The notes under the pieces were generated by a model that was given only the letters and a program-made list of their open reading frames with translations, did no database searches and had not been told where the DNA came from. The position numbers were made by a program, and so were the translations under genes. Positions 1 through 64,000 of a DNA stretch of 64,000 nucleotides are shown piece by piece (within the stretch, counting starts at the first letter, position 1; every line of letters starts with the position of its first letter). The stretch is from contig CACAPQ010000006.1 of the NCBI GenBank assembly GCA_902534325.1, positions 1 to 64,000 on the forward strand, written 5' to 3'. Source of the stretch: Paracoccaceae bacterium (GTDB lineage Bacteria > Pseudomonadota > Alphaproteobacteria > Rhodobacterales > Rhodobacteraceae).

Positions 1-199
1 TATAAAGGATGAAGTATTTGATCCTTTCGTATCGGGCAGGGAAAACGGAACGGGACTAGGATTAGCTTTAGCTAGTAAAATAATTTCAGATCATGACGGT
101 TGGATTTCTGTTGATAGTGTTCCAGGAAATACAGTTTTTACGATTTCTTTAGCTACAATCAATGTTAAAAATAATTCTCTTACAGGTGAGGTTTCTTAA
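1..199 (+). CDS. ntrB: NtrB nitrogen sensor histidine kinase, C-terminal end (partial)
   Basis: Only the last 65 or so residues are visible; the frame starts at base 2 and the gene enters from the left edge. The fragment contains the end of a GHKL/HATPase domain: the F-box-like segment VFDPFVSGRENGTG followed by the G-box GTGLGLALA, then the final strand and a short tail. NtrB phosphorylates or dephosphorylates NtrC according to nitrogen status (signalled by PII in the family). The stop codon directly abuts the ATG of the following response regulator, so the two are translationally linked, as in other alphaproteobacterial ntrBC operons. Assignment as NtrB rests on that context, because the sensor part lies outside the window. 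Confidence 0.85.
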   Translation, partial: IKDEVFDPFVSGRENGTGLGLALASKIISDHDGWISVDSVPGNTVFTISLATINVKNNSLTGEVS

Positions 200-1573
200 A
201 TGGATGGTACAGTACTGGTTGCAGATGATGATCGAACAATAAGGACCGTTTTGACGCAGGCTTTGAATAGAGCGGGTTGCAGAGTTCATGCAACTTCAAG
301 TCTTACTACCTTAATGAGATGGGTCGCAGAAGGAAAGGGAGATACAATTATTACTGATGTAATGATGCCAGATGGTAACGGTTTAGAAATGCTACCAAAG
401 ATTGCTTCTGATCGGCCAGGTTTACCGGTGATAGTCATTTCTGCCCAAAATACAATTATGACGGCGATCCAAGCAGCTGATGCAAAGGCTTTTGATTATT
501 TACCAAAACCTTTTGACCTTCCTGATTTAATGAAAAGAGTAGCAAAAGCGCTTGAGCAAAAAAAAATCACCTATCGCGCAAATAAAAAGAATGATGATGA
601 TTCTAATTCTGAAACTGGGTTACCGCTTGTTGGTAAATCAGTTCCAATGCAAGGTGTTTACAGATTGGTAGCTCGGCTCATGAATGCAGACTTACCTGTT
701 CTGGTTTCTGGTGAATCTGGTACTGGAAAGAGTTTGATCGCAAAAGTTCTGCATAGTTTTTCTGATAGACGAAATTCACCGTTTTTTTCTATTTCTTCTA
801 CAGATTTGGTTGAACTTGACGGACCTGCAAAGATTCTGGCCAAGGCAAAGGGAGGGTCGCTTGTAATAGAGGAAATTTCTGATTTTTCATTGGAGACCCA
901 AGCGAGATTGGTCCAAATGATTGATAATCCAGGTGAGTATTCGCCAAGATTTATAGCAACAATACAAGGAAGTATGATGGACGCTGTAGATAATGGTATG
1001 ATTAGAAAAGACTTATTTTATAGATTAGGAGGGGCAACGATTGAATTGCCAAGTTTAAGGGAATGCGTTGATGATATATCCATTTTAACGGATCATTTTC
1101 TGAATATGTTTGAAAAAAACGGTGGTCCAAAGAGGCATTTGGAAAAAAAGGCAAAAGATTTATTTCATGGTTACAGTTGGCCTGGCAACGTAAGGCAATT
1201 ACAAAATGTGGTAAAACGATTATGTTTAACGGCTAGAGAACTTGAGATTTCTCTTTCTGAGGTCGAGCAATCTCTCGAAAATCAACCGGAAATGGAAGGA
1301 TCTTTTGTACAAGGCGGAACAGAAAAACTGTCTAGTGATATAGAGAGGCACCTTCGGAGGTATTTTGATTTGCATGGAAATATTTTGCCACCTGTTGGGT
1401 TATATCATCGTATTTTAAGGGAGCTAGAAATTCCCTTAATAGGTGTAGCGCTAGAAGCAACAGGCGGCAATCAGGCCAAGTGCTCTGATTTATTGGGAAT
1501 TAATCGGAATACTTTGCGGAAAAAAATCAATGAACTCGATATAAAAGTCTCCAGGCGTCGTAAATTGATGTAA
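200..1573 (+). CDS. ntrC: NtrC nitrogen response regulator, lacking the GAFTGA loop
   Basis: A 457-residue NtrC-family regulator. The receiver domain (about 1-120) has the acidic pocket at D9-D11, the phospho-acceptor D53 and the conserved K103. The AAA+ domain follows, with Walker A GESGTGK near 171-177. A C-terminal Fis-type helix-turn-helix ends the protein ([20 protein letters not shown] region). The AAA+ domain is degenerate. Walker A lysine and Walker B are only about 47 residues apart, and the ELFG...GAFTGA segment that contacts sigma-54 is absent. Walker B reads GGSLVIEE, with glutamate replacing the usual aspartate. Rhodobacter capsulatus NtrC is known to lack GAFTGA and to activate sigma-70 promoters, so this protein probably works the same way. 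It directly follows ntrB with no gap and precedes ntrYX. Confidence 0.9.
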
Positions 1574-1654
1574 ATAAGCAACATATCTCTTGACAAATAC
1601 TAGTAAAGTTGTTGTGTGGTGATGTAAAATTGCAACACACGTTGGATTGGAAAT

Positions 1655-3886
1655 ATGTTCAGGGGTTTTTCTATAACAGCAAGTAGAAAAAAGTCTTTTT
1701 CTAAATGGCTTTTGAATTATGCGAGTTTGAAACCTTTTCAATCATCTATAAATATAATACTAATATTATTGGGACCAATATTAGCAGTCGCTACTTACCT
1801 TTTTTTAGGGCCGTTTAATGTAGCGGGACAGTCTATATGGTTACGCTTCTTTCTTTTATTTGACTTAGTTTATGTCCTATTAATTGTTAGCATTGTGTTG
1901 GTCAGAATTTTATTTGTTCTGTCTCAGCGCAGGTCTAGGCTAGCAGGCTCAAAACTTCATTTTAGACTTGCTGGTGTATTCACGACTATGTCGCTGTTGC
2001 CTACAATAACAGTTGCTATTTTTGCTACCGTTTCAATAAACTTGGGTTTAGAAGCTTGGTTTTCAGAACGAGTTCAAAGTGTCGTGGGCACGTCTTTATC
2101 TGCAGCTCGTTCTTATGCTAATGAACAGCAAAATGCTTTAGTTGAGGATACGCTTTCTGTAGCAGAGGATTTGCAAAAATTTCGAAAAAATAGAACTTTT
2201 ATTGAAGGCGATGAGTTGAGAAATGAACTAGCCTTGCGACAGATAAATTTACAGCGAGGTCTAAAAGAAGCGTTTATTATAAATGGATCCGGTAATATAG
2301 AGTTTCGAGGAGAACGGTCTTATCTTTTTGATTTTGAAAAACCTAGTGATCAAAAAATAAAAGAATCTATTCGAGATGTTGTTTTAATTGATGATTTTAA
2401 CAACAATGAACTAAGAGCTTTGGTTTATCTAAATGGGTTTGGTGATCGATATTTATATGTGACAAGGGAAGTCGATGGAACTCTATTTAATCTACTAGAT
2501 GAAACACAAAAGACGGCAGTTTTATATCAACAGATGGAAAATGATAGAACTGCCTACCTTCTAAATTTTGCAGTACTTTATTTTGCTCTAGCCCTTTTGC
2601 TTATCGTTTCTTCTGTCTTGTTTGCTCTTTGGTTTGCTGAACGGCTATCTAAGCCTATAGGGAGATTAGCTGCTGCTGCGAAAAGAGTTGGAGCCGGCGA
2701 GTTGACCACACAAGTTATTGAAGATGTCGGTGATGATGAAATTGCCCAACTTGGCCGTTATTTCAATCAAATGACAAAACAGCTGAAGCATCAGCGTGAC
2801 ACTTTAGTAGAAAATACTGAACAAATTGAAGAGAGACGGCAATTGTTTGATAGCGTACTCTCTTCCGTCACTTCTGGGGTGATTGTTCTTAGTCCAAATG
2901 GAAATGTGAATTTCACCAATAATTCAGCAAATATTTTAATTAATAAAGGAAAACAAATTACGCAAAGTAAACTTGTTGATAATTTTCCTGAATTAAATTC
3001 TTTATTTCAGCAACTAAAAAATACTGGAGCAGATAATTTGCAAGTTGAAATGAAACTTGTTCGGTCAGGTCGATTAGAAAATTTCTTAGTTCGCATGGCA
3101 CCTATGAATGAGGATGGAAAAATAAAAGGTTATGTTGTTGCTTTTGATGATGTAACCCAGCTTGTTTCAGCACAAAGATCAGCAGCATGGGGAGATGTTG
3201 CAAGACGAATTGCTCATGAAATTAAGAACCCACTTACCCCAATACAATTATCTGCAGAGAGAATTAGAAAAAAATTTAGTCCGCTTCTTGGAGATAATTC
3301 TGAAGGACTTACACAAATGGTTGACGTGATAACAAGGCAAACTGATGATTTACGTCGCATTGTTGATGAGTTCTCTAAGTTCGCGAGGATGCCAGAGCTA
3401 AGGCGAAGAAACGAAGACATTAACGCTCTAGTGGGATCAGCGGTTTCTCTACAGAAAGCTGGTCAGCCAAATGTTTCCATAAATTTTTCGAAATGTGACT
3501 ATCCAATCGAAATATCAATTGACGCAACATTAATCAATCAAGCCATAACAAATATTTTGAAAAATGCCGGGGAGGCTATAGAAACCCGAAAACAGACAGG
3601 CGAGTATGAGGAAGGCATAATTAGCGTTTTATTGGAAGATGGTAACGACAATGTTGTATTGAAAATATCAGATAATGGAATTGGTTTACCACAAGATCGG
3701 TCGAGATTATTCGAGCCCTACGTAACTACACGTGAAAAAGGGACAGGTCTCGGGTTAGCAATAGTAAAAAAAATTGTCGAAGAGCATGGCGGCATTTTGC
3801 AGTTAGAGGACTCAACTCCCTCAAAAGAAAGTGGAATAATTGGAGCTCTAATATCCATCGAGCTACCAAAGTCAAAGAAATTATGA
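1655..3886 (+). CDS. ntrY: NtrY transmembrane sensor histidine kinase
   Basis: A 743-residue membrane histidine kinase. The N-terminal third has three hydrophobic segments (roughly 33-52, 63-90 and 105-130), then a periplasmic region and a fourth membrane span near 295-325. A HAMP segment follows (begins LSKPIGRLAAAAKRVGAG), then a PAS-like domain (about 385-490) and a HisKA domain. The phospho-acceptor is H521 in RIAHEIKNPLTPIQLS. The ATP-binding domain carries DNGIGLP and GTGLGLAIVKK. This arrangement is diagnostic for NtrY, the partner of NtrX in alphaproteobacteria. Family members are implicated in nitrogen, nitrate-respiration or redox and envelope responses; the signal is not evident here. 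It lies 81 bases after ntrC and 23 bases before ntrX, consistent with one operon. Confidence 0.93.
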   Translation: MFRGFSITASRKKSFSKWLLNYASLKPFQSSINIILILLGPILAVATYLFLGPFNVAGQSIWLRFFLLFDLVYVLLIVSIVLVRILFVLSQRRSRLAGSKLHFRLAGVFTTMSLLPTITVAIFATVSINLGLEAWFSERVQSVVGTSLSAARSYANEQQNALVEDTLSVAEDLQKFRKNRTFIEGDELRNELALRQINLQRGLKEAFIINGSGNIEFRGERSYLFDFEKPSDQKIKESIRDVVLIDDFNNNELRALVYLNGFGDRYLYVTREVDGTLFNLLDETQKTAVLYQQMENDRTAYLLNFAVLYFALALLLIVSSVLFALWFAERLSKPIGRLAAAAKRVGAGELTTQVIEDVGDDEIAQLGRYFNQMTKQLKHQRDTLVENTEQIEERRQLFDSVLSSVTSGVIVLSPNGNVNFTNNSANILINKGKQITQSKLVDNFPELNSLFQQLKNTGADNLQVEMKLVRSGRLENFLVRMAPMNEDGKIKGYVVAFDDVTQLVSAQRSAAWGDVARRIAHEIKNPLTPIQLSAERIRKKFSPLLGDNSEGLTQMVDVITRQTDDLRRIVDEFSKFARMPELRRRNEDINALVGSAVSLQKAGQPNVSINFSKCDYPIEISIDATLINQAITNILKNAGEAIETRKQTGEYEEGIISVLLEDGNDNVVLKISDNGIGLPQDRSRLFEPYVTTREKGTGLGLAIVKKIVEEHGGILQLEDSTPSKESGIIGALISIELPKSKKL

Positions 3887-3909
3887 ATATGAGCCGGAGT
3901 ATAAATTAA

Positions 3910-5283
3910 ATGAGTGATATTTTAATTGTTGATGATGAAAAAGACATTCGTGAGTTAATATCAGAAATTTTAACTGATGAGGGATATTCAACACGTTCTT
4001 CTAGTAATTCCGCCGATTGTTTGAATCAAGTATCTAATGCACCACCCGATTTGCTGATTTTAGATATTTGGCTAAAGGATAGTGGTATGGATGGAATCGA
4101 TATCTTAAAAAAAGTCAAAATTGATTATCCTCAAGTTCCAGTAGTGATTATTTCTGGGCATGGTAACATAGAGATAGCAGTCTCTGCTATAAAACAAGGT
4201 GCTTATGACTTTATAGAAAAACCATTTAATTTAGAGCAACTTTTAGTCGTTGTTAGGCGTGCTATGGAAACATCGTCTCTCAGACAGGAAAATAAAAAAC
4301 TCAAGCAGAAAGACATGGTTGATTTTGAATTAAAAGGAGAGAGCAGTATATTTCGAAATTTAATGTCTAATCTAGATAAAGTTTCTAGGGCGAACAGCAG
4401 GGTTCTCATCAGTGGTAGTTCTGGTTCAGGTAAAGAGACTGCCGCTAGATATATTCATTCTAATTCAAAGCAAGCAGTTGGCGATTTTGTTTTGATAAAT
4501 TGCTCAACTTTTGACGAAGAAGACCTTGAAAGAACTTTATTTGGTTTTGAAAATCATGACGGCATACAACAAGTTGGAGCCTTGGAAAAGGCAGAAGGTG
4601 GTACTATTTATCTCGATGAGATTTCAGAACTGCCTATGGATTTACAGGGTAAATTGTTAAAAGTTTTAGTGGATAATAGATTAAACCGTCTAGGAAGCGA
4701 TAAAAAGGTAGATGTCAATTTAAGATTTATAAGTGGGACAAACACTGATCTTTTGCAAAAAATAGACGATAAAAAATTTAGAGAAGATTTATTTCACAGA
4801 TTGAGTGTTGTTCCAATAAAAATACCCAATTTAAGTGATAGAATCGATGATATCCCAGTTTTGGCAAAATACTTTGTCGGGAAATTGTCATCGATTAATG
4901 GTTTAGCATATCGGGAATTTTCCGATGAAGCTCTGACTTTTTTGCAAGGATTGAAATGGCCTGGAAATATTAGGCAATTGAAAAATATTATTGAGCGCGT
5001 CTTAATTTTGGGTAACCCGTCCGAGCAAATAAGTAGTGATGAGCTAATAATACCCGAAGTAAAACTTCAAGATAATGACGATAGTATTGACTCAATATCA
5101 CCTGAATTAACCAATATGTCTTTACGAGAAGCACGAGAAGCTTTTGAACGAAATTATCTTTTACTACAAATAAACCGGTTCGGAGGAAATATCTCAAAAA
5201 CAGCTACTTTTGTTGAAATGGAAAGAAGTGCATTGCACAGAAAGTTAAAATCCCTAGGTATTAATTCAGGTCAAAAAATTTAA
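3910..5283 (+). CDS. ntrX: NtrX response regulator
   Basis: A 457-residue response regulator paired with NtrY. The receiver domain has D8/D9 and the phospho-acceptor D52 (LLILDIW), with the conserved lysine in the IEKPFN segment. The AAA+ domain has Walker A GSSGSGK at about 169-175 and an intact Walker B, GGTIYLDEIS. The C-terminus is a Fis-type DNA-binding helix-turn-helix. As is usual for NtrX, the GAFTGA sigma-54 loop is missing: the sequence runs LFGFENHDG...VGALEKAEGG. NtrX therefore probably acts with the housekeeping sigma factor. It is immediately downstream of ntrY and followed after about 80 bases by trkA. Confidence 0.93.
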   Translation: MSDILIVDDEKDIRELISEILTDEGYSTRSSSNSADCLNQVSNAPPDLLILDIWLKDSGMDGIDILKKVKIDYPQVPVVIISGHGNIEIAVSAIKQGAYDFIEKPFNLEQLLVVVRRAMETSSLRQENKKLKQKDMVDFELKGESSIFRNLMSNLDKVSRANSRVLISGSSGSGKETAARYIHSNSKQAVGDFVLINCSTFDEEDLERTLFGFENHDGIQQVGALEKAEGGTIYLDEISELPMDLQGKLLKVLVDNRLNRLGSDKKVDVNLRFISGTNTDLLQKIDDKKFREDLFHRLSVVPIKIPNLSDRIDDIPVLAKYFVGKLSSINGLAYREFSDEALTFLQGLKWPGNIRQLKNIIERVLILGNPSEQISSDELIIPEVKLQDNDDSIDSISPELTNMSLREAREAFERNYLLLQINRFGGNISKTATFVEMERSALHRKLKSLGINSGQKI

Positions 5284-5361
5284 ATTGTTTTAATCATATC
5301 ATATTTGTTTTTTAGTTGAGTTAATTAGTCTATGATTTCGTTGTTAGCGAGGTAAGTCTCA

Positions 5362-6738
5362 ATGAAAGTTATCATATGCGGAGCAGGTCAGGTGGGTTGG
5401 CAGATTGCGCGTCATCTTGCTAGTGAGAAAAATGATGTAACAATAATCGACAGTGATCAAGATTTAGTTAGCAGGGCAACTGATACGCTAGATGTTAAGG
5501 GCGTAAGTGGTTTTGCCTCCTACCCAGATGTTCTTAGTAGTGCCGGTGCAGAAGATGCCGATATGATAATTGCTGCTACGCACTCTGATGAAGTAAATAT
5601 GGTGACCTGCCAGGTTGCACATTCGATATTTGATATACCAAGAAAAATTGCCAGATTGCGAAGCCAGTCTTATCTTGATGCCATTTATGCTGACTTATAT
5701 CGGCGAGATCATCTTCCAATAGACGTTGTTATAAGCCCTGAATTAGAGGTGGCTGAGGCTGCTTTGAAGAGGCTGTCTTTTCCTAATGCTTTTGAATCAG
5801 AAAGTTTTTTGAATAATCAGGCCCAGCTTTTAGGCCTTCATATTGATGAAAGTTGCCCTGTGGTTAACACTCCATTAAGACAACTCACCGATTTATTCTC
5901 AACTTTAAGAGTGATAGTAGTCGGTGTGCGAAGGCAAGGAATTCTTTTTGCTCCCGATGCAGGCGATCAGCTATTTTGCTCTGATGACGTGTATTTAATG
6001 TGTCATTCAAGTGATGCAAGCAGAACAATGGATGTTTTTGGAAAGTCTCAAGGCGAGCAGAACCGAATAATACTGATAGGTGGTGGGAATGTAGGTCTGA
6101 GAATTGCTAAAACTTTGGAGGAAAGTGAAAACCGTGTTAGGACAAAAATTATAGAAAAGAATAGATCAAGGGCCGAATTTTCCGCCGGTTCTTTGGAGAG
6201 AACAATCGTCTTACATGGTGACGGATTAGATTCGGGACTATTAGAGGAAGCTAGCGTGGCAAAAACAGATACTATTCTTGCTGTTACTGACGATGATAAA
6301 ACTAATATGCTTGCTGCTGTTCGTGCTAAATCAAGAGGCTGTAAAAAAGCAATCGCTCTAATAAATGATCCGACGATGTCTCCATTGACAGAACCACTAG
6401 GTATTGATGCATATATTAATCCAAGATCTACAACAGTAAGTTCGATCTTGCGCCATATCCGTCACGGTAAAGTTAAAAATGTATATTCTATTGGAGATGC
6501 AGAAGCGGAAATAATAGAGGCGCAAGTTATGTCAACATCTCCAATTTCTGGAAGTCGGATAGGTGATATAGACTTTCCAGAGGGCGTAATTGTAGGTGGT
6601 TTATTGAAAAATGGCGATATGGTAAAACCTGATAGTAATTCGAAAATTGAAGAAGGAGATATTATTGCCGTGTTTGCACTGTCGAAAGATATCCCAGAGG
6701 TTGAAAGACTTCTACAAGTGACAATAGATTATTTCTAA
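5362..6738 (+). CDS. trkA: TrkA potassium-uptake regulatory subunit
   Basis: A 458-residue cytoplasmic peripheral subunit of the Trk potassium transporter. It is a tandem duplication: two Rossmann NAD(H)-binding RCK_N domains, each followed by an RCK_C domain. The first begins at the N-terminus with GAGQVGWQIA and the second near residue 235 with IGGGNVGLRIAK. The nucleotides gate the TrkH channel. The start is supported by a GCGAGGTAAG ribosome-binding sequence just upstream. The trkA gene directly after ntrYX is a recurring alphaproteobacterial arrangement, and here it is followed 23 bases later by its membrane partner trkH. Confidence 0.95.
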   Translation: MKVIICGAGQVGWQIARHLASEKNDVTIIDSDQDLVSRATDTLDVKGVSGFASYPDVLSSAGAEDADMIIAATHSDEVNMVTCQVAHSIFDIPRKIARLRSQSYLDAIYADLYRRDHLPIDVVISPELEVAEAALKRLSFPNAFESESFLNNQAQLLGLHIDESCPVVNTPLRQLTDLFSTLRVIVVGVRRQGILFAPDAGDQLFCSDDVYLMCHSSDASRTMDVFGKSQGEQNRIILIGGGNVGLRIAKTLEESENRVRTKIIEKNRSRAEFSAGSLERTIVLHGDGLDSGLLEEASVAKTDTILAVTDDDKTNMLAAVRAKSRGCKKAIALINDPTMSPLTEPLGIDAYINPRSTTVSSILRHIRHGKVKNVYSIGDAEAEIIEAQVMSTSPISGSRIGDIDFPEGVIVGGLLKNGDMVKPDSNSKIEEGDIIAVFALSKDIPEVERLLQVTIDYF

Positions 6739-6761
6739 ATCACAAAAGTCTTAAAAACCTT

Positions 6762-8288
6762 ATGTTATCATATTTGAAAATAGGTCGAAACTTCAGAAGT
6801 TTGCCTTTGTTTTTTCAAGTTTTTGGAATCGCATGCAGTTTAATGATTTTTATTGCTATTTATGCCTTGGCCATTTCTCTTTTTAGAGAAGCACGAATAT
6901 TTTTTTATACTGGTTTGACCGGTTTTCTTGTTTTGTCATTAGTTGTTTTGTCTGTTTCTAATAGGAATTTGACAGAAACCGGGTTATCACAACTTTTTTC
7001 TCTTATTTCGTCGTTTTTATTATTGCCCATATTTTTAGCAGTTCCAACTTTGATTATTTTACCTAGTACCAATTGTATCGATGCGTATCTTGATATGGTA
7101 AGCGTTTTTACGACTACGGGTTTGCCGGTATTTGAAAAAGAATTTTTGACAAAGCCTATTCACCTTTGGCGGGCGTTAACTGCATGGTTTGGAGGCGGTT
7201 TGATTTGGATTGCCGCCTTTGTGATTTTATTGCCTGCTAATTTTGGAGGATCTGAAGATTTTTCAAATAAAAAAGGTTCGGTACTTTCCAGTAGAAAACT
7301 CACACTAGATGAAAGGTCCACTACTTTGGTCAAGGTAAGTCAAAGGTTAATACCTTTATATTTCGGTTTGACGATTGCTCTATGGGGCTTGCTTGCTGCA
7401 TTTGGTACGGACGGTTATACAAGTTTGATAAGGGCTCTCTCCGTAATTTCCACATCTGGCATTTCTGGTCCTGAAAAATTAGGGCTGGATGGAACAGGGT
7501 TTTTTGGTGAATTGGCAATCGTATTATTTTTGTTTATTGCACTATCACACAATATTCTTAAATTCCTAATCAAACAAGTTCGAGTGAAAACAATCGTATC
7601 CGATATAGAGGTTCGACTAGGTTTGTTTATAATATTAACTATGACAGTATTGCTTTCTTTAAAGCAATTAATTCAAGATAATTTCTACAGTGAGTTAAAT
7701 GATAAATATGGCGATTTTTTTGAATTAATTTGGGGAAATTTTTTTACTATATTTTCATTTATTACGACAACTGGTTACGTTAGCTCGTTCTGGAATGTTT
7801 TTTCATCCGCGAATGATATTTCACATACTACAATTATTCTTATCGGCTTGTGTTTGTTTGGTGGTGGAGTAGCCACTACTGCTGGTGGAATTAAATTACT
7901 CAGAATATCAATATTATTTTCAGCTTTTTCTAATGAAACTGGTAAATTACTTCATCCATCTTCAGTTTCTCGAGCAAATAACCATATGAAAAGTTTGGAA
8001 ATTTCTGTTTTTATGGCATGGATCTTTTTTATGTTATTTATAGTAAGTTTAGCAGGCCTAACAATTATTCTTGCTATATTTGAGATCCTATTTGAAGATG
8101 CAATTGTCTTAGCAGTAGCTTGTTTGACTACCACTGGGCCGATTATAGAAGTGATTGGCCATGATAAACTTTTAATATCTGATCTTTCGTTTATTCCAAA
8201 ATTAACTTTAGCAGTTGGAATGGTGCTAGGACGTTTAGAAATTTTAGTTGTGTTATCTTTGATAGCATTTGGCTTTAAGAGGGCTTGA
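6762..8288 (+). CDS. trkH: TrkH/KtrB-type potassium-uptake membrane subunit
   Basis: A 508-residue, strongly hydrophobic protein, the ion-conducting subunit of the Trk potassium system. It shows the repeated membrane-pore-membrane organisation of the TrkH/KtrB superfamily. Pore-region signatures are visible as FTTTGLPVFE, STSGISGPEKLG, TTTGYVSS and TTTGPIIE. These are four similar threonine/glycine loops, each expected to contribute to the selectivity filter. A typical GGGVATTAGGIKLLR segment links the third and fourth repeats. Length is close to the family norm. The gene follows trkA by 23 bases and is probably co-transcribed with it. Confidence 0.92.
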   Translation: MLSYLKIGRNFRSLPLFFQVFGIACSLMIFIAIYALAISLFREARIFFYTGLTGFLVLSLVVLSVSNRNLTETGLSQLFSLISSFLLLPIFLAVPTLIILPSTNCIDAYLDMVSVFTTTGLPVFEKEFLTKPIHLWRALTAWFGGGLIWIAAFVILLPANFGGSEDFSNKKGSVLSSRKLTLDERSTTLVKVSQRLIPLYFGLTIALWGLLAAFGTDGYTSLIRALSVISTSGISGPEKLGLDGTGFFGELAIVLFLFIALSHNILKFLIKQVRVKTIVSDIEVRLGLFIILTMTVLLSLKQLIQDNFYSELNDKYGDFFELIWGNFFTIFSFITTTGYVSSFWNVFSSANDISHTTIILIGLCLFGGGVATTAGGIKLLRISILFSAFSNETGKLLHPSSVSRANNHMKSLEISVFMAWIFFMLFIVSLAGLTIILAIFEILFEDAIVLAVACLTTTGPIIEVIGHDKLLISDLSFIPKLTLAVGMVLGRLEILVVLSLIAFGFKRA

Positions 8289-8378
8289 ACGAATTTTGTT
8301 CCTTCTTTTAGTTGATTTGATTTCTTTTTCGAGTATTTTAATGTTAGTCAAATAATAATAAAAGGTAAGGCTCCATAG

Positions 8379-8618
8379 ATGGCTTCTGATCGTCAAAATT
8401 TGCAAGACGCGTTTCTCAATCAAGTGCGCAAAACAAAAATACCGGTAACGGTCTTTTTAATAAATGGAGTTAAGTTACAAGGTGCAATTACCTGGTTTGA
8501 CAATTTTTGTATATTACTGCGTCGAGATGGGCAATCTCAACTAGTTTATAAACATGCTATCTCAACTATTATGCCAACCCAAAATATTTCGCTCTACGAC
8601 GGTGAAGAGGAGAGTTGA
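8379..8618 (+). CDS. hfq: Hfq RNA chaperone
   Basis: A 79-residue Sm-like RNA chaperone that forms hexamers and promotes pairing of small RNAs with target mRNAs. The N-terminus has the conserved [13 protein letters not shown] distal and proximal RNA-binding residues. The Sm1 motif spans [20 protein letters not shown] and the Sm2 motif is YKHAISTI. The C-terminal tail is very short, as is usual in alphaproteobacteria. It overlaps the start of hflX by four bases, giving the classical hfq-hflX pair. Confidence 0.97.
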
Positions 8619-9895
8619 GGGACGTCAAAAACGACATCACGGCTGTTTGGGTTATTCAACCAAAAATAAAAAATGATTTAATCAACAGAACTATTGATGC
8701 CTCATTTGATGAGGCAGTTGCTCTTTCAAAAGCTTTGCCCGGTATCACCATGATTGGATCAACACTTGTTTCTATTGAAACACTTAGTCCAAAAGAATTT
8801 TTTGGTAGCGGTAAGGTGAATCAATTAGCTAAGATGTTTGACTTAGAAAAAATTGATTTGGTAATAATAAACAGCCAATTATCTCCCGTGCAACAGCGAA
8901 ACTTAGAAAAAAAATGGAAAGTTAAGATATTAGATAGAACTGCTTTAATATTAGAAATTTTTTCCAATAGAGCTGTAACTAAGGAAGGCGTTTTACAAGT
9001 TGAGATGGCTGCACTTACTTATCAACGGTCCAGACTTGTTAGAGCTTGGACACATTTAGAAAGGCAAAGGGGCGGTCTTGGTTTTGTAGGCGGTCCTGGA
9101 GAAACGCAAATTGAGGCTGATAAAAGAGCAATAGACCATCAATTGGTCCGATTAAGACGTAAACTTGATAAAATAAAAAAAACAAGAGACCTTCATAGAA
9201 CATCTCGAGCAAGGGTTCCTTTTCCAACAATTGCATTAGTTGGTTACACTAACGCTGGTAAATCTTCCTTATTTAACTTGTTAACCGGGGCTAATGAATT
9301 TTCAGAGAATATGCTTTTCGCTACGCTGGATCCAAAAATGCGAGCGATAAACTTAAGTAGTAAAACCAAAATTATTATTTCAGATACAGTTGGGTTTATT
9401 TCTAATCTTCCAACGGAGCTTATAGCCGCGTTTAGGGCAACGTTGGAAGAAGTTTTAGCTGCTGATGTAATTCTTCATGTGCGCGATATCTCTCATGATA
9501 ATTCAGAAGTGCATTGTTTGGAGGTAGAAAAAGTTTTGCAAAGTCTTGGCGTATCTGATGCAACGCCAATTTTAGAAATATGGAATAAAATTGATCTACT
9601 CGAACCCGAAATGCGAGAAAGCTTGAAAAATATCTCTGACAGAAAAGTAGGAGTATGTTGTTTATCTGCTTTTAATGGAGATGGTGTTTCAATCTTAATT
9701 GAGAAAGTTAGAAACCTAATCGAACCAGAAAAATTCTCCGAAACTTTATTTGTTCCTTTTGAGTTTGGCAAAAAGAAGGCTTGGCTTCATGAGAATGGTG
9801 TCGTTGTAAATGAAGTCTATAACGATGCTGGGTTTGAATTTGATGTGATATGGTCTGCTCGGCAAAAAGCAAAATATAAATCCTTTACTGATTAA
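8615..9895 (+). CDS. hflX: HflX ribosome-associated GTPase
   Basis: A 426-residue GTPase. The N-terminal HflX domain includes the characteristic [19 protein letters not shown] loop. The G domain has G1 GYTNAGKSS near residue 208, G3 DTVGF and G4 NKID. HflX proteins bind and split stalled or stressed 70S ribosomes. The start is a TTG that overlaps the hfq stop codon (TTGA), preceded by the purine-rich GAAGAGGAGAG ribosome-binding sequence; no better start lies nearby. This implies translational coupling to hfq. Its 3' end overlaps the convergent penicillin-acylase gene by 11 bases. Confidence 0.93.
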
Positions 9896-12359
9896 CATCT
9901 TTGTGTGAAATAATAGTTGTTATACCTAAAGATGCTCCTCTAGCCAAATTAGGATCCAAAGACATAGGTACGTATTCACCTCGCCGCCATAAATTACCCA
10001 AGTCATCGTAGTGTCTGGATAGAAAATGCCCAGATTGTCCGGTTGAAATTATAAAGACTGAACTATCTGGATCAGCAAAATCATAAACCCCTCTGTAAGC
10101 AGCGGCGTGGATATTTAAAAAAGGTTGGCTCCCTTTTCCTGAAGTCTTCCCTCGCATGAGCGTATTATCGCCACCAGAGGTGGATTGGCGAATATTAACA
10201 AGATATTTTAGAATAGGGATGTCACCTAATGTCTCATTTCTATGAAAGGCTTCGTGAGCTTCGCCCCATCGCAGAGCATTTAAATTTTTACCATATTTTT
10301 CACGTAGCCATAGCAGTGCTTCATCTAATGCTCTTAAAGCAATTTCTTCGCATGTCTCCTTATAGCTGCTATGCTTTACATCACACCAAATAGACGCACC
10401 ATCTATATTACGAAAAACTTTTTCAATAAAAATTGGATTAACGTGATTGAAGCGTTTGGACACTAGTCCAAGTTCATCTTCAATTAACTTTTTTTGTAAA
10501 AATTTCATCCATGTAGAATATATCAAAGGTTCCGGTAGATGTTCTCCCATTTCGCCGTTCCATGAGGCCAGCATAGAAACAGCATCGAAGCGCGATCTTT
10601 CTATACTTCCCCTTTCACCCATATTTTGAGAATACCAAAGCTCAGAACCAATAATTGGTAAAAGTGCTCTAGCAGTCGGAGATATTATATCTAATTGTGC
10701 TTCTATAAAACTTTCTCTGGTATGAACCTCTCTGTTTTGCATAAGCTTTTGCCATCGCAATATTCTTTGAGTGTCACCCCAAAAATGTGAAAAGTGTTTT
10801 GGAAATTTTGAATTTAATATTTTATTATTTGTGTTACCTATTATGTCACCTGGTGAACTAATGATCACTGGATTAACCTCATTACCCCAATATCCTCGCC
10901 ACTTATTTTCAGCCTTCCAGCCTAAAGATGGCATTCGACCTTGGGTTTGGTTTAACGGGGACCGTCTTGGCATTAAACCTGCTGATTTAAGTGCTATTTT
11001 ATCACTATCTACTAAAAGAAAATTTAAAGATGGAGAGTGAAAATCTTCCAAAGCAATTAATCCTTCATTGACATTTTTACTAAGCATCAAATTAATTGCT
11101 GATGAAATTGTTGTATCGTTGTCTGTTAGACCTGACCAAGAAAGTGTGGCAACATGTCGCTTTGGTGTAATGCTGGATAAGTCAAAGGCACTTTGAGGTA
11201 ATACAGGACCATTTTTTGTCCATTTTCTTTCAATTTCAATGTCGGGCGAGTTTTTAACTTTAATATACTGCTTGTCGATTTTGAAACTGTTCCATCCGTT
11301 TTCAGTTTTGTAGAGATTAGGATTTGAATAATTTTGCTCTTCAATAAAAATATCTTGGTCATCAAGATATGAAGACGTTATTCCCCAAGCTAACATCTCA
11401 TTTCTGCCACTCAATATTACCGGAGTTCCAGGAATGGAAGCTCCAATTACGCCACCAGATTGCAACTGTAATCTAGCTAAATAGAATATCGTTGGCGCAG
11501 ATAACTCGAAATGAGGATCATTTGCTATTAAAGATCCGCCAGCTGCAGATCTTTCTTTAGTAGCACCAAAGACATTTGAAGCACCCGCGAATTCAAAACT
11601 TGGAAATTTAAACAAAGTTTCTGATTTTTCTTTTGAATTTATATTGGAAAAAGAATTTGAAGAGATTTGCTTCAAGTTCTGAAGTTTAGTTATTGGTTTC
11701 CCAGGGGAAACTGGCAATAAGGCAGATATCATTTTTTGATTGTCAATCGATAAGAGCGCTTTGGCGTATGTTACCTCTGCATCAATCTGACCAGTCATTT
11801 TAAGTGATAACAATTTAAAAATAGCAATACTATCAGCAGGCTGCCAGAGGGAAAATTCGTTGGGATACAGAAACATTTCTGGCGCACCTCGACCGAGAGC
11901 TTTTGTATTAATTTCCTTCAGTCTAGCGTTTATTCCATTTGAATAGGCTTTTAGAATATTTATGGTTTGTTCAGATTGATGCTTTACGGAAGTTCTCGAC
12001 AAATTATAAATATCAAGCCTCCTTACGAATTCATCCAAATCCAAGGTTTTTTGGCCAAACAATTCTGATAGGCGTCCTTGTGCCGATCTCCTCAAAATAT
12101 TTAATTGCCAGAAGCGATCTTGTGCATGGGCATAGCCTAAAGCAAAAAAAGCATCATCGTCTTTATCAGAAAAAATGTGAGGAATATTGGAAGAATCTCT
12201 GATTAGTTCAACATTATTTATAATCTTATCAGAAACTAAGATTTTATTGTATTCGGGAAGGGAGCGTGCTGCTAAATGATAACTAATTATAGCACCCGCA
12301 GATGCTAATAAAAAAAAGCCAATTAAAACTCGGCTTAACCACTTAAGTAAAATCGACAT
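9885..12359 (-). CDS. Penicillin acylase family (Ntn-hydrolase) protein
   Basis: A predicted 824-residue precursor of the S45 penicillin amidase family. I start it at the ATG preceded by CAGGA, which gives an N-terminal membrane anchor or signal (LIGFFLLASAGAIISYHLAA). An upstream ATG at 12395 would add 12 residues but has no ribosome-binding site. The alpha chain has the GYAHAQDRFWQL motif. The putative N-terminal nucleophile serine is in AGASNVFGATK near residue 258 and is followed by GSLIANDPHF, as expected after autocatalytic cleavage. Family members hydrolyse amides such as beta-lactams or acyl-homoserine lactones in the periplasm; the substrate cannot be predicted here. It is convergent with hflX and divergent from the next gene. 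Confidence 0.88.
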   Translation of the reverse strand: MSILLKWLSRVLIGFFLLASAGAIISYHLAARSLPEYNKILVSDKIINNVELIRDSSNIPHIFSDKDDDAFFALGYAHAQDRFWQLNILRRSAQGRLSELFGQKTLDLDEFVRRLDIYNLSRTSVKHQSEQTINILKAYSNGINARLKEINTKALGRGAPEMFLYPNEFSLWQPADSIAIFKLLSLKMTGQIDAEVTYAKALLSIDNQKMISALLPVSPGKPITKLQNLKQISSNSFSNINSKEKSETLFKFPSFEFAGASNVFGATKERSAAGGSLIANDPHFELSAPTIFYLARLQLQSGGVIGASIPGTPVILSGRNEMLAWGITSSYLDDQDIFIEEQNYSNPNLYKTENGWNSFKIDKQYIKVKNSPDIEIERKWTKNGPVLPQSAFDLSSITPKRHVATLSWSGLTDNDTTISSAINLMLSKNVNEGLIALEDFHSPSLNFLLVDSDKIALKSAGLMPRRSPLNQTQGRMPSLGWKAENKWRGYWGNEVNPVIISSPGDIIGNTNNKILNSKFPKHFSHFWGDTQRILRWQKLMQNREVHTRESFIEAQLDIISPTARALLPIIGSELWYSQNMGERGSIERSRFDAVSMLASWNGEMGEHLPEPLIYSTWMKFLQKKLIEDELGLVSKRFNHVNPIFIEKVFRNIDGASIWCDVKHSSYKETCEEIALRALDEALLWLREKYGKNLNALRWGEAHEAFHRNETLGDIPILKYLVNIRQSTSGGDNTLMRGKTSGKGSQPFLNIHAAAYRGVYDFADPDSSVFIISTGQSGHFLSRHYDDLGNLWRRGEYVPMSLDPNLARGASLGITTIISHKDVNQ

Positions 12360-12443
12360 TGATAATCCTGAGCAAAAGTTATCTCCTTGCAACATCTGTA
12401 CTTAAGAGACAGAATTAGAAAAGTAAAATGTTAGGGTAATAAT

Positions 12444-13319
12444 ATGAGTAATTTAGCTTTTATTGGTTTGGGGGTCATGGGTTTCCCAATGGCAGGACAC
12501 TTGTCGGAAGCCGGGCACAGTGTAACGGTATATAATCGAAGCTCTGATAAAACCAAAAAGTGGTGTTCTGAATACAAAGGACAAATTGCAGTAACTCCTG
12601 CGGATGCTGCAAAAGGTGCAGACTTTGTCATGTGTTGTGTTGGAAACGATGATGACTTACGCGAAGTTACAATTGGCGCGGGTGGTGCATTTTCAACAAT
12701 TGGTGAAGGTTCAATCTTTGTGGATCACACTACCGTTTCGACCCGAGTAACAAATGAGCTCTTTGATTTTAGTAAAAAGATGGGTTTTGATTTTATTGAT
12801 GCCCCAATTTCCGGTGGCCAAGCAGGAGCAGAAAATGGAATGCTTTCCATTATGTGTGGTGGAGACCAACAGGCATTTGATAAGGCTAAACCTATCTTAG
12901 AAACATATTCAAAAATATGTAAGAGAATTGGAGAAAGTGGGGCCGGACAACAGACAAAAATGTGTAACCAAATTGCCATTGCTGGTTTGGTTCAAGGTTT
13001 GTCCGAGTCACTGCATTTTGCGGAGAAAGCTGGTCTCAACGGCCGGGATGTTGTTGAAGTAATTTCCCAAGGTGCTGCCGGTAGTTGGCAAATGGAAAAT
13101 AGATATGAAACGATGCTTGATAACCACTTTAATCATGGTTTTGCAGTTGACTGGATGCGCAAAGATTTAAAAATTTGCTTGGAAGCTTCGGATCATATAG
13201 GAGCCAGTCTTCCTGTAACAGCATTAGTTAATGAATTTTATGAGGATGTACAAAAAATGGGTGGAGGTCGTTGGGATACATCTTCACTAATAGCTAGACT
13301 CCGCAGGTTAGAAAAATAG
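12444..13319 (+). CDS. NAD(P)-dependent beta-hydroxyacid dehydrogenase (HIBADH/GarR family)
   Basis: A 291-residue beta-hydroxyacid dehydrogenase. The N-terminal Rossmann domain carries GLGVMGFPMAGHL, followed by the family substrate-binding signature in DAPISGGQAGAENG. The catalytic lysine lies in QQTKMCNQ. Length and motifs fit 3-hydroxyisobutyrate dehydrogenase or 2-hydroxy-3-oxopropionate (tartronate semialdehyde) reductase; the sequence alone does not separate these. A glyoxylate link is possible because a serine-glyoxylate-type aminotransferase lies in the same window, but the two genes are 45 kb apart. It is divergent from the penicillin-acylase gene across about 84 bases. Confidence 0.88.
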   Translation: MSNLAFIGLGVMGFPMAGHLSEAGHSVTVYNRSSDKTKKWCSEYKGQIAVTPADAAKGADFVMCCVGNDDDLREVTIGAGGAFSTIGEGSIFVDHTTVSTRVTNELFDFSKKMGFDFIDAPISGGQAGAENGMLSIMCGGDQQAFDKAKPILETYSKICKRIGESGAGQQTKMCNQIAIAGLVQGLSESLHFAEKAGLNGRDVVEVISQGAAGSWQMENRYETMLDNHFNHGFAVDWMRKDLKICLEASDHIGASLPVTALVNEFYEDVQKMGGGRWDTSSLIARLRRLEK

Positions 13320-13697
13320 ATGTCCATAATAATTAGCAATTTTACTGTTGTATTTAGTTATGGATCTTCGTTATTGTTAACAAGCTGGCAAAGTTTTTGC
13401 TGTGCTGTTATTGAAGAATTAAAGAGTTTTCCTAGGTTGTCCTTTTATTTATAGGGCCTGGTTGAACTAGTTGATGAGGCCTTTGAGGCTTTTAATCCCT
13501 TTGTAAATTAAGGGAAAAGTTGGCAGGTGAAGCTGCTGGAGAGAAATTGCGGTGTCTAAGAATTTAAAATTAAAATTTTATCAAAATATAGAATTGAAAA
13601 GAGTCAATTCTGGACTAGACAACGCCCAATCAGGACAACTGGACTTAGCAGAGTGGCATCCAAAGGCCCTCTATAAGTTTGTTGGTATATGGAAATT
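13320..13697 (+). other. Long leader region upstream of rne
   Basis: About 378 bases without a convincing gene. Several short inverted repeats are visible: TCCCTT/AAGGGA at 13496-13515 and a 7-bp GAATTGA/TCAATTC hairpin at 13591-13610. RNase E genes in proteobacteria often have long structured 5' untranslated regions through which the enzyme controls its own mRNA, and this stretch is positioned for that. A short reading frame beginning at 13552 overlaps rne in another frame and lacks a ribosome-binding site, so I do not call it. Confidence 0.4.
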
Positions 13698-16415
13698 ATG
13701 GCAAAAAAAATGCTTATTGATGCGACACACGCAGAGGAAACTCGCGTTGTTGTTGTTGAAGGAAATAAGGTCGAGGAATTTGACTTTGAGTCAGAAAATA
13801 GACGTCAACTTGCGGGTAATATTTACTTAGCAAAAGTAACACGAATTGAACCGTCCTTACAAGCCGCGTTTATTGATTATGGTGGAAACCGGCACGGTTT
13901 CTTGGCATTTTCGGAAATTCATCCTGATTACTATCAAATACCAGTCGCTGACCGTGAAGCTTTAATGGAAGAAGAACGAGTTTATTCTGAAGCTATGCGT
14001 AGGAAAGATGACGAGGAAGAATCGGATGAAGTTGTTGAAAGTGATTTACTAACTGAAGAGAGTAAAAATTCTAATGCAATAGAATCAAAAACTTTTGAAA
14101 ATGAAACAACAGACGATAGTAAAGTAAACATAGAAGAGGGTAAAAAAAGCAAAAAGAAACCTTCAAAGGGCAAATCTAAAACTGTTGGGTATAAAGACAA
14201 ATCTAAAGGTAAAAATAAGACTAAACAAGAAAACTTGAGTAGTGAAGATATTGGTTCTAACGAAGAAAAAGTTGAAAAAAAACCTCGTGGCCGTCCAAAG
14301 AAGGTTTCCAAGCCAATTGCTGCAAATATCGCCACCAATTCAAACGATGAAGTAGTACAATCAGATGATTTAGATAGCGCAGATAGCGAAGTTAAATCTA
14401 ACTCAGAAGTTTATGAAAGTGACGATCTAGATAATAAAAGGCGTCGATATAGAAAGCGTTCTCGCAAAAAAATTGAGGATAAGTCGACAAATAGTTCGCA
14501 CTCTTTAGATGAAAAACATGATTTGAATCCTTCAAATAATGAGCTTGCACTGGAAGATGATCCAAAAAAGGAAATAGAGGCTGTTTCTGAAATTGATGAT
14601 GAACAAGATATTCGCCGCATTCGAAAGCCTCGCCAGCGTAGATATAAAATTCAAGAAGTAATTAAAGTCCGACAAATAATGTTGGTTCAAGTTGTCAAAG
14701 AGGAGCGAGGAAATAAAGGTGCCGCACTCACAACCTATTTATCTCTTGCAGGCCGGTACTGTGTCTTGATGCCAAATACCGCTCGTGGTGGCGGAATAAG
14801 TAGAAAAATTACAAATTTATCTGACAGAAAAAAATTAAAAGAAATTGCAAATGAAATAGATGTTCCTTTGGGTGCAGGATTAATTGTTAGAACTGCGGGC
14901 GCAAAGAGAACTAAAACTGAGATAAAAAGAGATTATGAATATTTACAACGTCTTTGGGAGCAAATTAGAGAATTAACACTAAAGTCGATAGCTCCGAGTA
15001 AAATATACGAAGAAGGAGATCTTATAAAAAGATCCATTAGGGATCTTTATAATCGTGATATTGATGAAGTTCTTGTCGAAGGTGAGCGTGGCTACAAAAT
15101 CGCAAACGACTTCATGAAAATGATAATGCCTAGTCATTCCAAGAATGTTAAACACTACAACGACGGTTTGCCTCTTTTTGCAAGATATCAGGTTGAGAGT
15201 TTTTTAAGTGCAATGTTTAACCCTGTCGTTCAGCTCAGGTCTGGAGGATACATTGTAATTGGTATAACCGAAGCCCTTGTTGCTATTGATGTGAATTCTG
15301 GTCGCGCAACTAAGGAAGGTTCTATAGAGGATACTGCGCTTAAAACAAATCTAGAAGCTTCTGATGAAATATCTCGCCAACTAAGATTAAGAGATTTAGC
15401 TGGGCTAATTGTTATTGATTTTATCGATATGGATGAGCGGAAAAATAACGCAAGTGTTGAGAAAAGAATTAAGGATAGATTAAAAACTGACAGAGCCAGG
15501 ATCCAAGTGGGGCGCATTTCAGGATTTGGATTACTTGAAATGAGTAGGCAACGTTTGAGGCCTGGGATGTTAGAGACTACAACCCAAAGCTGTCCGTCAT
15601 GTCATGGAACAGGATTAATTCGGTCGGACGATAATTTAGCTTTATCGATTCTACGCCAAATTGAAGAAGAGGGTGTTCGAAAACGCTCAGAAGAAGTGCT
15701 GGTTAAATGCCCAGTAGGCATCGCCAATTTTATCATGAACCAAAAGCGTGATTATGTAGCATCTATCGAAAAGAATTATGGCTTATCTGTTAGAGTCGAA
15801 GGGGATCTAAATTTAGTTACTCCTGAATATTCAATTGAGAAATTAAAGTCTGCAACTCGCATATTGCCTGAAAGTGAACCTGCTCTTGTTACAGCTGATG
15901 GGTTAATGGAAATATCAGAAGAAGATATAATTGAGGATTTGAAAGATGAAGATGAAAAGCCAAAAAAGCGTCGGAAGCGTCGACGTAAAAGGAAGCCTTT
16001 TTCAAATGAAGAAGATGTAAGTTCTAACATTGAAAATATGGACGAACAGGCTGCTTTAGAAAGCAATTTAACCGAAAATTTTTCTTTAAACGAAAACGTT
16101 TCAAACGAGAAGAGTGACACTTCAAAAAGAGAAAATCAAAGGAGACGTAGTAAAAAGGCTGATAATCGAGAAACTAATTCCACAACTTCATCTGAAGAAA
16201 TATTAGGGCTGGAAGATGGTAAATTGAAAAAGCAAGACGCTACTGATAATGAGAGCAACGATGCCGAACCAAGAAATATTAAAAAAGAAAAGAAAAGGTT
16301 ACCTAAAAAACGAACGCAAAAGAAAGCTGTAGAAAACACTGACACTAAAGACAAAGAAGATAACGAAGAAAGTTCAAATCAAAAGCGTCAGGGATGGTGG
16401 TCTTTAAAAGGTTAG
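13698..16415 (+). CDS. rne: Ribonuclease E
   Basis: About 905 residues. I use the ATG that gives MAKKMLIDATH, the usual alphaproteobacterial N-terminus; an in-frame ATG lies three codons upstream. The S1 RNA-binding domain starts at residue 35 or so (YLAKVTRIEPSLQAAFIDYG). It is interrupted from about 95 to 325 by a low-complexity acidic/lysine-rich insertion, then resumes at IQEVIKVRQIMLVQVVKEE. The 5'-sensor and DNase-I-like catalytic parts follow, with magnesium-binding aspartates in VAIDVNSGR and VIDFIDMD. The zinc-link cysteines are in CPSCHG. The last 170 residues are disordered, with alternating acidic and RRKRRRKRK basic blocks, and should be the degradosome scaffold. The gene's 3' end overlaps the convergent tusA-like gene by four bases. 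Confidence 0.95.
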   Translation: MAKKMLIDATHAEETRVVVVEGNKVEEFDFESENRRQLAGNIYLAKVTRIEPSLQAAFIDYGGNRHGFLAFSEIHPDYYQIPVADREALMEEERVYSEAMRRKDDEEESDEVVESDLLTEESKNSNAIESKTFENETTDDSKVNIEEGKKSKKKPSKGKSKTVGYKDKSKGKNKTKQENLSSEDIGSNEEKVEKKPRGRPKKVSKPIAANIATNSNDEVVQSDDLDSADSEVKSNSEVYESDDLDNKRRRYRKRSRKKIEDKSTNSSHSLDEKHDLNPSNNELALEDDPKKEIEAVSEIDDEQDIRRIRKPRQRRYKIQEVIKVRQIMLVQVVKEERGNKGAALTTYLSLAGRYCVLMPNTARGGGISRKITNLSDRKKLKEIANEIDVPLGAGLIVRTAGAKRTKTEIKRDYEYLQRLWEQIRELTLKSIAPSKIYEEGDLIKRSIRDLYNRDIDEVLVEGERGYKIANDFMKMIMPSHSKNVKHYNDGLPLFARYQVESFLSAMFNPVVQLRSGGYIVIGITEALVAIDVNSGRATKEGSIEDTALKTNLEASDEISRQLRLRDLAGLIVIDFIDMDERKNNASVEKRIKDRLKTDRARIQVGRISGFGLLEMSRQRLRPGMLETTTQSCPSCHGTGLIRSDDNLALSILRQIEEEGVRKRSEEVLVKCPVGIANFIMNQKRDYVASIEKNYGLSVRVEGDLNLVTPEYSIEKLKSATRILPESEPALVTADGLMEISEEDIIEDLKDEDEKPKKRRKRRRKRKPFSNEEDVSSNIENMDEQAALESNLTENFSLNENVSNEKSDTSKRENQRRRSKKADNRETNSTTSSEEILGLEDGKLKKQDATDNESNDAEPRNIKKEKKRLPKKRTQKKAVENTDTKDKEDNEESSNQKRQGWWSLKG

Positions 16416-16651
16416 TTCGTAAAACTTTCTATTATAAACAAGTTATAACCATTTTCTTTGAAGCTTTCTATTATTTTGTACCCTTGTTCATTACAAAAGT
16501 GCGGTACATCTACAACCGCGGCAGGATCATCGGTCATTAGCTTAATTTTATCTTTTTGCTTAGTACAGTTAATTAGTTTTCGTAATTTCAAAACCGGGAG
16601 AGGACAAAGTAATCCTCTAGTATCTAGCTCTATCAAAGTGCTTCTCCCCAA
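16412..16651 (-). CDS. TusA/SirA-family sulfur-carrier protein
   Basis: A 79-residue protein of the TusA (SirA/YedF) family. The signature CPLPVLKLRK sits near residue 16, with the cysteine that carries persulfide sulfur. The rest follows the two-layer alpha/beta fold (KIKLMTDDPAAVVDVPHFC, then a final strand). Family members pass sulfur for tRNA 2-thiouridine or molybdenum cofactor synthesis, or serve sulfur oxidation. The neighbouring CcdA-like membrane protein also handles thiols. It is convergent with rne and divergent from ccdA. Confidence 0.88.
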   Translation of the reverse strand: MGRSTLIELDTRGLLCPLPVLKLRKLINCTKQKDKIKLMTDDPAAVVDVPHFCNEQGYKIIESFKENGYNLFIIESFTN

Positions 16652-16738
16652 AAAAATAACGAAACTAAATTCACCCTATTTAGGCTTAATAGATATGTAA
16701 AACGTGACCTTTTATAAATTCTAAATTAAGAAGGCACA

Positions 16739-17488
16739 ATGTTCGGAATCGAAATTATTGATGCAAATTTATTACCAGCGCTTTTTGTTGCTCTTTTTGC
16801 TGGTTTAATTTCTTTTTTAAGCCCATGCGTTCTCCCTATTGTCCCACCCTACCTAGCCTATATGAGTGGCGTTGCTTTGAATGATGTGGATAATAAAAAA
16901 GGACGTCAAAAAATTGTTTTTACGGCACTTTTTTTTGTTTTAGGACTATCAACCGTATTTATTTTTCTTGGATTTTCAGCATCAGCTATAGGTACAGTTT
17001 TTTTTGAATATCAAAGTTTATTAAATATAATTGCTGGCCTTGTGATAATGTTGTTTGGGTTGCATTTTTTAGATATTCTGCGTCTTAAATTTTTGGACAG
17101 AGAGGCTAGATTTGAGGTTGTAAACTATCAAGGCACTGCTTTTGGTTCTTATGTTCTAGGACTTGCTTTTGCCTTCGGTTGGACGCCTTGCATAGGCCCA
17201 CAGTTGGGAGCTATTTTGAGTTTGGCGGCTTCCAATGGTTCAATTGCAAAAGGTACATTTTTGTTAGCCTTTTATGCGATTGGACTTGGAGTACCTTTTA
17301 TAATTTTTGCTATTTTTATCAGAAGGGTAGAGGGATTATTTAAGGTATTAAAGCGATACTTTGAAATAATTGAACGCATAATGGGTTTATTACTTTGGAC
17401 AGTAGGATTATTGATGTTAACAGGAGGCTTTTCTTCTATCTCATTTTGGCTATTAGAAACATTTCCCAGCCTTGGTGTTCTTGGATAA
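16739..17488 (+). CDS. ccdA: CcdA-like cytochrome c biogenesis / thiol-disulfide transport membrane protein
   Basis: A 249-residue integral membrane protein of the CcdA/DsbD transmembrane family. It has six or so hydrophobic segments and the two conserved cysteine-proline motifs on TM1 and TM4 (LSPCVLPIVPPYLAYMSG and GWTPCIGPQLGAIL). These cysteines relay reducing equivalents from cytoplasmic thioredoxin to periplasmic thiol proteins such as the apocytochrome c reduction pathway. The full length matches stand-alone CcdA. The ATG follows an AAGAAGG ribosome-binding sequence. It is convergent with the ribbon-helix-helix gene, with only two bases between the stops. Confidence 0.92.
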   Translation: MFGIEIIDANLLPALFVALFAGLISFLSPCVLPIVPPYLAYMSGVALNDVDNKKGRQKIVFTALFFVLGLSTVFIFLGFSASAIGTVFFEYQSLLNIIAGLVIMLFGLHFLDILRLKFLDREARFEVVNYQGTAFGSYVLGLAFAFGWTPCIGPQLGAILSLAASNGSIAKGTFLLAFYAIGLGVPFIIFAIFIRRVEGLFKVLKRYFEIIERIMGLLLWTVGLLMLTGGFSSISFWLLETFPSLGVLG

Positions 17489-17490
17489 TA

Positions 17491-17724
17491 TTATATATTC
17501 TCAACTCTTTTGAGCAAATCAGCCAACACGAGGTTCCTGATTGAAGATGCTAGGCTTACCGAGTTTAATTCGCGAGTTGCGTCCAATTGAGAAGCCAGCT
17601 CGTTGACGCTAACCCTTTTCCTGTAAGCTATTTTGCAAAACTCCTCCCAGAATTTATCCTCTATACTGACTGAGGTCCGATGGCCTTTTAGAGTAACAGA
17701 ACGTTTTTTAGGTTTTGTAGACAT
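17491..17724 (-). CDS. Ribbon-helix-helix domain protein
   Basis: A 77-residue, basic protein. Its N-terminal half (KKRSVTLKGHRTSVSIEDKFW) looks like the beta-strand of a ribbon-helix-helix fold and is followed by two helices (EEFCKIAYRKRVSVNELASQ). This matches a common alphaproteobacterial small protein family annotated as ribbon-helix-helix domain. Such proteins are presumed DNA-binding dimers, but no target is evident. It lies downstream of sspB on the same strand with a 36-base gap, so it may be co-transcribed with it. Confidence 0.75.
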   Translation of the reverse strand: MSTKPKKRSVTLKGHRTSVSIEDKFWEEFCKIAYRKRVSVNELASQLDATRELNSVSLASSIRNLVLADLLKRVENI

Positions 17725-17760
17725 TTATTTTGTTAATGACCCTATTTAAAACATAAGTTT

Positions 17761-18225
17761 TTACTTGCGAAAACTATCAAGACTTACAATTTGCCCAGTC
17801 TTTTTTTCTGTTTTAGCGGTATTGGCCTCGTCAGAGTTAAAGACAGCTGATTCCTCTGAATTATCTTCATCTTCACTGGACTCAAATCTCAAGCCAAATT
17901 CAACTGAAGGGTCTACAAAAGTAAGTATAGCTTCATAAGGTATAACTAGATGCTCGGGAGTATCTCCAAAGTTTAAGGTGACTGAGAAACGATCATCTTT
18001 TACTTCCAGATCATCATACCAGTGTTGCATCACAACTGTTATTTCTGTTGGATATCTTTCCTTTAGCCAAGGGGCCATTTCAACTTCTGAATGATTTGTA
18101 TCAAAAGTTATAAAAAAGTGATGCTCGCCAGGCAAGCCATTATTTTTCACTTCTGCTAGCACATCTTGAATAAGTGATCTCATGGCATTGTGCATTAAAT
18201 TGCCGTAATCGATTTCGTGTGCCAC
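17761..18225 (-). CDS. sspB: SspB-like ClpXP adaptor for ssrA-tagged proteins
   Basis: A 154-residue protein of the alphaproteobacterial SspB family. The N-terminal domain has the typical IDYGNLMHNAMRSLIQDVLAEV helix and the substrate-groove strands GEHHFFITFDT and MQHWYDDLEV. An acidic, flexible linker (about 120-140) leads to a short conserved C-terminal peptide (GQIVSLDSFRK), the ClpX-docking segment in this family. SspB tethers ssrA-tagged proteins to ClpXP for degradation. The gene lies directly downstream of the tmRNA gene, on the same strand, which encodes the tag it recognises; this strengthens the call. Confidence 0.92.
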   Translation of the reverse strand: MAHEIDYGNLMHNAMRSLIQDVLAEVKNNGLPGEHHFFITFDTNHSEVEMAPWLKERYPTEITVVMQHWYDDLEVKDDRFSVTLNFGDTPEHLVIPYEAILTFVDPSVEFGLRFESSEDEDNSEESAVFNSDEANTAKTEKKTGQIVSLDSFRK

Positions 18226-18296
18226 GTTTAACTCCTCTTAACCATCAGTAAAACTTATAGAGTTTTAAGGGGCTTACCTAAATAAATTTTTTAAGT

Positions 18297-18585
18297 GTAG
18301 GCTTCTGTTGCCAGGTGCCTACGAACCCCGCCAAACCAAGCAAGAGGTTTGGACTTAGATTTCAGTATCTCCGACTGCTTACGCAGCCATCGCTACTGGA
18401 GCACGATTGTCATTTGCAATTGTACATTTTGCGCCGATAACGGTGGCTTCCCGCCGAAACAAAGCTAACCCTTTTAGACGTCCGTCGATCCTATTTCGGC
18501 CCCAAAGATAAATTTTGGTGGAGCCGCAGGGTACCGCCCCCTGGTCCGATCCGCTTATTATGAGCGCGTTTATGTCCATAGTTCA
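18297..18585 (-). ncRNA. ssrA: tmRNA (ssrA), circularly permuted two-piece form
   Basis: On the minus strand the gene reads acceptor piece, short spacer, then coding piece. The acceptor piece ends CGGCTCC-ACCA at 18516 and has a T-arm with CAGGG/CCCTG stem (loop GGCGGTA). After a 12-base spacer (18504-18515) the coding piece starts at 18503 with GGGGCCG. GGGGCCG pairs with CGGCTCC to re-form the 7-bp tRNA-like acceptor stem, with one G-U pair. The tag reading frame lies inside at 18417-18379. It is followed by the pseudoknot-type hairpin CCAAACC/GGTTTGG and the conserved CACCTGGCAACAGAAGCC segment. The 5' end of the acceptor piece (about 18585) and the 3' end of the coding piece (about 18297) are estimates. 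tmRNA rescues stalled ribosomes and tags the nascent chain for proteolysis. Confidence 0.93.
18379..18417 (-). other. tmRNA proteolysis tag reading frame
   Basis: Codons GCA to GCG followed by TAA encode ANDNRAPVAMAA, the tag appended to stalled proteins (the first alanine comes from the charged tmRNA). The AxDNxAPVAxAA form is typical of alphaproteobacteria, and the AA end is the ClpX recognition element. The frame is embedded in the coding piece of the two-piece tmRNA. Confidence 0.92.
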
Positions 18586-18641
18586 AAAGAACATCTTTTG
18601 TTTAAGCAAAAAACTACGAAATTTAAAGATTTAAATCAGAA

Positions 18642-18669
18642 AAATTAAAATATTTTTACGGTGCGTCAA
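18642..18669 (-). promoter_or_regulatory. Candidate sigma-70 promoter for tmRNA
   Basis: On the minus strand a TTGACG hexamer (18669-18664) and a TAATTT hexamer (18647-18642) are spaced by 16 bases. They lie about 60 bases upstream of the estimated 5' end of the tmRNA acceptor piece. The position suits a constitutive promoter with a processed 5' leader. This is pattern matching only. Confidence 0.4.
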
Positions 18670-18755
18670 TTAAACGTTTTCTCTTGTTTGGAAAACAAAA
18701 CAGTGTATCTCCAATGCGTGTTTAAATTGGTTTGTTTGGATGGTTTGTATTGTAA

Positions 18756-19589
18756 GTGGCTATTTCACGTAACATTTTTTGGATAGCGTTTTTTGCTTCT
18801 ATATTAACATCTTGGTGGTGGCTTTATTCTATGAGCCTGTCGATGAATATGGATTTACTAGGACGTATGTCTATGAGTTCTGCAATGTCTAGTATGGATA
18901 TGTCCAAAGAGCCCACGTCTAATATGGGTATGCCTAAAGAAATGATATCGATGGGGCAAATGGTGGGTAACATGACAATGGATAATTCCATAACACGTTT
19001 TTTACCACTCGCTGGAATGTGGGCAATAATGATGGCAGCGATGATGCTCCCGACAATGGTTCCGACTTTAAGAAGTTACGAAGATTTGATGGTGAGTGCC
19101 AACGGAACTAGGATTGGTTGGTTAGGCGTTCTTTTAGGTTATTCAATTGTGTGGGTGCTATTCTCGTTAATAATCAGCAGTACTCAATTAGCATTACTTT
19201 TTCTGAATGTTGTCGATACGATGGGCAAAGCGAAATCTTTGTGGCTATCTGGTGCTCTTTTAGTTATTGCTGGAGTATTCCAATTTACCCGCGCCAAGGA
19301 AGTCTGTCACCACGTCTGCCATAGTCCAATGTCATATTTTGTGGGCTATTGGCGAGCTGGTTTTAGTGGTGGATTACGTATGGGGTTGAGCCTTGGAGCT
19401 TATTGTGTTGGTTGCTGTTGGCTATTTATGGTTCTAGGCTTTGCAGGTGGTGTCATGAATTTTCTCTGGATGGGACTCGCGACACTTATAATGGTACTAG
19501 AAAAATTACCACAATTAGGCCACTTTCTTGTAAAACCGCTTGGCATACTGCTGATTCTTGGTGGGCTTAGCATAATATTTTTAATCTAA
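18756..19589 (+). CDS. DUF2182 predicted metal-binding integral membrane protein
   Basis: A 277-residue membrane protein beginning at a GTG, or possibly at a downstream ATG. After the first membrane span comes a methionine-rich stretch (residues about 25-75, with repeats such as MSMSSAM, MDMS and MGMPKEM), of the type that binds copper in other proteins. The DUF2182 core has the WAIMMAAMMLPTMVP helix, a histidine/cysteine-bearing CHHVCHSP loop, and YCVGCCW in a later span. Family function is unknown; it is described as predicted metal binding. DUF2182 and DUF1326 genes often sit together, as here (17-base gap with an AAGGA ribosome-binding site). It is the first gene of a likely operon with the DMSP demethylase. 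Confidence 0.85.
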   Translation: MAISRNIFWIAFFASILTSWWWLYSMSLSMNMDLLGRMSMSSAMSSMDMSKEPTSNMGMPKEMISMGQMVGNMTMDNSITRFLPLAGMWAIMMAAMMLPTMVPTLRSYEDLMVSANGTRIGWLGVLLGYSIVWVLFSLIISSTQLALLFLNVVDTMGKAKSLWLSGALLVIAGVFQFTRAKEVCHHVCHSPMSYFVGYWRAGFSGGLRMGLSLGAYCVGCCWLFMVLGFAGGVMNFLWMGLATLIMVLEKLPQLGHFLVKPLGILLILGGLSIIFLI

Positions 19590-19606
19590 CTTAAGGAACG
19601 GTTTTT

Positions 19607-20311
19607 ATGGCAATAAGCAGAAAACCTGAGGCAGACAAATTACCAATAAGCCAACGGATTAATCAGAGGATGGAAAATCCCAAAAGACGTCAGGCTACTC
19701 CTACAGATTGGGCCATTAAAGGTGAACTATTCTTAAATTGTTCTTGTACGGTTTTTTGCCCCTGTGTTGTTAGTTTGGGTGCTCATCCTCCTACGGAAGG
19801 TCACTGTCACGCATGGATGGCAATAGCTATTGATGAGGGCCACTATGAAGAAGAGAGCTTGGCGGGCATTGATGTTGGCCTTTTAGTAGATATACCTGGC
19901 CGTATGGGTGAGGGTGATTGGAAAGTCGCGGCATACATAGACAGTAGTGCTAGTGGCAAGGCGTATAATGGTTTGCTCCGTATATTAAGTGGTCAGGCTG
20001 GAGGAACCACTGGATTATTTACGATGCTTGTGAGTGAGATCATTGGTGCTGAAAAAACAAAAGTTGATATCGTTAGAGACGGTAAAAAACGTTCACTTAT
20101 GATTGGACGCAAAATACAGGGCGAAATTGAGCTTATCGAAGGTAAAGAAAAAGACCAACCCGTAGTAATAAGCAATACAAAGTATTGGATGGGCCCTGAT
20201 ATAATCGCAGCTAAAGGTATTAAATCTAAGGTTCGTGATTATGGGAGAGTTTGGGATTTCGGTGGAAAATCTGCGGAAGTTTGCCCCATTGATTGGAAAG
20301 GCTCAGCCTAA
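19607..20311 (+). CDS. DUF1326 domain protein
   Basis: A 234-residue soluble protein with the DUF1326 hallmark NCSCTVFCPCV near residue 45, a four-cysteine cluster that could hold a metal or iron-sulfur centre. A GHCHAW motif follows. The protein has no signal peptide, so it should be cytoplasmic. Function is unknown for the family. It is sandwiched between its usual DUF2182 partner and dmdA, and its TAA stop abuts the ATG of dmdA, which implies coupled translation. The two DUF proteins may form a metal-handling pair, but that is inference. Confidence 0.85.
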   Translation: MAISRKPEADKLPISQRINQRMENPKRRQATPTDWAIKGELFLNCSCTVFCPCVVSLGAHPPTEGHCHAWMAIAIDEGHYEEESLAGIDVGLLVDIPGRMGEGDWKVAAYIDSSASGKAYNGLLRILSGQAGGTTGLFTMLVSEIIGAEKTKVDIVRDGKKRSLMIGRKIQGEIELIEGKEKDQPVVISNTKYWMGPDIIAAKGIKSKVRDYGRVWDFGGKSAEVCPIDWKGSA

Positions 20312-21412
20312 ATGGCTGGCATTGTTCCTTCAAGAAGAGTTCGCGGCACGCCATTTTCTGCTGGTGTCCAAGCTGCTGGAGCTAAGGCGTACACAGTATA
20401 TAACCATATGCTGCTTCCTAGTTATTTTGAAAACTACAAGGCAGATTATTTGCATCTAAAGAGTTATGTTCAGGTTTGGGATGTATCTGTCGAAAGACAG
20501 GTGAGTATTCAGGGCCCAGATGCAGCTAAATTAATGAAAATAATTAGCCCGCGTGATATGAACAAGATGGCCGAAGATCAATGTTACTATATGCCTATTT
20601 GTGATGATAATGGAGGAATGTTAAATGACCCGGTCGCTATAAAATTAGCGGAAGATCATTATTGGTTATCCATTGCAGACGGTGATTTACTTCAGTTTCT
20701 TCTTGGTCTCGCAATAGGGTCAAATTTCGAAGTTGAGATTTCTGAACCAGATGTTTCTCCGTTGGCGATCCAAGGTCCAAAGGCGGAAGAATTAACCGCA
20801 CGAGTTTTAGGCGATATTGTCCGGGATATCAAATTTTTTCGTTACAAAAAGTTGCAGTTTTTAGATACACAATTTGTGGTGGCTCGTTCAGGTTGGTCTA
20901 AGCAGGGTGGTTTTGAAATTTATGTTGATGGCACGGAATATGGTATGCCACTTTGGGAGGCCTTTTTTGAAGCTGGAAAAGACTTAAATGTCAGGGCTGG
21001 TTGTCCAAATTTGATTGAACGAATTGAAGGTGGGTTATTATCTTTTGGCTCAGATATGACACGGCAAAACACGCCTGTAGAGGCTGGACTTGCAAAATTT
21101 TGCAATTCTCCTGATGACTATCTTGGAAAAGCAACAATTGAAAAACAAAAAAGAGATGGGCCAGACCGTATAATTTGCCCGATTTCCATTAGTGGTGATG
21201 ATGACTTGCCTTACAATGCAACTGGATGGAAGGTTCTTTCCAAAAATAATCAGGTCGGCTTAATTGCTTCAGCTGCATGGTCTCCTGATTTTCAGACCAA
21301 TGTTTCAATTGGAATGATTGAGAGGGACCACTGGGACGCAGGAACTGTTCTCAACGTAGATACTGGCGCTGATATTAGATCAGCGGAAGTACAAGAAAAA
21401 TTTTGGATTTAA
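20312..21412 (+). CDS. dmdA: Dimethylsulfoniopropionate demethylase
   Basis: A 366-residue protein of the GcvT/aminomethyltransferase fold that aligns by eye with DmdA across its length (characterised DmdA is about 369 residues). The N-terminus has [20 protein letters not shown] and [10 protein letters not shown], both characteristic of DmdA rather than glycine-cleavage T protein. A tetrahydrofolate-site region follows ([17 protein letters not shown]), then [17 protein letters not shown] near the middle. DmdA moves a methyl group from DMSP to tetrahydrofolate, giving methylmercaptopropionate, the first step of the demethylation pathway in marine bacteria. It starts immediately after the DUF1326 stop codon and is followed by a reductase gene. 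No dmdB, dmdC or dmdD is seen in this window. Confidence 0.9.
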
Positions 21413-21429
21413 GTCAAAGGAGAAGAAAA

Positions 21430-22674
21430 ATGGCTACCAAACAGCTTTACGATCTCGGTGATATGCCGCCCTTGGGGGAGGTTCCCGAAAAGATGCATGC
21501 TTTTTTAGTTCGACAGGACCGTTTTGGAGAGCCGATTAAAGCATGGCAAAGAGAGGTCATCGACACGCCAACAGTTGGGCCCAAGGACGTTTTGGTTTAT
21601 GTGATGGCTACAGGTGTAAACTATAACAACGTTTGGGCGGCGCTAGGGTTTCCTATAGATGTTATAAAGGAGCGCCAGAAAAAAGGAGAGCCAGAGGATT
21701 TTCATGCTGGCGGTTCCGACGCCTCTGGGATTGTGTGGGCTGTTGGTGAGGAAGTTTCTGATGTGAAAATAGGAGATGAAGTTGTAGTTCATTCTGGTTG
21801 GTGGGAGCCAGATGACGCTTGGGTGCTTTCGGGAAAAGATCCAATGCTTGCGCCTAGCGTTCGTATCTGGGGTTATCAAACGAACTATGGCTCTTATTGT
21901 CAGTTTGCAAAGGCTCAATCTCATCAAATTAAGAAAAAACCTAAACATTTAACTTGGGAAGAAGCTGGCTGTTATATGCTTTGTGCGTCAACAGCATATA
22001 GGCAATTAATGGGTTGGGCGCCACATACCGTTGAAAAAGACGACGTTGTCTTGGTTTGGGGCGCTGCCGGTGGACTAGGTGCTATGGCTTTGCAAATTGT
22101 ATCTGCTTTAGGAGGTAAACCTATTGCTGTAATTTCAGATGAAGACAAACGCCAGTTCTGCATGGATAAGGGCGCTGTTGGAGTTATAAACCGTAACGAT
22201 TTTGATCATTGGGGGGCTATGCCAGATACTGCATCTCCAGAATATATTAACTTTATTAAAGGAGCACGTGCTTTTGGTAAAGCAATCTGGGATATACTAG
22301 GAGAACGAAAAAATCCTAAAATTGTATTTGAACACCCTGGAGAGGCTACCTTGCCGACATCTGGGTTTATATGTGATACAGGTGGGATGGTAGTTATTTG
22401 TGCGGGTACCACGGGATATAATATAACCATGGACTTGCGCTATCATTGGATGATGCAAAAACGTTTTCAAGGGTCTCATTTAGCAAACGATGAACAGTCC
22501 GAAGCTGTGAACGAGTTGCTCTTGGCAGGGAAAGTTGACCCATGTTTATCAGGAACTTATAGTTTTGACGAAATAGGTCATGCTCATCAACTGATGTATG
22601 AAAATAAACACCCTTATGGAAATATGGCTTGTTTGGTGAATGCTACAGAAACTGGACAGGGTGCAACAAAGTAA
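21430..22674 (+). CDS. Crotonyl-CoA carboxylase/reductase-like medium-chain dehydrogenase
   Basis: A 414-residue MDR-superfamily enzyme. I start at the ATG preceded by a strong AAAGGAG site; an upstream TTG would overlap dmdA. The N-terminus [14 protein letters not shown] matches crotonyl-CoA carboxylase/reductase (Ccr), and the full length is that of Ccr rather than the shorter acryloyl-CoA reductase AcuI. Visible motifs are [11 protein letters not shown], the nucleotide-binding [25 protein letters not shown] and QGSHLAND. The asparagine of VNYN and the histidine of GSH help form the CO2 pocket in characterised Ccr enzymes. In the dmdA operon of roseobacters this position is held by acuI, so it may remove acryloyl-CoA or propionate-related CoA esters here. 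Carboxylating versus plain reductase activity is undecided. Confidence 0.8.
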
Positions 22675-22688
22675 ATTTTGATGCTTTT

Positions 22689-22716
22689 TAATAAAGGCCC
22701 ATGGGGGCCTTTATTA
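22689..22716 (+). terminator. Intrinsic terminator after the dmdA operon
   Basis: A perfect 12-bp stem, TAATAAAGGCCC and GGGCCTTTATTA, with a four-base loop, 14 bases after the reductase stop codon. The A- and T-rich flanks make it potentially active in both directions. It closes the DUF2182-DUF1326-dmdA-ccr transcription unit. Confidence 0.85.
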
Positions 22717-22851
22717 CTAAAATAGGTTATTATGTTTTAACCAGTTAGTTATTTCAATTTGATGATAAAATACTTAAGATAGATCGTAAAAATAAATATG
22801 ATCTACAAAACCGGGCTTATAAACTGAAAACTTGTATAAATGAGGCCAAGT

Positions 22852-24066
22852 ATGGACCTAGATATTAATTTTGTTCGCAATCAGTTCCCAGCATTTTCGG
22901 AAGACAGCTTAAAAAATAAAGCGTTTTTTGAAAATGCTGGAGGATCATATGCTTGTGGGCAAGTAATTAATCGCCTTAATCGTTTCTATAATGAAAAAAA
23001 AGTACAGCCTTATGGCGCTTTTGAGGCCAGTATTTCTGGCGGTAATGAAATGGATGAAGCTAGGGTTGGGCTTGCGCGCTATTTGGGTGTTAAAGAGTGC
23101 GAAGTGAGCTTTGGGCCATCTACAACTCAAAATACATATGTGCTGGCGCAAGCTTTTGCGGAGTGGTTAGCGCCAGGTAACGCGATAATTGTTACAAATC
23201 AGGATCATGAAGCAAATACTGGCTCTTGGCGAAGACTTTCTAATCGAGGAGTGCATGTTAGAGAATGGCAAGTTAATAAAGAAACTGGTGAGTTAAATTT
23301 AGAAGATTTGGAAAACTTGCTAGACGGAAATGTAAAATTAGTTTGCTTTCCACATTGCTCAAATATAGTTGCACACATTAATCCGGTTAAAGAAATTGTA
23401 TCACGAGTGCACTCTGCTGGCGCTTATGTCTGCGTTGATGGAGTTAGTTATGCTCCACATGGCTTGCCAAATGTCGAAGAATTAGGTGCAGATATCTATC
23501 TTTTCTCAAGCTATAAGACTTATGGACCTCATCAAGGTATCATGATTATCAAAGAGATGCTTGCCGAATTACTGCCTAACCAAGGTCATTATTTTAATGA
23601 AAAATTTTTAACTAAAAAATTCACTCCTGCTGGGCCAGATCATGCTCAAATAGCCGCATGTGCGGGTATTGTTGAATACTTTGATGCCTTAGCATCTCAT
23701 CATGGTATAAAGTTTTCAGATGCTCCATCTGCGGTGCATAAACTATTTAGGAACTATGAGAAAAAAATTCTTCAACCATTACTAGATTTTGTGAAAACAA
23801 AGAACTCCGTAAGACTTTTGGGCCCCTCTGATGCCTCTAAAAGAGCTCCTACGGTAGCGCTAGATTTGAAATCTAATTCGTTTGAAGTAGCTAAAAAACT
23901 ATCAGATTTAAATATATTAGCCGGAGGCGATGATTTCTATGCAGTCAGGCTTTTAGAAGCATTGGATGTTGATTTGAAACATGGTGCTTTGCGATTAAGT
24001 TTTGTTCATTACACAAAACAGGAAGAAGTGAAAGCTGTAATTCAAGCCTTAGATGAGGTTTTTTAA
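22852..24066 (+). CDS. Class V PLP-dependent enzyme, cysteine desulfurase-like
   Basis: About 404 residues, fold-type I PLP enzyme of the aminotransferase class V group. I prefer the ATG preceded by GAGG; another ATG lies 12 bases upstream. The PLP-binding lysine is in SSYKTYGPHQG. The aspartate for the pyridine nitrogen is in CVDGVSYAPHG, and the preceding histidine region is NQDHEANTGSW. The pattern resembles the stand-alone cysteine-desulfurase-like or isopenicillin-N-epimerase-like subfamily rather than IscS/SufS. The true substrate is uncertain. It follows the dmdA terminator and has its own untranslated leader. Confidence 0.78.
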   Translation: MDLDINFVRNQFPAFSEDSLKNKAFFENAGGSYACGQVINRLNRFYNEKKVQPYGAFEASISGGNEMDEARVGLARYLGVKECEVSFGPSTTQNTYVLAQAFAEWLAPGNAIIVTNQDHEANTGSWRRLSNRGVHVREWQVNKETGELNLEDLENLLDGNVKLVCFPHCSNIVAHINPVKEIVSRVHSAGAYVCVDGVSYAPHGLPNVEELGADIYLFSSYKTYGPHQGIMIIKEMLAELLPNQGHYFNEKFLTKKFTPAGPDHAQIAACAGIVEYFDALASHHGIKFSDAPSAVHKLFRNYEKKILQPLLDFVKTKNSVRLLGPSDASKRAPTVALDLKSNSFEVAKKLSDLNILAGGDDFYAVRLLEALDVDLKHGALRLSFVHYTKQEEVKAVIQALDEVF

Positions 24067-24115
24067 TTTCTTTAAACTGGCTGAAATGATTTGCTAAACT
24101 ATATTCTCCCATACT

Positions 24116-25531
24116 ATGAAAAAACCTATAATTTACTGGATACGACGCGACTTTAGGATTCATAGTAATCCTGCCCTTAAGTTCGCTGTAGAGTCTAAGC
24201 AGCCTATAATACCAATTTTTATAAAAGATGAGTTTGTCGATAACCTTGGTAGTGCTCCTAAATGGAGACTTGGTCTGGGATTAGAATATCTTGCTAACCA
24301 ATATAAAAAATATGGCGTAGAGGTTATTTTTAGAACAGGCTCTGCAGAAAAAGTTTTAACTGAATTAATTAATGAAACTAAAGCAAACCAAATAGTTTGG
24401 GGGCGTACATACCTACCTCCAGTAAATACTAGAGATGCCCACATTAAGTCTTTGCTCCAGAATAAGGGGCTTTTAGTGAAAAGTTTTCCTGGACATCTTT
24501 TGTTTGAGCCATGGTCAGTGTCGCCAAAGTCTAGTGAGTTTTTTAAGGTTTATACTCCGTTTTGGAAAGCTACTCGGCTAAAAGAACCACTCGGGTTTGA
24601 AACAAAAATTTCTGAGATCATGGGAACTGAAAAAAAGCTAAAGACTGAAAGTTTAGAGGACTGGAACTTGGGAAAGGGTATGTCACGTGGGTCATCTATT
24701 GTTCGTCGCTTTGTTCGCTTGGGGGAAGATGCAGCTCGAGAGCGATTAGGTTATTTTATTTCGAATAACGTGATGCATTATTCTACTTCTCGAGATATTC
24801 CATCAATTGATGGAACTTCTTGTCTATCCGAAAATTTATCTTTGGGTGAAATCTCTTCAATTGAGTGTTGGAATGCTGGCCTTAAAGCTTTTGAGGAGGG
24901 ACACGACGCTGCTGAAATATTTTTGAAGGAACTTGTATGGAGGGAGTTTGCTTACCATTTGGCTCACCATACACCGCGCATTTTAGATAGTAACTGGCGT
25001 CAGGAATGGAATGGTTTTCCGTGGAATACAAATGACAAAGATGAAAAAGTTATTCAATGGAAGCAGGGTCGTACTGGAATTCCCTTTGTTGATGCTGCAA
25101 TGCGAGAATTATACGTAACCGGACGAATGCATAATAGAGGTCGAATGATTGTAGCTTCGTTCTTAACAAAACATCTGATGACTCACTGGAAAATTGGTCA
25201 AAAATGGTTTGAAAATTGTTTGATCGATTGGGATCCAGCAAGTAATGCAATGGGTTGGCAATGGTCTGCAGGGTCGGGGCCTGACGCTACACCATATTTT
25301 AGAGTTTTCAACCCAAACACACAATTAGAGAAGTTTGATGGAGATTATAAGTATAGAGATAAGTGGCTTGCTGAATTTAGTGGCAAAAATTCAGAAAATG
25401 CGCTTTCTTTCTTTGACGCGATCCCAAAAATCTGGAAACTATCACCACAAATGGAGTATCCTAAGCCTATAATTAATTTATCTGAGGGAAGAACAATAGC
25501 ATTAGATGCTTATAAAAACCGGGAGTTTTAA
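24116..25531 (+). CDS. phrB: Deoxyribodipyrimidine photolyase
   Basis: A 471-residue photolyase/cryptochrome family protein. The N-terminal Rossmann-like domain starts IYWIRRDFRIHSNPAL. The C-terminal FAD-binding domain has MHNRGRMIVASFLTKHL, WDPASNAMGWQW and the GPDATPYFRVFNP motif of class I CPD photolyases. It repairs cyclobutane pyrimidine dimers using blue light and reduced FAD. A cyclopropane-fatty-acid synthase gene begins 10 bases downstream. Photolyase plus Cfa genes are often co-regulated in photo-oxidative stress responses (RpoE/ChrR type), though no sigma or anti-sigma gene is in the window. Confidence 0.95.
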   Translation: MKKPIIYWIRRDFRIHSNPALKFAVESKQPIIPIFIKDEFVDNLGSAPKWRLGLGLEYLANQYKKYGVEVIFRTGSAEKVLTELINETKANQIVWGRTYLPPVNTRDAHIKSLLQNKGLLVKSFPGHLLFEPWSVSPKSSEFFKVYTPFWKATRLKEPLGFETKISEIMGTEKKLKTESLEDWNLGKGMSRGSSIVRRFVRLGEDAARERLGYFISNNVMHYSTSRDIPSIDGTSCLSENLSLGEISSIECWNAGLKAFEEGHDAAEIFLKELVWREFAYHLAHHTPRILDSNWRQEWNGFPWNTNDKDEKVIQWKQGRTGIPFVDAAMRELYVTGRMHNRGRMIVASFLTKHLMTHWKIGQKWFENCLIDWDPASNAMGWQWSAGSGPDATPYFRVFNPNTQLEKFDGDYKYRDKWLAEFSGKNSENALSFFDAIPKIWKLSPQMEYPKPIINLSEGRTIALDAYKNREF

Positions 25532-25541
25532 GAGTTAAGTT

Positions 25542-26747
25542 ATGTTAGAAACAACAGTTGGTCAGAAAAACTTGCCGCGTTATTTTGCGCAGGTTTTTGA
25601 AATGACAAAAAAAATGAATACTGGAAGGTTAGATTTTGTATTGCCTGATGGTCGGGTTTTTCGAGCGCATGGGAAAACGCCTGGGCCTGTGAGTATTCTT
25701 AAAATCAACAATGAAGATGTTTTTGCAAGACTTATTCGTGAAGGGGATCTTGGCTTTTGTGATGCTTATCTTGATGGTTGGTGGTCTACGCCTGATTTAC
25801 AAGCATTCTTAGATCTTGTGCACGCTGATAACGATGAAATGTATGATTCTTTTCCAGGAATGGGAATGGTAAGGGCCTGGGAAAAATTTCGATTTTGGTT
25901 GCAATCTAATTCTAAATCCCAAGCAAAAAAGAATATAAGCTACCATTATGATCTAGGAAATGATTTTTATAAATTGTGGCTCGATGAAACGATGACTTAT
26001 TCGTCTGCAATTTTCAAGACTGGTCAAGAAAGCACTGAAAATGCCCAGCTTGAAAAATACTGTTCATTGATAAATCAAATGGGCGCAAAGAAAGGTGATC
26101 ATATTCTTGAAATAGGATGTGGTTGGGGAGGGTTTGCTGAGTATGCGGCAAAAGAACGAGGACTTAAAGTTACAGGATTAACAATCAGTAAAGAGCAACT
26201 AAAATATGCTGAAAAACGGATCAAAGATGCTGGTCTTTCAGATATGGTTAGTTTTAAGCTTCAAGATTATAGAGATGAGCGCGGAAAATATGACGGAATA
26301 GCAAGCATAGAAATGTTTGAGGCTGTAGGAGAAAAGTATTGGCCAGCCTATTTTGATTGTGTTAAGAACTGTCTTTATCCTGGTAAACAGGCTACACTTC
26401 AGATTATTACCATCCAAGAGGCTAGGTGGGAAATATATCGTCGCGGAGTAGATTTCATTCAAAAATATATTTTTCCCGGTGGAATGTTGCCCAGTCCAGC
26501 TGTGCTTAGGTCAGAAGTTGAACGTGCGGGGTTGAAAGTTGTGAATTCAATAGAGTTTGGAGAAAGTTATTCTCAAACCTTGCGACGTTGGCATGAGACA
26601 TTCAATGCAAAATGGGATCAAATTTCAGAAATGGGGTTTGATGACAGGTTTCGAAGAATGTGGAACTTTTATTTAACTTCTTGCGCTTCTACTTTTCATT
26701 ATGGCAATTGCGATGTCACACAAATTACAATTGAGAAGCCATCCTAA
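25542..26747 (+). CDS. cfa: Cyclopropane-fatty-acyl-phospholipid synthase family
   Basis: A 401-residue SAM-dependent methyltransferase. The SAM-binding motif I is LEIGCGWGGFAEYA. Upstream is NISYHYDLGNDFYKLWLDETMTYSS (split here as NISYHYDLGNDF and TMTYSSAIF), which defines the Cfa family. The active-site region includes IASIEMFEAVGEKYW. It adds a methylene bridge across double bonds in membrane phospholipids, protecting against acid and oxidative stress. It follows phrB with a 10-base gap, so the two are likely co-transcribed. Confidence 0.92.
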   Translation: MLETTVGQKNLPRYFAQVFEMTKKMNTGRLDFVLPDGRVFRAHGKTPGPVSILKINNEDVFARLIREGDLGFCDAYLDGWWSTPDLQAFLDLVHADNDEMYDSFPGMGMVRAWEKFRFWLQSNSKSQAKKNISYHYDLGNDFYKLWLDETMTYSSAIFKTGQESTENAQLEKYCSLINQMGAKKGDHILEIGCGWGGFAEYAAKERGLKVTGLTISKEQLKYAEKRIKDAGLSDMVSFKLQDYRDERGKYDGIASIEMFEAVGEKYWPAYFDCVKNCLYPGKQATLQIITIQEARWEIYRRGVDFIQKYIFPGGMLPSPAVLRSEVERAGLKVVNSIEFGESYSQTLRRWHETFNAKWDQISEMGFDDRFRRMWNFYLTSCASTFHYGNCDVTQITIEKPS

Positions 26748-26775
26748 GGTTTGTGGCTTAGGTTTTTAGCTTTAA

Positions 26776-27285
26776 ATGACTAATATTTTTCTTTATGGAA
26801 CACTCTGCGATAGAGAACTACTTGAGATTTGCCTTGGCAGATCTCTTACAACCGTCAGCTTGTTCAGTGCAAAGCTGGAAAATCATTCGGTGTTTTGGGT
26901 TAAAAATAGAAATTTTCCAGTGATAAAGTTTGATCAGGGATCATTTGCCCAGGGGCTTGCTGTTCTTGGTCTTAAAGATCATGACTTGGAGCAATTAGAT
27001 TTTTATGAAGGCGGGTTTAACTATGAATTAAGAAAGGCCTCCATTATATTGAAAGATAATGGTTTATCCTCAAAAAATAGTATAATTGACGCTTATGTTT
27101 ACTTTATTAATGATGATAATATTGAAGTCGACAAAATTTGGGATTTGGGCGAATGGCAGCGTTGCCACGGTTTAATTTCAAGATTAGTTGCAAAGGAATA
27201 CATGAAACTGCAAAGCAACTATAAGGACATTGATCTATTGTCTGAATATGAGAAAATCTATCATCGTATATCCAAAAATTTATAA
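26776..27285 (+). CDS. Gamma-glutamylcyclotransferase / AIG2-like protein
   Basis: A 169-residue protein with the N-terminal FLYGTLCD motif that defines the GGCT/AIG2 fold, and the family acidic residue region LEQLDFYEGGFNYE. Members cleave gamma-glutamyl peptides or act as gamma-glutamylamine cyclotransferases; many are uncharacterised. The C-terminal extension (about 125-169) resembles that found with some NUDIX-associated AIG2 proteins, but no NUDIX domain is present. It follows cfa by 28 bases and probably belongs to the same transcription unit. Confidence 0.75.
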   Translation: MTNIFLYGTLCDRELLEICLGRSLTTVSLFSAKLENHSVFWVKNRNFPVIKFDQGSFAQGLAVLGLKDHDLEQLDFYEGGFNYELRKASIILKDNGLSSKNSIIDAYVYFINDDNIEVDKIWDLGEWQRCHGLISRLVAKEYMKLQSNYKDIDLLSEYEKIYHRISKNL

Positions 27286-27398
27286 ATCATACCTTTAAAT
27301 CTCCTCGAAATAGAAATAGTTGTTCGGTTAATGAAATATAGTTAAAAGCAATTTTTTCTCTTTTTCGTTTTAAATTAAAAATAATAAGGCCTCTTTAA

Positions 27399-28430
27399 AT
27401 GGACTACGCTTCTGATCTCGCTTCAGTAATAGGAAACACGCCATTAATAAAATTAAGGCAAGCTAGTGATGAAACAGGTTGTACTATTCTTGGAAAAGCG
27501 GAGTTTCTAAATCCTGGCCAATCTGTAAAAGACAGGGCAGCATTAAGTATTATCAAAAGTGCTGTAAATGCCGGTGACCTAAAACCTGGTGGAACTATTG
27601 TTGAAGGAACTGCAGGTAACACAGGTATTGGATTAGCTTTAGTAGGCGCCTCTATGGGATTTAAAACAGTGATTGTTATCCCTGAAACGCAAAGTAAAGA
27701 AAAAAAAGATATGATCCGTCTCGCAGGAGCTGAATTGATTGAAGTTCCAGCAGTGCCCTATAAAAATCCAAACAATTATATTAAGTACTCTGGACGCTTG
27801 GCCGAAAAACTATCTTATACTCTTCCTCAGGGAGCCATTTGGGCCAATCAATTTGATAATGTTGCAAATAGGCAGGCTCACATTGATACTACTGGACCAG
27901 AGATATGGCGGCAAACTGAAAACCAAATTGATGGATTTATTTGTGCATGCGGATCTGGTGGAACATTGGCAGGTGTAACTGAGTTCCTTAAACCTAAAGG
28001 GGTTAAGATTGGTTTGGTTGATCCAATGGGAGCTGCACTTTTTTCATACTTCAAAGAGGGTATCCTTGCCTCTAATGGAGGCTCAATTACAGAAGGCATA
28101 GGCCAGGGCAGGATTACTGAAAATTTAAAAGGCTTTGTTCCCGATTATGCTTATCAAGTTGAAGATAAAGAGGCGCTAAACATTGTTTTTGATATGATGG
28201 AAAATGAAGGGCTGTGTTTGGGGAGTTCTTCCGGTATAAATATTGCCGGAGCGAAACGATTAGCAAATGATCTAGGAAAAGGAACCACCGTCGTTACCAT
28301 TTTGTGTGATTTTGGTACTCGTTATCAGTCAAAGTTATTCAACCGAGAGTTTTTGGAGTCTAAGGGTTTGCCAACTCGTAATTGGATGAATACTGTGAAA
28401 AGTGATCTCCCAACTGTTTTTGAGGGATAG
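27399..28430 (+). CDS. cysK: Cysteine synthase A (O-acetylserine sulfhydrylase family)
   Basis: A 343-residue fold-type II PLP enzyme. The PLP lysine is in NPGQSVKDRAAL, the phosphate-binding loop is GSGGTLAG, and the substrate-binding TAGNTGIGLA and GSSSGINIAGA motifs are present. It makes cysteine from O-acetylserine and sulfide. The C-terminus is slightly longer than E. coli CysK, as in an alphaproteobacterial subgroup. Its stop lies two bases before the start of the mscS-like gene. Confidence 0.9.
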   Translation: MDYASDLASVIGNTPLIKLRQASDETGCTILGKAEFLNPGQSVKDRAALSIIKSAVNAGDLKPGGTIVEGTAGNTGIGLALVGASMGFKTVIVIPETQSKEKKDMIRLAGAELIEVPAVPYKNPNNYIKYSGRLAEKLSYTLPQGAIWANQFDNVANRQAHIDTTGPEIWRQTENQIDGFICACGSGGTLAGVTEFLKPKGVKIGLVDPMGAALFSYFKEGILASNGGSITEGIGQGRITENLKGFVPDYAYQVEDKEALNIVFDMMENEGLCLGSSSGINIAGAKRLANDLGKGTTVVTILCDFGTRYQSKLFNREFLESKGLPTRNWMNTVKSDLPTVFEG

Positions 28431-28432
28431 CT

Positions 28433-30730
28433 ATGAGATTTATTTTAGTTTTTATCTTATTAACTTTAACACCACATTTTGGTTTTTCTAATTCAGAAAT
28501 TGCCCAGAGTAACTTATCGTATGAAAATTGGGAAAGTACAGTAACTAGAGCAGAATCTGTTCTTTTGGTGGGACGAGCTTCGGAAAAATCATTAGAAATT
28601 TTAAGGGATGAAATAAGAAACTGGCGAAGTATTTTTAAAACTTCAACTGGTATTAATTCTGATCGTATTTCTTTATTACAGACACAGTTTAATGCACTTC
28701 CACCAGCTCCAGATGATGGTTCTGATGATCTGTTGAAGGTTAGAAGAAATGAATTAAAAGATCTTCTTAATGAATTAAAAACACCCGGGTTGCGGGCGAA
28801 TGATGCGTTTGTTCAGGCAGATTCTCTAATTAGCGAAATAGATTCATTATTGCGAGCTCGTCAAACAGATGCCCTTTTGACTAGTGTAGAAAGCCCATTG
28901 CGTCCAAGTATTTGGGCTCAGGCAATATCGCAAAGTTTCAATGCTCTACTCGCACCGATAAGAGAGTTTCGTTTGATTGAAATTTCAGGCGCTCAAAAAA
29001 CAAATTTTAGAATTCAAGCCGTAAACATTATTGTTTTAGTCTTTGGAGCGCTTGTTTCTTGGTTTGTTGGTTTAAAGGTGACTAATTCAGTCGATAGTTT
29101 TGCCAATAAAACCCCTGCAAAAAGGCTGGGGGTTGTAAAACTTCCTATTTCGTTACTAGAACTTTTATTTAAGTTTGTCTCAATACTGTTGATTGTAAGG
29201 GCTTTACATCTTTCAGGTTTAGTAGGTTTGAAAGGCTCACTCTTTTTAGATCAATTGCCTTACTTTAGTGCTATATTATTGTTTGCTTTATGGATCCCAA
29301 AACAATTATTCAGTGGCGATGTAGGTTTCTTATCATCTTTAAATCTTAGTAAAGAGGTTACTACTAGTTCAAATTTTGCTGGGGCCGCAATTATTTTAAT
29401 TTTATTCGACTTAAGTGCAACGGGGCTAGCACAGACTAGCATAACTCAGGATACTTATTCTTTTGCAGTATTGATAATAACGATATTAACTTCAATAATT
29501 TTATGGCGTGTTTGTAAATCAATCAAAGAAATAGAAAACTTACTGTTACAAAAACAAGCAGATGATGAGCAATTTAGAATAAATTTCTCCCAACGCCTTC
29601 CAAACCTAATCTATCGAATTTTGTTAGTATCTTTATTTTTGGCTCCAATTTTAGTATCTGTTGGGTATGTAAATGCTGGCCAGGAACTGAGTAAGTCAGT
29701 GATCTTGTCACTGGGATTGGTAATAACAGTTATAATTATCCAAGATTACGTGGTTGATTTTTACCTTATGATTTTGGGTGAAGAAGAAGATAATAGAGAT
29801 CAACTTATTCCTATTTTATTATCTTTCGTTTTACTTCTGGTTTCGTTGCCATTTCTTGCAGTTATTTGGGGAGTAAGACAACAAGAACTATTAGAAATTT
29901 GGACTAATTTTCAAAATGGTTTTGAGCTTGGAACAATTAAATTATCTCCTGGTTTGATTTTAGGATTTTTAGTTATTTTCACAATTGGGTATATGTTAAC
30001 CCGCTTCATTCAATCAGCTTTGCAGTCAACGGTATTACCTCGAACAAAAATGGATAGTGGAGCTCAAACAGCAATTATATCGGGAGTTGGTTATGTCGGT
30101 ATTTTCTTAGCAGCTATAATTGCTTTTTCTACAACAGGTTTGGACCTATCATCGCTAGCAATAGTTGCTGGTGCACTCTCGGTAGGTATTGGTTTTGGAT
30201 TACAAAATATTGTCTCTAATTTTGTGTCTGGCATTATTTTACTTATCGAGCGTCCCGTTAGTGTTGGAGACTGGATCGAAGTAAGTGGAAAAATGGGCTA
30301 TGTAAGAGACATTTCTGTCCGATCAACGCGTATTGAAACCTTTGATCGGTCGGATGTTATAATTCCAAATGCAGATTTAGTTTCTGGTGTTGTTACTAAT
30401 TATACTCGCGGAAATACAGTTGGGCGTCTTATTATTCCAGTAGGCGTTGCATATGGATCAGATACGATGGCTGTGGAGGAGATCTTGAAAGAGATCGCTG
30501 AAGCCCATCCAAAAATTCTTAAAGATCCGGGACCTTCAGTAGTATTTCAGGGTTTTGGATCGGACAGTTTAGATTTTGAAATTCGGGCAATTCTTGGCGA
30601 TGTTAACTGGATGCTATCGATAAAATCTGAGATTAATCACCAAATTGCAGAAAGGTTTGCAAAAGAGGGAATTGAAATCCCATTTGCCCAAAGAGATATT
30701 TGGATTAAAAATCCTGAAAGTTTGAAATAG
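28433..30730 (+). CDS. Large MscS-family mechanosensitive channel with DUF3772-like domain
   Basis: A 765-residue membrane protein. It begins with a signal peptide (ILVFILLTLTPHFGFSNS). A helical periplasmic region (about 30-170) resembles the DUF3772/MscK-type extension. About ten hydrophobic segments follow. The conserved MscS pore helix and beta domain are near residues 570-660: GLDLSSLAIVAGALSVGIGF, FGLQNIVSNFVSGIILLIERP and VGDWIEVSGKMGYV. It should gate an osmotic emergency-release channel in the inner membrane. Translation may be coupled to cysK given the two-base gap. Confidence 0.9.
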   Translation: MRFILVFILLTLTPHFGFSNSEIAQSNLSYENWESTVTRAESVLLVGRASEKSLEILRDEIRNWRSIFKTSTGINSDRISLLQTQFNALPPAPDDGSDDLLKVRRNELKDLLNELKTPGLRANDAFVQADSLISEIDSLLRARQTDALLTSVESPLRPSIWAQAISQSFNALLAPIREFRLIEISGAQKTNFRIQAVNIIVLVFGALVSWFVGLKVTNSVDSFANKTPAKRLGVVKLPISLLELLFKFVSILLIVRALHLSGLVGLKGSLFLDQLPYFSAILLFALWIPKQLFSGDVGFLSSLNLSKEVTTSSNFAGAAIILILFDLSATGLAQTSITQDTYSFAVLIITILTSIILWRVCKSIKEIENLLLQKQADDEQFRINFSQRLPNLIYRILLVSLFLAPILVSVGYVNAGQELSKSVILSLGLVITVIIIQDYVVDFYLMILGEEEDNRDQLIPILLSFVLLLVSLPFLAVIWGVRQQELLEIWTNFQNGFELGTIKLSPGLILGFLVIFTIGYMLTRFIQSALQSTVLPRTKMDSGAQTAIISGVGYVGIFLAAIIAFSTTGLDLSSLAIVAGALSVGIGFGLQNIVSNFVSGIILLIERPVSVGDWIEVSGKMGYVRDISVRSTRIETFDRSDVIIPNADLVSGVVTNYTRGNTVGRLIIPVGVAYGSDTMAVEEILKEIAEAHPKILKDPGPSVVFQGFGSDSLDFEIRAILGDVNWMLSIKSEINHQIAERFAKEGIEIPFAQRDIWIKNPESLK

Positions 30731-30803
30731 ATTTATTTAGCTAGCCAAAATCTAAAACTAATGGGTTGCAATTCTTTAGATTAAGTAGATAACAGCGCCA
30801 TTG

Positions 30804-30893
30804 GGACAGTTGGCCGAGTGGTCGAAGGCGCACGCCTGGAAAGTGTGTAGGCGGGAAACCGTCTCGAGGGTTCGAATCCCTCACTGTCCGCCA
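30804..30893 (+). tRNA. tRNA-Ser(GGA)
   Basis: A full 90-base cloverleaf. The acceptor stem is GGACAGT/ACTGTCC with G73 and encoded CCA. The anticodon stem is CACGC/GTGTG and the anticodon GGA lies at 30838-30840. A long variable arm (GGCGGG...CCGTC) is typical of serine tRNA, and the T-arm is GAGGG-TTCGAAT-CCCTC. Its 3' half serves as one copy of an att-like direct repeat. Confidence 0.97.
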
Positions 30894-30922
30894 CCTTTTA
30901 ATAAACAATAACAATAATTTAC
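30871..30922 (+). repeat. att-like direct repeat, tRNA-Ser copy (left)
   Basis: The 3' part of the tRNA-Ser gene plus about 28 bases of AT-rich flank recurs at 33828-33881. The core GAATCCCTCACTGTC is identical, then one mismatch, then GCCAC. Both copies continue with CTTTTAATAA/CTTTAAATAA-like and AACAATAACAATA/AACGATAACAATA-like tails. This is the usual signature of integration at a tRNA 3' end. Confidence 0.75.
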
Positions 30923-30960
30923 CCGATATTTAGCTCTCTGGTTGCCTAAATAATTTGCCG

Positions 30961-30972
30961 CAGTGAGGGATT
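30961..30972 (-). repeat. Inverted copy of the att/T-arm core
   Basis: CAGTGAGGGATT here is the exact reverse complement of AATCCCTCACTG inside the tRNA-Ser T-arm and acceptor (30876-30887). It lies 68 bases after the tRNA and could pair with it. A 12-base exact match at that distance is unlikely by chance. It may be a footprint of an earlier integration or a fold-back recombination substrate. Confidence 0.5.
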
Positions 30973-31148
30973 TATAGCGGAAAAGTACTTCAAATAGTGT
31001 CAAAAAGTGATATCGGAAATTATAGTGCTCAAATTTTATACTTTGTGACCCAAAGTAATCGCCCAACCTCATGAAAAGCTAACAAAAGACTTTGAATTAC
31101 TAAAAAGTTACGTGATGCTGGAGGTGATTTAATAAAAGGATCACCTAA

Positions 31149-31235
31149 ATGAGCGCTGGCATAGTCATATTGACTGTCTTTGGTATTATTTTTACAATTT
31201 ATACTTGGTGTATATATTCTATAAAACTTTGTTAA
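31149..31235 (+). CDS. Putative 28-residue single-span membrane peptide
   Basis: A small frame, ATG to TAA, encoding 28 residues with one hydrophobic segment (IVILTVFGIIFTIYTW). An AAGGA ribosome-binding sequence lies about eight bases upstream of the ATG. Size, hydrophobic profile and good initiation signals suggest a real small membrane protein, but no family is recognised. It stands between the tRNA-Ser repeat and the CoA-ligase gene inside the putative island, 36 bases before the next start. Confidence 0.4.
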   Translation: MSAGIVILTVFGIIFTIYTWCIYSIKLC

Positions 31236-31271
31236 TCCAAAACCCGAAATGAATTAAATGGATGCTTTAAA

Positions 31272-32558
31272 ATGGCTAGTTCAAGATTTGACGCCTTCGA
31301 CCAAATCAGTAAAGATGAACTTAGAAATATTCAATTTACCGGTCTTAAATCAACAATAACGAACGCTTATTTAAATCTAAATTACTTTAAAGAAAAATGT
31401 CAAAAAATAGGTCTACACTTTGATGATTTAAAATCAATTGATGACCTCTCTAAATTTCCTTTTACTACTAAAGAGGATTTTCGATCCAACTATCCATTTG
31501 ATATGTTTGCTGTTCCTTTAAATCAGATACATAGAATTCATGCTTCAAGTGGAACAACAGGAAAGTCTACAATTGTTGGTTATACCAAAAATGATCTAGA
31601 TACTTGGTCGCAGCTGACCTGTCGTTCTTTGAAAGTAGGCGGGACAAAGAAAGGCGATTGTATACAAATATCGTATGGCTATGGCCTATTTACTGGAGGT
31701 TTTGGAACTCATGATGGCGCTCACAAACTTGGCTGTACTGTAATACCAGTGTCAGGTGGTCAGACGGAGAGACAAGTTCAACTTTTAGTCGACTTAAAGC
31801 CCAATATTATTGCAATTACGCCATCTTATTTACTTACCATAGCTGATGAAATTGAAAGACAAAATATTGATGTAAAACGAGATCTATCACTCAAATTAGC
31901 ATTTGTTGGGGCTGAGCCGTGGACTGAGGCTATGCGGAGTGAAATTAATTTTAGATTAAATTTACAAGCAATAAATTATTATGGAATATCTGAGATAATT
32001 GGGCCAGGAGTGGCCTCTGAATATTTAGAGGATTTAGATGGTCCTACAATTTGGGAAGATCATTTTTACCCTGAAATAATAGATCCTAAAACTGGCGAAG
32101 TTCTTCCTGATGGCGAATTTGGCGAATTAGTAATTACGAGCCTGACAAAGGAAGCAACGCCGGTGATTAGATACAGAACAAAAGATCTAACCAGGCTCCT
32201 TCCTGGAACTGCTAAAACGATGCGACGTATCGAGAGGTTTAAAGGAAGATCGGATGATATGCTTATTATTCGTGGAGTGAATATTTTTCCTTCACAAGTT
32301 GAAGAAGAAATATTAAAAATTCCGGCGCTTTCTGCTCAATATCAGATCCATGTTTACAAACGCCATAATCTTGACGAACTGGAAGTTTGGGTAGAACCTA
32401 GAGTTGAGGCTATCTCAACAGAGGTGCAAAATTCGAAGTTTGCTTTGGAAGAAAACATCAAAGCCTGGACTGGCGTGCGGGCAAAAGTGGTAATTCGTCC
32501 ACCTGCCAGTATTGAAAGATCTATTGGCAAAGCGATACGAGTGATAGACCAAAGATAA
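31272..32558 (+). CDS. Phenylacetate-CoA ligase (PaaK) family adenylate-forming enzyme
   Basis: A 428-residue AMP-forming ligase with the PaaK architecture. The ATP-binding loop is SSGTTGKSTIVGYT, followed by YGYGLFTGGFG and the YYGISEIIGPGVASE adenylate-binding region. The C-terminal hinge includes GRSDDMLIIRGVNIFPSQVEE. Length matches PaaK (about 435). PaaK activates phenylacetate or another aryl or alkyl acid to its CoA thioester. No paaABCDE oxygenase genes are present, so the substrate could differ. It lies between the att-like repeats with a luciferase-like oxidoreductase 21 bases downstream. Confidence 0.85.
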   Translation: MASSRFDAFDQISKDELRNIQFTGLKSTITNAYLNLNYFKEKCQKIGLHFDDLKSIDDLSKFPFTTKEDFRSNYPFDMFAVPLNQIHRIHASSGTTGKSTIVGYTKNDLDTWSQLTCRSLKVGGTKKGDCIQISYGYGLFTGGFGTHDGAHKLGCTVIPVSGGQTERQVQLLVDLKPNIIAITPSYLLTIADEIERQNIDVKRDLSLKLAFVGAEPWTEAMRSEINFRLNLQAINYYGISEIIGPGVASEYLEDLDGPTIWEDHFYPEIIDPKTGEVLPDGEFGELVITSLTKEATPVIRYRTKDLTRLLPGTAKTMRRIERFKGRSDDMLIIRGVNIFPSQVEEEILKIPALSAQYQIHVYKRHNLDELEVWVEPRVEAISTEVQNSKFALEENIKAWTGVRAKVVIRPPASIERSIGKAIRVIDQR

Positions 32559-32579
32559 AAATAACAAAGGATAATTTAA

Positions 32580-33677
32580 ATGGACATGGAAACTTTACTT
32601 CCTTTAGGAAAAGTCGACCCAGGTTTGAGAACCCCGTCTGATCCTTTGGATATACATAAAGTGGCAGATCAATCTAAATTGGTTGAGGAAATTGGTTATT
32701 CCTCTGTTATGACGGAAGAGACTAAGGATGATCCATTTACTGTTTTAACCTTGGCGGCAAATTCTACAAAATCTATTGGTATAGGCACTGCCGTTACAAT
32801 AACTTTCCCAAGAAGTCCTACAGTGATGGCCCTAAGTGCCTGGACCTTACAAAAGTTTTCAAGAGGTCGGTTTACTTTAGGGCTTGGGCCTCAGGTAAAA
32901 GCTCACATAGAAAGGAGATATGGAATTAAAGCAAACCCATTAGGTCCATGGATGAGAGACTATGTTAAATCGGTTAAGGCTGTTTGGGATACATGGCAAA
33001 ACGGTAGTAAATTGGATTATCAGGGTGAGTTTTACAATTTAAACCTCATGGTTCCACTTTTTGATGCTGGCCCAATTGAACATCCTAAAATACCAATACA
33101 TTTAGCAGCAGTGAATGAGTATATGTGTTTTGTGGCAGGCCAAGTTGCTGATGGAGTCAGGCCGCATCCAGTTTGTACGCCATCTTTTATAAAACAGGAA
33201 ATGCTCCCACAAATACAAGCGGGCGCCAAAGCTGAAGGTAGGTCGTTAAAAAAATTCAAAGTTTCTATGAAGCCATTGATTGCTACGGCGCCTAATGAAG
33301 AAGAGCTTCAAACTAAGATTAAAGATGCTCGTGCTAGAATAGCTTTTTATTTATCTACACCTTCATATATAAAAGCCTTTAGTCATCATGGTTTAGAAGA
33401 TCTCGCTAATGAAGCAAAGCTTTTATCTAGAGCGCAAAAATGGGAGCAATTACCTGATCTGATTTCAGATGAGATTTTAGAAAAATTCGTAGTAATAGGT
33501 ACTTTTGAAACTATTGGGCAAAAACTTTTTGAGAGATTTGGGAATGTTGTAACAAATTCTGAATTCTCTATCCCGGTAAACAGTTTGGAAGATAAGGAAA
33601 AATTAACAGAAATTATAAAAATGCTTCAATCCAAGAGTAGTAAAACAGCGAGATTAAATATTGAGGGGCAAAATTAG
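32580..33677 (+). CDS. LLM-class flavin/F420-dependent oxidoreductase
   Basis: A 365-residue luciferase-like monooxygenase-fold protein (TIM barrel). Recognisable parts are GLGPQVKAHIERRYGIKA near residue 100, and the downstream IPIHLAAVNEYMCFVAGQVADGV region (IPIHLAAVNEYMCF and VADGVRPHP), as in the TIGR03617-type F420-dependent subgroup. Whether it uses FMN or F420 is not decided by sequence here. It probably works with the preceding CoA ligase, given a 21-base gap. Together they make a two-gene catabolic cassette in the putative tRNA-Ser island. Confidence 0.82.
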   Translation: MDMETLLPLGKVDPGLRTPSDPLDIHKVADQSKLVEEIGYSSVMTEETKDDPFTVLTLAANSTKSIGIGTAVTITFPRSPTVMALSAWTLQKFSRGRFTLGLGPQVKAHIERRYGIKANPLGPWMRDYVKSVKAVWDTWQNGSKLDYQGEFYNLNLMVPLFDAGPIEHPKIPIHLAAVNEYMCFVAGQVADGVRPHPVCTPSFIKQEMLPQIQAGAKAEGRSLKKFKVSMKPLIATAPNEEELQTKIKDARARIAFYLSTPSYIKAFSHHGLEDLANEAKLLSRAQKWEQLPDLISDEILEKFVVIGTFETIGQKLFERFGNVVTNSEFSIPVNSLEDKEKLTEIIKMLQSKSSKTARLNIEGQN

Positions 33678-33714
33678 ATAGAAAATATATATTTAGGCTG
33701 ATTGAACAAAATTT

Positions 33715-33739
33715 GGCACCAGGGTGCCTAACGGGTGCC
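33715..33739 (+). repeat. GGCACC/GGTGCC palindromic cluster near the right att repeat
   Basis: GGCACC-AG-GGTGCC forms a perfect palindrome at 33715-33728, and a third GGTGCC lies at 33734-33739. The cluster is about 90 bases inside the right att-like repeat. It could be a recombinase arm site or a protein-binding dyad. No T-run follows, so it does not look like a terminator for the oxidoreductase gene. Confidence 0.4.
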
Positions 33740-33827
33740 GACAGTGGGGGTACCTTTGTGTGCTTTTTTGTATCTTTTACTATAGTAAAAGATGGTTTTT
33801 ACAGTTAGCGCATACATAACTAAGCTT

Positions 33828-33881
33828 TTGAATCCCTCACTGTCAGCCACTTACCTTTAAATAAGTAAACGATAACAATAC
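33828..33881 (+). repeat. att-like direct repeat, distal copy (right)
   Basis: A partial duplicate of the tRNA-Ser 3' end, TT-T-GAATCCCTCACTGTC-A-GCCAC, followed by AT-rich sequence similar to that after the tRNA gene. It lacks the rest of the tRNA, so it is not a second gene. With the copy at 30871 it delimits a 2.96-kb segment. The surrounding 33678-33993 interval contains no other gene that I can support. Confidence 0.75.
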
Positions 33882-33993
33882 TTTGAGAGTTTAGGAGTAA
33901 GCTGTATCCCCCAATAGGTTTAAGCATAGAAACTTCCTAAAAAAGTTCTGTCTGCACAGTAAAATACATTGGTTTGGTTAGCACCAATGGGAA

Positions 33994-34320
33994 CTAGGCT
34001 TCAAAAGCACGCTGAATTTTCCAGTAGGTAAATTTGCCATTGGTTTGTTCAGCGTACACTAGCACATTAGATTTGAGCTTGCCTTCTTGGATAACATCAT
34101 GCGTTGCAACGATATAGTTTTCGTTTTCACGGATTGTTTTAAAATTATTAATTCTTAATCCGCCTGCAACACACCATTTTTTTGTATTTTCCAAATTATC
34201 CAGTTCACCAGTGTTATCTTCAAACTGAAAATCTCCTGAAAGATATTTTTCAAGATGGGTGAAGTCCTTTGTCTCCAAAGTTTTATCCCATGCTTCTAAG
34301 ACAGTATTTGCTGGTATCAT
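33994..34320 (-). CDS. NTF2/SnoaL-like small protein
   Basis: A 108-residue protein that resembles the NTF2-like alpha+beta cone fold. It has N-terminal helices (AWDKTLETKDFTHLEKYLSG), then DFQFEDNTGELDN and strands ending VLVYAEQTNGKFTYWKIQRAF. Such SnoaL-like proteins bind small ligands or act as isomerases or dehydratases; no catalytic residues can be named here. It starts just inside the accessory region to the right of the att repeat. It is first of several small stress- or ligand-type proteins. Confidence 0.6.
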   Translation of the reverse strand: MIPANTVLEAWDKTLETKDFTHLEKYLSGDFQFEDNTGELDNLENTKKWCVAGGLRINNFKTIRENENYIVATHDVIQEGKLKSNVLVYAEQTNGKFTYWKIQRAFEA

Positions 34321-34416
34321 TTGCGTTCCCTACGAATTGTTCATTATAATTTATTTATAAAATAATCGCTCTATTATTTTTTCTAGCTTACTTGTTCTTG
34401 CTTTGAAGTTACGCAT

Positions 34417-34731
34417 TCAATGTTTCATGAATGCATCTGGATAATTGGTAAAATAGTCTTCAGATATTGGCGTCATGACGCCAGTTTCAATTACAGCACC
34501 GCCTTGCCTCCTTATTTCTGTCAACTCTTCATCAGCACCAAATGCTTGAAGCACTTCCATACTTGGAAACATCATTATTGCGTGAAGTTGAGTAGGGTCA
34601 TCCTTTTCCGTTCCCGCAAACAAAAACTTTACTCCCATTTCATCAAGTCTTTCATCTTGTGATTTGACCATGGCTGCCCAAGTATCAAAACCTTTATTTA
34701 TTTTTATAGCACTCTTTACTATTATAGCCAT
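34417..34731 (-). CDS. DUF3764-like small dimeric alpha/beta-barrel protein
   Basis: A 104-residue protein with a ferredoxin-like alpha/beta pattern: strand IIVKSAIKI, helix FDTWAAMVKSQDERLDEMG, strand VKFLFAGTEKDDPTQLHAIMMFPS split around an acidic loop, then helix MEVLQAFGADEELTEIRRQGG. It fits the DUF3764 family, which is of unknown function. A plus-strand frame overlapping it (34664-34933) has no coding features and is not called. Confidence 0.65.
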   Translation of the reverse strand: MAIIVKSAIKINKGFDTWAAMVKSQDERLDEMGVKFLFAGTEKDDPTQLHAIMMFPSMEVLQAFGADEELTEIRRQGGAVIETGVMTPISEDYFTNYPDAFMKH

Positions 34732-34951
34732 TTTCTACTCTCTTAGTTGTTACATTTCGATACTAACACGACACTGTAACAAAGATACTAATATTGCACT
34801 AACATACAGTCAGTTCAATGAAATTATAAATTTTTGCTTACTTAATGAGCATTCTCCAAAGTTTCGAGACTTTCTTCTTTCTAGCATTAATTTTTTCTCG
34901 ATGTGGTATATGCTTGATTACATATTATCTTAACTTTGAGATTCTGAATCG

Positions 34952-35845
34952 GTGTATCGTTTGAGTTTATTTCTATCAGTTCTAGAAGTTTGTGCGCCTG
35001 TATTCATCGTGGCTGGCATTGGTTTTTTTTGGAAGAAGTTTGGATACGAATATAGAATTGAATTTGTTACTCAGCTTGTCATGAGTCTAACCATCCCGTG
35101 TCTTATATTTAACGCTCTTATACAAACCCAAATTGATTTTGAAATATTAAGGACTTTGCTCTATGCTACCTTAACTGTCCTAGCTATGATCGTTGCGGCG
35201 ACATATCTAATTGTTGTGATTTTGGGCTTGAACCGTCAGACATTTCTCGCGCCTATGATTTTCGGAAATAGCGCCAACATTGGTATTCCCATTTGTTTAC
35301 TGGCTTTTGGGCAAACTGGCTTTGAATTGGCAATCTTTATATTTTCAATAATGGCGATTTTTAGCATGACGTTTGGCGTTTGGTTGATTACCGACAGGGA
35401 ATCTCCTGCCAGGTTGATTAAAGAACCTCTGGTAATAGCCGTGCTACTGGGAACGTTATTCTTATTAAATGGCTGGAAACTGCCAGTTTTTTTTACAAAT
35501 ACTCTTCAATTAGTAGGCCAAACTTCAATTCCACTCATGTTGCTAACGCTTGGAGTAACCATTGCTAAATTACAAATCACAGCGATTTCAAAACTACTAT
35601 TACCATCAATTTTGAAATTTATTGTTTGCCTGCTTTGTGGCGTTTTAGGGATTTATATTTTTAAATTAGATGACATGGCCGCTGCCGCATTGCTGTTGCA
35701 AGTTACAATGCCGGTTGCAGTTTCTTCTTATATGCTGGCAGAAAAGTATAGTTCTAAGGCTCAAGAAGTTGCGGCCTTCGTGGTGGTTTCGACACTATTT
35801 GCGCTTATCTATATTCCGTTTACGTTGGCATTTCTGCTATCATAA
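34952..35845 (+). CDS. AEC-family (auxin efflux carrier type) transporter
   Basis: A 297-residue membrane protein with about ten hydrophobic spans in the 5+5 arrangement of AEC permeases. Recognisable motifs are VCAPVFIVAGIGFFWKK at the N-terminus, the mid-protein NSANIGIPICLLAFG, and the second-half LMLLTLGVTIAKLQ. Bacterial members export malonate or other organic acids or auxin-like compounds. The start is a GTG with only a weak ribosome-binding sequence, so the first codons are uncertain. Neighbours give no firm substrate clue. Confidence 0.85.
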   Translation: MYRLSLFLSVLEVCAPVFIVAGIGFFWKKFGYEYRIEFVTQLVMSLTIPCLIFNALIQTQIDFEILRTLLYATLTVLAMIVAATYLIVVILGLNRQTFLAPMIFGNSANIGIPICLLAFGQTGFELAIFIFSIMAIFSMTFGVWLITDRESPARLIKEPLVIAVLLGTLFLLNGWKLPVFFTNTLQLVGQTSIPLMLLTLGVTIAKLQITAISKLLLPSILKFIVCLLCGVLGIYIFKLDDMAAAALLLQVTMPVAVSSYMLAEKYSSKAQEVAAFVVVSTLFALIYIPFTLAFLLS

Positions 35846-35915
35846 TTTTGCCAGTGAGTGAACTAACTTTTCAAGAAACCCTTTTGGTCGTCTTGTTAAA
35901 AATAAATTAATTGTT

Positions 35916-36272
35916 TTATTCCAATACCAATTTTACGGCAATTTCCAAGTCTGCCCAAAACTCATTACAACTAATTTCTAAGCATTTTTTAAACCATTCG
36001 CCAGAAAAGTTGGGCTCTTCTTTATCTGTATCATATGCGTCTAAAATAATTTCCATCGCTACCGGACTGGTGAAGTTAATTTGCTCATAATAACTCAGAG
36101 GCCTCGAGGCTTTTCTTTTTTCCATGACAGTTTTTGCAAATGTTTTTGCGTAATAACAATTTTGTAAAGAGATCTCTAATTCGTGAGATTCTCCCCTTAG
36201 TTTGTTAGCAGGCAAAATAGTTATAAGCGTACTAACCGATATAAATGATATGGTGAGCAGGTTGTTTCTCAT
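35916..36272 (-). CDS. Hypothetical secreted protein
   Basis: A 118-residue protein with an N-terminal hydrophobic segment (LLTISFISVSTLITILPA), read as a signal peptide. The mature part is acidic and contains three cysteines. I recognise no family. It lies 13 bases downstream of the Sel1-repeat gene and on the same strand, so it is probably the last gene of a small minus-strand operon of secreted proteins. Confidence 0.6.
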   Translation of the reverse strand: MRNNLLTISFISVSTLITILPANKLRGESHELEISLQNCYYAKTFAKTVMEKRKASRPLSYYEQINFTSPVAMEIILDAYDTDKEEPNFSGEWFKKCLEISCNEFWADLEIAVKLVLE

Positions 36273-36285
36273 TTAATTGATCCAA

Positions 36286-36831
36286 CTAACATCCCTTATA
36301 TTTCTTATTCACGCATTCTTTTCCTAGCCGACGTGCCTGTTTAATTTGGGTTGTGGTCATTAATTCCGTTAGTAGTTCTGTCAGTTCTGAGCCCATCTCA
36401 AAACCATTTGATGAAGCTTGATTAGCCCACATATGGGCGTACACTAGGTTCTCGGGTACACCCTTTCCTAAATAATACAATCGCCCAAGATTGTACTGAG
36501 CAAGAGCATTGCCTTGTTCTGCTGCAAGAGTATACCATTTTACTGCAGGCTGATAATTGGGGACAACACCTAATCCAAAACTATGCATAATTCCAAGATT
36601 GTATTGTGCCTTTGCATCTCCTTGTTCTGCTGCAAGGGTAAACCATTTTACTGCCGTCTTGTAATCTTGATTTACACCTATTCCTTTTCGATAAGCATTC
36701 GCTAACTCAATTTGAGCAGCAAGGTCACCTTGTTTAGCCAAAGTTTCTAACCTTTTGAGATTTGTTCCATTCTGAGCACTTACAGAGGTAGAGATTATGA
36801 ACAATGAAAGTAGTAGGACTAACTTCTTCAT
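36286..36831 (-). CDS. Secreted Sel1-repeat protein
   Basis: A 181-residue protein with a clear signal peptide (KLVLLLSLFIISTSVSAQ). Three or so Sel1/TPR-like repeats of about 36 residues follow; two of them share WFTLAAEQGDAKAQYNLG and WYTLAAEQGNALAQYNLG. These give a solenoid for protein contacts. The underlying DNA shows the same internal repeat. Its ATG overlaps the stop of the upstream gene by four bases (ATGA), consistent with an operon. Confidence 0.88.
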   Translation of the reverse strand: MKKLVLLLSLFIISTSVSAQNGTNLKRLETLAKQGDLAAQIELANAYRKGIGVNQDYKTAVKWFTLAAEQGDAKAQYNLGIMHSFGLGVVPNYQPAVKWYTLAAEQGNALAQYNLGRLYYLGKGVPENLVYAHMWANQASSNGFEMGSELTELLTELMTTTQIKQARRLGKECVNKKYKGC

Positions 36832-37121
36832 TTTTTACTAGCATCTCTAGCAGCATTATCTTCTGCTAAGTAACATGCTGAATTTAGGTAACTTTTTCCA
36901 GATGCTGCTATAAAATTGTTTCCTATGGTACAAATAAAAATACGTCCTTTGTAAGCTACTCCGACCTCTGCTTGGCCCACTGCATCAATAAAAATAGTTG
37001 CCTCAGATTTGCTATAAAGGATTTTACCATTTTCCAAAATTGTAGAAGACATTATTTCTTGCGCAGAGGTGGAAGTATTTAGTCCAATAATTATAGAAAA
37101 GATGAGAAGTAGTTTTTTCAT
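36828..37121 (-). CDS. Hypothetical secreted protein
   Basis: About 97 residues, starting at the ATG that yields a signal peptide (KKLLLIFSIIIGLNTSTSAQ); an upstream in-frame start at 37148 would place nine polar residues before it. The mature part has two cysteines and a short beta-rich pattern (VGVAYKGRIFICTIGNNFI). No family recognised. Its signal peptide resembles that of the downstream Sel1 protein, and the two overlap by four bases. Confidence 0.6.
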   Translation of the reverse strand: MKKLLLIFSIIIGLNTSTSAQEIMSSTILENGKILYSKSEATIFIDAVGQAEVGVAYKGRIFICTIGNNFIAASGKSYLNSACYLAEDNAARDASKK

Positions 37122-37168
37122 TTTATTCTTCTTATTGGTTATTATCAAATTGCAACAAAGCAGTTGAG

Positions 37169-37432
37169 TTATCCGGATATTACATCCATCGTGTAGATTT
37201 TATAAACACAGCCATTGTCTTTGTCCCACTGAATTTCTTCTTCAGTACTAAGGAAAGCACCCATTCCATCCATATTGGTAATCTTTCCTAACCAAATAAA
37301 TTCATTATTTCCAGCATCAGTTAATTTCCATTCAGAACAAAACTCACTGGCACCGCGTGCCATATTATGCTCAACTCTCGACCTTAAGCTTTCAACACCG
37401 TTATCAATCGTTCCATGAATACACATATTCAT
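37169..37432 (-). CDS. Small hypothetical protein
   Basis: An 87-residue protein with no signal peptide. Secondary-structure pattern: helix ESLRSRVEHNMARGASEF, strands WKLTDAGNNEFIWLGKI, helix GMGAFLSTEEEIQWDKDNG, final strand. This suggests a ferredoxin-like dimeric alpha/beta barrel like those encoded nearby (34417, 38179, 39324). The fold assignment is by eye and weak. It sits just upstream of the three secreted-protein genes on the same strand. Confidence 0.5.
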   Translation of the reverse strand: MNMCIHGTIDNGVESLRSRVEHNMARGASEFCSEWKLTDAGNNEFIWLGKITNMDGMGAFLSTEEEIQWDKDNGCVYKIYTMDVISG

Positions 37433-37640
37433 CTTAGGATTATCCTTTTCAAATTAATATTATTACTTAACCTATCATAGTGTTGTTAAGGACCAATCAA
37501 ATAATAAATGTCGCATCGTCAGTTATCTATCGGTATTCGTTTTTCAAAAATTCTAGGCCACACCCAAACGTAAAAAATCTACTACTATTTGTATGTTTAG
37601 TAATGAATTTTTTCAGGTTTCAAATCTTATCTTAACTCAT

Positions 37641-37988
37641 TTAATCGAGTTGCATTGTTATTATTTTCAAGAAATATCCGTATAGCGGCGCGAGAAGTGC
37701 CACGGCTAATGCAGGCATTATCTTAGAGAAATCCATTTGGGCAGCATAATCTGTTCCAGCTATTAGAGTAATGCCCACCAGTAAGCCTAACCATCCACCA
37801 CGAACACATCCGTCTCCAAAGCGTGTAACTGTATTGTCTCCATCCTTTGTTCCGAAAGCATGCCCAATACCAACGCCAATGACAAAAATAAATGATAGCA
37901 AGTCTACAGCTCGGTCAAGACCTCCTCCCATTGTAATACCACCACCAACTACTAGCAGGATGATTAGTGCGCCTAGATATCTATTCAT
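37641..37988 (-). CDS. Small integral membrane protein
   Basis: A 115-residue protein with four predicted membrane segments: LGALIILLVVGGGITMG, LLSFIFVIGVGIGHAFG, LGLLVGITLIAGTDYAA and ALAVALLAPLYGYFLKI. A cytoplasmic-type acidic loop with KDGDNTV separates the second and third. It matches a general DUF of small four-span membrane proteins; no function recognised. The 207-base gap to its left holds nothing I can identify. Confidence 0.55.
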   Translation of the reverse strand: MNRYLGALIILLVVGGGITMGGGLDRAVDLLSFIFVIGVGIGHAFGTKDGDNTVTRFGDGCVRGGWLGLLVGITLIAGTDYAAQMDFSKIMPALAVALLAPLYGYFLKIITMQLD

Positions 37989-38178
37989 GTTACTTCCTTT
38001 TTTAGCTTTTAATATTAAATTTAATCTATGTCTTTTGGGCTTACTGCTTTAAACCTTAACCTAGCAACATACTGATGTTTTGTTAAGCCGCAGCTTGATC
38101 ATTAATATTATTATTGACGTAAAGTTTTCTTATGCGTTCACTAAGAGAAGTTAATCAAAATTTTCAAGAGGGATCATA

Positions 38179-38505
38179 ATGGCTGTTTATTTAATTGCAG
38201 AAATCAAAGTTACGGATGATACGTGGGTTCCAGATTATGCTGCGAATGTTCATCTACTTGTTGAAAAGCACGGTGGGAAGTACTTGTCTAGAAGTGCCAA
38301 TATAAAAGTTTTGGAAGGAGAGGATAGAGGTAATACATTTATCGCCATCCTACAGTTTCCCGATGCAGCTTCTGTAGAGGCATTTGTAACAGATCCAGAT
38401 TATGCTCCGCACGGCAAAGCGAGACAAGCAGGTGCTATAAATAGCTTTCAGTTAATCGACGATACTGATGCGGCTGGTACAATACCGTATTTAACGGCCG
38501 GTTAA
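38179..38505 (+). CDS. DUF1330 family protein
   Basis: A 108-residue protein with the DUF1330 pattern of a dimeric alpha/beta barrel: N-terminal AVYLIAEIKVTD, the central HGGKYLSRSANIKVLEG, and FPDAASVEAFVTDPDYAPHG, followed by the conserved RQAGAINSF region. Family function is unknown. The start is preceded by AAGAGGGAT, a reasonable ribosome-binding site. It reads in the opposite direction to the neighbouring minus-strand small genes. Confidence 0.82.
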   Translation: MAVYLIAEIKVTDDTWVPDYAANVHLLVEKHGGKYLSRSANIKVLEGEDRGNTFIAILQFPDAASVEAFVTDPDYAPHGKARQAGAINSFQLIDDTDAAGTIPYLTAG

Positions 38506-38530
38506 CTGTTCGTTATAAAATTTTAAGCTG

Positions 38531-38555
38531 CTAGCCTAGTATCTCCATAGGCTAG
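38531..38555 (+). terminator. Hairpin after the DUF1330 gene
   Basis: CTAGCCTA and TAGGCTAG form a perfect 8-bp stem with a nine-base loop, 25 bases after the stop codon. The following T-tract is weak, so termination is only probable. Confidence 0.45.
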
Positions 38556-38935
38556 TTGCATTCAATTTGCAGTTTATCGAGTTTAGAATAAGTCAGATGT
38601 AGTAGGCTCTTTTGTTGTTATAGTAGCACTTCGACGAAGCTTCTCCTGATTTTACCACCCAGGTGGCAAAAGAATTCCATACACTTTTCATTGTTCAACT
38701 CCTATTAGATCAGCCTATATTCATAAAACTATTTAAGTGAACCGAGTAGACATAAGTTTGCATTACTGCCATGCATTTAACGAAGGGCTAATGTATTTTA
38801 ATTTATAAACTTTTCGCTAAAAAAGCGTCACTATTTGGATGAGTTAGTGCTATTGGGTTGTCTTTAACACTATTTTAAACAATAGGGTAATAATCAGCTT
38901 GAAAAAGAGTAAGTAAATTAAAAAAGGCCTTATCC
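38556..38935. other. Intergenic region without recognised gene
   Basis: About 380 bases, AT-rich, with stops in all frames. Small palindromes are present (GAAGCTTC near 38637 and CCACCCAGGTGG near 38658) but nothing resembling an RNA gene or mobile element. The right end carries an AAGG ribosome-binding sequence for the secreted protein at 38936. Confidence 0.4.
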
Positions 38936-39265
38936 ATGAAAAAAATTCTCACTTCGTTTCTTCTTTATTTGAATTTCTCTTCTGGTGCTTATGCTAATTC
39001 TGCAGTTTTAGGTTTGGGGTTAGATAGTTGTGCAAAAGTAATTGAAAATGTGGAGAAAAACGATAATCTTGGTGCTGCATTTAAAACAGCTTATACATCA
39101 TATATCATGGGTTTCTTCAGCGGTGTTAATGTAGTTTATGAAGATGACACAGGACTGGACGGATTGGAGAGCCTGTATTCAGAAGTTTTAGCAAATTGTA
39201 AGGCTGCTACCGACGCTAGCTTTATTGCAGCAATAATAAATCTTTATGCGGAACTAAAAAAGTAA
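38936..39265 (+). CDS. Small secreted protein
   Basis: A 109-residue protein with a signal peptide (KILTSFLLYLNFSSGAYA). The mature helical domain has two cysteines (LGLDSCAKV and VLANCKAA) likely to form a disulfide. The pattern, GL.SC..V, YIMGFFSGVN and a second cysteine before the C-terminal helix, recalls small periplasmic helical proteins of the Rap1a/Tai or HdeA-like type. I cannot assign it. Expressed from its own leader. Confidence 0.6.
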   Translation: MKKILTSFLLYLNFSSGAYANSAVLGLGLDSCAKVIENVEKNDNLGAAFKTAYTSYIMGFFSGVNVVYEDDTGLDGLESLYSEVLANCKAATDASFIAAIINLYAELKK

Positions 39266-39323
39266 GATTTAATTATTTTTTTCAAAACGTGGGGTTATTC
39301 ATCATTTTTTTGGTTAACCTTTT

Positions 39324-39608
39324 TTAATTGTATGAAGCTAAAACTAGCCCAGAGCAGGCGTCCGTTCTGCTTTCGCCAAAGAATTCTAACATATGGTCAA
39401 TGCTGTCCAACCATTCGATGCCGGATATCTCATCATCGCCTGTTTTATCTATTTCATCATACTCCATAATGCTTAGATATTCATCATTTCCTATTGATAC
39501 TAAGCGCATCAAAATTGAGTTCGAATAATTATAGGCATTTATTGCCTTGATAAATTCATCCTCAAACCCTGATTTTAGTTTGTATTTCACCACAGTCATA
39601 ATGTTCAT
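39324..39608 (-). CDS. Small protein, possible ABM-type dimeric alpha/beta barrel
   Basis: A 94-residue protein. The N-terminal strand and helix (MTVVKYKLKSGFEDEFIKAI) resemble the antibiotic-biosynthesis-monooxygenase fold, then strands LMRLVSIGNDEYLSIMEY with an acidic insertion, and a last helix IDHMLEFFG. No catalytic call is possible. Preceded on its strand by the good ribosome-binding sequence GGAGGGAA. Confidence 0.55.
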   Translation of the reverse strand: MNIMTVVKYKLKSGFEDEFIKAINAYNYSNSILMRLVSIGNDEYLSIMEYDEIDKTGDDEISGIEWLDSIDHMLEFFGESRTDACSGLVLASYN

Positions 39609-39760
39609 TAGTTCCCTCCAATTGTAATTAGAATATTATTTTATGAGAATTTTTTGGCGGGCTAAACAATTAAAATCGTGTTTAATTTGACAGAACACGC
39701 CAATATTTAGTAATATGTAACAAAATAATAAAAATATTTTGAGTTTATTGAGCAAAAAGT

Positions 39761-40570
39761 TTGAACATGATTAACTATAATGATGCGTTTAACAGTGCAA
39801 AGTTAATTCCTGGAGCTCACCGTTATTTGCCGGGTTGGAAAACGAAATCCAAGGCATTTAGGGCAATGATGAGTGAGCAAAGCAAGTCACAAATCGACTT
39901 CGTTTATGACGAAGAAACCAATCTGTCGATGGATGTGTTTAGTCCTGGACCCTATGTTGAAGCAACAGTTATTTTTTTATATGGTGGTTTTTGGACAGAT
40001 TACGAAAAATCAATATTTTCTTATCTTGCTATGGGGCCGGTATTGAATAACATGCGCGTAATTATACCGACCCTTCCCAAGTGTCCTGACGCAACTATCC
40101 CGGAAATAAATAAATCTTTTAATAAATGCCTTCGGGTAGTTTGTAGAAGGTTTACAGGTGATATTTTGCTAGTTGGGCAGCAAAGTGGAGCCCATGTAAT
40201 CGGTCGGAGCATTATTAAGGGTGAGATGCCAAAAGCGATTTTAGATCGAATTAAACATGTAATGTTAATTTCTCCGATATCAGATTTAAAACCACTGCTC
40301 TATACCGACAAAAAAGATGAATTACACCTCACAGAAGAGGTTGCCAATTCTGAAACATTGTCCAGTCTAGATCCGGCTGAGAAAATGAAAGTAACGATCT
40401 GGGTTGGGTCAGATGAAAGGCCAATATACATAGAACAAGCCCAGGAATTAGCGACTGCGTGGCGTTGCGCCTGGGTTAAATCCAGAAATAGGCACCACTT
40501 GGATATAACTGATGGGCTTGGAAAAAACACCTCACAGCTGATGAATACTCTTATGGCTTATCGTTTTTAA
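39761..40570 (+). CDS. Alpha/beta hydrolase, kynurenine-formamidase-like
   Basis: A 269-residue alpha/beta hydrolase. The oxyanion-hole segment FLYGGFWTDYEKS corresponds to the HGGxW motif of formamidase/esterase families, with histidine replaced by tyrosine. The nucleophile elbow is VGQQSGAHVIG (serine nucleophile), the acid is probably in VGSDERP, and the catalytic histidine in NRHHLDITDGL. No tryptophan-degradation genes are nearby, so the substrate is open. The start follows a long AT-rich leader. Confidence 0.75.
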   Translation: MNMINYNDAFNSAKLIPGAHRYLPGWKTKSKAFRAMMSEQSKSQIDFVYDEETNLSMDVFSPGPYVEATVIFLYGGFWTDYEKSIFSYLAMGPVLNNMRVIIPTLPKCPDATIPEINKSFNKCLRVVCRRFTGDILLVGQQSGAHVIGRSIIKGEMPKAILDRIKHVMLISPISDLKPLLYTDKKDELHLTEEVANSETLSSLDPAEKMKVTIWVGSDERPIYIEQAQELATAWRCAWVKSRNRHHLDITDGLGKNTSQLMNTLMAYRF

Positions 40571-40645
40571 TGATTATTTTTAATATTTTTTAGGTAAATT
40601 TACTGATATCATTCTCCTACATTTAAAACTCAGTAGGTTGAAATA

Positions 40646-43600
40646 TTGAAAATGATTGCTGAAAAAAGTAAGGGCAAAGCCAATTTTATTCATATTTCGC
40701 CCTTGGCTCTTGTCACTTTATCGGCATGTAAGTTTGGTCAAAATAATAGCGACCCTGCCAGCTCATCAGTTACTGGTCATATTATTAAAGGTCCACTTAA
40801 CAACGCATTAGTATTTTTAGATCTCAATGGTGATAAGGTTTTAGATGATAACGAACAATTTATAAGAACTGACGCTACTGGTGGGTTTACAATAAATACC
40901 ACGGCTACAAATTATGTGATAGTGGCACTCACCGATGACAGCACAGTAGATGCCTCTTCCGGGGCTGTGCTTTCTGGTGTAACTTTGACTGCCCCAAAAG
41001 GTGCTGAGGTTGTTACTCCCACAACCACCTTGATGCAAGAAGGCGGGCTGACAGCAGAAGAGGTCGCGGAAGTTCTGCAATTACCAGATGGTGTAGATCC
41101 TTTAACATTTAACCCTTTCGAAACTGTTGATGCAGCTAAGGCGCTTGAAGTTGAAAAAGTTAGTCAACAAATCATGACGGCTGTAAGCTCTTTTGCCTCG
41201 GCTGCAGAGGGGGCTGGTGCCGAAGCTTCTGATGCTTTTAAAACTGCACTTTCTTCGGTGGTTAATGTCGTAAAGGATAAGGCGGCGAAAATTAATGATC
41301 CAAATGCTGTGGTTGGAGATAAGAAGCTAGATTTTACAAAAGCTTCTGATTTAGCTCTTATTAAAAATGAAGTCACAACAAAAGCCACAAAGTTAACAGG
41401 TATTGATGTGGCAACGATAAATGCACTGGTGAACGACACAACGGACGCTATTAAGAATGTGACCGATAAGATCTCAACAGTGACAGATTTAAAGTCAGAT
41501 GCCACTAAGAATATCTTCTCAACAACACAGGTTCTAAGAGATCAAGTTAAGGATGCCGCGGTTGCTAAAAAAGCCGGCGAAGTAGCAAATATTGCTTTTA
41601 AAAGCAGAGCAGAGGTGGATACCCAAGCTACAAATAAAGCTCCGCAGGATATTAATCTCACAGGTGGAGGAACAATTAGCCAGAGCGCTAGTTCTCTTGA
41701 TATTGGCATTGTAAGCACTGTTGATGTTGATCAGTCTTCTGGAGCAGCCTTCAAATACACATTGGTGGGTAAAGACGCGGCCTTGTTCACGCTTAATGAA
41801 AGTACAGGCGTACTTTCCTTAAAAGCAAAGCCAGATTATGCTAAGAAGCCTTATTATGACGTGACGATTGTTTCTAAGGATACAGGCGGTAAAAAATATG
41901 CAGAAACATTCAAAATAAGCGTTTTAAAAGATAACCTTAAAGATGTTACTTCAAGTAATAATGAGCTCAAGTCAGACCCTTCCAATAGTACTAGTAGCAG
42001 TGAAAGCGGAAGTGGTCCGAAATCTGGTGAGGTTTATGAAACCACTCACCCTCGAAACCCTAGCTTTTTGATTGTTGACAGCGCCACTAGCGGCAAGTTT
42101 GACGTTATCCCTGTTAAGATTAAGAGTGGCGGTAGCGGTTATGAATTTGAGGCTTCTAGGACACCAGAAGTTGCATATGGTGTGGCTGCAGACGAGCTAT
42201 TTCTTAGTATTGGAAGGGATCCAACCAAGAAGGCTGATGCCAGCAACAGTGATGTATCGACGGCAGTGACAGCAGCAAAAACTGCAAAATTAATAGGCTC
42301 CATAAGCGTTTTCAGAGAAATGTGGGATGCGTTTACCTTTAATTCTACCAATAATGGCCTGACATTGGTGGATAAAAAAGATAGTGATATCTTCAACGTC
42401 AGTGCTCCTTTTTTAAATATGCCACCGGGATTTTCAATTTTTGAAATTGTTTCATCAGGATCCAGCACAAATAAGGTTGCACATGTAACGGCTAAAACAG
42501 ACGGCAATTCATTAACTTTATCTAATGTATACACCGAGGCAGCCGGCCTCCAGTTTCCTTTTGGTTTTCCTCATGGTATTTTGATGAACAATTATTTCGC
42601 GCCACCAAAAGAGGTTAATTTAATAGAGGTTCGGTTAAGGGAAAGTTATGCAAAAGGAGACAGCTATTTTCCAGACCATCATTGGTTAACACTTGAGTTC
42701 TTAGACTCTTCAGGCGGAATTGTAGCTACAAGCGGTATAATCTTGGGAAGTCAATCTTACAAGTTTGCTGAGAAGGGACGCATTTTAAACCACAGCTTAA
42801 GCTCTATAAAAAGTTTATCGAATTTGTCTACAAGCCAAACAAAGGAAGCAAAGGATGCTTTTTTTGACGTCTTCGAGAATATTGTTTTTGATGATAGTAA
42901 AGGTCCAGTATTTACTGACTTCTCTGTAAAAACTGCTAAGCCGTCTTTAGGCGAAAAGATAACGATAGAATTCAAGGCAACAGATGACACTCATGTAGGT
43001 TATTTTAACGCGATTTTTTCTTCAGTTGATGATCCAAATAAAAAAATAAAAATAAAAGCACAAAATAAAGCAAATACCGAGAAACTCTCAGATCATTTTG
43101 ATTTCTCGCTGAATTCCAACAATTTTTATGAGGTGAGTGTTCCTCTACTTATTGACGGAGAGCTTAAGGGCGGAAATTATAAATTGGATACTTTCAGCGC
43201 TTCCGATGCAAAAACAACAAAAAATCCAAATATTAATAATGAATCAAATTATGGCCCTAACGTTATAAGTTCTGATAATGAGAAATTTTTTAAAGATTTA
43301 TCGAACACCGATCTTTTAGTAACAATACCAGTTTTAGAGAATAACCCTGGTTTGCCTGTGATTAATGAACAAGAATCTAATGCTACTTTGGAAAAGGCTA
43401 ATTCAATTTTACCTGATAAATTAGTTACGGGAACCGTTTTTCCCAACGGTGAAGACTGGTTTAAATTTGATTTGACAGCATCTGGAACAATTGTGGCGCA
43501 AATGGATATGGGAAGCCGGTCAGCCGACCTTAAACTGTATGGCCCAGATAAAAAGGAGATTATCAGCAAAGAAGTTGTGAAAAGCGGAATGATCCATCAT

Positions 43601-43690
43601 ACCGCATCGGATGTAGGTGAGTACTATTTATTAGTGACAGATGGAAACATTAATAATTCAGCCTATGAGTTAGTTTTGGACATTGTTTAA
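40646..43690 (+). CDS. Large surface lipoprotein with cadherin-like and PPC domains (paralog 1)
   Basis: A 1014-residue protein. A TTG start with AGG at proper spacing, or the ATG two codons later, gives an N-terminus ending in the lipobox TLSAC, so it is probably a lipoprotein. Domains: a carboxypeptidase-regulatory-like beta domain with a calcium-type DLNGDKVLDDNE loop (about 40-110); a long alpha-helical coiled region (120-310); a cadherin-like repeat (about 325-435); then a large region of unknown fold. A C-terminal bacterial pre-peptidase (PPC) beta-domain (about 915-1014) has NGEDWFKFDLTASG and GEYYLLVTDG. Function unknown; adhesion or matrix role is inferred. The first 150 residues are almost identical to the next paralog. 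Confidence 0.8.
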   Translation: MKMIAEKSKGKANFIHISPLALVTLSACKFGQNNSDPASSSVTGHIIKGPLNNALVFLDLNGDKVLDDNEQFIRTDATGGFTINTTATNYVIVALTDDSTVDASSGAVLSGVTLTAPKGAEVVTPTTTLMQEGGLTAEEVAEVLQLPDGVDPLTFNPFETVDAAKALEVEKVSQQIMTAVSSFASAAEGAGAEASDAFKTALSSVVNVVKDKAAKINDPNAVVGDKKLDFTKASDLALIKNEVTTKATKLTGIDVATINALVNDTTDAIKNVTDKISTVTDLKSDATKNIFSTTQVLRDQVKDAAVAKKAGEVANIAFKSRAEVDTQATNKAPQDINLTGGGTISQSASSLDIGIVSTVDVDQSSGAAFKYTLVGKDAALFTLNESTGVLSLKAKPDYAKKPYYDVTIVSKDTGGKKYAETFKISVLKDNLKDVTSSNNELKSDPSNSTSSSESGSGPKSGEVYETTHPRNPSFLIVDSATSGKFDVIPVKIKSGGSGYEFEASRTPEVAYGVAADELFLSIGRDPTKKADASNSDVSTAVTAAKTAKLIGSISVFREMWDAFTFNSTNNGLTLVDKKDSDIFNVSAPFLNMPPGFSIFEIVSSGSSTNKVAHVTAKTDGNSLTLSNVYTEAAGLQFPFGFPHGILMNNYFAPPKEVNLIEVRLRESYAKGDSYFPDHHWLTLEFLDSSGGIVATSGIILGSQSYKFAEKGRILNHSLSSIKSLSNLSTSQTKEAKDAFFDVFENIVFDDSKGPVFTDFSVKTAKPSLGEKITIEFKATDDTHVGYFNAIFSSVDDPNKKIKIKAQNKANTEKLSDHFDFSLNSNNFYEVSVPLLIDGELKGGNYKLDTFSASDAKTTKNPNINNESNYGPNVISSDNEKFFKDLSNTDLLVTIPVLENNPGLPVINEQESNATLEKANSILPDKLVTGTVFPNGEDWFKFDLTASGTIVAQMDMGSRSADLKLYGPDKKEIISKEVVKSGMIHHTASDVGEYYLLVTDGNINNSAYELVLDIV
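41008..41122 (+). repeat. 115-bp exact direct repeat (copy 1)
   Basis: This stretch, from GGTTGTTACTCCC to CCCTTTCGAA, is identical to 44300-44414 in the next gene. It lies within about 460 bp of closely similar sequence (roughly 40760-41220 versus 44060-44515). Identity at synonymous sites implies recent duplication or gene conversion between the two lipoprotein genes. Confidence 0.85.
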
Positions 43691-43804
43691 GTATAAAATT
43701 CAAGCATAATTTTTTAAATTAAATAAAGCTTTTCCTAAACAAATTCTATCCCTGCCGTTATCATCAGTAAGACATATCCAATATAGTCTTAACTTCGCAA
43801 ATTG

Positions 43805-43836
43805 GGGGCAGAACTTACAGGTTCTGTCCCTTTTTT
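43805..43836 (+). terminator. Intrinsic terminator after lipoprotein paralog 1
   Basis: GGGGCAGAAC and GTTCTGTCCC form a 10-bp stem (one G-U pair) with a TTACAG loop, followed by six T. A textbook rho-independent terminator, 115 bases after the stop codon; it separates the two paralogous genes into different transcription units. Confidence 0.9.
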
Positions 43837-43943
43837 AAAGCTATTAAAATGGAACTCGAAAATTCTTATGAAAATTTGACAGAAAGTTCATCAGTATATA
43901 AAATTGTTGGCAAATAGTTAAAATCTCGAATGGGGGTTCGATT

Positions 43944-46565
43944 ATGTCTATTAACTTTTCAAACCGTTCAAAATTGACGGCAATATCACCACTTGCTTTA
44001 GTCACATTGTCTGCATGTCAAAACTTTGGAAGAAACGAGGGTGGTGGTCCCAGCTCACCAGTTACTGGTCATATTATTAAAGGTCCACTCAGCAACGCAT
44101 TAGTATTTTTAGATCTCGACGGTGATAAGGTTTTAGATGATAACGAGCAATTTATAAGAACCGACGCTACTGGTGGGTTTATAATAAATACTACGGCTAC
44201 AGATTATGAGATTGTTGCACTTACCGATGACAGCACAGTGGATGCCTCTTCTGGGGCCGTACTTTCTGGTGTAACTTTGAGTGCACCAAAAGGTGCTGCG
44301 GTTGTTACTCCCACAACCACCTTGATGCAAGAAGGCGGGCTGACAGCAGAAGAGGTCGCGGAAGTTCTGCAATTACCAGATGGTGTAGATCCTTTAACAT
44401 TTAACCCTTTCGAAGCTGGTGTTGATGCAGCTAAGGCCCTTGAAGTTGAAAAAGTTAGTCAGCAAATCATGACGGCTGTAAGCTCTTTTGCTTCGGCTGC
44501 AGAAGGGGCTGGTGCATCTAAGGCAGGTGCATTTACAGCTGCGTTAACATCTGTCGTTGATGTGGTTAAAGTTAAAGCCGCTGGGGCTCAAAAGATTGAC
44601 TTTACCGAGACTAGTGATCTTGACTTAATAAAGGCTAAAGTTGCGGATGAGGCACAAAAGGTTGCTACGGCTGAGGGATCTTCCGGGTTTGATAAAACAG
44701 CATTGGATAACCTAGTAAACGCTACGACTACATCTATTAAAAATGTTAATGATAAAATAAAAACCGTAACAGATTTAACTTCAGACGCATCCAAGAACGT
44801 TTTTTCAACAATGCAGGTTCTGGCAGAGCAAGTTAAAACCGCTGCTGTAGCTGAAAAGGCCAGCAAAGGAAGTGGTACAGCTTCAATTGAGTTTACTAAT
44901 CCCACAAAAGTCAACGACTCTGCATCAAATGCAGCACCGAAGGATTTGGCTCTCTCTAATAAAGCTATCATGGAGGGTTCAAAATCTTTGGTTATTGGTT
45001 CATTGAGTACAACTGACAGCAATCAATCCTCTGGCCACACATATGAAATAGCTGAAGCCAGAGGTACTGATTACAGTTTGTTTTCAATTAATAGCAAGGG
45101 AGAATTAGTTTTAAATAAAACTCCTGATTACAGTGAACGAAGCTTTTACAAACTATTTGTTACAACAACAGACTCAGGCGGAAAAAAGTTTTCGAAAGAA
45201 ATAATAGTCAATGTGACACCTGACCCACATGAAAATTTTCTAGTGAAGTTTAAGGTTAAATATGTCGAAGAAGGAGATGTTGGCCAAGAATATAATACAA
45301 CCTTAAGTCAATCAAAGGCATCTTATGATACATTTCTTGACCGAATGTTCGACAATATGGATGCTATTGACACAGCAATAACGAAAGTTTTTCCAGACTA
45401 TGAAGGAAGCAATAGTGGATCTTCTTCATCGCATTCGGAATCGATTGGCTCGGGAAGCAGTAGTGAAGGATCTCTAAATTATGGACAAATATTTGGTGCG
45501 TTGGCATCTAGTGCCCGGCCAACAATCGCAGTGTCTGGAGAAACATTTTCAGTAACTTATCCAGTAGCCAATGGTGACGATTGGAAAATGACAATAAAAG
45601 GTAAGGGATATGCGGCTGACTCCAGTAATGCCTATGGTGGTAAAAGTGCAACTAATCAAACTATCGATTATTTTGACCCAGAGACATGGACCGTTGCCGA
45701 TGGATTTGAGTCAATTGAGCTCTTCAAAGGTTCAACGAAAGCTTTTTCAGTGACAGTTACTAATACAAGCATATTGATTAAAGGTGAAGCCGGGTTTCAT
45801 TCGGGTTTTAAAAATGGAGATGTTGGTGGCGTATCTGTACAAGGTGACTTTTCAAAGGCTAATATGGATAACTTTTTTGATATTCTTGAACAATTAAGTG
45901 TAGATTCCTCATCTTCCTCATCTTCCTCATCTTCCTCATCTTCCTCATCTTCCTCATCTTCATCATCTTCATCATCCAGTGGAGATCCATTTGGCAGCTC
46001 CCATAGTCATAGTAGTTCAAGTGGTAGTAGCAGTTCTTCTCATAGCTCTAGTTCATCCTCAGGACCAAACTATACTATTGATAAGGTTCTCGTTTACGGT
46101 AAAGATGGTTCATCAGATGGACTTACTGACGCTGCAGTTGCTCAAGCTGAAATGGCTACGGGTTCATTATCCTTGAAACTGGGTGATTATACCATGTCGC
46201 TTGTTTCGCAGCAATTACCTGAATACATCACCGGTGGTGATATTTTTGACTTTGCTACTGTTGATCTTCTTGATGTAGAGGAAATCATTAAGGATGGTGT
46301 TGATGGCTTGTTTACACTCAATCACGCTACCCATGGTGACATCGTGATAATTGAGTCAGATATGTCGTCTGCTGCTGGAAAATCTATAGTAATAGGGAGT
46401 GGAGACACCTTTGGTTCCTATCAGGGTCAAAGATTTGTTTCTGATTCAAACGATGTAGTGGCCGCCTATTTTGATTTTGGCGACGTGGCTGTCACCGATG
46501 CCCAATTTGCTACTTACTGGGATAGCATTGACGGAATTACGGATATGTTTAGTGAAATAGTTTAA
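43944..46565 (+). CDS. Large surface lipoprotein with cadherin-like domain and polyserine tract (paralog 2)
   Basis: An 873-residue paralog of the preceding protein. It has the same lipobox (TLSAC), the same regulatory-like beta domain with DLDGDKVLDDNE, helical region and a cadherin-like repeat (about 330-425). It then diverges: an acidic domain about 430-640, a polyserine stretch of roughly 26 residues near 653-679, a second Ser/His-rich linker (SSHSHSSSSGSSS type), and a different C-terminal domain without PPC. The polyserine is encoded by a 9-bp minisatellite. Likely anchored in the outer membrane and exposed. Function unknown; the Ser-rich spacer suggests a flexible stalk. Confidence 0.8.
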   Translation: MSINFSNRSKLTAISPLALVTLSACQNFGRNEGGGPSSPVTGHIIKGPLSNALVFLDLDGDKVLDDNEQFIRTDATGGFIINTTATDYEIVALTDDSTVDASSGAVLSGVTLSAPKGAAVVTPTTTLMQEGGLTAEEVAEVLQLPDGVDPLTFNPFEAGVDAAKALEVEKVSQQIMTAVSSFASAAEGAGASKAGAFTAALTSVVDVVKVKAAGAQKIDFTETSDLDLIKAKVADEAQKVATAEGSSGFDKTALDNLVNATTTSIKNVNDKIKTVTDLTSDASKNVFSTMQVLAEQVKTAAVAEKASKGSGTASIEFTNPTKVNDSASNAAPKDLALSNKAIMEGSKSLVIGSLSTTDSNQSSGHTYEIAEARGTDYSLFSINSKGELVLNKTPDYSERSFYKLFVTTTDSGGKKFSKEIIVNVTPDPHENFLVKFKVKYVEEGDVGQEYNTTLSQSKASYDTFLDRMFDNMDAIDTAITKVFPDYEGSNSGSSSSHSESIGSGSSSEGSLNYGQIFGALASSARPTIAVSGETFSVTYPVANGDDWKMTIKGKGYAADSSNAYGGKSATNQTIDYFDPETWTVADGFESIELFKGSTKAFSVTVTNTSILIKGEAGFHSGFKNGDVGGVSVQGDFSKANMDNFFDILEQLSVDSSSSSSSSSSSSSSSSSSSSSSSSSGDPFGSSHSHSSSSGSSSSSHSSSSSSGPNYTIDKVLVYGKDGSSDGLTDAAVAQAEMATGSLSLKLGDYTMSLVSQQLPEYITGGDIFDFATVDLLDVEEIIKDGVDGLFTLNHATHGDIVIIESDMSSAAGKSIVIGSGDTFGSYQGQRFVSDSNDVVAAYFDFGDVAVTDAQFATYWDSIDGITDMFSEIV
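44300..44414 (+). repeat. 115-bp exact direct repeat (copy 2)
   Basis: Identical to 41008-41122, inside the 5' part of paralog 2. See that entry for extent. The downstream three-base difference (an extra codon in GAAGCTGGTGTTGAT versus GAAACTGTTGAT) marks its right boundary. Confidence 0.85.
45903..45979 (+). repeat. 9-bp minisatellite encoding polyserine
   Basis: Five perfect tandem copies of TCATCTTCC, then two TCATCTTCA variants and a partial copy, inside paralog 2. Each unit encodes Ser-Ser-Ser, so gain or loss of units changes linker length without a frameshift. Further serine codons of other types follow to about 46060. Confidence 0.92.
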
Positions 46566-46579
46566 CTATTTAACATTAT

Positions 46580-48082
46580 TTATTGACCGTATCGTGATCT
46601 GAGAAGGCTCTTTTGAACCTTTCCCATACTATTTCTAGGTAGCTCTTTCACTATGGCATACTGGCTCGGGTGTTTGTAACGCGCAACGTGGATTGTAAAA
46701 TTTTCTTTGATTTTATCTATATCAAGTGCCGTATCGTTTTCTGAAACAATTACAGCTATAGGTGTTTCTCCAAAGTCAGGATGTGGGATACCAATAACCG
46801 CACTTTCCAAAACACCATCTTGATCATCAATGAAAATTTCTAGTTCTTTTGGGTAAATATTATATCCACCAGAAATTATGAGATCTTTTTCTCGGCCAAC
46901 TATATGAATATATCCATCTTCATCAATTTTTCCTAAATCACCGGTAATGAAGAAACCATTTTCCCGTAATTCTGCTTTTGTTTTCTCAGGTAATTTCCAA
47001 TATCCTGCGAAGACATTGGGACCCCTAACTTCAATTTGTCCAATTTCATTCCTTGATAGAGCATTCCCTGTTTTCGGGTCTGTAATCTTTAGTTCGACAC
47101 CGGGTAAGGGTAGGCCAACGGTACCCGCTCGCCTTTCACCTTTATAAGGATTTGAGGTATTCATATTCGTCTCAGTCATGCCATATCGCTCAAGTATTCT
47201 GTGCCCGGTTATTTTTTCGAATTGGATGTGTGTTTCTGAAAGTAGAGGCGCAGAGCCAGATACAAATAATCGCATGTGTTTGACTAGTTCTTTGTTAAAT
47301 CGTTTGTCTCTAAGCAAGCGCGTATAAAAGGTTGGCACGCCCATCATCGTAGAAGATTTTGGTAATTTTTTTATAATATCATCTAGATCGAATTTTGGTA
47401 AAAATATCAAACTTCCACCAGCTGAAAGTATAACATTAGTGGCAACAAATAATCCGTGCGTATGAAATAAAGGAAGCGCATGCAGCAATACGTCTTTTGG
47501 GCTAAACTGCCACTCTGACATCAGTGCACTGCCATTTGATAAGAGATTAGCTTGGGTGAGCATCGCTCCCTTCGATTTTCCAGTTGTTCCAGAAGTATAA
47601 AGCAATGCGGCAAGGTCTTTTTCTGAACGCGCTACCGTTTTAAAATTTTCAGATGCAGAGTTTGCTTTATCTATAATTGAGCCTGTGGAATTACCGTTTA
47701 ATGTTTCAAATAGTACGTCAAGTTTTTGGGTTATAATTTTTAAATCTTCTTTATTTTTTTCATCGCAAATAATTAACCGGGCTTCGCTGTTTTCAATGAA
47801 ATACGTGAGTTCGTCGACTGTGTAGGACGGGTTAAGAGGTAAAAATACTAATCCCGCTTGCGCGCATGCTGCATAGATGTTGAGCATTTCAGGAGATTTT
47901 TCAACTTGAATTGCCACACAATCCCCAGGTTCTAAACCTATTTCAACCAATGCATTCGCAATCCTTCCGCTTGCTGCCAAAAATTGCCGGTAAGTAATAG
48001 TCTTACCATCGAGTAGATACAAAAATGGGTCGTCGTTGTCCGAATGCACTCCAAATAGATTGTCATATAGAGGATTAGTCAT
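46580..48082 (-). CDS. MatB-like malonyl-CoA/methylmalonyl-CoA synthetase
   Basis: A 500-residue AMP-forming acyl-CoA synthetase. The P-loop is LLYTSGTTGKSKGAML. MatB-type markers include LPLFHTHGLFVATNVIL, GVPTFYTRLLRDKRF and MRLFVSGSAPL. The adenylate motif is RYGMTETNMNTSNPYKGERR and the C-terminal lysine lies in RNSMGKVQKSLL. MatB activates malonate (or methylmalonate) with CoA. It is divergent from a TctC-TctB-TctA transporter operon across 258 bases, which fits uptake and activation of a small dicarboxylate. Its 3' end converges with the lipoprotein gene (14-base gap). Confidence 0.85.
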   Translation of the reverse strand: MTNPLYDNLFGVHSDNDDPFLYLLDGKTITYRQFLAASGRIANALVEIGLEPGDCVAIQVEKSPEMLNIYAACAQAGLVFLPLNPSYTVDELTYFIENSEARLIICDEKNKEDLKIITQKLDVLFETLNGNSTGSIIDKANSASENFKTVARSEKDLAALLYTSGTTGKSKGAMLTQANLLSNGSALMSEWQFSPKDVLLHALPLFHTHGLFVATNVILSAGGSLIFLPKFDLDDIIKKLPKSSTMMGVPTFYTRLLRDKRFNKELVKHMRLFVSGSAPLLSETHIQFEKITGHRILERYGMTETNMNTSNPYKGERRAGTVGLPLPGVELKITDPKTGNALSRNEIGQIEVRGPNVFAGYWKLPEKTKAELRENGFFITGDLGKIDEDGYIHIVGREKDLIISGGYNIYPKELEIFIDDQDGVLESAVIGIPHPDFGETPIAVIVSENDTALDIDKIKENFTIHVARYKHPSQYAIVKELPRNSMGKVQKSLLRSRYGQ

Positions 48083-48263
48083 TTTGCTCTCGGTTCATTT
48101 CACATCTTTGCATTACAGGATTTGCTTGTGAGGTCTATCAAGTTTTTACTATTTTTCATTTAACTTACCAAAATCTGGCACCAAAGAATTATTAAAATTG
48201 TCCAGAATTACAATGATTTTTGTTGACTTTTATTAATTCAAACGAACGAATGCAATTATACAT

Positions 48264-48291
48264 GTGCGATGTCAATTTTGTGTCATCGCAC
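48264..48291 (+). promoter_or_regulatory. Dyad operator-like inverted repeat upstream of tctC
   Basis: GTGCGATG (48264-48271) and CATCGCAC (48284-48291) are perfect inverted arms with a 12-base spacer; a further outer T/A pair and two inner pairs extend the symmetry. A TATACA hexamer at 48257-48262 could be a -10 element, so the dyad would overlap the transcription start, as expected of a repressor operator. It lies in the matB/tctC divergent region. The regulator is not in the window. Confidence 0.55.
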
Positions 48292-48340
48292 AAAGTGTAT
48301 TATTAGAATCGAGTTACTAACTTTACGTTGGGAGGACGCA

Positions 48341-49369
48341 ATGAAGTTAAACTTAAAAAAACAATTTTCAACATTAGCTCTTGTTACTAGTTTTGCAGCG
48401 ACTGCAAGCATGTCACTGGCAGGCGAGTGCCGAGTAGCCGAAGCTAGTATGGATAAGCCAGGTGGTTTTCCAGACCGTGCTTTGACGATGATCGTTCCGT
48501 ACGGTCCAGGTGGAGGATCAGGACAGGTTGCAGCCGCAATGGCTGAAGCAGTAACAGAACTTACCGGCGTAAGTATAAACAGAGATCACAAGCCGGGTGG
48601 TTCTGGAACAGTAGGTATGACAGCTTATATGGCTGCCCCTGCTGACGGTTACAATGTTTTAGAGCATATTGATGATGCGTCTTCAGCCCATGCGCTCGAC
48701 TCTAGTCGACCTAATCCTGCTGAGGATTTAATACCGCTCGTAGTATCACAGGTGACCTTTTCGCAAATTTATATCAGGTCAAATGAAACTCGTTACACTG
48801 ATTGGCCAAGTTTTGTAGCTTGGGTGCAAGCTCAAGATGGTAAAGCAACAATCGCTAATGTATCTAAAGAGGGATCTATGGAACGCGTTATTATGAAGTT
48901 CATTACTGAGGCTTCTGATATGCAAATTCAGCAGATTTCTTTTGATAAAGGTGCTCCACGATACGGTGCTTTGTTAGGTGGTCAAGTTGATGCCTTATTT
49001 GAGCAGCCTGGTGATGTTAGAAAATTTCTAGACGCTGGAAACTTTAAACCGATCCTTACGGTTTTTAACGAACGACCTGGCGTTTTTAGCGATGTTCCAA
49101 CTCATAGGGAAATGGGTATGGATTTCGAGCCATTACTTCGTTTTAGAGGTTTTTATGTTCATAAGGATGCACCTTCTGACCGTGTGGATTGGTTAAAGTG
49201 GGCTTTCCAAAGAGCATATTGTGAAGATAGTTATCAAGCATTCAATGACAGTAAGTTTATGAATGTGATTGATAGTTATCGGGATACAGCTGGTGCGATT
49301 GATATGATTAACGCAGCAATTGTTCAGTACCGTGATGTGTATAAAGAAATGGGTTTAGACGTTAAGTAA
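48341..49369 (+). CDS. tctC: TctC-family periplasmic solute-binding receptor
   Basis: A 342-residue receptor of the tripartite tricarboxylate transporter (TTT). It starts at the ATG preceded by GGGAGGA; an upstream in-frame ATG at 48269 lies in the operator region. A signal peptide (LALVTSFAATASMSLA) leads to the mature Bug-type fold. Ligand-binding landmarks are MIVPYGPGGGSGQVAAAM, NRDHKPGGSGTVGMTAYM and LLGGQVDALFEQPGDV. TTT receptors bind carboxylates and, in some bacteria, sulfonated acids. The first gene of a likely five- to six-gene operon. Confidence 0.9.
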   Translation: MKLNLKKQFSTLALVTSFAATASMSLAGECRVAEASMDKPGGFPDRALTMIVPYGPGGGSGQVAAAMAEAVTELTGVSINRDHKPGGSGTVGMTAYMAAPADGYNVLEHIDDASSAHALDSSRPNPAEDLIPLVVSQVTFSQIYIRSNETRYTDWPSFVAWVQAQDGKATIANVSKEGSMERVIMKFITEASDMQIQQISFDKGAPRYGALLGGQVDALFEQPGDVRKFLDAGNFKPILTVFNERPGVFSDVPTHREMGMDFEPLLRFRGFYVHKDAPSDRVDWLKWAFQRAYCEDSYQAFNDSKFMNVIDSYRDTAGAIDMINAAIVQYRDVYKEMGLDVK

Positions 49370-49390
49370 GCGATATTATCGTTATAATTC

Positions 49391-49420
49391 AACCGCTCGC
49401 GGCACATGTCGCGAGCGGTT
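49391..49420 (+). terminator. Intercistronic hairpin between tctC and tctB
   Basis: AACCGCTCGCG and CGCGAGCGGTT form an 11-bp GC-rich stem with an eight-base loop, 21 bases after tctC and 21 bases before tctB. No long T-run follows. Such hairpins after solute-binding protein genes often stabilise the upstream mRNA or cause partial termination, raising receptor over membrane subunits. Confidence 0.6.
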
Positions 49421-49441
49421 TAAACAATATGAAGAGAAAAA

Positions 49442-49999
49442 ATGGGCAAATTGGGTAGAACAGATATTTTTGAAGCTGTTTTTTGGCTTTTAATTGCAAT
49501 TATATTTTTTGCATTCAGTTTTAATTTTAACCAGCCGATAGAAATTTATAAATTTGGGGCAACAGGTTGGCCAAGAGTAATATTGTTTTTGATGGCTCTG
49601 GTCGCTTTAGGTAATTTTTACCATGCTTTTTCTAAAGGCTCTAAGGCTCAAGAGGGTCGGGTAGGTGCAAAGGAAAATGATGATCCAATTGAATATACCT
49701 CCACAGGTCAATATTTTAAAACTGGTATGGTTTTAATATTACCTCTGCTGTATGCAGTATCTTTAAAGCCAGTTGGTTTTTATTCAGGAACTCCAATTTT
49801 CATAGCGTTAATAATGATCGCCTGGGGTGAAAGAAGAGTTCGCTTTATATTAACAAATACAATTTTAATTTATGCAATTTTAATTGGTTTGTTTATGCTT
49901 GTCCTGAATGCTCCATTGCCTCAGGGAAATATGTCTCCTTTTTATGATATCAGTGCTTTTATGTTAAAAACGAAAACGCAATTGGATCAAATGTTTTAA
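49442..49999 (+). CDS. tctB: TctB-family small membrane subunit
   Basis: A 185-residue protein with four predicted membrane segments, for example AVFWLLIAIIFFAFSF near the N-terminus and FILTNTILIYAILIGLFML near the end, and the TctB feature GATGWPRVILFLMALVALGN. It is the small membrane subunit of the TTT carrier; its sequence is poorly conserved, so position between tctC and tctA is the main support. Confidence 0.85.
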   Translation: MGKLGRTDIFEAVFWLLIAIIFFAFSFNFNQPIEIYKFGATGWPRVILFLMALVALGNFYHAFSKGSKAQEGRVGAKENDDPIEYTSTGQYFKTGMVLILPLLYAVSLKPVGFYSGTPIFIALIMIAWGERRVRFILTNTILIYAILIGLFMLVLNAPLPQGNMSPFYDISAFMLKTKTQLDQMF

Positions 50000-50008
50000 T
50001 GGTTTGCT

Positions 50009-51499
50009 ATGATTGAAAATTTTTTAGCTGGTACCGCTACACTTTTTGGGGATCCTTTCACCATAGGTATTTTTATTTTTGGTGTTCTGGGGGGAATGCT
50101 CTTTGGAGCGATACCTGGTGTAAGTATGCTTACTCTTGCTGCGATACTTCTTCCTTTCACTGCGGATCTTTCTCCTGCTCAAGGTGTTATGTTATTTGCT
50201 GTCATTTACTGCACGGGAACTTATGGAGGCGCTATAACGGCAATCTTATTTAATATTCCTGGCGCTCCGGAAAATGCGCCTACTGCGTTTGATGGTTATC
50301 CTATGACCCAAAAGGGCATGGCTGGTAAAGCTGTGGGGGCGGCAGTTCTATGTTCTGCAATTGGAGGTGTGGCTTCAGCATTAGTAATGATGAGCGCAAC
50401 AGAACCACTTGCTCAATGGGCTATCATGAATATTGGCCCACCAGAAATTTTTGCATTAGTATTTTTTGGATTGGCCGTAGCGTCGTCTGTTGGAGGAAGA
50501 ACAATATGGAAGGGATGGCTTTCAGTTCTTCTTGGTTTATTAATTGCCACTATTGGTCAAGATCCAGTAGGTGGAATTAATCGTTTCAATTTTGGCTACT
50601 CTGATTTAGCGGCTGGGATCGCTTTTGTGCCGGCAATTCTTGGTTTTTTTGCTGTATCAGAAATTTTTATCCAGGCAGAAAAAAATGTAAGTGGTAAATA
50701 TTCGGCTCCAAAGTTCAATGTAGATTTTCCATCATTTTTTGAATTATGGGCGCATAAAATAGCAGTTGTCCGGTCCATTTTTGTGGGTTTTTTCTGTGGC
50801 ATTTTACCTGGTATTGGGGCCACATTGGCTGCTTTCATGGGATATGGAGAAGCAGTTAGATGGTCAAAAAATAAATCCGAGTTCGGTACAGGAAAACTTG
50901 AGGGGGTTATTTCCTCTGAAACAGCCAACAACGCTGCAACTGGTGCGGCAATGATACCATTGTTAGCATTAGGTCTTCCTGGTGGTGCATTGACAGCAAT
51001 GATGGTGGCAGTTTTTCAAATGCATGATTTAGAACCTGGACCTTTGGTATTTTATAACTCTCCTGAACTTATTTGGATCGTATTTGCAGCCATGTTCTAT
51101 GCAAATCTCTCAATTTTATTTGTTGGGTTAATAGAGACAAAAACAATTTTATACTTATTGAAAATCCCTTTTCAGTTTCTTGCTCCTATGATTCTTATGC
51201 TTGCGAGTATAGGCGCTTATATAAGCCGTGGCTTAGTACTGGATGTAATTGTAATGTTCATCGCTGGAATAATAGGGTTTTTACTCCGTCGCTCAGGCTA
51301 CTCAATTCCAGGTATTGTCCTGGGCTTAATTCTGGGAAAAATAGGGGAGCAAAATTTTGCCCAGGGTATGCAAATGGTGCATTACGATTTGGGAACTTAT
51401 TTTTCCCGTCCAATTTGTACAATATTGATTGTAGCAGGGGTTCTAACTCTTTTAAAAAGTTTGCATTCTGCGTTCTTCCAAAAGCCTAAAGTTACATAA
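50009..51499 (+). CDS. tctA: TctA-family large membrane subunit
   Basis: A 496-residue membrane protein with about 12 spans. The conserved TctA signatures are present: GAIPGVSMLTLAAILLPF, YGGAITAILFNIPGAPENAP with GYPMTQKGMAGKAV, and the second-half GILPGIGATLAAFMGYGEA and LGLPGGALTAMM. It forms the sodium- or proton-coupled transport pore with TctB. Ten bases follow tctB. Together with tctC this makes a complete transporter. Confidence 0.93.
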   Translation: MIENFLAGTATLFGDPFTIGIFIFGVLGGMLFGAIPGVSMLTLAAILLPFTADLSPAQGVMLFAVIYCTGTYGGAITAILFNIPGAPENAPTAFDGYPMTQKGMAGKAVGAAVLCSAIGGVASALVMMSATEPLAQWAIMNIGPPEIFALVFFGLAVASSVGGRTIWKGWLSVLLGLLIATIGQDPVGGINRFNFGYSDLAAGIAFVPAILGFFAVSEIFIQAEKNVSGKYSAPKFNVDFPSFFELWAHKIAVVRSIFVGFFCGILPGIGATLAAFMGYGEAVRWSKNKSEFGTGKLEGVISSETANNAATGAAMIPLLALGLPGGALTAMMVAVFQMHDLEPGPLVFYNSPELIWIVFAAMFYANLSILFVGLIETKTILYLLKIPFQFLAPMILMLASIGAYISRGLVLDVIVMFIAGIIGFLLRRSGYSIPGIVLGLILGKIGEQNFAQGMQMVHYDLGTYFSRPICTILIVAGVLTLLKSLHSAFFQKPKVT

Positions 51500-51514
51500 A
51501 ATAGGATAGTTTTT

Positions 51515-52924
51515 ATGACTAACTCTGCACAGATTGATGAAATAGATCTTCTGGTTGATAGAGCACGAATTGCTCAGGAAAAATTCGAAAAAAATGGTTC
51601 ACAGAAGCTTTTTGATTTAGCTTGTCAAGCGGTTGGTTGGGCCCTTATGAAACCTGAACAAAACCAAAGACTGGCGGAGATTGCTGTTAGGGAAACAGGT
51701 CTTGGAAATGTTCCAGATAAAATTAAAAAAAACCATAATAAAACTTTGGGGCTGTTAAGAGATATAAAAGACATAAAATCTTTTGGTCATGTTTCTGAAG
51801 ATAAGGAGATGGGTCTCAGCACATACTTAAGGCCGAAGGGTGTGGTTGCTGCTATTGTTCCATCTACTAATCCATTAGCTACTCCCGTAAATAATATTAT
51901 AAATGCTTTAAAATGTGGAAACTCGATTATAGTTGCTCCATCACCAAAGGGCGCGCAGCCGCTTAAAGAGCTGTTGTTATTAATCCATAAAAATCTTTCG
52001 ATGATTGGCTTAGATCAGGATTTGGTCCAAATGGTGCCGGTGCCTCCAACTAAAGGAAAAACAAATAGGCTTATGCAACTCGCTGACATGCTGGTCGTTA
52101 CGGGTTCACAAAATAATGTTAAAGCTGGATATTCATCAGGTACCCCGGCTCTAGGTGTCGGTCAAGGTAATGTTGTCACAATAATCGATGAAACAGCTGA
52201 TACGCAGGCAGCTGCTGCCAAGATAGCAATTTCAAAAACGTTCGATAATGCCACCTCATGTTCGTCAGAAAATTCCGTTATTGTAATTGAAGAGGTTTAT
52301 GAGGAAACGGTTCAATTTCTTAGCGATGAAGGGGGATTGCTTTTAAATAAAGATGAGGCCGACCGGCTCATCGATATCCATTGGAAAAGTGGAAAAATGA
52401 CCACCGATCTTTTAGCTCAAGATATAGACGTAATAATTGATAGGGTTGGTTTAAGACAAAGAGCAGGCGAAAATACAAAGTTTCTTATTTTGCCTACCAA
52501 TAAAGCTGGTCCAAGTGAAGTAGTTTGTGGAGAAAAAATGTCACGTTTCTTAACCTTATACAAAGTTAAGAAATTTTCTGAAGCCATTGAATTAGCTATA
52601 AAAATACAAGAATATCAAGGGGCAGGGCACTCTTTGGGTATACATACACAAAATGAAGACAGGGCACATGAAATCGCCATGTCGGCCAAAACTTGCAGGG
52701 TTATTGTAAATCAAGCCCACTGTTTTGCTACTGGTGGTTTTTTTAATAATGGCCTTCCTTTTTCCCTGTCTATGGGATGTGGAAGCTGGGGCGGTAATTC
52801 AATAGATGGAAATCTTAATTGGGAGCATTTTGTCAATAAAGTAAGAGTAGTCCAAACAATAGAGGAAAATAAGCCAGATTTAGAGGAGATTTTTGGAAAT
52901 TACTGGGGGGAAACTTCTCAGTGA
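51515..52924 (+). CDS. CoA-acylating aldehyde dehydrogenase (SauS/EutE-like)
   Basis: A 469-residue ALDH-superfamily enzyme of the acylating type. The cofactor-binding region is GVVAAIVPSTNPLATPVNNI and the catalytic cysteine is in DNATSCSSENSVI. That motif matches AdhE/EutE-like CoA-dependent dehydrogenases rather than ordinary acid-forming ones. It would interconvert an acyl-CoA and an aldehyde with NAD(P)H. In sulfoacetate degradation SauS does this on sulfoacetyl-CoA. The following acyl-CoA ligase overlaps its stop codon (GTGA), so the two likely act in sequence. The actual substrate is inferred, not shown. Confidence 0.78.
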   Translation: MTNSAQIDEIDLLVDRARIAQEKFEKNGSQKLFDLACQAVGWALMKPEQNQRLAEIAVRETGLGNVPDKIKKNHNKTLGLLRDIKDIKSFGHVSEDKEMGLSTYLRPKGVVAAIVPSTNPLATPVNNIINALKCGNSIIVAPSPKGAQPLKELLLLIHKNLSMIGLDQDLVQMVPVPPTKGKTNRLMQLADMLVVTGSQNNVKAGYSSGTPALGVGQGNVVTIIDETADTQAAAAKIAISKTFDNATSCSSENSVIVIEEVYEETVQFLSDEGGLLLNKDEADRLIDIHWKSGKMTTDLLAQDIDVIIDRVGLRQRAGENTKFLILPTNKAGPSEVVCGEKMSRFLTLYKVKKFSEAIELAIKIQEYQGAGHSLGIHTQNEDRAHEIAMSAKTCRVIVNQAHCFATGGFFNNGLPFSLSMGCGSWGGNSIDGNLNWEHFVNKVRVVQTIEENKPDLEEIFGNYWGETSQ

Positions 52925-54471
52925 GCGAAATCAAGTTTCCAGAAACAATTGGCGATCAGATTCTATATAATTCTTGTAAATTTCCTGAAGCGGTTTGGCT
53001 TATTTCACCAGAAACTAATCAAACAATAAGTTTTCGAGAAGTTAATGAAACTATTTCCGCAATTGGACAAAAATTAATTGAGACGGGTATTGAGCTCGGC
53101 TCAAGTATAGCTATAGCTGCGCCCAATAGCCCTACGTCTTGTTTAGTGTTCATGGCTATCGTTTCTTCCGGATTTGTGGCTGTTCCGTTGAATTTAGTCG
53201 CTGGAAGTACAATTTTAGCTTATACAATTGAACATTCTGAGGCCAAATTTATTTTTGTAGCAGACGATTGCAGAGATCTGATCGCTTCAGCGGTAGCTCA
53301 ACAAAACAATAGCGTGAAATTAGTAAAGCTTGATCCAGTTAGGGGGCCAGATTTGGAGACACTCCCTTTGGAAGCAAATGATTTGAATTTAGAAGATATC
53401 AAGTCTAAACCCAATGATATTGCTCTACTCATGTATACCTCAGGAACAACAGGAAAACCTAAGGGCGTAATGTTGAGCCATGCAAATTTACTGGCTGCAG
53501 GTCGATTTATTTCTACCGGTCATGAAATAGATGGAAATGATAGTGGGCTGTGTGTACTGCCAATTTATCATATAAATGGAATGTGTGTTACTGTCATGGG
53601 CACAATTGTATCGGCGAGCACCTTAGTTATTCCCCACAAATTTTCCGTAAATTCATTTTGGAAGATTATAGCTAAGTTTAAGTGCTCTTGGTTCTCGGCA
53701 GTGCCTACTCAATTTTCCTATATTTTAAATTATGAGGAAACTCCGGAGGACATATCATCCCTTCGTTTTGCTCGCTCTGCTTCTGCCCCATTATCACCTG
53801 ATATTCATAAAAAATTTGAAAAGCGGTTTAATATCCCAATCATTGAAACTATGGGATTAACAGAAACGGGCTCTCAGATAACGACAAACCCTATGCCGCC
53901 GGGAGAACGTAAAATTGGATCTCCAGGAAAGGCTTATGGTAACCAGATTATGATTGGTGATGATCAATATAAAGCATTACCCGCAGGTGAAACGGGAGAA
54001 ATATTGGTCAAGGGCGATAATGTTATGCAGGGGTATTTTAAACAACCTGAGGAAACGCACAAAACAATTTTAGGAAATGGTTGGCTGCGTACAGGTGATT
54101 TAGGGTATTTGGATAATGATGGCTATGTATTTGTGTCGGGCAGAATAAAGGAATTAATCATAAAGGGTGGTGAAAATATTGCTCCGAGAGAAATTGATGA
54201 AGCGCTGCTGACCCATCCCGGTATATTAGAAGCGGCTGCCTTTGCGGTCCCTTGCAAAGATTACGGAGAAAGAGTTGAAGCCTGCGTTTGTCTTAAACAA
54301 AAAGTATCTGTTGAGTTAGCTGAATTGAAAAGCCATTGCGAAAATCAAATTGGAAAATTTAAGTCTCCTGATAACATTCATATCGTTGCTGACCTGCCTA
54401 AGGGACCGTCAGGAAAGGTGCAGCGACTAAAATTATTTGAATTAATTTATGACAATCAAAATCAACAGTAA
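52921..54471 (+). CDS. AMP-forming acyl-CoA ligase
   Basis: A 516-residue acyl-CoA synthetase. It starts at a GTG overlapping the preceding stop codon by four bases. The P-loop is LLMYTSGTTGKPKGVMLS, and other core motifs are MGLTETGSQITTNP, YLDNDGYVFVSGRIKELI and the C-terminal lysine in GPSGKVQRLKL. It should activate the carboxylate imported by the TctCBA system so that the dehydrogenase can reduce it to an aldehyde. By analogy SauT activates sulfoacetate. Substrate specificity cannot be read from sequence here. Confidence 0.85.
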   Translation: MSEIKFPETIGDQILYNSCKFPEAVWLISPETNQTISFREVNETISAIGQKLIETGIELGSSIAIAAPNSPTSCLVFMAIVSSGFVAVPLNLVAGSTILAYTIEHSEAKFIFVADDCRDLIASAVAQQNNSVKLVKLDPVRGPDLETLPLEANDLNLEDIKSKPNDIALLMYTSGTTGKPKGVMLSHANLLAAGRFISTGHEIDGNDSGLCVLPIYHINGMCVTVMGTIVSASTLVIPHKFSVNSFWKIIAKFKCSWFSAVPTQFSYILNYEETPEDISSLRFARSASAPLSPDIHKKFEKRFNIPIIETMGLTETGSQITTNPMPPGERKIGSPGKAYGNQIMIGDDQYKALPAGETGEILVKGDNVMQGYFKQPEETHKTILGNGWLRTGDLGYLDNDGYVFVSGRIKELIIKGGENIAPREIDEALLTHPGILEAAAFAVPCKDYGERVEACVCLKQKVSVELAELKSHCENQIGKFKSPDNIHIVADLPKGPSGKVQRLKLFELIYDNQNQQ

Positions 54472-54506
54472 ACTGTCGTCCTTAATGCTAGAGTATATTA
54501 AGTGAT

Positions 54507-55277
54507 ATGAACGAAGATATTTGGAATATTTTGTTTCCTTCAAGCGATATAAACATACTTGTTTTTATGCTTTTTGTCTTCTTTTTATCTGGAATTGTTA
54601 AAGGTTTTCTGGGAATTGGGCTGCCCGCCGCTGCTATGGCATTGCTAACTTTGGTAATACCTCCCGCACAAGCGATTTCACTACTTGTTATCCCAATTTT
54701 ATTTACAAACCTGACGCAATTTTCTCGTGCTAAATATCGTATTGAGTCAATTAAGACTTATTGGTTATTTGCCATTGCAATTATTTTTAGTATTTTTTTA
54801 ACATCACTTTTCCTTTCGAAATACCCAACAGGACTGCTTACAATCTCAATTGGCTTAGCAATGGTAATTGTATCCCTTAATGGCCTGATAGGTATAAAAA
54901 TGAAAATCAGCGAAAGGAGATCTTGGCAGGTTGGTTTTGGGGTTTTGTCTGGGGTTCTCGGCGGCTTAAGTTCAATTTGGTCACCAACGGTCGCAATTTA
55001 TCTAATTGCGAGGAGAGTAGATAAAGACCGTTTTATTTCAGCAACTGGATTTCTTTTTTTAGCAGGTGCGGTACCGCTAATTTTTGGGTTAATTTTTGGT
55101 GGCGTGTTGACTAAAGAGGTGGCAATGCAGTCTATATTTGGTTTAGTATTTGTTCTCGCTGGTTTTAGAGTTGGCGAGATACTTCGAAATAAAACGTCGC
55201 AAAGCTGGTTCGAGAAAGCTGTTTTAATTGCTTTTCTTTTTATGGGAATACGTCTAATTGGTGTGGGTCTATTTTAA
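54507..55277 (+). CDS. TSUP (TauE/SafE) family membrane transporter
   Basis: A 256-residue membrane protein with seven or eight spans. The TauE/SafE signature repeat is seen at the start (SGIVKGFLGIGLPAAAMALLT) and in the second half (GFGVLSGVLGGLSSIWSPTV). TSUP proteins export sulfite, sulfoacetate or other anions; TauE-type members are often encoded with taurine or sulfonate degradation genes. This location beside an acyl-CoA ligase and acylating dehydrogenase is consistent with sulfite export. It overlaps the convergent oxidase gene by four bases. Confidence 0.85.
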   Translation: MNEDIWNILFPSSDINILVFMLFVFFLSGIVKGFLGIGLPAAAMALLTLVIPPAQAISLLVIPILFTNLTQFSRAKYRIESIKTYWLFAIAIIFSIFLTSLFLSKYPTGLLTISIGLAMVIVSLNGLIGIKMKISERRSWQVGFGVLSGVLGGLSSIWSPTVAIYLIARRVDKDRFISATGFLFLAGAVPLIFGLIFGGVLTKEVAMQSIFGLVFVLAGFRVGEILRNKTSQSWFEKAVLIAFLFMGIRLIGVGLF

Positions 55278-58201
55278 TTATTCATCAGCTGTCTATCTAA
55301 TAGCCTGGCGACGTGGATAGGTTCCCTCTTGGTACCATCTATAATCTGACTTCTGCATGATGTACCATCGGCGATTAGAATAGTTTCTTCTTCTGTTTGT
55401 CTTATCTTTGGTAGAAGATCTTGCTCAGCCATTTTTATTGAAAAATCTATAGTTTCTTTTGAGTATCCAAAAGCACCTGCCATTCCACAACAACTTGTTT
55501 CGACTTTCTCGACATCAAGGTCTTCAATCAAATGCAGTACGTTCTCAACAGATTTTAAAACATTAAAAGCTTTTTGATGGCAGTGACCATGCAATAAGGC
55601 TTTTGCTTTTAAGGGTCTAAGCTTAAGGAGTTTTTTGTCTTTAGCTAGCAGTTCTTCAAAAGTAATGACATTCTCTGAAACCAGCTTTGCGTCATTCGTT
55701 TTTAATAGGGATGGAATTTCATCTTTTAATGCAAATAGGCAGGAAGGCTCCAAACCAACTATGGGTAGGCCTCTTTGAACGTATGGCAGATATGTTTTGA
55801 CTAATCGTTCAGCAGCTTCCTTTGCTTTCGAAATATTTCCAACGGATAGATGGGTTTTACCACAGCATAAAGCTTTTTGACTTTTCTCTTCTGGTTTTGG
55901 ATAGAAAGGTTGATAGCCTGCATTGCGTAAAACTCTCACCGCGCTCCGTAAATTTTCTGGTTCAAAATATCTATTAAATGTATCAACAAATAATATAACT
56001 GGGTATTGCTCAACGGGATCTGCAGAAACTTCGTGGTCGCGATACCAATCTGTTCTCCATACTGGAAGATTTCTTTGCGCAGAAAATCCGGTGAGCCGTT
56101 CACTGATTTTGGCAAGAATTTTTGAGGAATTGCGCAAGTTTAGAATTTTATTGAACGAAGAAGCTAAAGGGGCATAGTCGGGAAGATAAGCGATTAGTCT
56201 TTCTTGAATTGATAAAGAATTATATTTAGCGTTTAGTGCCATTACTTCTAATTTCATCGCTGACATATCTACACTTGTGGGGCATTCACGTTTACACGCT
56301 TTGCAAGAAACGCATAATTTCATGGTTTCCAACATCTCTGTTGATGTCATCGCATTTGGACCTAATTGACCAGACATTGCCAGCCTTAGGCTATTAGCCC
56401 TTCCGCGCGTACTATCCTTTTCTTCACCGGTAATTCTAAAAGAGGGGCACATAACACCTCCCTCTAATTTCCTACAGGCTCCATTATTATTGCACATTTC
56501 AACGGCGCCTTGAAAGCCGCTGGCACTACCTGGCCAGCTTGACCAATCCAACTCCGTATGGAAGCTATTGACAGAGTAACCCGGTGAAAATCTAAAAAGA
56601 TGCCTGTCATCCATTTTTGGGGCATCAACGATTTTTCCTGGATTAAAAATTCCATGTGGGTCCATTAAAGATTTAATTTCTCGAAATGCGTTAGTTAGCT
56701 TTTTTCCAAACATAACGGGATTAAATTCTGAGCGAGAAATTCCATCTCCGTGTTCGCCCGAGTGCGAGCCATTAAATTTTTTTACAAGCTTGAATGCTTC
56801 CGTGGCTATCGCACGCATTTTTATGATATCTCTGGAATCCTTCATGTTTAATACTGGTCTTACATGTAAGCAGCCTACAGACGCATGCGCGTACCAGGTA
56901 CCTGAAGTTTGATACTTATCAAAAATATCAGTCAAACCTTGCGTGTATTCTGCGAGGTTATGGAGTGGTACTGCACAGTCCTCAACAAACGAAACAGGTT
57001 TAGCCTCTGATTTCATTGACATCATAATATTTAAGCCGGATTTTCGCATTTCAGAAATCCGATTTTGTGATTTTTCATCCTCAATAACTACAATACTGTT
57101 AATTGTACTATCTGATGTGTCTTTAAGTAAGACCTCTAAGTCTCTAACTTTTTTAAGATTTCCACTCCAAATATCCTCTGCAAACTCAACGACCAAAAGG
57201 GCCTTAGGATCATTAATAACAAAATCATCAATAGTTTTAGAAAAAATGGGTATTGATCGCCCAAGCGAGATCATTGTGTTATCAATTAATTCAACAGCTA
57301 TTGGGTTTAATTTAACAATGTGCTGGGCTGAATCCATTGCCTCATAAAATGTGGAGAAATGACAAAGAGCCATAATCTTTGGTGGAGGTAGTGGAGACAA
57401 TTTCAGTTCAATACTTGTTGAGTAAGCTAGGGTCCCTTCAGAACCGACAATCAAATGCGATAAATTTATATCGTTTTCATTGCCGATACTACCTGGCCTA
57501 GAAGCAAGCGTATCAGGTAATAGGGCATCTAAATTATATCCTCCAACTCTTCTAAGAACTTTTGGGTACCTAGTCTCGATTTCTTTTTGGTTTCTCTCAG
57601 CAATTTTAATTAATTTTGGAAATATTTTTTCTAATCCGCTCAGACCCTTTTTTGCCAGTCCGAAGTGTGCCTTTGAACCATCGGATAAAATTGTATTTAT
57701 TGAAAATACATTGTCTCTCATTATGCCGTATCGAATGGACCGACCACCAGCTGAATTATTACCAGCCATTCCACCAATGGTAGCCCTGCTGGATGTTGAA
57801 ACATCAACTGGAAACCAAAGGCCGAATGGCTTCAATTGTCGGTTCAGTTCATCGAGAATAACGCCAGGTTCGACCACACACTTCAGGTTTTCTTCATCAA
57901 TCTCAATTATTTTGTTTAAATACTTGCTGTTATCTAAAACAATAGCTTGATTTACGGTCTGTCCATTCTGTGAGGTTCCACCACCTCTCGGCAATATTGG
58001 GATACTGTATTCCTGAGAAAATTGAATGGTTTTTTGAATATCCTCTACTGTTTTTGGTAAAACGACAGCTTCAGGCATCATCTGGTAAATAGATGCATCT
58101 GTTGAGTATCGTCCGCGGTCAAATTGCCCGTCTAGTAGATCGCCAGATAGAGAACTTTTTAAAACTGAAATCTCCGATTTCATTTTTACCTTCAAACTCA
58201 T
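55274..58201 (-). CDS. FAD-linked 2-hydroxyacid dehydrogenase with 4Fe-4S and CCG domains (YdiJ-like)
   Basis: A 975-residue fusion. The N-terminal FAD_binding_4/PCMH domain has ILPRGGGTSQNGQTV and GGMAGNNSAGGRSIRYG. A FAD-oxidase C-domain follows (SVGCLHVRPVLNM and HSGEHGDGISRSEF). A 4Fe-4S module has CNNNGACRK...CPSF and LCVSCKACKRECPT. Two cysteine-rich CCG domains end the protein (CCGKTHLSVG and SCCGMAGAFG). E. coli YdiJ and relatives oxidise D-2-hydroxyglutarate or D-lactate-type 2-hydroxyacids and pass electrons to quinone. It is convergent with the TSUP gene and divergent from the aminotransferase. A hydroxyacid role in the same catabolic region is plausible but unproven. Confidence 0.9.
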   Translation of the reverse strand: MSLKVKMKSEISVLKSSLSGDLLDGQFDRGRYSTDASIYQMMPEAVVLPKTVEDIQKTIQFSQEYSIPILPRGGGTSQNGQTVNQAIVLDNSKYLNKIIEIDEENLKCVVEPGVILDELNRQLKPFGLWFPVDVSTSSRATIGGMAGNNSAGGRSIRYGIMRDNVFSINTILSDGSKAHFGLAKKGLSGLEKIFPKLIKIAERNQKEIETRYPKVLRRVGGYNLDALLPDTLASRPGSIGNENDINLSHLIVGSEGTLAYSTSIELKLSPLPPPKIMALCHFSTFYEAMDSAQHIVKLNPIAVELIDNTMISLGRSIPIFSKTIDDFVINDPKALLVVEFAEDIWSGNLKKVRDLEVLLKDTSDSTINSIVVIEDEKSQNRISEMRKSGLNIMMSMKSEAKPVSFVEDCAVPLHNLAEYTQGLTDIFDKYQTSGTWYAHASVGCLHVRPVLNMKDSRDIIKMRAIATEAFKLVKKFNGSHSGEHGDGISRSEFNPVMFGKKLTNAFREIKSLMDPHGIFNPGKIVDAPKMDDRHLFRFSPGYSVNSFHTELDWSSWPGSASGFQGAVEMCNNNGACRKLEGGVMCPSFRITGEEKDSTRGRANSLRLAMSGQLGPNAMTSTEMLETMKLCVSCKACKRECPTSVDMSAMKLEVMALNAKYNSLSIQERLIAYLPDYAPLASSFNKILNLRNSSKILAKISERLTGFSAQRNLPVWRTDWYRDHEVSADPVEQYPVILFVDTFNRYFEPENLRSAVRVLRNAGYQPFYPKPEEKSQKALCCGKTHLSVGNISKAKEAAERLVKTYLPYVQRGLPIVGLEPSCLFALKDEIPSLLKTNDAKLVSENVITFEELLAKDKKLLKLRPLKAKALLHGHCHQKAFNVLKSVENVLHLIEDLDVEKVETSCCGMAGAFGYSKETIDFSIKMAEQDLLPKIRQTEEETILIADGTSCRSQIIDGTKREPIHVARLLDRQLMNN

Positions 58202-58323
58202 TTATTTAATTAATATAAATTAGCATAACTGGCGGTATTGAAAGTACAACTTTTATCCTAATAATGCGGCGAAAGGGGCCAAGAGGCCCAGGCGCATTCA
58301 ATTTAATAGAATGGTAATTCGAA

Positions 58324-59499
58324 ATGTCACAAAAATATAAAACAGGACGGCACTTACTTCAAATACCTGGTCCAACGAACGTTCCAGATAGAATTTTAAG
58401 AGCTATGGATTATCCCACTATTGACCATCGTGGTGAACAATTTTTTAATTTAGCAAAAAAATGCTTATCTGGCATTAGAGATATTTTTAAGACTGAAAGC
58501 AATGTCATAATTTATCCAGCCTCAGGTACTGGTGCTTGGGAGGCGGCTCTGGTTAATACATTATCGCCGGGAGATACCGTCTTGATGATTGAGACGGGTC
58601 ATTTTGCAAGTTTGTGGGTTAAGTTAGCCAAGCGTTTAGGAATAAATGCAGAGCTAATTGAAACCAATTGGAGAAGAGGTGCAGATACTGAGAAAATAGC
58701 GGAGCGTCTTTTATCAGACAAGACTGGCGAAGTTAAAGCTGTTTGTATTGTTCACAATGAAACGTCTACGGGAGCGATGTCAGATGTTTTTAAAGTTCGT
58801 AAATGCATCGATGATGTTGGCCATAAAGCTTTACTAATGGTAGATACGATTTCTTCTCTAGCATCCTCAGAATACTGTCATGATGACTGGGGAGTTGATG
58901 TTACCGTTTCAGGCTCTCAAAAAGGGTTAATGCTTCCACCTGGCCTCTCGTTCAATGCTATTTCGAAAAAAGCATTGGCTGCTTATAAGAGGGCAACATT
59001 GCCAAGATCTTATTGGGATTGGGGTGAGCATATTGAGGCAAATTCTACCGGTTCTTTTCCATACACTCCCGCGACGAATTTGCTGTTTGGTCTCAATGAA
59101 GCAATCTTAATGTTGAAGGAAGAGGGTTTAGAAAATGTTTTTGCGCGTCATAAACGATACGCTGAGGCAACGCGGTTAGCCGTCCAAACGTGGGGATTAG
59201 AAGTTTTATGTGAAAATGAAGATGATTTTTCCAACACTCTTACTGCCGTACTTTTGCCAGACGGACATAATGCAGATGAATTTCGATCAATTGTTTTGGA
59301 TAATTTTAATATGTCTTTGGGAAATGGTTTATCTCGTTTGGCTGGCAAGGTTTTCAGAATAGGTCATTTAGGTGACTTTAACGAACTGATGCTCATAGCA
59401 ACTCTTGGTGGAATTGAAATGGGGCTTTCTAAAAGTTCTGTTCCCCATCAAGTTGGCGGAACTCAGGCAGCTATGCAATTTTTAAAGCAAAACTCATAA
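58324..59499 (+). CDS. Serine/alanine-glyoxylate aminotransferase (class V)
   Basis: A 391-residue class V PLP aminotransferase. The PLP lysine is in SGSQKGLMLPPGLSF, the pyridine-nitrogen aspartate in MVDTISSLASSEY, and the N-terminus LLQIPGPTNVPDRILRAMDYP is typical of serine-glyoxylate aminotransferases. It would move amino groups between serine or alanine and glyoxylate or pyruvate. A small hairpin (GGGCC/GGCCC) lies at 58276-58289 in its leader. It is divergent from the oxidase gene and followed by the non-coding, structured region. Confidence 0.88.
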   Translation: MSQKYKTGRHLLQIPGPTNVPDRILRAMDYPTIDHRGEQFFNLAKKCLSGIRDIFKTESNVIIYPASGTGAWEAALVNTLSPGDTVLMIETGHFASLWVKLAKRLGINAELIETNWRRGADTEKIAERLLSDKTGEVKAVCIVHNETSTGAMSDVFKVRKCIDDVGHKALLMVDTISSLASSEYCHDDWGVDVTVSGSQKGLMLPPGLSFNAISKKALAAYKRATLPRSYWDWGEHIEANSTGSFPYTPATNLLFGLNEAILMLKEEGLENVFARHKRYAEATRLAVQTWGLEVLCENEDDFSNTLTAVLLPDGHNADEFRSIVLDNFNMSLGNGLSRLAGKVFRIGHLGDFNELMLIATLGGIEMGLSKSSVPHQVGGTQAAMQFLKQNS

Positions 59500-60138
59500 T
59501 TTCATACTATTGATTCGTTTCAAATAGTAAAATTCTAACTTTTAAAAACGATAATTTTTTGATTTTTGGGGATAAGTTTTTCATTTTTGTGGACAACTAA
59601 TCTTTTTTCTGTGGATATCTCATATTTCGTTTTGTTTGCTGAAATTTTCATGTCAATCTGATCTTAGGATAAAAACTGGGGGGTATTAGAAGTTAATCAC
59701 TTAAAAGGTCGTCGCAAGACTGACAATTTATGTGAAAAACGGACAAAACCAACTCTGGATCAACAAACTGAGATCGTCCACAACTTTCGAGTTGGATCGC
59801 AGTTAAAGGTGAAACGAGCTTATAAAGCGCAAGCAGAGTAAGCAAATTGAACGCCTAGCGTGATATTAAACTTAGTTTGAAATCGTGCAAGGATGTGAGA
59901 GAGACAGTAGTTATCCGTGAAGGGGTAAGTGTATGAGAAATCACACATTTGCCCCTTCCGCTTTTGGCGAGCCATGATCTTTCTATGTTGGGGGGAATCT
60001 TAGAAGGACCATGGCTCGAGATCGTCCACGATTTAGATATCATATATTTATCTTTATGCAATATGATGTATTAAAATTGATTGATTATACAAGATGTGGC
60101 ATTAAACAGCAGTTATGTTTTAATTGAGTTGAACTTCA
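59500..60138 (+). other. Non-coding region with DnaA-box-like motifs and structured element
   Basis: About 640 bases without a supported gene. Left part: A/T-rich with TGTGGACAA (59588-59596) and TGTGGATAT (59610-59618), each one mismatch from a DnaA box, and the hairpin TACTATT/AATAGTA at 59505-59529. Middle: a 12-base direct repeat GAGATCGTCCAC at 59770-59781 and 60018-60029. Between the repeats lie two strong hairpins described separately. Genes on both sides point toward this region, which argues against a replication origin. Confidence 0.5.
59919..60018 (+). ncRNA. Candidate structured RNA with two consecutive hairpins
   Basis: Hairpin 1 (59919-59958): an 18-position stem from GAAGGGG/CCCCTTC up to a GAAA tetraloop, with two G-U pairs and one A-C mismatch. 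Hairpin 2 (59968-60018): arms CGAGCCATG/CATGGCTCG and TCTTTCTA/TAGAAGGA separated by one A-C mismatch, closing a 15-base loop containing GGGGGG. The G-U pairs and the GNRA loop indicate selection as RNA rather than DNA. No known RNA family is recognised. The strand shown is the one with the GAAA loop; the true transcript ends are unknown and may extend upstream to about 59780. Confidence 0.5.
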
Positions 60139-60243
60139 ATGCACCAATACACAATACTAATTATGGCACTGATGATTATGTTGGCAGTCTTTGCTTTTCA
60201 AATGTTTTCAACTTATGGATTTATGGGATTTGAATTCCAATAA
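60139..60243 (+). CDS. Putative 34-residue single-span membrane peptide
   Basis: ATG to TAA, 34 residues, with one hydrophobic segment (TILIMALMIMLAVFAFQMF) rich in methionine. Only a weak ribosome-binding sequence precedes it. It ends 26 bases before the sirtuin-like gene and could be a leader-like small protein. No family recognised. Confidence 0.3.
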   Translation: MHQYTILIMALMIMLAVFAFQMFSTYGFMGFEFQ

Positions 60244-60269
60244 TTGAATTAAGTAAGGCTCACAATATA

Positions 60270-61019
60270 TTGAAACAAAATCTTTTTATTACAGGAGCCG
60301 GCGTAAGCCAAAATAGCGGTATTCCAACATTTCGAGGTGCCGATGGGTTTTGGACTATAGGTAGTTCAAATTTTACACCTCAAGAAATGGCAACTAGAAA
60401 AATGTACTGTGAAAATCCCTCTGAGTTTCTACTTTGGTATTATAAAAGGTTTGCATCATATCGTCACATCTTACCCAACGAAGTTCATTTTTGGCTAGCT
60501 GATAAAAATCTCATAACACAAAATATTGATGGCTTAGATGGTAAAGCCGGTAATTCTGAATATATTTCTATTCATGGACGTTTAGACAAAGTAACAGTGT
60601 TTCAAAATCAAGATGTTATTACCCCGATAGAAGACGCACCCTGGGATATTGTTGCTAGCGAAAAGATCGATTTAAACGATAACGTTAAATTAAAGAAGCT
60701 TTTACTGGAATTGTTTAAAATTAAAGATCACCCAGAACATGGCCGTTCACTTAAGCCATTTGTACTTTTATTTGATGAATATTATACAGAATTATATCAA
60801 ATGAGCAAAGCTGAGCGTGCAATGCAGTTTGCAGACAGTGTTGTATTTATGGGGACATCATTCAGTGTAAATATTACATCGATTGCTCTTCGTTATGCTC
60901 TCAGCAATAATGCCAAAATTGAGATAGTTGATCCTGATCCCATCGATCTTAATATTAGTGGCATAAAATATCATAAAATGACGGCGAGCGAGTATATTTC
61001 AGAGTTTGATCACGTTTAA
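60270..61019 (+). CDS. Sir2-like protein lacking zinc-binding cysteines
   Basis: A 249-residue sirtuin-fold protein starting at TTG. The NAD-binding motifs GAGVSQNSGIPTFRGADGFW and TQNIDGLDGKAG are present, and IHGR supplies the catalytic histidine. The four-cysteine zinc module that normally follows is missing; the whole protein has one cysteine, near residue 50. Substitutions also hit conserved sites (GIPTFRG for GIPDFRG; DGLDGKAG for DxLHxRAG). It may be an NAD-hydrolase or ADP-ribosylation-related variant, or a deacylase with altered structure. Convergent with the ABC transporter genes. Confidence 0.8.
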   Translation: MKQNLFITGAGVSQNSGIPTFRGADGFWTIGSSNFTPQEMATRKMYCENPSEFLLWYYKRFASYRHILPNEVHFWLADKNLITQNIDGLDGKAGNSEYISIHGRLDKVTVFQNQDVITPIEDAPWDIVASEKIDLNDNVKLKKLLLELFKIKDHPEHGRSLKPFVLLFDEYYTELYQMSKAERAMQFADSVVFMGTSFSVNITSIALRYALSNNAKIEIVDPDPIDLNISGIKYHKMTASEYISEFDHV

Positions 61020-61052
61020 TTTGATAGGCTCAAAAAAATGAAACGCTTACGC

Positions 61053-62756
61053 TTAAAGCCTAAATAAATCCATTCTAGGCATTAAGCCCAAAAGGTGTTT
61101 GCTATAATCGTGCTCTGGGTGGTCAAATAACTTATCTGTCTCCGCAATTTCACAAATTTTACCATTTTGCATCACAGCAACCCGATCACACATTTGCCTG
61201 ATTACTGGTAAATCGTGAGAAATGAATAGCATGGTAAGACTTAACTCTTCCTGCAAATCTTTTAATAAATTTAATATGTTAGCTTGAACTGAAACGTCTA
61301 ATGCTGAAGTTGGTTCATCACAAATGAGAATTTCAGGTCTTGATGCAAGTGCTCTAGCAATAGAAATTCTCTGTCGTTGACCACCAGAAAATTCATGTGG
61401 GTATTTTTTGAGTGAATTGATGGGCATACCAACAAAAGAGATTAAATCCCGGACTACTTTTAATGTTTCGCTTGAATTTCCAGTTGATCGATGAAAACGA
61501 ATTGGTTCAGATATTATATCCTCAACGGTCATTCTGGAATTTAAAGAAGAATAGGGGTCTTGGAAAATCATTTGCATTTTTCTTCTAATTAAAGAAGTTT
61601 TTGTTTTTTGAGTTTTCTGCAAAACATTATGGCCAAATATATTTATATCACCTGATTTTGGTGTATATAATCCCGCAATTAGACGGGCTAGAGTACTTTT
61701 CCCAGACCCACTTTCCCCAACCAGTCCAAAACTTTCGCCAGTTTGTATCTCGATTGACACATCATCCACAGCTTTTAACGAAATACGGTTTTTACGAAAT
61801 AAAGCCTGCCGAATAGCAAATTCAATTGATAAGTTTTTCACTGAAACAGCAGTGCCATGGGTTTCAGATGATTTATTTTTCGAAAGCCAGTGGTCGCTTA
61901 CATTTTCTAGAGTGACTTTTTCTTCTGATCCATCGATATAGTCAACAACAGTAAAGCGATGAAGCTTTTGATCGCCACTGGGTACTGCGGATATTAAACT
62001 TTTTGTATAGTCATGTTTAGGTTTTTGGAGAACTTGTTCTACTTTTCCCTGTTCCACCAATTGACCATTGTACATTACTGCAACCCGATCAGCGATTTCG
62101 GCTATAACACCTATATCGTGAGTTACAATAATAACCCCTAAATTACGCTGCTTGCATAGTGATTTTATTAAATCCAGAATTTGCTTCTGGATCGATACAT
62201 CGAGAGCAGTAGTGGGCTCGTCAGCAATGATTAAATCAGGGTCGCCAGCCAGTGCCAAAGCGATAACAACACGTTGACGCATTCCCCCTGAAAACTGATG
62301 TGGGTAGGCGTCCAACCGTGGTTCTGGATTGGGAATACCGACTGAGTCAAGTAGCTCAATCGATTTTTCTCGAGCGGAGGCCCCAGAAATTTTTAAAGTT
62401 TCGATAAGTGTTTCGGATAATTGTTTACCAATTGTCATCAGCGGGTTTAACGAGGTTTGAGGATCTTGAAAAATAGTACCTATTTTTGCTCCTCTTATCT
62501 TTCTCATTTCCTCGTTGGACAATTGATCTATACGATTTCCGTCAAAAATAATTTCTCCACCTGAAATATAACCGGGGGGTTCTAAAAGATTGATAATTGA
62601 GTTGCCTACAGTTGACTTTCCAGCGCCACTTTCACCTACCAAACCTAGGACTTCACCCTTAGCGACTGCAATTGACACCTTATTAACAGCTGCGACTTGG
62701 CCTCTACGAGAAGGAAAATCTACACTTAGGTTATTGATTTCAAGAAGATTGGTCAT
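61053..62756 (-). CDS. Fused dipeptide/oligopeptide ABC transporter ATPase (DppD-DppF type)
   Basis: A 567-residue protein with two complete ABC ATPase modules. Module 1: Walker A GESGAGKST, signature FSGGMRQRV, Walker B LIIADEPTTALD. Module 2 (from about 310): GESGSGKST, FSGGQRQRI, LICDEPTSALD. Both have the C-terminal oligopeptide-type extension (one ends HDYTKSLISAVP, the other HDYSKHLLGLMP). It powers uptake of peptides or related solutes such as glutathione or nickel chelates. It overlaps the permease gene by four bases. Confidence 0.92.
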   Translation of the reverse strand: MTNLLEINNLSVDFPSRRGQVAAVNKVSIAVAKGEVLGLVGESGAGKSTVGNSIINLLEPPGYISGGEIIFDGNRIDQLSNEEMRKIRGAKIGTIFQDPQTSLNPLMTIGKQLSETLIETLKISGASAREKSIELLDSVGIPNPEPRLDAYPHQFSGGMRQRVVIALALAGDPDLIIADEPTTALDVSIQKQILDLIKSLCKQRNLGVIIVTHDIGVIAEIADRVAVMYNGQLVEQGKVEQVLQKPKHDYTKSLISAVPSGDQKLHRFTVVDYIDGSEEKVTLENVSDHWLSKNKSSETHGTAVSVKNLSIEFAIRQALFRKNRISLKAVDDVSIEIQTGESFGLVGESGSGKSTLARLIAGLYTPKSGDINIFGHNVLQKTQKTKTSLIRRKMQMIFQDPYSSLNSRMTVEDIISEPIRFHRSTGNSSETLKVVRDLISFVGMPINSLKKYPHEFSGGQRQRISIARALASRPEILICDEPTSALDVSVQANILNLLKDLQEELSLTMLFISHDLPVIRQMCDRVAVMQNGKICEIAETDKLFDHPEHDYSKHLLGLMPRMDLFRL

Positions 62757-63685
62757 CGTAACTTTGGATTAAGTGCATCTCGCATCCAATCTCCCAGTAA
62801 ATTTACAGAAAATACTAGTATTATCAGGGCAATGGCTGGAAAAAAAGTAATCCACCAAAGTCCAGAGAAGAGGAATTCATTTCCAACTCTTATAAGTGTG
62901 CCTAAAGAAGGTGTGGTCGGCGGTATACCCTGACCAAGAAAGCTTAAGGTTGCCTCGGCGATTATCGCAAGGGCTAGACCAATAGTTGCGATAACAAGGA
63001 CAGGGCGAAGTGTATTTGGTAAAATATGTCGCAGAATGATTGTAAATTTTGGTAATCCAATGAGTTTGGCGGCCTGGACATATTCCTTTTCAGCCTCTAC
63101 CAGTGTGGCGCCTCTTGCAACACGTGCAAACTGAGGCCAATCGGTAAGTCCAATGGCCACAATCACAACATAAATCGCAAACTCTTCACGCAGCTCTAGA
63201 GGCAGGGCAGCTCTACCAATCCCATTAATGAGTATCGCAACTAAAATCCCAGGTATAGTAAGCTGTACATCTGCTATTCGCATAATGACTGTATCTGTTA
63301 AGCCACCGAAATATCCCGAAATTACACCTAAGGTAACTCCTAGTAACATGCCTAAAAAAACGGCTGCTATGCCAACAAGAATTGAAATGCGACCACCGTA
63401 AAGAATGGTCGAAAGCATGTCACGTCCTTGGTTATCTGTTCCAAGAAGGTATGCCGATGAGCCTCCATCTGACCAGGCTGGAGGAAGTTTTCCATCCCAT
63501 AAAGAAATCTGGGCCGGATCGAACGGATTATATGGTGCAATTAAAGGTGCCGCAAAGGCCGCGGTAATGGCTATGAAAGTAATTGTTGCAGCAATAATAG
63601 CTCCAGGTGTCGTAAAAAAAGAATAAACAATATCATTGTCTAAAAATCGCTGCCAACGAGATTTTGATTGATCGGTTTTAGTCAA
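62753..63685 (-). CDS. DppC-type ABC transporter permease
   Basis: About 310 residues. I use the TTG at 63685, seven bases after GGAGGG and starting LTKTDQSKSRW; a longer version would overlap dppB by more than 50 bases. Six spans are visible, with the DppC N-terminal region PFDPAQISLWDGKLPPAW and LGTDNQGRDMLSTILYGG. The EAA loop is in AAKLIGLPKFTIILRHILPN. It forms the inner-membrane channel with DppB. Overlaps the ATPase gene by four bases. Confidence 0.92.
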   Translation of the reverse strand: MTKTDQSKSRWQRFLDNDIVYSFFTTPGAIIAATITFIAITAAFAAPLIAPYNPFDPAQISLWDGKLPPAWSDGGSSAYLLGTDNQGRDMLSTILYGGRISILVGIAAVFLGMLLGVTLGVISGYFGGLTDTVIMRIADVQLTIPGILVAILINGIGRAALPLELREEFAIYVVIVAIGLTDWPQFARVARGATLVEAEKEYVQAAKLIGLPKFTIILRHILPNTLRPVLVIATIGLALAIIAEATLSFLGQGIPPTTPSLGTLIRVGNEFLFSGLWWITFFPAIALIILVFSVNLLGDWMRDALNPKLR

Positions 63686-63686
63686 G

Positions 63687-64000
63687 CTATGACCCTCCAC
63701 GTCGTATTCGAGGGTCGACAACAAAGTAAAGAATATCAACGATGAGGTTTATCACAACGAAAAGCAGAGCAACAAAAATCAAATAGGCTGCCATTATAGG
63801 AACATCGACGAAATCGACAGCCTGAATGAACATCAAGCCTGTTCCCGGCCACTGGAAAACTGTTTCGGTGATTACGGAATAAGCTATGAGCCCCCCGATA
63901 TTTAAGCCAATGATCGTTATCACAGGGACAAGTGTATTGCGCAGAGCATGACCAAAATGAATAGCCCTGTTTGCTAAGCCCCGAGCTCTCGCAAACTTTA
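63687..64000 (-). CDS. DppB-type ABC transporter permease, C-terminal part (partial)
   Basis: The open frame runs off the right edge; about 104 C-terminal residues are visible. They contain the EAA loop (ARGLANRAIHFGHALRNTLVP), the last two spans and the typical ending LIVDILYFVVDPRIRRGG. An internal GTG at 63923 is not the gene's start. The stop lies one base before the dppC start codon region, consistent with a dppB-dppC-dppDF operon. Confidence 0.9.
   Translation of the reverse strand, partial: KFARARGLANRAIHFGHALRNTLVPVITIIGLNIGGLIAYSVITETVFQWPGTGLMFIQAVDFVDVPIMAAYLIFVALLFVVINLIVDILYFVVDPRIRRGGS

Follow-up and report, generated by a model that had tools for sequence, protein, structure and literature searches.

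What does a bacterium take up and convert with an operon that joins a tripartite tricarboxylate transporter (TTT) to a CoA-acylating aldehyde dehydrogenase, an acyl-CoA ligase and a TSUP membrane protein? We examined such an operon in a 64,000-nucleotide stretch of DNA from a Paracoccaceae bacterium (hereafter, the window), and we consider it very probable that it serves sulfoacetate utilisation, with import by the TTT system, activation by a SauT-like ligase, reduction by SauS and subsequent conversion by Xsc.

Gene content and order of the locus

The operon comprises six same-strand genes, tctC-tctB-tctA-sauS-ligase-TSUP (48341-55277, +), with intergenic gaps of 72, 9, 15, -4 and 35 bases. 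Together with a divergent MatB-like gene they make up seven open reading frames, all confirmed at the coordinates of the first-pass annotation, whose Pfam domains are, in order, AMP-binding, TctC, TctB, TctA, Aldedh, AMP-binding and TauE/SafE. That annotation had described the six genes as running in one direction with short gaps or overlaps, divergent from a MatB-like synthetase; reading frames, domains and gaps agree, and the divergent gene (MatB, malonyl-CoA synthetase, 46580-48082) scores 769.8 bits on the NCBIfam malonyl-CoA synthase model (cut-off 558). The span drawn at the time, 46580-55277, holds for the six genes, but MatB, while lying inside it, is apparently not an operon member. 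The identical six-gene order is found in locus L128, whose source genome belongs to a different family within the class, and because the order recurs there we do not attribute the arrangement to chance. Promoter and terminator scans of the locus gave no excess over shuffled sequences (22 against a shuffle mean of 21.1, and 4 against 6.1, respectively).

On the far side of the operon, a YdiJ-like oxidase (55274-58201; FAD/Fe-S, hydroxyacid-oxidase-like) is encoded convergently with it, and a BhcA-like class-V aminotransferase (58324-59499; 453.4 bits, below the BhcA cut-off of 650) is divergent from the oxidase. Using tblastn, no match to MatB, the oxidase or the aminotransferase was found beside the operon in loci L084, L128, L129 and L130, and all three were rejected as operon parts on that ground. 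In loci L129 and L130, at a distance of about 4 kb, there is a further AMP-binding-like gene, whose product is 24% identical to the operon ligase, and Sulfitobacter alexandrii likewise has a class-V aminotransferase gene in the vicinity of SauS. Malonyl-CoA decarboxylase (PF05292) had no match in the 78%-complete window genome, but control matches were absent as well.

Transporter and TSUP proteins

The first three genes encode the periplasmic substrate-binding protein TctC (48341..49369, +; PF03401, 48 bits, cut-off 27), the small membrane subunit TctB (49442..49999, +; PF07331, 51 bits, cut-off 29.1) and the large membrane subunit TctA (50009..51499, +; PF01970, 424.7 bits, cut-off 28.9), which form a contiguous TTT system with every component above its Pfam cut-off. 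The tctC reading frame opens at 48269; by inspection, a signal-peptide-like stretch begins at 48341, as it does in the L128 relative, and the latter position is more likely to be the start. Relatives of TctC in the PDB are Bug/TctC-type binding proteins. TctC is 83% identical to its counterparts in both L128 and L084, and TctA is 87%, 86%, 88% and 89% identical to those of L084, L128, L129 and L130, respectively; in the TctA tree the window protein groups with those of L084, L128 and L129 in a single starred clade. The gene context suggests sulfoacetate as the substrate of this transporter.

The last gene encodes a TSUP (TauE/SafE) membrane protein (54507..55277, +; PF01925, 77.4 bits, cut-off 32.6), which is 56-59% identical to the TSUP protein adjoining the operon in L084, L128, L129 and L130. 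No related solved structure was found at E 0.1. It is probably an anion exporter, and sulfite or a sulfonate would be its likely cargo.

Dehydrogenase and ligase

The dehydrogenase (51515..52924, +) matches the equivalog model for SauS, the CoA-acylating sulfoacetaldehyde dehydrogenase, over residues 10-466 (NF047625, 624.6 bits, cut-off 600); at 24.6 bits above the cut-off it is the lowest above-cut-off scorer in our order sample. The proteins used for comparison score 640 to 810.7 bits on this model, all above the cut-off (7/7). The cysteine of the motif FDNATSCSSEN, which we take to be the catalytic cysteine of acylating aldehyde dehydrogenases, is invariant in the five rows of alignment A3. 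In a phylogenetic tree built by a quick method with a midpoint root, for which the software warned of long branches meeting, the window protein belongs to the 156-row SauS set (98, starred) and, within it, to a 62-row AMP-ligase set (99, starred), where it is sister to L128 and apart from both the ThDP-linked relatives and those of 41% identity. The equivalog score places the dehydrogenase in the SauS type, with predicted activity in sulfoacetyl-CoA reduction.

The ligase gene (52921..54471, +) overlaps sauS by 4 bases and encodes an acyl-CoA ligase of the AMP-forming family (PF00501 and PF13193 above cut-off), 54-56% identical to the ligases adjoining SauS in L128-L130. Its best PDB matches are oxalate-CoA ligases, and among the best 25 NCBIfam matches no model was passed. 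This likeness to oxalate-CoA ligases is not decisive, because the SauT-like ligase of locus L042 shows the same pattern, with no NCBIfam model passed and oxalate-CoA ligases as its best solved relatives. In a FastTree phylogeny, the Caballeronia ligase (L228), a stand-in for SauT of Cupriavidus necator, falls in the same 32-row set as the operon ligase. The AMP-binding fold and the shared operon with SauS mark the protein as SauT-like, with predicted activity on sulfoacetate.

Occurrence of xsc

The first-pass annotation had proposed a search of the genome for xsc and for a sulfite oxidase, the absence of xsc being part of what would count against its reading. An xsc gene is present: the operon lies on contig C6, and xsc on contig C14 (G000:C14:33902-35635; 902.8 bits, cut-off 676.4), in a run of genes for a class-III aminotransferase, a MocR-type regulator, Xsc, Pta, a second TSUP protein and three subunits of the DMSO-reductase family. 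The pta gene directly follows xsc (TIGR00651, 346.3 bits, cut-off 311.2). As to the sulfite oxidase, molybdopterin, Fe4S4 and DmsC-type subunits follow the xsc run, but no SoeABC-specific model was passed; from its position and from the general make-up of such complexes, the three-subunit oxidoreductase is likely a SoeABC-like, putative sulfite oxidiser.

In a sample of 385 genomes of the class, xsc was found in 23 of the 27 genomes with a close SauS (the window genome among them) and in 24 of the 358 others (Fisher p 4e-20, for a split chosen after the scores had been seen and uncorrected for kinship). The 358 include eight genomes with only a SauS relative of 41-42% identity, and xsc was present in none of these (0/8). 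The order sample of 292 genomes contains SauS above cut-off in 51, of which 48 have xsc, compared with 149 of the 241 others (p 2e-6); this co-occurrence is weak evidence, since xsc is also present in 12 of the 14 genomes with only a more distant relative (416-473 bits). All nine searched genomes of the chosen named SauS loci have xsc above cut-off (9/9). No xsc above cut-off was found in four SauS genomes that are 99-100% complete (G033, G176, G240 and G622). Among the loci compared, xsc lies within 9 kb in only 2 of the 70 with an AMP-forming ligase versus 26 of the 69 with SauCD.

Proposed pathway and alternatives

The chemistry of the SauT, SauS, Xsc and Pta steps is established for these families. 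In the proposed pathway, periplasmic TctC would bind sulfoacetate and TctAB would take it in; the SauT-like ligase would convert sulfoacetate, ATP and CoA to sulfoacetyl-CoA, and SauS, using NAD(P)H, would reduce this to sulfoacetaldehyde. With phosphate, sulfoacetaldehyde would then be split into acetyl phosphate and sulfite by Xsc, whose gene lies away from the operon. Pta would yield acetyl-CoA, the SoeABC-like complex may oxidise the sulfite, and the TSUP proteins could export surplus sulfite or sulfonate. The earlier proposal of sulfoacetate import and reduction by SauT/SauS-like enzymes is supported by the SauS equivalog score, by the presence of xsc and by the association of close SauS with xsc in the class sample. 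Weighing against it are the narrow margin of the SauS score, the location of xsc on a different contig, the scarcity of nearby xsc at loci with an AMP-forming ligase and the four near-complete SauS genomes in which no xsc above cut-off was found.

The resemblance of the ligase to oxalate-CoA ligases raises the alternative that the TTT system imports oxalate, that the ligase and dehydrogenase yield oxalyl-CoA and then glyoxylate, and that the aminotransferase at 58324-59499 produces glycine. The neighbouring hydroxyacid-oxidase-like and BhcA-like genes would suit such a route, as would the aminotransferase near SauS in S. alexandrii, but we consider it quite improbable: both genes lie outside the operon and lack a match beside it in L084 and L128-L130, the aminotransferase misses the BhcA cut-off, the dehydrogenase passes the SauS equivalog, and in the class sample close SauS goes with xsc, which would be needless for oxalate. 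Malonate had been named as the main alternative in view of MatB, with the ligases making malonyl-CoA and the dehydrogenase reducing it to malonate semialdehyde. The score of the divergent gene on the malonyl-CoA synthase model speaks for this route. Its chief argument is weakened, however, since in L084, L128, L129 and L130, the loci most closely related to the operon, no MatB match was found next to it. The operon also brings a ligase of its own (32% identity to MatB) and a SauS-type dehydrogenase, and we regard the malonate route as extremely unlikely.

The sulfoacetate enzymes could also run in reverse, oxidising sulfoacetaldehyde (for example, from taurine) to sulfoacetate for export by TSUP. 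As far as the available text of the sources goes, such an oxidative route, with SqwD and SqwKL, has been described in anaerobes (PMC11489063, PMC12890257), and a TauE protein is labelled a probable 3-sulfopropionate exporter (PMC11489063). The class-III aminotransferase near xsc could supply sulfoacetaldehyde from taurine. However, the described route uses an ADP-forming, ATP-yielding ligase, and the operon ligase belongs to the AMP-forming family, which would favour the activation direction; the presence of a binding-protein importer in the operon and the more useful fate that Xsc and Pta would offer sulfoacetaldehyde point the same way, so that reverse flux appears very improbable. Hardly any likelihood attaches to another sulfonate or small acid, such as 3-sulfopropionate, as the main substrate. 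Xsc acts on the C2 aldehyde, and it is with xsc that SauS co-occurs in the class sample. Enzymes of the SauS and ligase kind can nonetheless serve another sulfonate, because in Enterococcus gilvus the acylating dehydrogenase HpfX and the CoA ligase HpfYZ act for 3-sulfopropionate, according to the part of the account available (PMC11489063).

Relation to known systems

Biochemically studied sulfoacetate breakdown systems are few. The ligase of sauRSTU in C. necator H16 is AMP-forming, and its importer is the MFS protein SauU, in place of which the window operon has TTT. The window operon is without an adjacent regulator (SauR) or SauU, is flanked by MatB and the YdiJ-like oxidase and, unlike sauRSTU, is followed by TSUP. 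Judged by the description in the available text, the two are alike in having a SauS-type acylating dehydrogenase and a ligase (PMC12625764). In the accessible parts of two reports, sauXYZ and sauSCD of Bilophila wadsworthia likewise pair a TTT importer with SauS, but the ligase is the ADP-forming SauCD rather than a member of the AMP-forming family, and sulfoacetaldehyde, instead of going to Xsc, is turned by TauF into isethionate, which goes on to IseG (PMC12625764, PMC12890257). A close likeness by description is to the 'hybrid' TTT-sauST clusters reported in 2025 for the Arctic sponge symbionts OTU1 and OTU4, in which SauS and SauT occur with a TTT system replacing SauU; xsc and pta are reported in the metagenome-assembled genomes of both, and the available text mentions no TSUP gene, which the window operon has (PMC12625764). 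Since such clusters have already been reported, the kind of operon described here is, on the available account, already known (PMC12625764).

Related loci and transporter lineages

The usual unit in the window's own family consists of a divergent LacI-type regulator and tctA-tctB-tctC-sauS-ligase, as in L042 and in the named relative Alisedimentitalea scapharcae (L234), and of the 52 loci fetched from this family, 45 carry the tctA-tctB-tctC-sauS-ligase unit. It shares TTT, SauS and an AMP-forming ligase with the window operon but differs in transporter lineage (TctA 33-37% identical to the window's), gene order and the divergent regulator, and tblastn found no TSUP match beside it. TTT-fed sauS-ligase operons are thus common in this family, and different transporter lineages join one enzyme family; these lineages offer candidates, open to testing, for the transport of an organic sulfur compound, with the known chemistry unchanged.

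In L084 the window's transporter clade is joined with the other SauS/ligase lineage, as expected if both lineages serve one substrate. We put forward tentatively, as somewhat less than an even prospect, that the six-gene unit typifies a distinct sulfoacetate island, one equipped with a separate transporter lineage and a TSUP dedicated to it. Such an island would pass from one bacterial family to another and swap its SauS-ligase half with the other lineage. If so, recruitment to feed one SauS family would have happened separately for several TTT lineages and for MFS carriers, and sulfoacetate would be a widely traded sulfonate.

SauS also occurs with other partners. Plasmid p1 of Paracoccus sp. 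TOH encodes SauS (55% identical to the window's), an AMP ligase and an MFS protein, with xsc and a sulfite oxidase gene within 8 kb. Caballeronia sp. NK8 has the order IclR, SauS, AMP ligase, MFS, which we take to be the sauRSTU layout; C. necator itself was absent among the best 80 of at least 578 confirmed relatives in a scan of genome contigs. Pararhizobium haloflavum (L183) has a TctC-B-A-SauS-SauC-SauD-Xsc run with Soe-like genes, as does an Albidovulum metagenome-assembled genome (L195); the TctA proteins of these two are 61-62% identical to that of the window.

Operon genes and predicted function

Six genes separated by short gaps lie on the plus strand of the window: tctC (likely 48341-49369), tctB (49442-49999) and tctA (50009-51499), which encode a tripartite tricarboxylate transporter (TTT); then come an aldehyde dehydrogenase gene (51515-52924), one for an AMP-binding ligase (52921-54471) and, last, one for a TSUP protein (54507-55277). 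MatB is encoded divergently from them, on the minus strand (46580-48082). The G+C content of the window is 36-41%. The first-pass annotation had proposed this gene set and orientation, and Pfam confirmed every family; MatB also scores above the threshold of its NCBIfam model (769.8 bits against 558). The dehydrogenase had been likened to SauS, the CoA-acylating sulfoacetaldehyde dehydrogenase, and indeed passes the SauS equivalog NF047625 (624.6 bits, cut-off 600), with the lowest score among the over-cut-off SauS matches in 292 genomes of the window's order. The ligase passed no NCBIfam model among the 25 best shown. Among solved structures, oxalate-CoA ligases match it best; since this is likewise true of a ligase resembling SauT, the AMP-forming type, in locus L042, the likeness cannot part the two substrates.

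The best explanation for the operon is that sulfoacetate would be imported into the cell, activated and then reduced to sulfoacetaldehyde, which would be passed on to Xsc (sulfoacetaldehyde acetyltransferase). The reverse direction, in which sulfoacetaldehyde is oxidized to sulfoacetate, deserves mention because SqwD and SqwKL catalyze this conversion with a gain of ATP; however, in the available text of the two reports (PMC11489063, PMC12890257) that oxidative route employs an ADP-forming ligase, whereas the window belongs to an AMP-ligase group. According to the available portion of another study, two dominant sponge symbionts carry sauST clusters with a TTT, termed the hybrid type, while non-sponge bins contain sauST in 4/99 and sauSCD (SauCD being an ADP-forming ligase) in 3/99 cases (PMC12625764). 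TTT-sauST clusters are thus already in print, and the window operon adds a member to a known type. Our literature search found no paper pairing sulfoacetate with TctABC by that name.

Co-occurrence of SauS and Xsc

A genome search for xsc had been suggested as a check on sulfoacetate use, and the gene is present in the window's genome (2.09 Mb, 74 contigs, 77.8% complete) at 33902-35635 of contig C14 (902.8 bits, cut-off 676.4). There, genes for a class-III aminotransferase and a MocR/GntR-type regulator precede xsc. It is followed by pta (346.3 bits, cut-off 311.2), another TauE-family gene and the genes for three oxidoreductase subunits, which carry molybdopterin, Fe4S4 and DmsC domains. The regulator scores 353.9 with the PdxR model, above its cut-off of 320; no specific model was passed by the aminotransferase or the three subunits. 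The names Tpa, TauR and SoeABC for genes of this stretch are provisional and follow from gene position. The genome's two TSUP proteins, one here and one in the window operon, share about 25% identity.

Among 385 genomes of the window's class, 35 (the window genome included) match the window SauS at E <= 1e-100, and 47 encode xsc (E <= 1e-180). We split the 35 after the scores were seen into 8 with a relative at 41-42% identity and a close set of 27, comprising 26 at >= 400 bits (43-100% identical) and G462, whose match is truncated at the end of a contig (55% identical). Xsc is found in 23/27 close-SauS genomes vs 24/358 others (Fisher p 4e-20, kinship ignored), counting G377, whose incomplete match is under the cut-off. 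Close-SauS genomes without xsc are G482 (64% complete), G515 (70%), G557 (86%) and G622 (100%). Of eight genomes carrying a protein close to the window SauS, each of them already part of the class sample, 6 encode xsc, as do all 9 searchable genomes of hand-picked named SauS loci. In the order sample, SauS is over the cut-off in 51/292 genomes and xsc is found in 197/292, with xsc in 48/51 SauS genomes vs 149/241 others (p 2e-6, kinship ignored); this co-occurrence is weaker than it appears, because 12/14 genomes having only a more distant relative (416-473 bits) also encode xsc.

In G033, G176, G240 and G622, all 99-100% complete, hits to the Xsc model are weaker and reach 389.9 bits at best. 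Locus L140 of G622 carries TctCBA-SauS-SauCD and then SoeABC-like genes; with no xsc over the cut-off in this complete genome, sulfoacetaldehyde must go elsewhere or meet an unrecognized desulfonating enzyme. The SauS relatives at 41-42% identity come from L142-L145 and four further genomes, in families f39 and f49; xsc occurs in 0/8 of these genomes, and the proteins are probably a different acyl-CoA reductase.

Conservation of the genomic neighborhood

The window arrangement differs from the usual one in its own family. Around over-cut-off SauS genes, 45 of 52 own-family loci (L038-L089) encode tctA-tctB-tctC-sauS-ligase, all with the same type of transporter (TctA 33-37% identical to the window's), and in 44 of these 45 a LacI-type regulator is divergently encoded; the remaining 7 loci differ. 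The likeness of this usual unit to that of the named plasmids L233 and L234 suggests that the window's family belongs to the Rhodobacterales, and a marine origin can be guessed at. An identical six-gene order is found in L128, a locus from a different family (f109) within the class, with identities of 83% (TctC), 55% (TctB), 86% (TctA), 66% (SauS), 55% (ligase) and 59% (TSUP). L129 and L130, also from f109, are ordered sauS-ligase-tctC-tctB-tctA-TSUP, L131 carries tctC-tctB-tctA-sauS-ligase with no TSUP match found at the locus, and in L221 the gene order is that of the window except that SauCD replaces the ligase.

For wider counts we used 169 SauS-like rows from L037-L097, L128-L234 and the window, each 380 residues or longer (shorter ones were dropped) and some of them near copies. 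Seventy adjoin an AMP-forming ligase, 69 adjoin SauCD, 23 have neither as a neighbor and 7 lie beside a distant ThDP enzyme. An xsc gene (>= 44% identity) lies within 9 kb of 2/70, 26/69 and 0/23 rows of the first three groups, which are lower bounds as many loci stop at short contigs. Close linkage to xsc is therefore strong in the ADP-ligase group but weak in the window's AMP-ligase group, where the argument rests on genome co-occurrence.

The 7 rows beside the ThDP enzyme form one tight clade of a second acylating dehydrogenase (own-family loci L058 and L090-L095), scoring 424-473 bits to the SauS model and 34-36% identical to SauS references; the directly adjoining ThDP enzyme is just 27-28% identical to Xsc.

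Several named plasmids carry related genes. Paracoccus sp. TOH p1 encodes SauS, an AMP ligase and an MFS protein, with xsc and a sulfite oxidase within 8 kb; Rhodococcus sp. DK180 pDK2 has xsc together with SauS and SucCD-like subunits; Azospirillum argentinense p3 has Pta-like, TTT, SauS and SucCD-like genes, then molybdo-enzyme subunits; and Caballeronia sp. NK8 pNK83 has IclR, SauS, an AMP ligase and MFS. SauS, ligase and TTT are found on plasmids of Sulfitobacter alexandrii, Tateyamaria omphalii and Alisedimentitalea scapharcae. All 7 SauS proteins scored (L084, L128, L129, L228, L230, L231, L232) pass NF047625 at 640 to 810.7 bits.

Possible exchange of transporter and enzyme genes

In a SauS tree built by a quick method with a midpoint root, for which the tool warned of long branches meeting, the window's SauS is sister to L128 (support 99) within a six-row set that it shares with the f109 and f48 rows (99). 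This set nests in 61 AMP-ligase rows (99), or 62 with Caballeronia (99), which fall within a 156-row SauS set (98). The TctA tree covers 55 rows that lie no more than 3.5 kb from SauS, with own-family loci thinned to 14/52 and L130 beyond the limit; it places the window, L084, L128 and L129 in one clade (100/100).

L084 (genome G169) is from the window's own family. Its TctC, TctB and TctA are 83, 52 and 87% identical to the window's, its SauS and ligase 55 and 46%, and its convergent TSUP 58%. Unlike its TctA, its SauS and ligase group with the usual own-family rows, which makes L084 a hybrid operon, with a window-type transporter and TSUP joined to another SauS-ligase lineage. TctA rows beside SauS form several groups with long branches between them, and together with the MFS cases they suggest that importers of different kinds supply a single SauS enzyme family.

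Other genes in the window

The interval 55274-59499 holds a FAD/Fe-S oxidase resembling YdiJ, although its 536.5 bits fall well short of the cut-off of 1350. Encoded divergently from it is a class-V aminotransferase that resembles BhcA (453.4 bits, cut-off 650); the two are perhaps a glycolate/glyoxylate pair. Two consecutive large proteins of 1014 and 873 amino acids, encoded at 40646-46565, have weak cadherin matches under the cut-off, and the second contains long serine runs.
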